A DNA stretch of 17,096 nucleotides, taken from contig CAKSVQ010000037.1 of NCBI GenBank assembly GCA_934504065.1, positions 1-17,096 on the forward strand. Reading direction: 5' to 3'. A program made the position numbers and the translations under genes. The first letter of the stretch is position 1. Each line of letters begins with the position of its first letter. The notes beneath the pieces were generated by a model. The model did not search any database. It had not been told where the DNA came from and saw only the letters and a list, made by a program, of their open reading frames with translations. Below are positions 1-17,096 of the stretch, piece after piece. Source of the DNA: an uncultured Dysosmobacter sp. GTDB lineage: Bacteria > Bacillota > Clostridia > Oscillospirales > Oscillospiraceae.

Positions 1-274
1 GGTCAACTCTTTCCCGCCTCACGGACGCCACATTAACGACGCCTTCCCCGGCCTGTGGCCTCTCCGGTTCAGACGGCCGCCTTAATTAGGCAGCAATAGC
101 AACAGTGTTGTTGTTATTTAATTTATAAAATTGCCCGTTTTATGGCGGTCAGGCGCCGCCGCCCGCTTGTCCCGCCTCTATACCCCCGTCGAAACCGGTA
201 CACCCCCATGAACAAGGGGGTATCAGAACTGGACTTACAATTTACAGCATACCACAGTTTCACCGGAAAAGATA
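1..274. other. Non-coding left edge with two weak hairpins
   Basis: No convincing gene is seen here; the 74-codon plus-strand frame starting at 142 is Arg/Pro-rich, lacks a ribosome site and runs into tepA antisense. Two possible stem-loops are visible. One is at 95-118 (10 pairs including one G-U, loop GTGT) followed by an AT-rich stretch, and could end a plus-strand gene lying outside the window. The other is at 202-221 (ACCCCC pairing with GGGGGT), just past the tepA stop, and could end the tepA transcript although no T-run follows it on the minus strand. An ATACCCCC at 179-186 could compete for the same G-run. Confidence 0.3.
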
Positions 275-997
275 TTACGTTTTTGTTACATTTTCTTCCC
301 GCCGCTGATCGATTTGCCGATAGAGGCAGGCCAGCCCGTCGGACAGGCCGCCGATCTCGTCGATGATGCCAAGGCGAACCGCCTCTTCACCATAGAGAAC
401 GCTGCCCACATCCGCAGCCATGTCGTCCTTTTTCAGCATGAGAGACTGGAAATCCTCCACGCTGATGCGGCTGTGGCCGGAGACAAAGGCCACGATACGC
501 TCTTGCAGCCGCTCGAAGTAGCTGAAGGTCTGGGGCGCGGCGATCACCGTGCCGCTCATGCGGACGGGGTGAACGGTCATGGCGGCGGAGGGTACGGCAA
601 AGCTGCGGCGGGCGGCTACGGCCAGCGGAACGCCGATGGAGTGGCTTCCGCCCAGCACAATGGAGACCGTGGGCTTTGTCATGCTGGCAATCAATTCGGC
701 GATGGCAAGGCCAGCTTCCACGTCGCCGCCCACGGTGTTGAGAAGAAACAGCACGCCGTCCACCTCACTGCTTTCCTCCAGACGGGCAAGCAGCGGAAGG
801 ACGTGCTCATATTTGGTGGTTTTCGCAGAGCCGGAGGCAGCGGAGTGCCCCTCAATCTGCCCGATGATCGTCATACAGTATACCGCGCCGCGGGGCGTGC
901 GGGTCAGAGAGGCGCCAAAGTCCACAATGGATTGGGTGGGCTCGTTTTTTTCATCCTTTTCGTTCTCTGTCTGCGCAGTCAGGTATGTTTCCGTCAT
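275..997 (-). CDS. tepA: ClpP-like serine peptidase, TepA family
   Basis: A 240-residue cytosolic peptidase of the ClpP/crotonase fold. The TepA (YmfB) branch was named in Bacillus for a proposed effect on protein translocation. Visible family features are the core strand segment GVLFLLNTVGGDVEAGLAIA (81-100), GGSHSIGVPLAVAA, in which Ser120 aligns with the ClpP nucleophile, TVHPVRMSG with catalytic His143, and an Asp in the 191-196 stretch before YGEEAVRLGIIDEIGG. The complete triad suggests an active enzyme. The first 30 residues are charged and poorly conserved. The ATG start at 997 has AAGGG six bases upstream. It is divergent from proB, with 123 bases between them. No ATPase partner gene lies nearby, so whether it degrades proteins alone or with a partner cannot be told from here. 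The TepA assignment is good; the biological role is not settled. Confidence 0.9.
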   Translation of the reverse strand: MTETYLTAQTENEKDEKNEPTQSIVDFGASLTRTPRGAVYCMTIIGQIEGHSAASGSAKTTKYEHVLPLLARLEESSEVDGVLFLLNTVGGDVEAGLAIAELIASMTKPTVSIVLGGSHSIGVPLAVAARRSFAVPSAAMTVHPVRMSGTVIAAPQTFSYFERLQERIVAFVSGHSRISVEDFQSLMLKKDDMAADVGSVLYGEEAVRLGIIDEIGGLSDGLACLYRQIDQRREENVTKT

Positions 998-1058
998 AAT
1001 ATTCCCTTCTTTCCGGGGTAGTGTCTGTATTTTTATGAAAACTATACGCGCCGCGGCC

Positions 1059-1087
1059 TTTCCTTTTCCGGTGTCTCATGCTATACT
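1059..1087 (+). promoter_or_regulatory. Probable promoter of the proBAC operon
   Basis: TTTCCT (1059-1064) and TATACT (1082-1087) are separated by 17 bases. The -10 matches the sigma-70/sigma-A consensus at five of six positions; the -35 is weak. The predicted transcript starts about 25-30 bases before the proB GTG. No proline-responsive leader or T-box could be recognised in so short a leader. Confidence 0.5.
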
Positions 1088-1120
1088 GATATATCATTTT
1101 TGAAACCGGGAGCTGATACC

Positions 1121-1942
1121 GTGAAACAGAATAAGCAGCGCATTGTGGTCAAGGTGGGCACGTCCACGATCACCCATGACTCCGGGGCATCCGACCTGCG
1201 GAGCATGGAGCATCTTGTGCGGGTGCTGTCCGATCTTGCCGGAGCGGGGCATGAAGTGATCCTTGTGACCTCCGGTGCCATCGCGGTGGGCACCGCGAAG
1301 CTGGGGCTTGCCGAGCGGCCGAAGGAGCTGCGGATGAAGCAGGCCGCCGCCGCGGTGGGCCAGTGTCGGATGATGCATATTTATGACAAGCTTTTTTCCG
1401 AGTATAACCGCTCCGTGGCTCAAATTTTGCTGACGGGTGACGATGTGGAAGACCCGGACCGTGCCGCCCACCTGCGCAGCACCTTCTCGGCGCTGCTGGA
1501 GATGGGCGTGATCCCCATTGTGAATGAAAATGACTCGGTTTCCTCCGCGGAGATCGAGACCGGGCACCATAAGGTGCTGGGCGATAATGACACCCTCTCC
1601 GCCATCGTGGCGGAGCTGTGCAAGGCCAACCTTTTGATCCTGCTTTCGGATATTGACGGACTGTACGATGCCGATCCCAAGACCCATCCCCATGCCAAAC
1701 TGCTCCACCGTGTTCCGGCACTGACAGAAGAGGTGCTGGCCATGGCCGGAGGGGCCGGAAGCTGGCGGGGTACCGGAGGTATGGCAACCAAGCTTTCCGC
1801 TGCCCGCATTGCCATGGCGGCGGGGTGCGACATGGTCATCACCAACGGAGAACGGATGGAAGACCTTTACGGGATCGTGGAGGGTGAGTGCATCGGAACG
1901 CGGTTTTTGGCCGCCGAAAAAGAAGGGGAGGAAGGGATATGA
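1121..1942 (+). CDS. proB: Glutamate 5-kinase (short form, no PUA domain)
   Basis: Phosphorylates the gamma-carboxyl of glutamate with ATP, the first step of proline synthesis, in the cytosol. The 273-residue protein is an amino-acid-kinase fold only: KVGTSTI near the N terminus (phosphate binding), LVTSGAIAVG, IPIVNENDSV (glutamate contact region), GDNDTLSAIVA, LLSDIDGLYDADP and GTGGMATKLSAA. The C-terminal PUA domain of the E. coli-type enzyme (about 367 residues) is absent, which is normal for a known short subgroup. I chose the GTG at 1121 because GGGAG lies eight bases upstream; an in-frame TTG at 1100 would add seven residues but has no ribosome site. Its stop overlaps the proA start in an ATGA, so the two are likely translationally coupled and their products may form a complex. 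Feedback inhibition by proline is typical of the family and is not shown by the sequence. Confidence 0.96.
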   Translation: MKQNKQRIVVKVGTSTITHDSGASDLRSMEHLVRVLSDLAGAGHEVILVTSGAIAVGTAKLGLAERPKELRMKQAAAAVGQCRMMHIYDKLFSEYNRSVAQILLTGDDVEDPDRAAHLRSTFSALLEMGVIPIVNENDSVSSAEIETGHHKVLGDNDTLSAIVAELCKANLLILLSDIDGLYDADPKTHPHAKLLHRVPALTEEVLAMAGGAGSWRGTGGMATKLSAARIAMAAGCDMVITNGERMEDLYGIVEGECIGTRFLAAEKEGEEGI

Positions 1943-3186
1943 CAGCATTGCAGGAGCAGGGCAGACTTGCAAAGGAAGCCACGTATGTGCTGGCTACTGC
2001 CGGGACACAGAAGAAAAACGCGGCGCTGGAGGCCATTGCGGAGGTACTGACCCTCCGGCAGGACGAGTGGCTCAGTGCCAATGCCGCCGATGTTTCGGCG
2101 GCAAAGGAAGAGGGAATGCGCCCGGCTATGCTGGACCGACTGACCCTCACGCCGGAGCGGATCGCGGGGATCGTGGACGGTGTGCGGCAGGTGGCCGCGC
2201 TGCCGGACCCCATCGGTCAGGTCACGAAGATGGAGACCCGACCGAATGGACTGGTGATCGGCAGGCGGCGGGTGCCGCTGGGGGTGATCGCCATCATCTT
2301 CGAGGCCCGGCCCAATGTCACGGTGGACGCGGCGGCACTGTGCCTGAAATCCGGCAATGTGTGCATCCTGCGGGGCGGCAAGGAGGCCATCCGCTCCAAC
2401 CGCTGCGCCGCCAAGCTGATGCGGGAAGCGGTCGCCTCTGTGGGCCTGCCTGCGGATTGCATTGCGCTGGTGCAGGATACCAGTCATGAAACCGCCAATG
2501 AGCTGATGCATCTGGACGGATTCGTGGATGTGCTGATCCCCCGGGGCGGCGCGGGACTGATCCGCACGGTGGCACGGGAGGCCAGCGTCCCGGTCATCCG
2601 CACGGGCGAGGGCGTATGCCACATTTATGTGGACAGCGACGCGGATCTGGATATGGCGGCGAAGATCCTCTTCAACGCCAAATGCTCCCGTCCTTCCGTG
2701 TGCAATGCAGTGGAGTGCGTGCTGGTGCAGCAGGATGTGGCGGCAGATTTCTGGAAGCGGGCGTTGCCGCTGCTGGATGAAAAGGGCGTGGAGCTGCGGG
2801 CTGATCCCGCCGCGCTGGAGGTGCTGGGCACCCGCGCCCTGCCTGCCGCTGAAAGCGACTGGGACGCGGAGTATGACGACTACATTCTGGCGGTGCGGAC
2901 GGTAAAGGATCTGGACGAGGCAGTGACTTTTATCAACCGCCACGGCACCGGGCATTCCGAGGCCATTGTGACCCGGGATTACTTCAAGGCGCAGCATTTT
3001 CTGGACAGAGTGGACGCGGCGGCGGTGTATGTCAACGCTTCCACCCGCTTTACAGACGGCGGCGAGTTTGGTTTGGGGGCGGAGATCGGTATTTCCACCC
3101 AGAAGATGCACGCCCGCGGCCCCATGGGGCTGGAGGAACTGACCTCCTGCAAATATGTGATCTACGGCGAGGGACAGGTGCGCTGA
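1939..3186 (+). CDS. proA: Glutamate-5-semialdehyde dehydrogenase (gamma-glutamyl phosphate reductase)
   Basis: Reduces gamma-glutamyl phosphate with NADPH to glutamate-5-semialdehyde, which cyclises to pyrroline-5-carboxylate. The 415-residue protein has the normal family length and an aldehyde-dehydrogenase fold. Seen are VPLGVIAIIFEARPNVTVDA (113-132), SGNVCILRGGKEAIRSN, the LIPRGGAGLIRTV cofactor-domain segment, RTGEGVCHIYVD, and RPSVCNAVE with the catalytic Cys255. HGTGHSEAIVT and STRFTDGGEFGLGAEIGIST mark the C-terminal part. The ATG at 1939 overlaps the proB stop by four bases and is preceded by a strong GGGGAGGAAGGG purine tract inside proB. An upstream in-frame ATG at 1888 lies well within proB and was not used. 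Nothing looks truncated. Confidence 0.97.
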   Translation: MTALQEQGRLAKEATYVLATAGTQKKNAALEAIAEVLTLRQDEWLSANAADVSAAKEEGMRPAMLDRLTLTPERIAGIVDGVRQVAALPDPIGQVTKMETRPNGLVIGRRRVPLGVIAIIFEARPNVTVDAAALCLKSGNVCILRGGKEAIRSNRCAAKLMREAVASVGLPADCIALVQDTSHETANELMHLDGFVDVLIPRGGAGLIRTVAREASVPVIRTGEGVCHIYVDSDADLDMAAKILFNAKCSRPSVCNAVECVLVQQDVAADFWKRALPLLDEKGVELRADPAALEVLGTRALPAAESDWDAEYDDYILAVRTVKDLDEAVTFINRHGTGHSEAIVTRDYFKAQHFLDRVDAAAVYVNASTRFTDGGEFGLGAEIGISTQKMHARGPMGLEELTSCKYVIYGEGQVR

Positions 3187-3213
3187 AGCACCGGGAAAGG
3201 AGCATGGAAGACC

Positions 3214-4035
3214 ATGGCAGTTTTCGGCTTTATCGGCACCGGGAACATGGGCGGCGCGCTGGCCCGCGCCGTCAGCAAGAGCGTTCCCGGTGACCAGATT
3301 TACTTATCCAACCGCACGGCGGCCAAGGCGCAGGCGCTGGCGCAGGAACTGGGGTGCCGCGCGGCGGACAATGCGTTCATCGCGCAGAAGACCGACTTCA
3401 TTTTCCTTGGCGTCAAGCCTCAGTTCATGAAAGAGCTGCTCTGCGAAATCGCGCCGCTGCTGCAAGAGCGTGGGGATCATTTTGTGCTGGTCTCCATGGC
3501 GGCGGGGCTGCATCTGGAAACCATCAACGAACTGGTCGCGGGAGGAACGTATCCTGTGCAGTATCCCGTGATCCGCATTATGCCCAACACCCCGGTGGGC
3601 ATTGGCGAGGGCATGGTGTTTTATGATTGCAATGAGTCGGTGACAGAGCAGGACAAAGTCGCCTTTTTAAGCGGACTTTCCGCCGCTGGCCGCCTTGCGC
3701 CGCTGGCCAATGGCCTGATGGACGCGGGCAGCGCCGTGGCAGGCTGCGGCCCCGCATTTGCGGACCTGTTTCTGGAAGCGCTGGCCGACGGCGGCGTGGC
3801 CTGCGGCCTGCCTCGGGCGCTGGCACTGGAAAGTGCGGCACAGATGCTGGTGGGCACAGCAAAGCTGATGCTTGCAAGTGGCAAGCATCCCGGGGAATTG
3901 AAGGACGCGGTCTGCTCTCCCGGCGGCTCCACGATTCAGGGCGTCCGCACGTTGGAAGCGGCCGGGTTCCGCGGCGCGGTCATGAACGCGGTGATCGCCG
4001 CGTGGGAAAAGGGAGCCGCGCTGGGCAAATCCTGA
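3214..4035 (+). CDS. proC: Pyrroline-5-carboxylate reductase
   Basis: Catalyses the last step of proline synthesis, reducing pyrroline-5-carboxylate with NAD(P)H. The 273 residues match the family length. The N-terminal Rossmann motif GFIGTGNMGGAL is followed by SNRTAAKAQALA, FLGVKPQ, VSMAAGL and RIMPNTPVGIGEGM. The C-terminal dimerisation domain shows AGCGPAFADLFLEALADGG (substrate-binding helix region) and SPGGSTIQGVRTLE. The ATG at 3214 is preceded by AAAGGAG (3196-3202) at an 11-base spacing, a little long; an ATG at 3204 is out of frame. It lies 27 bases after proA, making it the third gene of a full proBAC pathway operon, and a strong terminator follows ten bases after the stop. Confidence 0.96.
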   Translation: MAVFGFIGTGNMGGALARAVSKSVPGDQIYLSNRTAAKAQALAQELGCRAADNAFIAQKTDFIFLGVKPQFMKELLCEIAPLLQERGDHFVLVSMAAGLHLETINELVAGGTYPVQYPVIRIMPNTPVGIGEGMVFYDCNESVTEQDKVAFLSGLSAAGRLAPLANGLMDAGSAVAGCGPAFADLFLEALADGGVACGLPRALALESAAQMLVGTAKLMLASGKHPGELKDAVCSPGGSTIQGVRTLEAAGFRGAVMNAVIAAWEKGAALGKS

Positions 4036-4044
4036 ATCTCTGTT

Positions 4045-4086
4045 AAAAAAGGAAGGAGACAGCGAAAGCTGTCTCCTTCCTTTTTT
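4045..4086. terminator. Perfect bidirectional terminator between proC and the NSS transporter
   Basis: GGAAGGAGACAGC (4051-4063) and GCTGTCTCCTTCC (4068-4080) form a perfect 13-bp stem closed by a GAAA tetraloop. AAAAAA flanks it on the left and TTTTTT on the right. On either strand the hairpin is therefore followed by a U-run, so it can end proBAC (plus) and the convergent transporter gene (minus). Confidence 0.95.
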
Positions 4087-4092
4087 GTAAAT

Positions 4093-5538
4093 TTACTTTT
4101 TATTACGGTGGGCCATCAGCACCAGCAACGCGGCAGTCACGGTGCAGACGCCGATCTTCCAGCCCGTGGTGGGCAGGCCCTGAATCAGAATAACCAGAAT
4201 CAAAATGGGAAGGATCACAGAAAAATAGACCTTCATGGCCTTCCGTCCGGCGGGGCTTTCCGGCAGCTTCAGGCCGTTTCCGGTGTTGGCCTCGGCCAGA
4301 TAGTTGTCAAAACCCCAGCCCCATTTGGAAACGCAGAACAGCAGGTAGACCAGCGAGCCGATGGGCAGTAACAGATTAGAGACGATGAAGTCCTCGCTGT
4401 CCAGCACGTCCTTTCCAAGGAAGGGGTGGAAGCCTGCCCAGAGGTTATAGCCCAGCACGCAGGGCATGCTGGCGATCAGTACGAATACGCCGTTGATCAG
4501 CACGGCCTTTTTCCGGTCCCAGCCGAAATTATCAATGCAGGAGGCCAGCAGGTTTTCAAACACCGCGATAACAGTGGAGAAGCTGGCAAAGGTCATGAAC
4601 AGGAAGAACAGCGCGCCCCACAGGCGGCCGCCTGCCATGTTCGCGAACACCTTCGGCAGCGTCATGAAAATCAGCGGCGGGCCGGCATTGGGTTCCACAT
4701 TGAAGGAAAAGCAGGCCGGGAAGATGATAAGGCCGCTCATCAGTGCGACGAACGTATCCAGACAGCAGATGCGCACGGACTCTCCGGCAAGGGTGTGGTC
4801 CTTGCTCATGTAGCTGCCGAAGATCTCCATGGCGGCAATGCCGAGACTGAGGGTGAAGAACGCCTGATTCATGGCGGCGGTGACAACGGAGCCAAGGCCT
4901 ACCTCCTTTGCCCGCTGGAGATCGGGCAGAAGATAGAACTTCACGCCCTCCGCTGCACCGGGCAGCAGCAGGCTGTGCACGGCCAGCACCACGATCAGCA
5001 CCAGCAGGCCCAGCATCATCACCTTGGTAATGCGCTCCAGACCATTTTGCAGGCCGAAAGAGCAGACAAAGAACCCGGCCAGCACCGTCAGCACCATCCA
5101 CAGAGTCATTTCGGCGGGGCTGGCCAGCATGGCGCCGAACACGCCGTCAATGGCGTTGCCTTCCAGCCCGGTGAACGTTCCGGTGGCAAATTTGAAGAAA
5201 TACCCCAGCATCCAGCCGGAGACCGTGGTGTAGTACATCATCAGCATATAGCAGCCGATCACGCAGAACCAGCCGTGGATGTGCCAGCGGGAGCCGGAGG
5301 GCTCCAGCGCCCGATAGCCGAGGACCGCGCTCTTGCGGCTGGCGCGGCCGACGGCCAGCTCCATGCTGAGGATGGGCACACCCATCAGCGCCAGCGACAA
5401 CAGGTAGAACAGCACGAACAGTCCGCCGCCGTTTGCTCCGGTGACGTAGGGGAATTTCCAGACGTTGCCGATGCCGATGGCGCATCCGGCACTGACCAGA
5501 AGAAAGCCCAGCCGGGATTGGAAGTTTTCACGTTTCAT
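4093..5538 (-). CDS. Sodium-dependent transporter, NSS (SNF/LeuT) family
   Basis: A 481-residue inner-membrane symporter of the LeuT/MhsT/TnaT group, which imports amino acids or related solutes with sodium. Transmembrane helix 1 carries the family signature SAGCAIGIGNVWKFPYVTGANGGG, split here as SAGCAIGIGNVWKFPY plus VTGANGGG, containing the unwound Na/substrate-binding region. Helix 2 has GVPILSMELAVGR. About twelve hydrophobic segments can be counted; helix 6 is around NQAFFTLSLGIAAMEIFGSYM and helix 8 around FMTFASFSTVIAVFENLLA, where the second sodium site is expected. The start at 5538 has AGGAG seven bases upstream. It is convergent with proC and has its own promoter and a 5' leader hairpin. 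The substrate cannot be assigned; neighbours (proline synthesis, adenine deaminase) do not decide it. Confidence 0.93.
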   Translation of the reverse strand: MKRENFQSRLGFLLVSAGCAIGIGNVWKFPYVTGANGGGLFVLFYLLSLALMGVPILSMELAVGRASRKSAVLGYRALEPSGSRWHIHGWFCVIGCYMLMMYYTTVSGWMLGYFFKFATGTFTGLEGNAIDGVFGAMLASPAEMTLWMVLTVLAGFFVCSFGLQNGLERITKVMMLGLLVLIVVLAVHSLLLPGAAEGVKFYLLPDLQRAKEVGLGSVVTAAMNQAFFTLSLGIAAMEIFGSYMSKDHTLAGESVRICCLDTFVALMSGLIIFPACFSFNVEPNAGPPLIFMTLPKVFANMAGGRLWGALFFLFMTFASFSTVIAVFENLLASCIDNFGWDRKKAVLINGVFVLIASMPCVLGYNLWAGFHPFLGKDVLDSEDFIVSNLLLPIGSLVYLLFCVSKWGWGFDNYLAEANTGNGLKLPESPAGRKAMKVYFSVILPILILVILIQGLPTTGWKIGVCTVTAALLVLMAHRNKK

Positions 5539-5563
5539 GAGGTATCTCCTTACTCATAATCAA

Positions 5564-5587
5564 ACCGCCCCCAAAAAAGGGGACGGT
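5564..5587 (-). promoter_or_regulatory. Leader stem-loop of the NSS transporter mRNA
   Basis: On the minus-strand RNA, ACCGUCCCC and GGGGGCGGU pair over nine positions (one U-G wobble) around a UUUUUU loop. On the plus strand the same position would be an A-C mismatch, so the structure favours the transporter transcript. It begins only a few bases after the predicted transcription start and ends about 25 bases before the ATG. It may protect the 5' end, or act as a weak attenuator since UUUGAUUAU follows. Confidence 0.5.
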
Positions 5588-5591
5588 CTTT

Positions 5592-5620
5592 ATGGTAGCG
5601 GACCAGTATTGGAAAGTCAA
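5592..5620 (-). promoter_or_regulatory. Probable promoter of the NSS transporter
   Basis: Read on the minus strand, TTGACT (5615-5620) and TACCAT (5592-5597) are 17 bases apart. The -35 matches consensus at five of six positions, the -10 at four. It places the transcript start at about 5585-5590, directly at the leader stem-loop. Confidence 0.5.
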
Positions 5621-5703
5621 TGGCTTTAAAGGGAAAAAGCACAAAAACACCTGCCGAAATTCGATACTATCATCAGAAAAAGTTATACTACAAGATGAGA
5701 GAG

Positions 5704-5729
5704 CAAAGCGGGCCATTCGGCCCGCTTTG
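5704..5729 (-). terminator. Probable terminator of adeC
   Basis: CAAAGCGGGCC and GGCCCGCTTTG form a perfect 11-bp stem with an ATTC loop, about 28 bases past the adeC stop. The downstream side on the minus strand reads CTCTCTCATC, so the U-run is poor apart from the UUUG inside the stem. Placement and stem strength support a terminator. Confidence 0.65.
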
Positions 5730-5756
5730 TGATTTGATATATGGTGTATATGGCAG

Positions 5757-7481
5757 TTATACATAACTCTGACTGGTCACATCGAACACGCCGCGGGTGG
5801 TGATGCGCAGAGAGGGGATGACGGGCAGGGCCATGAAGCTCAGCGTCATAAACGGGTCGATGCCCGGGTTCACACCCAGCTCATGGGCCACGGTCTTGGC
5901 CTGCTCCAGCTTTTCGTTGACGGTGACAAGGGGTTCATCGCTCATGATGCCCGCAATGGACAGCGGTACCTCGGCAGTGCTTCCGCCCTTGTCCCACACC
6001 ACGATGCCGCCGTTCAGCTCCACCACACGGTTGACCGCGGCGGCCATGTCGGCTTCGTTGGTGCCTACCACGATGATGTTATGGGAATCGTGGGAGATGG
6101 AGGTGGCCACCGCGCCGGATTTCAGGCCATAGCCCTGCAAAAAGCCGATGCCGATGTGGTGGGTGTTTTTGTGGCGCTCTACCACGGCGATTTTCAGGAT
6201 GTCGTATTCCACGTCGATCCGGTCGGAATATCCGGCGTCCACGGTGGTGATCTCGCCGTTCACCATGCCGATCACGCCGCGGGGACGGCGCTCGGTAAAG
6301 TCCGCCGCCGTCAGTGCGCCCACATGGAAGGTGGCGTGGGCGCGGTCGGTCAGATACTGGTCGATGGAGGGGGCGGGGAAGTCCTTGACTGTGCCATGGT
6401 CCACCATCAGCTCGCCACGCTTATAGACCCGCTCGATTTGGAAGTTCTGGAAATTGTCGATGATGACAAAATCGCCCAGATAGCCAGGGGCAATGGCGCC
6501 GCGATTGTTCAAAAGGAAATACCGGGCGGCGTTGTGGCAGGCCACCTTGACTGCGGTGATGGGATCAGCACCCAGCGCAATGGCTTTTTTCACGATGTAG
6601 TCAATGTGCCCCTTTTCCAGCAGGTCGTTGGGGTGCTTATCGTCCGTGCAGAACATACAGCGCTCACTGTATTTGTCGCACAGCAGGGGGACCAGCGCCT
6701 CCAGATTCCGGGCGGCGGTGCCCTCCCGAATCATGATGAACTGCCCACGCTCCAGCTTGGCAATGGCGTCTTGCAGGTCGTGGCACTCATGGTCGGAATA
6801 TACTCCGGCGGCAATGTAGGCGTTGAGGTCATTGTCCTTGAGGTCGGGGGCGTGGCCGTCGATTTTCTTGTGGTGGGCCTGCGCCGCCACGATCTTCTCC
6901 ACGCACTGTTCATCCCCGGCGATGGTGCCCACAAAGTTCATCATCTCTGCAAGGCCCAGCACCCGGGGGTGGTCATAAAAGCTGTCGATAGCCCGATAGT
7001 CCAGAATCGCGCCGGATTCGTCCAGCGGCGTGGCCGGAACGCAGGAGGGCAGCATGAACTGCACATCCACTGGAAGGCCCTCTGTGGCCTGCAGCATATA
7101 TTCAATGCCGTCGGTCCCCATGACGTTGGCGATCTCGTGGGGATCGGTGATGACGGTGGTGGTGCCGTGGGGCAGCACGGCTTTTACAAATTCCCGGGGG
7201 GAGACCAGCGAGCTTTCCAGATGGATGTGGGCGTCCAAAAAGCCGGGCAGCACGATCTTGCCGGAGCAGTCCACCTCGGTCTCGCCGGAATAGCAGCCCA
7301 TGCCGACGATCAGCCCCTCGGCCACGGCAATGTCCGCCGTGCACAGCTGGTTTGCAAAGACGTTGACGTAGGTGGCGTTTTTCAAAACCAGATCCGCTTT
7401 TTCCCGCCCTGCCGCCGCGTTGATGATGCGGCGTTTTTTGATCAGCTTCCGGTTGATCTTGCCCGCGTAACTCTCAGACAT
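5757..7481 (-). CDS. adeC: Adenine deaminase
   Basis: Hydrolyses adenine to hypoxanthine and ammonia, feeding purine salvage or degradation in the cytosol. The 574-residue protein has the usual length of the AdeC/Ade family of amidohydrolases. Metal-site and signature motifs are intact: LPGFLDAHIHLESS (His85, His87), TDPHEIANVMG, GLAEMMNFVG with Glu179, KKIDGHAPDL (His210), GVYSDHECHD (His231), MIREGTAARN and CTDDKHPNDLL (Asp280). The C-terminal domain contains AVATSISHDSHNIIVVGTNE, also typical of the family. The ATG at 7481 has AGGAG seven bases upstream. It has its own promoter and terminator and lies 227 bases downstream of the hydantoinase gene, so it is probably transcribed alone. I looked for a purine riboswitch in its leader and saw none. 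Confidence 0.97.
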   Translation of the reverse strand: MSESYAGKINRKLIKKRRIINAAAGREKADLVLKNATYVNVFANQLCTADIAVAEGLIVGMGCYSGETEVDCSGKIVLPGFLDAHIHLESSLVSPREFVKAVLPHGTTTVITDPHEIANVMGTDGIEYMLQATEGLPVDVQFMLPSCVPATPLDESGAILDYRAIDSFYDHPRVLGLAEMMNFVGTIAGDEQCVEKIVAAQAHHKKIDGHAPDLKDNDLNAYIAAGVYSDHECHDLQDAIAKLERGQFIMIREGTAARNLEALVPLLCDKYSERCMFCTDDKHPNDLLEKGHIDYIVKKAIALGADPITAVKVACHNAARYFLLNNRGAIAPGYLGDFVIIDNFQNFQIERVYKRGELMVDHGTVKDFPAPSIDQYLTDRAHATFHVGALTAADFTERRPRGVIGMVNGEITTVDAGYSDRIDVEYDILKIAVVERHKNTHHIGIGFLQGYGLKSGAVATSISHDSHNIIVVGTNEADMAAAVNRVVELNGGIVVWDKGGSTAEVPLSIAGIMSDEPLVTVNEKLEQAKTVAHELGVNPGIDPFMTLSFMALPVIPSLRITTRGVFDVTSQSYV

Positions 7482-7558
7482 GGGATCACTCCTTCAAATG
7501 AATTGATATTAAATTGATTTATGATTAACATAAACAATAGTAATATCTTATTGGAAAG

Positions 7559-7587
7559 AGTATACGGCAAAAATAGCGGTTTGTCCA
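7559..7587 (-). promoter_or_regulatory. Probable promoter of adeC
   Basis: On the minus strand TGGACA (7582-7587) and TATACT (7559-7564) are 17 bases apart, each five of six to the sigma-A consensus. The transcript would start near 7552, giving an AT-rich leader of about 70 bases. Confidence 0.6.
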
Positions 7588-7640
7588 TGGAAAAAACGGC
7601 GAAATTTTCCTGATTTTCTTGGCAGGAACGGAATACGAAA

Positions 7641-7675
7641 CCCCTCCCTGCCGTTTCATAAGCGGCGGGGAGGGG
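7641..7675 (-). terminator. Probable terminator of the hydantoinase gene
   Basis: CCCCTCCCTGCCG (7641-7653) and CGGCGGGGAGGGG (7663-7675) form a 13-position stem with a nine-base loop. One position is an A-C mismatch on the minus-strand RNA (a U-G pair on plus). On the minus strand it is followed by TTTCGTATTCC. It lies about 35 bases past the hydantoinase stop and separates that gene from the adeC promoter. Confidence 0.7.
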
Positions 7676-7708
7676 GGCATCGCCAAACTTTCGGATCGTC
7701 TCAACTGT

Positions 7709-9085
7709 TTACAGGGCGCACTTGCCGCGGGAGAGGTACTGGCCATGGGGCGTTTCGTCCAGCACCTTGCCGTTTTCCACGGCAAGACGGCCCCGCAGCC
7801 ACACCTGTCGGATGCCGCCTGCGGTGACGAAGCCCTCGTAGGGATTGTAGTCCACATTGTCCACGCAGTCCTCCGCACGGATGACGTGGCTCAGCTCGGG
7901 ATCATAAACCACGATGTCGGCATCCGCGCCGGGAAGCAGGTTGCCCTTGCGGGGAAACAGGCCATAGAGCTTGGCCGGATTCTCACTCAGGGCCATGCAC
8001 ATCCGCTGGGCAGTGATCTTCTTAGCGGCTACACCGTAGGACCAGATCAGTTCGCCCCGGGTCTCCACACCGGGCAGGCCGCCGGGAATCTTGGTGAAGT
8101 CGTCCCGGCCCGCGTCCTTCTGTGCCAGCGTGAAAGAGCAGTGGTCAGTGGAAACGGTCTGGATCTCGCCCCGGCGCAGCGCCTTCCACAGCACGGCCTG
8201 CTGGCTTTTATCCCGGATGGGCGGTGCGCAGACATAGCGGGCGGCCTTGGAGTACTCCTCGTTGAAATACACGCTGTCGTCCAGCAGCAGGTACTGCGGG
8301 CAGGTCTCCACATACACGGTCTGCCCGCGGTCGCGGGCGTGCTGCACTTCCTTGAGCGCTTCTTCGTTGGTCAGGTGGACGATGACCACCGGAGCCTGCG
8401 CCGCCTGCGCAATGCGCAGAAGACGGCTGACGGCCTCGGCCTCCAGATAGGGCGGACGGGTCAGAGGATGGCAGGCCGGGGAGAACTGTCCCGCATTTTT
8501 CCGCTCGGCGATCATTCCGTCGATCACCCCGGCGTTTTCACAGTGCACACCGCAGATGCCGCCCAGCGTTTTCAGCTCTTTCAGCGCCCAGTACAGGTCC
8601 CGGTCGCCCAGCAGCATGGCAGGATAGGTCATATACATTTTGAACGAGGAAACGCCCAGCCGGAACATGTCCGGCAGCTCTGCCCGGATGGACTCGTTCC
8701 AGTCGTCAATGGTCATATGAAAACCATAGTCGCAGAAGGTGCGTCCATCGGCCTTCCGGTGCCACAGCTCCAGACCGTGATGCAGGCTTTCACCCTTGTT
8801 GGGGCAGGCAAAGTCGATGACAGTGGTGGTGCCGCCCCGCAGCGCGGCCCGGCTTCCAGTGAAGAAATCGTCTGCCGTGGTGGTGTTGCAGACATCCAGA
8901 TCAAAGTGGGTATGGGCGTCGATCCAGCCGGGGAAGAGCAGACAGCCGGATACGTCCACGACCTGTTGGGCATCCGCTTTCAGATTCTTTCCGGACCGGA
9001 CGACCTTTCCGTCCTCCACCAGCAGGTCGGCCCGCTTCATCCCCTTGCCGGAGACCACCGTGCCGCCTTTGAACAGTGTGCGCAT
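7709..9085 (-). CDS. hydA: Dihydropyrimidinase / hydantoinase
   Basis: A cytosolic binuclear-zinc cyclic amidohydrolase that opens dihydropyrimidine, hydantoin or related rings to N-carbamoyl amino acids. The protein has 458 residues, close to the family norm. Visible metal ligands are FPGWIDAHTHFDL (His58, His60), SSFKMYMTYP (Lys149, the carboxylated lysine, with Tyr154 near the active site), GVHCEN (His181), IVHLTN (His237) and VSTDHCSF (Asp314). The segment IPGGLPGVETR is also characteristic. I moved the start to the ATG at 9085, because GGAGGT lies seven bases before it; an in-frame ATG at 9106 has no site and would sit almost at the edge of the inverted-repeat element. The leader is largely that element. 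No dihydropyrimidine dehydrogenase or carbamoylase gene is present here, so the true substrate is open. Allantoinase is less likely by motif. Confidence 0.9.
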   Translation of the reverse strand: MRTLFKGGTVVSGKGMKRADLLVEDGKVVRSGKNLKADAQQVVDVSGCLLFPGWIDAHTHFDLDVCNTTTADDFFTGSRAALRGGTTTVIDFACPNKGESLHHGLELWHRKADGRTFCDYGFHMTIDDWNESIRAELPDMFRLGVSSFKMYMTYPAMLLGDRDLYWALKELKTLGGICGVHCENAGVIDGMIAERKNAGQFSPACHPLTRPPYLEAEAVSRLLRIAQAAQAPVVIVHLTNEEALKEVQHARDRGQTVYVETCPQYLLLDDSVYFNEEYSKAARYVCAPPIRDKSQQAVLWKALRRGEIQTVSTDHCSFTLAQKDAGRDDFTKIPGGLPGVETRGELIWSYGVAAKKITAQRMCMALSENPAKLYGLFPRKGNLLPGADADIVVYDPELSHVIRAEDCVDNVDYNPYEGFVTAGGIRQVWLRGRLAVENGKVLDETPHGQYLSRGKCAL

Positions 9086-9110
9086 AAAACCGACCTCCAT
9101 GTTCATGTGT

Positions 9111-9282
9111 TACCATCAGTTGATAAGGGCAGATACGCTTTCCGGCGGCCAAAATAACCGCTGGTATTGTCATCGTCCTCGGCTTGCGCCAGCAAGCCTT
9201 CGTCCTCTTCCGCGCCAGCGTCCATCTTCGCTCGCCGGAAAGTCGTTCGAAAAACCGTATTTGCCCTTGTCAACTGATGGTA
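9111..9282. mobile_element. MITE-like element with 27-bp terminal inverted repeats
   Basis: The ends, beginning TACCATCAGTTGATAAGGGC (9111-9137) and, read from the other strand, TACCATCAGTTGACAAGGGC (9256-9282), match at 25 of 27 positions. Further in, CTTTCCGGCG (9138-9147) pairs with CGCCGGAAAG (9233-9242). A perfect small hairpin, GGCTTGC/GCAAGCC, lies at the centre (9181-9198), flanked by direct CGTCCTC repeats. The 172-bp element has no coding frame of its own, so it would need an outside transposase. The outer TA at each end would fit a TA target duplication as in IS630/mariner-type MITEs, but this is a guess. It lies between the hydantoinase ribosome site and a TATGAT (9293-9298, minus strand) that could be its -10, so it would be copied into the leader as a long stem-loop. 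Confidence 0.7.
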
Positions 9283-9319
9283 TCTTCACTGTATCATACT
9301 TTTGGAAAGAAGAAAAGGG

Positions 9320-9349
9320 GAGCGCCCGGTTTTTCAGGACCGGGCGCTC
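9320..9349 (-). terminator. Terminator of the SLH/beta-helix gene pair
   Basis: GAGCGCCCGGT (9320-9330) and ACCGGGCGCTC (9339-9349) form a perfect 11-bp stem with an eight-base loop, 45 bases past the SLH-protein stop. On the minus strand it is followed by CCCCTTTTCTTCTTT, a pyrimidine-rich tail. It isolates the surface-protein transcript from the hydantoinase gene. Confidence 0.8.
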
Positions 9350-9394
9350 ATAACAGCGCTTTTTATACGGCTGTTTTTTAGCAGAGGTTGTTCA

Positions 9395-11452
9395 TCAGGA
9401 AAATTTCTGGGCAAAACGCATCAGGATCGCTGCCGTCTGGGCGCGGGTGGAGGTGGCGCGGGGAGAAAGCGCGCCGTCCGCTGTACCGTTCACCAGTCCC
9501 GCGGCGTTGGCCCACGCCATAGCGGGCCTTGCGTAACCGCTGATCGCGGTCTGGTCGGCAAATCCGGGCAGGTCCGCGGCACCGGAGAGGTCATAGCCCT
9601 TATACTGGGCGTAGCGGTAAAGGATCGCCGCCAGCTGCTGACGGGCCACTGCCTCGTTGGGGGCGAAGCAGCCGTTTTCATAGCCGCTGACGATTCCATT
9701 TGCCGCCGCCCATGCGGCGGCCTTTTCGCAGTAGCTGCCAGCCGAAATATCCGTAAAGGGACAGGTGGTGGAAACGGCGCTTTCGCCGTCCAGCCGATAG
9801 AGGATCGTCACCAGCATTCCCCGGGTGATCGTAACATTGGGAGAGAAGGTATCTCCGCTGGTGCCGTTCATCCATCCGTTCCGGGATACATAGCGGATGG
9901 CCTCATAAAACCAGTCGTTGGAAGTCACATCGCTGAAATTGCCGTTTTGCGCATTTCCGCTGCCAGCGGGCGGCTGTGCTGCATTGGAGCCGTCCGGCAG
10001 GGCCGGGGGAGTGGAATCGCCGGGGGCCGCAGGAGGCTGCTGGCTGCCGTCAGGCTGCGGGCCGTTTCCGCCGCCGGGGCGCTGTCCGCCGCCCATGCCG
10101 CCGGAGGTGGCTGTGCCCGTCTGAGCCGTGGCGGTGGCCGCGCTGGCAGAGCCACTGTAAAGGTCATAGCTGCTGGAGGAGGTCAGCTTGGAGGAAGAGA
10201 AGAAGAGATAATTGGTATTGCACACCGCCGTGCCGCTGTACACGGTATTGCCGGAGGAATCCTTCACGGTGAAGCTGCCGCCTTTGGAGATCAGGGCAGA
10301 ACCGCCGCGGCTGCCGGGCTGAGCCATGCCGCCGGAGGAGCCAAAGGCCACATGGGGCTGGCTGGCGCTGATCTGCACCTCCATGCCGCTGCTGCCGCCC
10401 GCGGCAAGGACCGTGCCGCCGGAGACGGTCAGAACGCCGTCGGCATCCAGGGGTTGGTTATCAGCGGTGTTGGCCGTCCAGACGGCCACCGTGCCGCCGG
10501 AGATGGTGAGCGTGCCGTTGGAGTCAAAGCCGTCACCGCTGGAGGAATAGGCGTTGATGGTGCCGCCGGAAATGTTCATGGAGAAGGCATAGCCGCTGAG
10601 GTCGGAGTTGGCGGCGTTCAGGCAGTCATCCGACGCGGTGATGTCGATGTCACCGGAGAAGATGTTCAGCGTGGCGGCCTCAAGACCCTCATAGCAGTCC
10701 GTGATGGTGATGGTGGGACCGTCGGTGCCCGCTGCGCCCACGTTCATTTCATAGTCGCAGTGGATGGCGTCGTCCCCGGCGGAGATGGTGAGCGTGCCGC
10801 TTTCCACATCCAACTGCTGCTCGGCGTTGATGGCGTCGTTCGCCGGGGCGTTGATGTTCAGTGTGACATCCTGAATAGTCAGGGAGGCGTCTCCCTCTTC
10901 AGCGGTGGTGGTGCCGGATTTGATGCCGTTCTTGCCCTTGGCGTTGATGTTCAGTGTGCCGGAGCCGCGGATGGTGACATCGGAACCGTCCTTACATTTG
11001 ATGACGGCGTTTTCGGCATCCTCATTATCCGGGTAGTTGTCGTCATTGTTCTGGGTGCTGTCCGTCAGGGTGTTGGTGGTGCCGCTGGCGGCCACAATGG
11101 TCACCTCTGTGGACTTGTTGCAGGTGATGGGGGCGGTGTCAGTGCTGGTCAGTGTCAGGCCGTCCAGCACCAGTGTCACGTCAGTGGTACCTTTTTTGAT
11201 TTTGATGGAGCCGTCGGTGCAGCTGCCGGAGACCAGATACGTGCCGGAGCTCTGGATGGTCAGGTCCGTGCCGCTGATCTTGTAGTCCGTGTAGGTTCCG
11301 TCCTCCGCTGTGATGCCGCTGTTGGAGAAGGTGAATTCCGTCGCGCCTTTGGCAGTATACTCGCTGGCGGCGGCCATGGCGGTGGGCAGCAGTGACAGGG
11401 TCAGTGCCGCTGCCACTGCACCGGAAAAAAGCTTTTTCGGGATCGTTTTCAT
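9395..11452 (-). CDS. SLH-anchored surface protein with Cthe_2159-like carbohydrate-binding region
   Basis: A 685-residue exported protein. It has a signal peptide (MKTIPKKLFSGAVAAALTLS, cleavage near AMA-A or AAA-S at 27-29). Residues about 30-450 are a repetitive Thr/Gly/Asp-rich beta-helix with phrases such as GSGTLNINAKGKNGIKSG, AGDDAIHCD, ASDDCLNAAN and SSGDGFDSNGTLTISGG, typical of the DUF4353/Cthe_2159 polysaccharide-binding family. A Pro/Gly-rich linker follows (about 451-504). Three S-layer homology repeats end the protein (about 505-555, 566-612, 631-684; for example FSDVTSNDWFYEAIRYVSRN and FADQTAISGYARPAMAWANA), which bind cell-wall polymers. The ATG at 11452 has AAAGGAT upstream at an 11-base spacing; the frame extends 23 codons further but without signal-peptide character. 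It lies 43 bases after the lipoprotein gene, probably in one transcript. The ligand is unknown. Confidence 0.88.
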   Translation of the reverse strand: MKTIPKKLFSGAVAAALTLSLLPTAMAAASEYTAKGATEFTFSNSGITAEDGTYTDYKISGTDLTIQSSGTYLVSGSCTDGSIKIKKGTTDVTLVLDGLTLTSTDTAPITCNKSTEVTIVAASGTTNTLTDSTQNNDDNYPDNEDAENAVIKCKDGSDVTIRGSGTLNINAKGKNGIKSGTTTAEEGDASLTIQDVTLNINAPANDAINAEQQLDVESGTLTISAGDDAIHCDYEMNVGAAGTDGPTITITDCYEGLEAATLNIFSGDIDITASDDCLNAANSDLSGYAFSMNISGGTINAYSSSGDGFDSNGTLTISGGTVAVWTANTADNQPLDADGVLTVSGGTVLAAGGSSGMEVQISASQPHVAFGSSGGMAQPGSRGGSALISKGGSFTVKDSSGNTVYSGTAVCNTNYLFFSSSKLTSSSSYDLYSGSASAATATAQTGTATSGGMGGGQRPGGGNGPQPDGSQQPPAAPGDSTPPALPDGSNAAQPPAGSGNAQNGNFSDVTSNDWFYEAIRYVSRNGWMNGTSGDTFSPNVTITRGMLVTILYRLDGESAVSTTCPFTDISAGSYCEKAAAWAAANGIVSGYENGCFAPNEAVARQQLAAILYRYAQYKGYDLSGAADLPGFADQTAISGYARPAMAWANAAGLVNGTADGALSPRATSTRAQTAAILMRFAQKFS

Positions 11453-11495
11453 CGTATTCGTACATCCTTTCTGCAAGTTTATTGCCGCACGCGCC

Positions 11496-13343
11496 TTACC
11501 GCAGCACTGTGCCGTCGGCAAGGGTGATGGTGTAGCCGTTGAAGTTGATGGTGCCGTTGTTCGTTAGACTGGTGATCGTGCAGTCCCCGATGAGGTTCCA
11601 GACGCAGCCGCTGTCGATGGTGACGACCGCGTTATCAGAGACGGCGGCGCCCTCGGCATTTTCGATGATGTTGACCGTTCCGGTGAGCACGCTGCCGTTT
11701 GTAAGCGTCAGATCCAGCGTGGAAATGGTGTCCACCACGATGCTGCCCTCCAGCGCCTGCGCGTCGGCAGTGAAGTTCACCTGCGCGCCGTTGGCCCCGG
11801 CAGTGCCCCAGCCATGGCTGGCGCTGTTGCCCACTGCCCGCAGCAGGCAGGCGTCCGCATCCTCATTGTAGAGGGTCACGCCGGAAAGGGTCAGGACGCA
11901 GTGGGTGTTGGTCACGAAAAAGAGGTCGCCGTTTTTCCCGGTCAGGCTGCCCCCGGTCATAGAGAGGGTAGAGGTGCCCACATCCGCGTCGCCGCTCATG
12001 GACTGATAGATCATTACATTGTGGACGTTTTCATCGGAGCTGCTGCCCTTGGTGTCACTCATATTGCCGGAAACGGTGCAGCTATCCAGCGTGATGGAGT
12101 TCTTGCCCTCGATGACCAGGGCCTCGGAGTTGTTGGCGGTGAGGACGGCGCCCGTCACCGAAATATCCGCCGTGGAATAGACTGCCGGGGAATTGTAGCC
12201 ATTGGAGGTGTATGTTCCGCCTGCCACGTTCACCGTGCCGCCGCCCCGGTCAGAGCGGATGGCGGCGGAGGAATTGCCGGAGGTCTCCACGGTCAGGTCC
12301 TGCGCGTTGGTGGTGCCGCCTCCAGTGGTTTGAATGCCGCCGGAGTTATCCGCCGTGGTGGTGATGGTGGAATCGGAAATGTTGACGGTGGTGCCGCTGC
12401 CATAGCTGAACACGCCATTGCCGTTCTGGGCGGCGGAGGTGACCGTGGCATTTTGGATGGTGACCGTGGCCCCATTGGTGGCAAGCAGGGCTGCGTTCAT
12501 GCCGTAAAAGTCGCCGTCTTCGGTGTTGAAGGTAGATCCGGCGCTTTTGTCCACGCTCACGCCGCTGAGGGTGACGGTGGCTCCGTCAATGCGCAGGGCG
12601 TTTTCATCGTCCCCGGTGGAGAAATAGGAGAGGCCTTCATACACGCCGTCCTCGGCGATGGTGTTGGCACTGCTGCCCTGCGTGACCTCACCGCTTCCGC
12701 CGAAGCCGCCAGGGCCGCCCGTGCCGATGCTTACAATGGCGGCGGAGGTCACAGTGTTGTCTGTGTCCACCTCCACGGTCAGCACGTCGCCCACGGCGAT
12801 GTCATCCAGCGCGGCATCCTCACCGTTTTCCGTGATGTTGGCGTTGGTGAAGTCCAGCGTGACGGATTCCGTCCCGGCGGTGAAGCGCTTACCTGGCATG
12901 GAAGGAGCACTGCCGGACGGTGCTTCCGGCGGATTTCCGGAAGGGGCGCTGCCGCCGGGCTGCCCGGCGGGGGCGTTTTCATTGGAGACGCTGCCGTCCG
13001 GTTTCTCCGGCGGGGTCTGACCATTGCCCGCAGAGGGCGAGCCGCCCTCCGGCATCTCCGGCGGCGCTTCGCCCTCGTCGGTTGGGGCGGAGCCGTTACC
13101 GTCCGGCTTTTCCGGCGGAGTGCCTGTCTGGCCGCTCTGGTTGGGGGCGCTGGGGGCGGTTTCGGTTCCGCTATCTTCCAAAGTGCCCAGCAGCAGCGTG
13201 ACCGCGCTGCCGTCCACGGCGGAGACCTGCCCGGTGAGGGTGGTCTCATCGGCGGATGCTTCTGATGTTTGTGCGCCGCAGGCAGCAAGAGACGCTGCCA
13301 GCGCCGCCGCGCACAGAAGTGATGCCCATTTCTTTACTTTCAT
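11496..13343 (-). CDS. Beta-helix lipoprotein with Pro/Gly-rich insert
   Basis: A 615-residue exported lipoprotein. The N terminus (KVKKWASLLCAAALAASLAAC) has a lipobox ending at Cys22. Residues about 33-57 (TLTGQVSAVDGSAVTLLLGT) and 153-206 (AALDDIAVGDVLTVEVDTDN and neighbours) look like two halves of a DUF5666-like small beta-barrel. Between them lies a Pro/Gly/Ser-rich insert (about 60-150) with repeated PPEKPDG-type units at 76, 94, 111 and 138. Residues 225-615 are a right-handed beta-helix of NGATVTIQNATVTSA-type turns. The ATG at 13343 has AGGAGGT seven bases upstream; 29 upstream in-frame codons were rejected because they precede the signal peptide. It is the first gene of a minus-strand pair divergent from the VTC gene. 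It probably sits on the outer membrane face of the cell and acts with the SLH protein. No catalytic motif was recognised. Confidence 0.85.
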   Translation of the reverse strand: MKVKKWASLLCAAALAASLAACGAQTSEASADETTLTGQVSAVDGSAVTLLLGTLEDSGTETAPSAPNQSGQTGTPPEKPDGNGSAPTDEGEAPPEMPEGGSPSAGNGQTPPEKPDGSVSNENAPAGQPGGSAPSGNPPEAPSGSAPSMPGKRFTAGTESVTLDFTNANITENGEDAALDDIAVGDVLTVEVDTDNTVTSAAIVSIGTGGPGGFGGSGEVTQGSSANTIAEDGVYEGLSYFSTGDDENALRIDGATVTLSGVSVDKSAGSTFNTEDGDFYGMNAALLATNGATVTIQNATVTSAAQNGNGVFSYGSGTTVNISDSTITTTADNSGGIQTTGGGTTNAQDLTVETSGNSSAAIRSDRGGGTVNVAGGTYTSNGYNSPAVYSTADISVTGAVLTANNSEALVIEGKNSITLDSCTVSGNMSDTKGSSSDENVHNVMIYQSMSGDADVGTSTLSMTGGSLTGKNGDLFFVTNTHCVLTLSGVTLYNEDADACLLRAVGNSASHGWGTAGANGAQVNFTADAQALEGSIVVDTISTLDLTLTNGSVLTGTVNIIENAEGAAVSDNAVVTIDSGCVWNLIGDCTITSLTNNGTINFNGYTITLADGTVLR

Positions 13344-13425
13344 AGGAATGACCTCCTGTTTTCGTGTTTCGAACTGGAATGGGAGCCGCCGGACGGGTCC
13401 GGTAGGGTTCCTGCTTGATGGGCTT

Positions 13426-13431
13426 ATCATA
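13426..13431 (-). promoter_or_regulatory. Likely -10 box of the beta-helix protein transcript
   Basis: TATGAT on the minus strand, five of six to consensus, lies nine bases beyond the nearest TTTAGG box of the inverted repeat. No good -35 is present; the TTTAGG pair occupies that region, as expected for a promoter needing an OmpR-type activator. The leader to the ATG is about 75 bases and contains a small CCGGAC/GTCCGG palindrome at 13389-13402. Confidence 0.45.
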
Positions 13432-13438
13432 AAAGCGC

Positions 13439-13494
13439 AGCCTAAAAGAAACCTAAAGGATTTTCCGAAATTTTCTTTAGGTTTCTTTTAGGCT
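13439..13494. promoter_or_regulatory. Perfect 20-bp inverted repeat with paired TTTAGG boxes: probable response-regulator operator
   Basis: The right arm CTTTAGGTTTCTTTTAGGCT (13475-13494) is exactly the reverse complement of 13439-13458; 16 bases separate the arms. Each arm has two TTTAGG boxes whose starts are 11 bp apart, one helical turn: 13476-13481 and 13487-13492 on the plus strand, 13441-13446 and 13452-13457 on the minus strand. OmpR/PhoB-family regulators bind such direct repeats as head-to-tail dimers. Each arm points toward its own divergent gene, with a -10-like hexamer nine bases beyond it (TATGAT on minus; the weaker TAAGTT, 13502-13507, on plus). The natural candidate regulator is encoded at 14992. 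Confidence 0.65.
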
Positions 13495-13529
13495 GTCTTA
13501 GTAAGTTTTCATCAAAGGAGGTGCCGGAC

Positions 13530-14267
13530 ATGGCTGAACGGATTAAAAACTGCTTTGAACGTTATGAAAAAAAGTATCTGCTTACCCTGCCGCAGCAGCA
13601 GTTCCTGCTGGAGGGGATGCGGCCCCATATGCGGCGGGATGACTACGGCGAATATACCATTTGCAACATTTATTATGATACGGAGGACTGGCGTCTGATC
13701 CGCGCGTCGCTGGAAAAGCCTGTGTATAAGGAGAAACTGCGGGTGCGCAGCTATGGCGTTCCCGAAAAGGATGGAAGGGTCTTTGTAGAGCTGAAAAAGA
13801 AGTTTGACGGCGTGGTCTATAAGCGCCGCATCACGGTGGAGGCCGGGGAGGTGCAGCCGCTTCTGCGCGGCGGGCTTCCGCCGGAGCGCTTTGGCCAGAT
13901 CGGACAGGAGATCGGTTGGTTTCAGCGCTTTTACCGCACAAGGCCCCGCGTGTTCATTGGCTATGACCGTCTTGCTTTTGCGGGCAAGGACGCGCCGGAC
14001 CTGCGCATCACCTTTGACACGGGGCTGCGCTGGCGGGACACGGAACTGGACCTTTGCCGGGGGGACCACGGCGCGGCACTGATGCCGCCTGGGCAGGTGC
14101 TGATGGAGGTCAAAATTCCGGGCAGCTGCCCGCTGTGGCTCAGCCGCCTGCTCTCTGAGGCAGGGGCCTTTCCCACATCCTATTCCAAATATGGTGCCTG
14201 TTACCGGGATTTCATTCTGCCCGGGACCGGGAAAACAACAAAACAGGAGGAAGATTACTGTGCTTAA
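13530..14267 (+). CDS. VTC-domain protein, polyphosphate-polymerase-like
   Basis: A 245-residue soluble tunnel-fold protein (CYTH/VTC superfamily). In yeast, the Vtc4 domain makes polyphosphate from ATP; bacterial members are annotated as polyphosphate polymerase domain proteins mainly by homology. Expected charged tunnel motifs are present: ERYEKKYLL (Arg11, Glu13, Lys15), ICNIYYDTED, KLRVRSYG (Arg71, Arg73), VFVELKKKFDGVVYKRR (Glu87, Lys89), IGYDRLAF (Arg147), LRITFDTGLRWR (Arg159), LMEVKIPG (Glu193, Lys195) and SYSKYGACY (Lys220). The fold's active-site residues therefore look intact. I chose the ATG at 13530 with AAAGGAGG seven bases upstream; the GTG at 13521 lies inside that site. The last eight bases overlap the DUF4956 start, suggesting coupled translation and a complex with that membrane protein. 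The polymer made is not proven. Confidence 0.9.
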   Translation: MAERIKNCFERYEKKYLLTLPQQQFLLEGMRPHMRRDDYGEYTICNIYYDTEDWRLIRASLEKPVYKEKLRVRSYGVPEKDGRVFVELKKKFDGVVYKRRITVEAGEVQPLLRGGLPPERFGQIGQEIGWFQRFYRTRPRVFIGYDRLAFAGKDAPDLRITFDTGLRWRDTELDLCRGDHGAALMPPGQVLMEVKIPGSCPLWLSRLLSEAGAFPTSYSKYGACYRDFILPGTGKTTKQEEDYCA

Positions 14268-14922
14268 CTCAATTCTTGGGACGGAGATCACGCTGTCCGC
14301 TTTTTTGCTTTGTACCGCTGTTTCCCTGCTGCTGGGGATCTGCACCGCCTGCGTGGGAACATACCGCTTCCGCTCCACCTCCGGCTTTGCCGTCACGCTG
14401 GCCATTCTGCCAGCGGTGGTGCAGCTGGTCATCATGCTGGTCAACGGTAATCTGGGGGCCGGGGTGGCCGTGGCCGGAGCCTTCGGGCTGGTGCGCTTTC
14501 GCTCCGCTCCCGGCACGGCCCGGGAGATCGGGACGCTGTTTCTGGCCATGGCGCTGGGTCTTGCCACGGGGATGGGGTACATCGGCCTTGCGTGCATCAG
14601 CTTTATCATTCTGGCTGCGGCCACGCTGGTGCTGACCGCCCTGCGTTTTGGACAGCATTCCGCCATGGAGCGCACACTGAAGATCACCATTCCGGAAACA
14701 CTGGACTATGAGGGGTTATTTGACGACCTGCTGAAAAAATACACGAAAGAATATTCCCTTTTACAGGTCAAGACCGCCAATATGGGCACGCTCTATGAGC
14801 TGGAATACCGCATTATGCTGCCGCAGGAGACGGTGCCGAGGGCATTTTTGGATGCGCTGCGCTGCCGGAACGGGAACCTGAACATCGTCTGTGGCCGGGT
14901 AACGGAAAAGGACGCGCTTTGA
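14260..14922 (+). CDS. DUF4956 membrane protein, partner of the VTC enzyme
   Basis: A 220-residue integral membrane protein of uncharacterised family DUF4956. Residues 10-130 form about four to five hydrophobic helices. They include the family's most conserved stretch, AGAFGLVRFRSAPGTAREIG, with Arg79, Arg81 and Arg88 set between membrane segments, then AMALGLATGMGYIGLA. Residues about 138-218 are a small cytosolic alpha/beta domain (RTLKITIPETLDYEGLFDDL to NIVCGRV) that resembles an ACT/ferredoxin-like fold. That layout recalls MgtC-type proteins. The GTG at 14260 has AGGAGG nine bases upstream and overlaps the VTC gene by eight bases. VTC and DUF4956 genes are, to my knowledge, often adjacent in bacteria, so a membrane anchor or polymer-export role for this protein is a reasonable inference. 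The cluster usually also has a CotH kinase, which is absent here. Confidence 0.85.
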   Translation: MLNSILGTEITLSAFLLCTAVSLLLGICTACVGTYRFRSTSGFAVTLAILPAVVQLVIMLVNGNLGAGVAVAGAFGLVRFRSAPGTAREIGTLFLAMALGLATGMGYIGLACISFIILAAATLVLTALRFGQHSAMERTLKITIPETLDYEGLFDDLLKKYTKEYSLLQVKTANMGTLYELEYRIMLPQETVPRAFLDALRCRNGNLNIVCGRVTEKDAL

Positions 14923-14927
14923 AGTTC

Positions 14928-14956
14928 TTGCTTTTCCGGCGCTCTTTCGCTATACT
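14928..14956 (+). promoter_or_regulatory. Promoter of the two-component system
   Basis: TTGCTT (14928-14933) and TATACT (14951-14956) are separated by exactly 17 bases, a good sigma-A promoter. It begins a few bases after the DUF4956 stop. The regulator and kinase can thus be made independently of the VTC transcript. No TTTAGG box is seen here, so autoregulation would have to come through read-through from the VTC promoter. Confidence 0.65.
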
Positions 14957-14991
14957 ACAAGCAATTTGAAAAGGAAACGCGGGGGAAAACC

Positions 14992-15666
14992 ATGAAACTG
15001 CTGATCGCGGAGGATGAACTGGATCTGGCCGAGGCACTGACGGTCTTTTTTGAACGGAACCACTTCGCGGTGGACGCGGTCCATAACGGCTTTGACGCCT
15101 ATGAATACGCTTCCGCCGGGGAATATGACGCGGTGATCCTGGACGTGATGATGCCGAAGATGGACGGTATCCAAGTGCTGGAAAAGCTGCGCGGCGAGGG
15201 GGTGAAGACCCCCATCATGATGCTGACGGCCAAGGGTGAAAAGGACGACCGCATCACGGGCTTCAACGCCGGAGCGGACGATTATCTGCCCAAGCCCTTT
15301 GACCCCGACGAGCTTTTGAGCCGGGTGCGGGCGATCCTACGGCGCAGCGAGGCCTATCGGCCCACGGTGCTCTCCTTTGGCGATGTGGCGCTGGACCCCG
15401 TCACCGGAGACCTTACCTGCGGAGAGAAGACCGTCCGCCTCAGCGGGCGGGAGTTTCAGATCATGGAGCTGTTCTTGCGCTCGCCCAGACAGGTCTTTTC
15501 CGCCGAACGTATCATGGAAAAGGTCTGGGGCTGGGACAATGAGGCGGAGATCAATGTGGTGTGGGTCAATATTTCCAACCTGCGCAAAAAGCTGAAGGCC
15601 ATTGGCTCCACGGTCTCTCTGCATGCCAATCGGGGGCTGGGGTATCTTTTGGAGGAACAGGCATGA
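14992..15666 (+). CDS. OmpR/PhoB-family response regulator
   Basis: A 224-residue cytosolic transcription factor. The receiver domain (1-115) has the acidic pocket AEDE, the phospho-acceptor Asp51 in VILDVMMPKMDG, Thr79 in MLTAKGEKDD and Lys101 in DDYLPKPF. The C-terminal winged-helix domain (about 128-222) shows LSGREFQIMELFLRSPRQVF, the MEKVWGW segment, the recognition helix around NVVWVNISNLRKKL and the wing HANRGLGYLLE. The ATG at 14992 follows a GGGGG tract by about six bases. Its stop overlaps the kinase ATG in an ATGA, so the two are a cognate pair. The inverted repeat at 13439-13494 fits the direct-repeat binding mode of this family, so its likely targets are the divergent VTC and beta-helix transcripts. 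Confidence 0.95.
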   Translation: MKLLIAEDELDLAEALTVFFERNHFAVDAVHNGFDAYEYASAGEYDAVILDVMMPKMDGIQVLEKLRGEGVKTPIMMLTAKGEKDDRITGFNAGADDYLPKPFDPDELLSRVRAILRRSEAYRPTVLSFGDVALDPVTGDLTCGEKTVRLSGREFQIMELFLRSPRQVFSAERIMEKVWGWDNEAEINVVWVNISNLRKKLKAIGSTVSLHANRGLGYLLEEQA

Positions 15667-16928
15667 TCGGGCGGCTGCGGAATCGGTTCATCCGCATTGC
15701 CACGCTTTCCGTGGCGGCGGTGATGCTGCTGCTCACCGTGATTTTAAACGCGGCCAATTTCATCTCCACAGACGCCGACCTGCGGGATACCCTGACGCTG
15801 ATCTATGAAAACGAGGGGACGATCCCCACGGCGGCCCATGCCCCGGCGGATGACGGCAATGCGCCGCCGGATAAGCCGTCGGACGCGCCGCCGGGAGGCG
15901 GGCGCGGCGGCCCCTTTACCGTGGAAACGCCCTACTCCACCCGCTATTTCGTGCTGCGCTACCGGGATGACGGCACGCTGACCATGGCGGACCTTTCCAA
16001 GATCGCCGCAGTCTCGGAAGAGGACACGGGAGAATATCTGGCTGCGGCGGTGAGCCACGGCGCGGGATACGGATATTATGGGCAATACCGCTTTTTTGCG
16101 GCCCGCACAGGCAGTGACCGGAACATTGCCATTTTTCTGGACAGCTACCAGTCCCTCCGCGCTTTGAAGCTGGTGCTGGTGTGGTCGCTGGCGGCGGACG
16201 CGGCGTGTATTTTACTGGTGCTGCTGCTGGTGGTGCTGCTCTCCCGTCGGGCTATCGACCCGGTGGTGCGCAGTGCGGAGCGGCAAAAGCAGTTCATCAC
16301 CGATGCCAGTCATGAATTGAAAACGCCCATCACCGTCATTACCACCAGTTTAAAGGTGCTGGAAATGGACGTGGGCAAGCAGAAGTGGATCGACAAGGCG
16401 TTGGGGCAGACGGAAAAGCTGACCGGGCTTGTCAACTCGCTGGTGACCCTTTCCCGCATGGACGAGGAACAGTCGCCCCTACACATGGAGGAGTTCGCCA
16501 TCAGTGCCGCGCTGGGGGAAACAGTGGGATCCTTCCGGGAGTTTGCCCTGACGAAGGGCCATGCACTCAACGCGCAGATCGCCCCCGGCCTGCGTTATCG
16601 CGGAGATGAATACGCGGTGCGGCAGCTTGTTTCCATCCTGCTGGATAACGCCGTGAAATACGCGCTGCCGGACACGCCGATTTCCGTTTCTCTGGAAAAA
16701 GGGCGCAGGGGCGTGATCCTGCGCACCTCCAACCGTTGCAGCGACGCGCAGTCCATCGACACGGCGAAGCTGTTCGACCGTTTTTACCGGGCCGATCCAT
16801 CCCGCAGCACGCAGGGGGGCTTTGGCATCGGACTGTCCATCGCCCGCGCCATCGCGGAGGGGCATAAGGGTTCGATCAGCGTGCGGTGCAGCGGAGATAC
16901 CATCACATTCACGGCAGAACTGAAATAA
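15663..16928 (+). CDS. Membrane sensor histidine kinase
   Basis: A 421-residue kinase with TM1 (about 12-34), an extracytoplasmic sensor (35-166), TM2 (168-193), a HisKA domain with His217 in ITDASHELKTPITVI, and an HATPase domain (about 310-421). The N box LLDNAVKYA (Asn329), F region LFDRFYRADPSRS and glycine-rich GGFGIGLSIARAIAEGH are intact. The usual DxGxG box is replaced by RTSNRCSDAQ, a variant I believe recurs in clostridial kinases of this type. The sensor begins with a Pro/Gly-rich tract (about 64-84, including PPDKPSDAPPGGG) resembling repeats in the nearby lipoprotein. I chose the ATG at 15663, four bases into the regulator stop, with GGAGG upstream. The signal is unknown; a cell-surface or polymer cue is plausible from context. 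Confidence 0.94.
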   Translation: MIGRLRNRFIRIATLSVAAVMLLLTVILNAANFISTDADLRDTLTLIYENEGTIPTAAHAPADDGNAPPDKPSDAPPGGGRGGPFTVETPYSTRYFVLRYRDDGTLTMADLSKIAAVSEEDTGEYLAAAVSHGAGYGYYGQYRFFAARTGSDRNIAIFLDSYQSLRALKLVLVWSLAADAACILLVLLLVVLLSRRAIDPVVRSAERQKQFITDASHELKTPITVITTSLKVLEMDVGKQKWIDKALGQTEKLTGLVNSLVTLSRMDEEQSPLHMEEFAISAALGETVGSFREFALTKGHALNAQIAPGLRYRGDEYAVRQLVSILLDNAVKYALPDTPISVSLEKGRRGVILRTSNRCSDAQSIDTAKLFDRFYRADPSRSTQGGFGIGLSIARAIAEGHKGSISVRCSGDTITFTAELK

Positions 16929-16940
16929 TAGCCTGATATA

Positions 16941-16980
16941 CAAACTGAAGCCCTGCGGAACACCGCAGGGCTTCAGTTTG
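16941..16980 (+). terminator. Terminator after the histidine kinase
   Basis: CAAACTGAAGCCCTGCGG (16941-16958) and its exact complement (16963-16980) form a perfect 18-bp stem with an AACA loop, twelve bases past the stop. The tail TTGAAAAAG has no real U-run on the plus strand. The upstream side read on the minus strand (TATATCAGGC) is also weak, so it may be a terminator or a stable 3'-end structure. Confidence 0.7.
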
Positions 16981-17096
16981 TTGAAAAAGCCTCGCAGGGT
17001 TTCGCGTCCGCAGACACGGAAGAGTAGAAAAGGAATGTGTTACCCGTAAAGGGCACGCGGCATCCGTAAAGCGGCGAAGCCGCTAACGGCTGCCCA
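16981..17096. other. Non-coding right edge
   Basis: No gene is recognised. CCGTAAAG occurs twice, 20 bases apart (17044-17051 and 17064-17071), followed by GCGGCGAAGCCGC, which can fold back on itself, and a related CGCTAACGG. These short repeats may be the edge of a larger intergenic repeat or the start of a unit cut by the window boundary. Confidence 0.3.

Follow-up and report, generated by a model that had tools for sequence, protein, structure and literature searches.

A VTC-DUF4956 gene pair with alternative exported partners and its own two-component switch: a candidate membrane-coupled phosphate-polymer locus in Clostridia

What could join the genes for a predicted polyphosphate polymerase, a DUF4956 membrane protein, a two-component pair and two exported proteins, which stand side by side in this DNA? 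The reading that we prefer, tentatively and with a probability of roughly 0.45, is that the locus pairs a two-protein core with a single exported client, is governed by a two-component switch of its own, and acts as a membrane-coupled phosphate-polymer synthase. The observation made in the initial annotation of this DNA is confirmed, and its interpretation is partly supported.

The locus and its control region

The window is the whole 17,096-nt stretch, in which protein domains were assigned by Pfam profile search of eight proteins. The locus comprises six genes: a VTC gene overlapping a DUF4956 gene and an OmpR-type regulator/kinase pair on the plus strand, and the genes of a lipoprotein and of a Cthe_2159 protein with SLH repeats on the minus strand. 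Its features are as follows.

9320..9349, minus strand: intrinsic terminator of the minus-strand operon (11-pair stem with 9 G-C pairs, T-rich tail; terminator scan)
9395..11452, minus strand: beta-helix surface protein of the Cthe_2159 family (685 aa), carrying three SLH repeats (PF14262, E 4.8e-50; PF00395 in three stretches)
11496..13343, minus strand: lipoprotein, possible beta-helix, 615 aa, first gene of the minus-strand operon (lipobox LAAC in the translation)
13441..13458, minus strand: putative operator box CTTTAGGTTTCTTTTAGG (read on the minus strand), 11-bp period, facing the lipoprotein/Cthe_2159 operon; presumed regulator binding
13475..13492, plus strand: putative operator box CTTTAGGTTTCTTTTAGG, 11-bp period, facing the VTC operon; presumed regulator binding
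13530..14267, plus strand: enzyme with a VTC (triphosphate tunnel) domain, predicted to be a polyphosphate polymerase (PF09359, E 1.5e-36)
14260..14922, plus strand: DUF4956, MgtC/SapB-like membrane protein, five helices and an ACT-like domain (PF16316, E 1.2e-14)
14992..15666, plus strand: OmpR-type response regulator (PF00072, PF00486)
15663..16928, plus strand: sensor histidine kinase whose extracellular part carries a Pro/Gly-rich insert (PF00512, PF02518; alignment of 30 kinases)
16941..16980, no strand assigned: stem-loop 3′ of the kinase gene, terminator-like, without a clean T-run (read from the sequence; not listed by the terminator scan)

The gene order and overlaps reported initially are borne out by the domain matches and by the sequence itself, in which 8 nt are shared by the VTC and DUF4956 genes and 4 nt by the regulator and kinase genes. 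The two exported genes, described at first as a divergent pair, follow one another on the minus strand and jointly diverge from the VTC operon. Terminators had been placed at both outer ends: the one at 9320-9349 was recovered by the scan, its assignment depending on place and strength because the scan gave 9 sites against 7.9 in shuffled sequences, whereas the stem downstream of the kinase gene is present but does not qualify on the same terms. There was no Rfam match in the window at the gathering threshold, and no tRNA in a tRNA scan.

The shared divergent control region proposed earlier turned out to be more specific than described: a perfect 21-nt inverted repeat (13438-13458 / 13475-13495) lies between the divergent operons, with an operator before both. 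OmpR-type regulators use direct repeats of 11-bp period, and the boxes of the window are upstream direct repeats with this period, as for a promoter regulated in that way; the regulator presumably binds the two inverted boxes. Operator scans each covered 32 loci, namely the window and 31 of the first 80 loci; as the best 80 of 534, these over-represent the subtype to which the window belongs. The operator of this subtype, CTTTAGGT-N3-CTTTAGGT, whose half-site was chosen after inspection of the same loci, is present at 31/32 regulator-linked loci, and two inverted copies exist at 25/32. In 28 of the 32 loci an upstream 6-mer recurs exactly at a period of 11 (shuffled mean 2.2, maximum 7). Exact matches to the operator core in 15 genomes fell at the VTC-DUF4956 locus in 17 of 18 cases; these genomes were picked because they carry the locus, so matches there are expected, and the informative part is that only one match lies elsewhere. 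Against the PhoB model the window regulator scored 174.7 bits, below the cut-off, and the RppA model, which scores highest, is also below its cut-off. As for the kinases, 28 of the 30 aligned have three or more prolines in their best 30-residue stretch. A Pro/Gly-rich segment common to the kinase and the surface proteins was considered and dropped, a pattern search having found it in only 12/76 Cthe_2159 proteins.

Linkage across Clostridia and the choice of exported partner

Conserved co-occurrence beyond close relatives, on which the initial annotation had made its proposal depend, was found in both genome samples. Among 148 genomes of the class, VTC lies within 1.5 kb of 84 of the 91 DUF4956 matches (three of the 91 being below the cut-off), on the same strand and upstream in 83. 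Many Clostridia of gut and rumen carry VTC and DUF4956 as a single unit, frequently accompanied by a dedicated switch. Five of the six genes recur together in relatives, and the exception is the lipoprotein, which had been counted among the six genes of the system: its homologues occur in 9 of the 148 genomes and, by coordinates, never beside DUF4956. It was rejected as a core member and is regarded as a local addition; its Beta_helix match (PF13229, E 0.001) is below the cut-off, and a comparison with the PDB gave no match. One homologue lies, by coordinates, near a Cthe_2159 frame (G133:C32).

Within 5 kb of the 91 DUF4956 matches, Cthe_2159 was found 26 times, CotH 38 times and both never, with over-cut-off frames counted (74 Cthe_2159, one stretch per frame, and 106 CotH). 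Cthe_2159 is not the sole partner, since CotH stands there at more loci. In the window Cthe_2159 lies upstream and on the strand opposite to the core; the nearest relatives usually share this arrangement, but it occurs in only 1 of 26 cases in the even class sample. A second sample, in which DUF4956, Cthe_2159 and CotH were counted (VTC linkage being counted in the first only), gave 6 Cthe_2159, 15 CotH and 0 both for 25 DUF4956; the two samples have at least G032, G037 and G041 in common, and after removal of G032 and G041, both with DUF4956, the figures are 5, 14 and 0 of 23.

The linked client is one of two unrelated kinds (different Pfam families), mutually exclusive and repeatedly swapped: on the VTC+DUF4956 tree there are at least 7 partner switches between Cthe_2159 and CotH. 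This tree was built from 86 rows, 85 of the 91 loci plus the window (the remaining six lack VTC within 5 kb), with two long branches, L229 and L230, of unsure place and with L226 labelled CotH by hand because its frame contains a stop. Three genomes (G031, G040 and G065) each carry separate VTC-DUF4956 cores for Cthe_2159 and for CotH.

Could the surface genes adjoin the core by chance, without a functional link? Neither client lies within 5 kb at 27 of the 91 DUF4956 matches, 22 of them VTC-paired, and 10 of these 22 are flanked on both sides by 4 kb or more, as loose neighbours would allow. However, rough uniform estimates predict about 0.3 linked cases for Cthe_2159, against 26 of 74 frames within 5 kb of DUF4956, and about 0.6 for CotH, against 38 seen. 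VTC is present in 50/56 Cthe_2159 genomes and 53/57 CotH genomes of the class sample, the genome-level association of VTC with Cthe_2159 has p = 1e-13 (uncorrected for kinship), and the operator boxes face both operons. Chance is strongly disfavoured and must be considered highly improbable. The matches with neither client also speak against the preferred reading of core and client, as does the second sample, where DUF4956 is absent from 2 of the 12 genomes with Cthe_2159 and from 3 of the 21 with CotH.

The same pattern bears on another explanation, in which the core would supply activated phosphate that is attached covalently to the client, Cthe_2159 and CotH being its substrates. That each core has a single client, that clients have been swapped repeatedly and that one genome may hold separate cores would suit an enzyme and its substrate no less than an enzyme and its receptor. 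But the two clients come from different Pfam families and the one shared tag looked for, the Pro/Gly-rich segment, is not general (12/76 Cthe_2159 proteins), and we hold such a modification to be improbable.

The two core proteins

The VTC domain of the window scores 126.6 bits (cut-off 23), and its profile matches yeast Vtc4 (E 2.9e-23). Eight residues (R71, R73, K89, K98, R147, R159, E193 and K195) are invariant in 86/86 sequences, and this conservation of the tunnel supports the VTC fold assigned at the outset. In an alignment read by hand, R71, R73, K89 and K98 are equivalent to Vtc4 R264, R266, K281 and K294, the last two of which we take to be catalytic. Mutation of R264 and R266 together with E426 inactivates Vtc4, according to PMC9911596. 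With respect to the features that separate polymerase from hydrolases, among them a Glu of a plant TTM hydrolase where the VTC family has Arg11 and Lys195 (PMC4641920), the picture is divided, as these two positions are basic whereas Glu13 is acidic (85/86). Positions 11 and 13 were set by the Vtc4 profile alignment, Lys195 was placed by the E-x-K pattern only because that alignment ends before the stretch in question, and the fourth place of the acidic patch could not be set. Polyphosphate is the probable product; against it count the mixed residues, and a literature search that found no enzymatic test of any bacterial VTC protein. Replacement of PPK1 by VTC was considered as well and rejected, the presence of PPK1 being independent of VTC (27/76 genomes with VTC versus 18/72 without, p 0.21).

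DUF4956, by profile comparison, is to be placed as a relative of MgtC/SapB. Specifically, hhalign matched it to MgtC with E 4e-20 over 203 columns, and its transmembrane part alone with E 1.7e-16 against 0.12 for a reversed decoy (one-pair E-values); the 29 MgtC rows were chosen by glycine motif from L111-L140, minus L137 and L138. At E <= 0.01 the Pfam MgtC model picks up 14 of 83 rows of DUF4956 (best 1.1e-4) but misses the protein of the window, and every match of that model at DUF4956 places in genomes is below the model cut-off. The structure model (mean pLDDT 81.5) has an ACT-like C-terminal domain; the fold-search matches listed for DUF4956 models cover this ACT-like half, none of them the membrane part, an absence that carries no weight, and Foldseek gave no match at E <= 0.001. 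Searched against the PDB, the DUF4956 profile returned one chance-level row (E 1.9) and the single sequence three rows (E 0.47 and up). Unlike MgtC/SapB, DUF4956 has a near-invariant R-F-R motif (R79 in 99/101, R81 in 98/101) and is regularly paired with VTC.

The VTC enzyme probably binds DUF4956. Both domains occur together in 24 of the best 120 matches, in sequences from metagenome-type sources. Of seven joins inspected, five keep the VTC end motif (P0125, P0127, P0129, P0137 and P0170), whereas P0131 and P0138 have lost it and are apparently frameshifted, and fusion proteins were for this reason downgraded as proof of a complex.

The kinship with MgtC invites a regulatory explanation, in which DUF4956, like MgtC, would dampen ATP synthesis or adjust phosphate signalling from the membrane, with VTC as a phosphate-dependent partner or hydrolase and the surface proteins as outputs of a stress switch and not clients. 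It would agree with the action of Salmonella MgtC on ATP synthase and PhoR, as cited in PMC12345266, with the OmpR/PhoB type of the window regulator (PhoB score below cut-off) and with Glu13, which is kept in VTC as in hydrolases. But it leaves unexplained why the client is one of two and never both, and why single genomes hold a separate core for each; we regard it as unlikely. Passage of a polymer through DUF4956, as the preferred reading would have it, faces the objection that, to our knowledge, MgtC proteins are not known as transporters.

Known relatives of the locus and its possible role

The trio VTC-DUF4956-CotH is already known from Pel loci. Gram-positive Pel loci carry CotH, a polyphosphate polymerase and DUF4956 (PMC7112168), and in Streptococcus intermedius (SIR_1592-1594) the same core and an exported partner stand in the cluster (PMC12345266 and PMC7112168). 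Matches to all three families of the trio also occur in the Corynebacterium glutamicum genome used as a control. DUF4956, whose function had been called undescribed, is not wholly so: in PMC12345266, the S. intermedius member is an MgtC transmembrane part with an ACT domain, and has a deletion phenotype. There, deleting the DUF4956 and CotH homologues lowered aggregation, and no loss is reported for the polyphosphate-polymerase homologue, a point against the preferred reading. The same paper states that the trio is not found outside Pel loci, yet here 38/91 DUF4956 stand by CotH and PelG appeared 3 times in the 107/192 neighbours scanned. The Pel accessory genes have a CotH partner, whereas the window has Cthe_2159 plus its own two-component system and operator; among its eight proteins scanned there is no Pel protein and no CotH match, VTC-DUF4956 is flanked by the lipoprotein and regulator genes, and the window ends 168 bases past the kinase gene. 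NELoc-2 of Clostridium perfringens is comparable, with VTC genes beside 'tubulin/FtsZ' genes, CotH and a glycosyl transferase (PMC2879425); the 'tubulin' genes may be DUF4956, and the locus differs in being of the CotH type.

An accessory role in exopolysaccharide synthesis is a further candidate: the core would tune or decorate a polymer such as Pel or a GT2 product, to which the surface protein would bind. Neighbour scans covered 107/192 proteins at CotH-type loci, 105/119 at Cthe_2159-type loci and 118/118 at the rest. Neighbours of CotH-type loci include PelG (3), a DUF3492 glycosyltransferase (3) and chitin-synthase-like GT2 (4), and for Cthe_2159 of C. thermocellum binding to cellulose and polygalacturonate has been reported (PMC6712302). 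However, no polysaccharide synthase stands out in the 25 commonest families by Cthe_2159-type loci or among the eight window proteins, and S. intermedius still makes Pel after deletion of these genes (PMC12345266), which makes such a role distinctly unlikely. The window Cthe_2159 protein itself is assigned with 170.7 bits (cut-off 25.8) and matches PDB 4peu, presumably Cthe_2159 itself, with E 1.1e-16.

Yeast Vtc4, working with Vtc1/Vtc3, has a homologous tunnel domain, and both arginines of the inactivation test are conserved in the window enzyme, which is tied to a membrane protein by gene overlap. At about 245 aa and with no other Pfam domain, it therefore has no SPX domain, unlike yeast VTC, and its membrane partner is MgtC-like where eukaryotic VTC has Vtc1-type channel helices (PMC9911596). 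A literature search found no published description of the Cthe_2159 version, the exclusive swap or the operator.

Taken as a membrane-coupled synthase with one client, the locus may be pictured as follows. The VTC enzyme would sit at the inner membrane face, most likely building polyphosphate from ATP, bound to the MgtC-like DUF4956 protein, whose R-F-R motif, placed on the cytoplasmic side, would be the polymer entry. The exported client (here SLH-anchored Cthe_2159, elsewhere the CotH family) would receive or organise the product outside the membrane, while the kinase would sense a surface signal and the regulator, on two inverted boxes, would switch both divergent operons together. The evidence suggests, short of proof, that VTC and DUF4956 make a phosphate polymer at the cell surface or pass it on there; its passage through the membrane and its hand-over to the client are presumed. 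A bolder version, which we find doubtful, is that VTC and DUF4956 form a prokaryotic polyphosphate synthase-translocase delivering to the outer face, with one copy per client, CotH using the polymer as phosphoryl donor and Cthe_2159 retaining it as a matrix on the surface, perhaps together with calcium. If true, this would supply CotH with phosphoryl groups in the ATP-free space outside the cell, and would explain why two unrelated exported families interchange at one core and cores are not shared.

The locus joins four poorly understood families (bacterial VTC, DUF4956, CotH and Cthe_2159) in a single system whose rule is simple: each core goes with at most one kind of exported client. This rule and the operator yield direct predictions. 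It makes testable the product of bacterial VTC, the role of CotH 'spore coat kinases' in non-sporulating bacteria and the ligand of Cthe_2159 in vivo, and would connect MgtC-like membrane proteins with phosphate polymers.

Conservation of the core pair and its exported clients

Among the 80 loci nearest to the DUF4956 gene of the window, which are the best 80 of 534 and hence skewed to close kin, clustering of the neighbours recovers a VTC-domain gene in 73, a Cthe_2159 gene in 52, a histidine kinase in 44 and a response regulator in 39. To reduce this bias, an even sample of 148 genomes from the class of Pseudoflavonifractor phocaeensis was used, the same set being searched for each family. 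DUF4956 gave 91 matches in 73 genomes and VTC 95 matches in 76, and Cthe_2159 and CotH occur in 57 and 58 genomes (56 and 57 above the curated cut-offs, as used in later counts). A VTC gene lies within 1.5 kb of 84 of the 91 DUF4956 matches (upstream and on the same strand in 83), so that the co-occurrence proposed in the initial annotation does extend past close kin. Among the genomes with Cthe_2159, 50 of 56 also have VTC, as do 53 of 57 with CotH. Of 14 named control genomes, only Bacteroides ihuae, Corynebacterium glutamicum and Methanosarcina acetivorans match both VTC and DUF4956; in terms of presence per genome, not linkage, Cthe_2159 is found in B. ihuae only, and CotH in C. glutamicum, M. 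acetivorans and Bacillus subtilis.

Within 5 kb of the 91 DUF4956 matches, CotH is found at 38, Cthe_2159 at 26, neither at 27 and both at none (Fisher p 3e-8 for the exclusion, kinship ignored), and these counts are unchanged at 3 kb and 8 kb. A Cthe_2159-like protein is therefore not the sole surface partner, CotH being the more frequent. A second sample of 149 genomes, from the phylum of another relative and searched for DUF4956, Cthe_2159 and CotH, gave 25 DUF4956 matches (Cthe_2159 at 6, CotH at 15, neither at 4, both at none); of the genomes with Cthe_2159, 10 of 12 have DUF4956, and of those with CotH, 18 of 21. Seven genomes (G031, G040, G065, G118, G187, G268 and G269) contain both kinds of DUF4956, each with its own client; both are complete VTC-DUF4956 pairs in G031, G040 and G065, and in G118 no VTC adjoins the Cthe_2159-linked copy. 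In G268 the two kinds lie about 18 kb apart on a single contig (G268:C5:157309-180308). On a tree built from joined VTC+DUF4956 sequences (86 rows, quick method, no bootstrap), the client must have switched from one kind to the other at least 7 times. The same client can be doubled at one core, as at loci L167 and L188 with a CotH gene on either side, and mixed clients were not observed. That the core modifies its client is a rival explanation for the pairing of one core with one kind of client.

Some cores have neither kind of client beside them (L181, L194, L196) and may put the pair to another use; in a neighbour set including these loci, the DXP reductoisomerase, cytidylyltransferase and M50 peptidase families each appear three times. 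A homologue of the window lipoprotein lies near a Cthe_2159 frame at G133:C32:10517-13892, on a contig with no DUF4956 match.

By simple motifs, a lipobox is present in 48 of 76 Cthe_2159 proteins, SLH repeats in three (window, L024, L048) and a C-terminal hydrophobic helix in 17 of 37 CotH proteins; clients of the Cthe_2159 kind therefore look mostly membrane-held, as do almost half of those of the CotH kind. The window is unlike most, its client being wall-anchored and its lipoprotein separate.

Organization and control of the window locus

Features of the window locus (genes other than the lipoprotein gene by domain search)
9320-9349, terminator-like site closing the minus-strand operon (terminator scan)
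9395-11452, minus, Cthe_2159 protein with three SLH repeats
11496-13343, minus, lipoprotein gene, upstream of the Cthe_2159 gene
13530-14267, plus, VTC-domain gene
14260-14922, plus, DUF4956 gene, 8-nt overlap with the VTC gene (also from sequence)
14992-15666, plus, OmpR-type response regulator
15663-16928, plus, histidine kinase
16941-16980, stem 3′ of the kinase gene

Terminators had been placed at both outer ends; the left one stands as a terminator-like site, whereas the stem on the right is absent from the terminator-scan list. Positions 1-9200 carry unrelated upstream genes, namely a ClpP-like protein and a sodium:neurotransmitter-type transporter (Pfam), together with proline biosynthesis and two amidohydrolase-like genes judged by eye alone. 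Of the 26 Cthe_2159 cases in the class sample, 20 lie downstream and 5 upstream of DUF4956, all on its strand; a single case shows the window's arrangement, with Cthe_2159 upstream and on the other strand. The divergent layout is a trait of the window's subtype.

Boxes of the form CTTTAGGT-N3-CTTTAGGT or similar (at least 13 of 16 positions, the half-site being picked after inspection of the same loci) precede VTC at 31 of 32 regulator-linked loci, in both orientations at 25. Seven lack the second box: L001, L033, L052 and L061 show no opposite-strand Cthe_2159 gene in the available stretch (short upstream in L052 and L061), L027 carries its Cthe_2159 gene downstream, on the same strand, leaving L019 and L048 as exceptions; at L052 the box is wholly absent. 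At 28 of the 32 loci a 6-mer recurs without mismatch at period 11 (shuffled mean 2.2). Of 18 occurrences of the strict 12-base core in 15 locus-bearing genomes, 17 lie at the locus, the sole off-locus match being G006:C35:37478 (L234); because the backwards control pattern has 14 occurrences overall, specificity lies in place and not in count. Across the class sample, a period-11 repeat is found in the regions upstream of 37 of 83 VTC genes, against 4 to 15 for other periods from 7 to 23 and a shuffled mean of 7.7 (maximum 15). Seven loci with a second kinase/regulator type (L028, L037, L046, L054, L056, L070, L074) have a different 11-bp-period box upstream of VTC, TTTCGT-N5-TTTCGT or one base off; no exact repeat was found at L025 and L043, which share their layout. 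Regulators account for 31 of the 469 neighbours lying up to 4.5 kb from the core, compared with 2 of the 428 beyond that distance.

The extracellular part of the window kinase (15840-15915) contains a Pro/Gly/Asp-rich insert, variable in length and sequence, that resembles the linkers of the window lipoprotein and SLH protein; in 28 of 30 kinases, the best stretch of 30 residues contains three or more prolines.

The core proteins and the reading of the locus

The bacterial VTC profile matches yeast Vtc4 (E 2.9e-23), and its tunnel residues R71, R73, K89, K98, R147, R159, E193 and K195 are invariant (86/86). R71 and R73 align to Vtc4 R264 and R266, which belong to an inactive triple mutant according to the accessible text of PMC9911596. 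Judged by the distinction between TTM-type hydrolase and polymerase residues in the available part of PMC4641920, the family is mixed, with Arg11 and Lys195 polymerase-like and Glu13 hydrolase-like.

The DUF4956 profile (101 rows) aligns to an MgtC profile (29 rows) over 203 columns with probability 99.3 and a one-pair E-value of 4e-20 (transmembrane part alone 1.7e-16, C-terminal part just 0.001), with reversed decoys and unrelated profiles at 0.059 or worse. With the Pfam MgtC model, 14 of 83 DUF4956 rows give a match at E <= 0.01; in genome searches the model reached DUF4956 places in four genomes, every time under its cut-off. Five helices and an ACT-like domain are seen in the predicted structure (mean pLDDT 81.5); with the ACT domain as the reference for the helix count, the conserved R79 (99 of 101 rows) and R81 (98 of 101) would lie on the cytoplasmic side. 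An MgtC-like part plus an ACT domain has already been described for the Streptococcus intermedius protein in the available text of PMC12345266, and an MgtC-like regulatory role of the core is a rival reading.

An accessory role in polysaccharide is another. In S. intermedius, where a VTC-DUF4956-CotH trio accompanies Pel genes, deletion of the DUF4956-type or CotH gene reduces aggregation in artificial sputum medium to less than half and Pel production persists, as reported in PMC12345266. According to the same paper, the trio did not turn up beyond Pel loci, a restriction against which our 38 CotH-linked DUF4956 matches speak. Our search of open-licence papers found no description of a Cthe_2159-VTC-DUF4956 link or of the CotH/Cthe_2159 swap, and the available parts of PMC5817204, PMC10503014, PMC10657179, PMC6514570 and PMC12526157 hold nothing bearing on the swap.

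The reading that fits best is a synthase for a phosphate polymer, bound to the membrane, serving one kind of exported client and governed by a switch of its own; the identity of the polymer, its export and its hand-over to the client are inferred.
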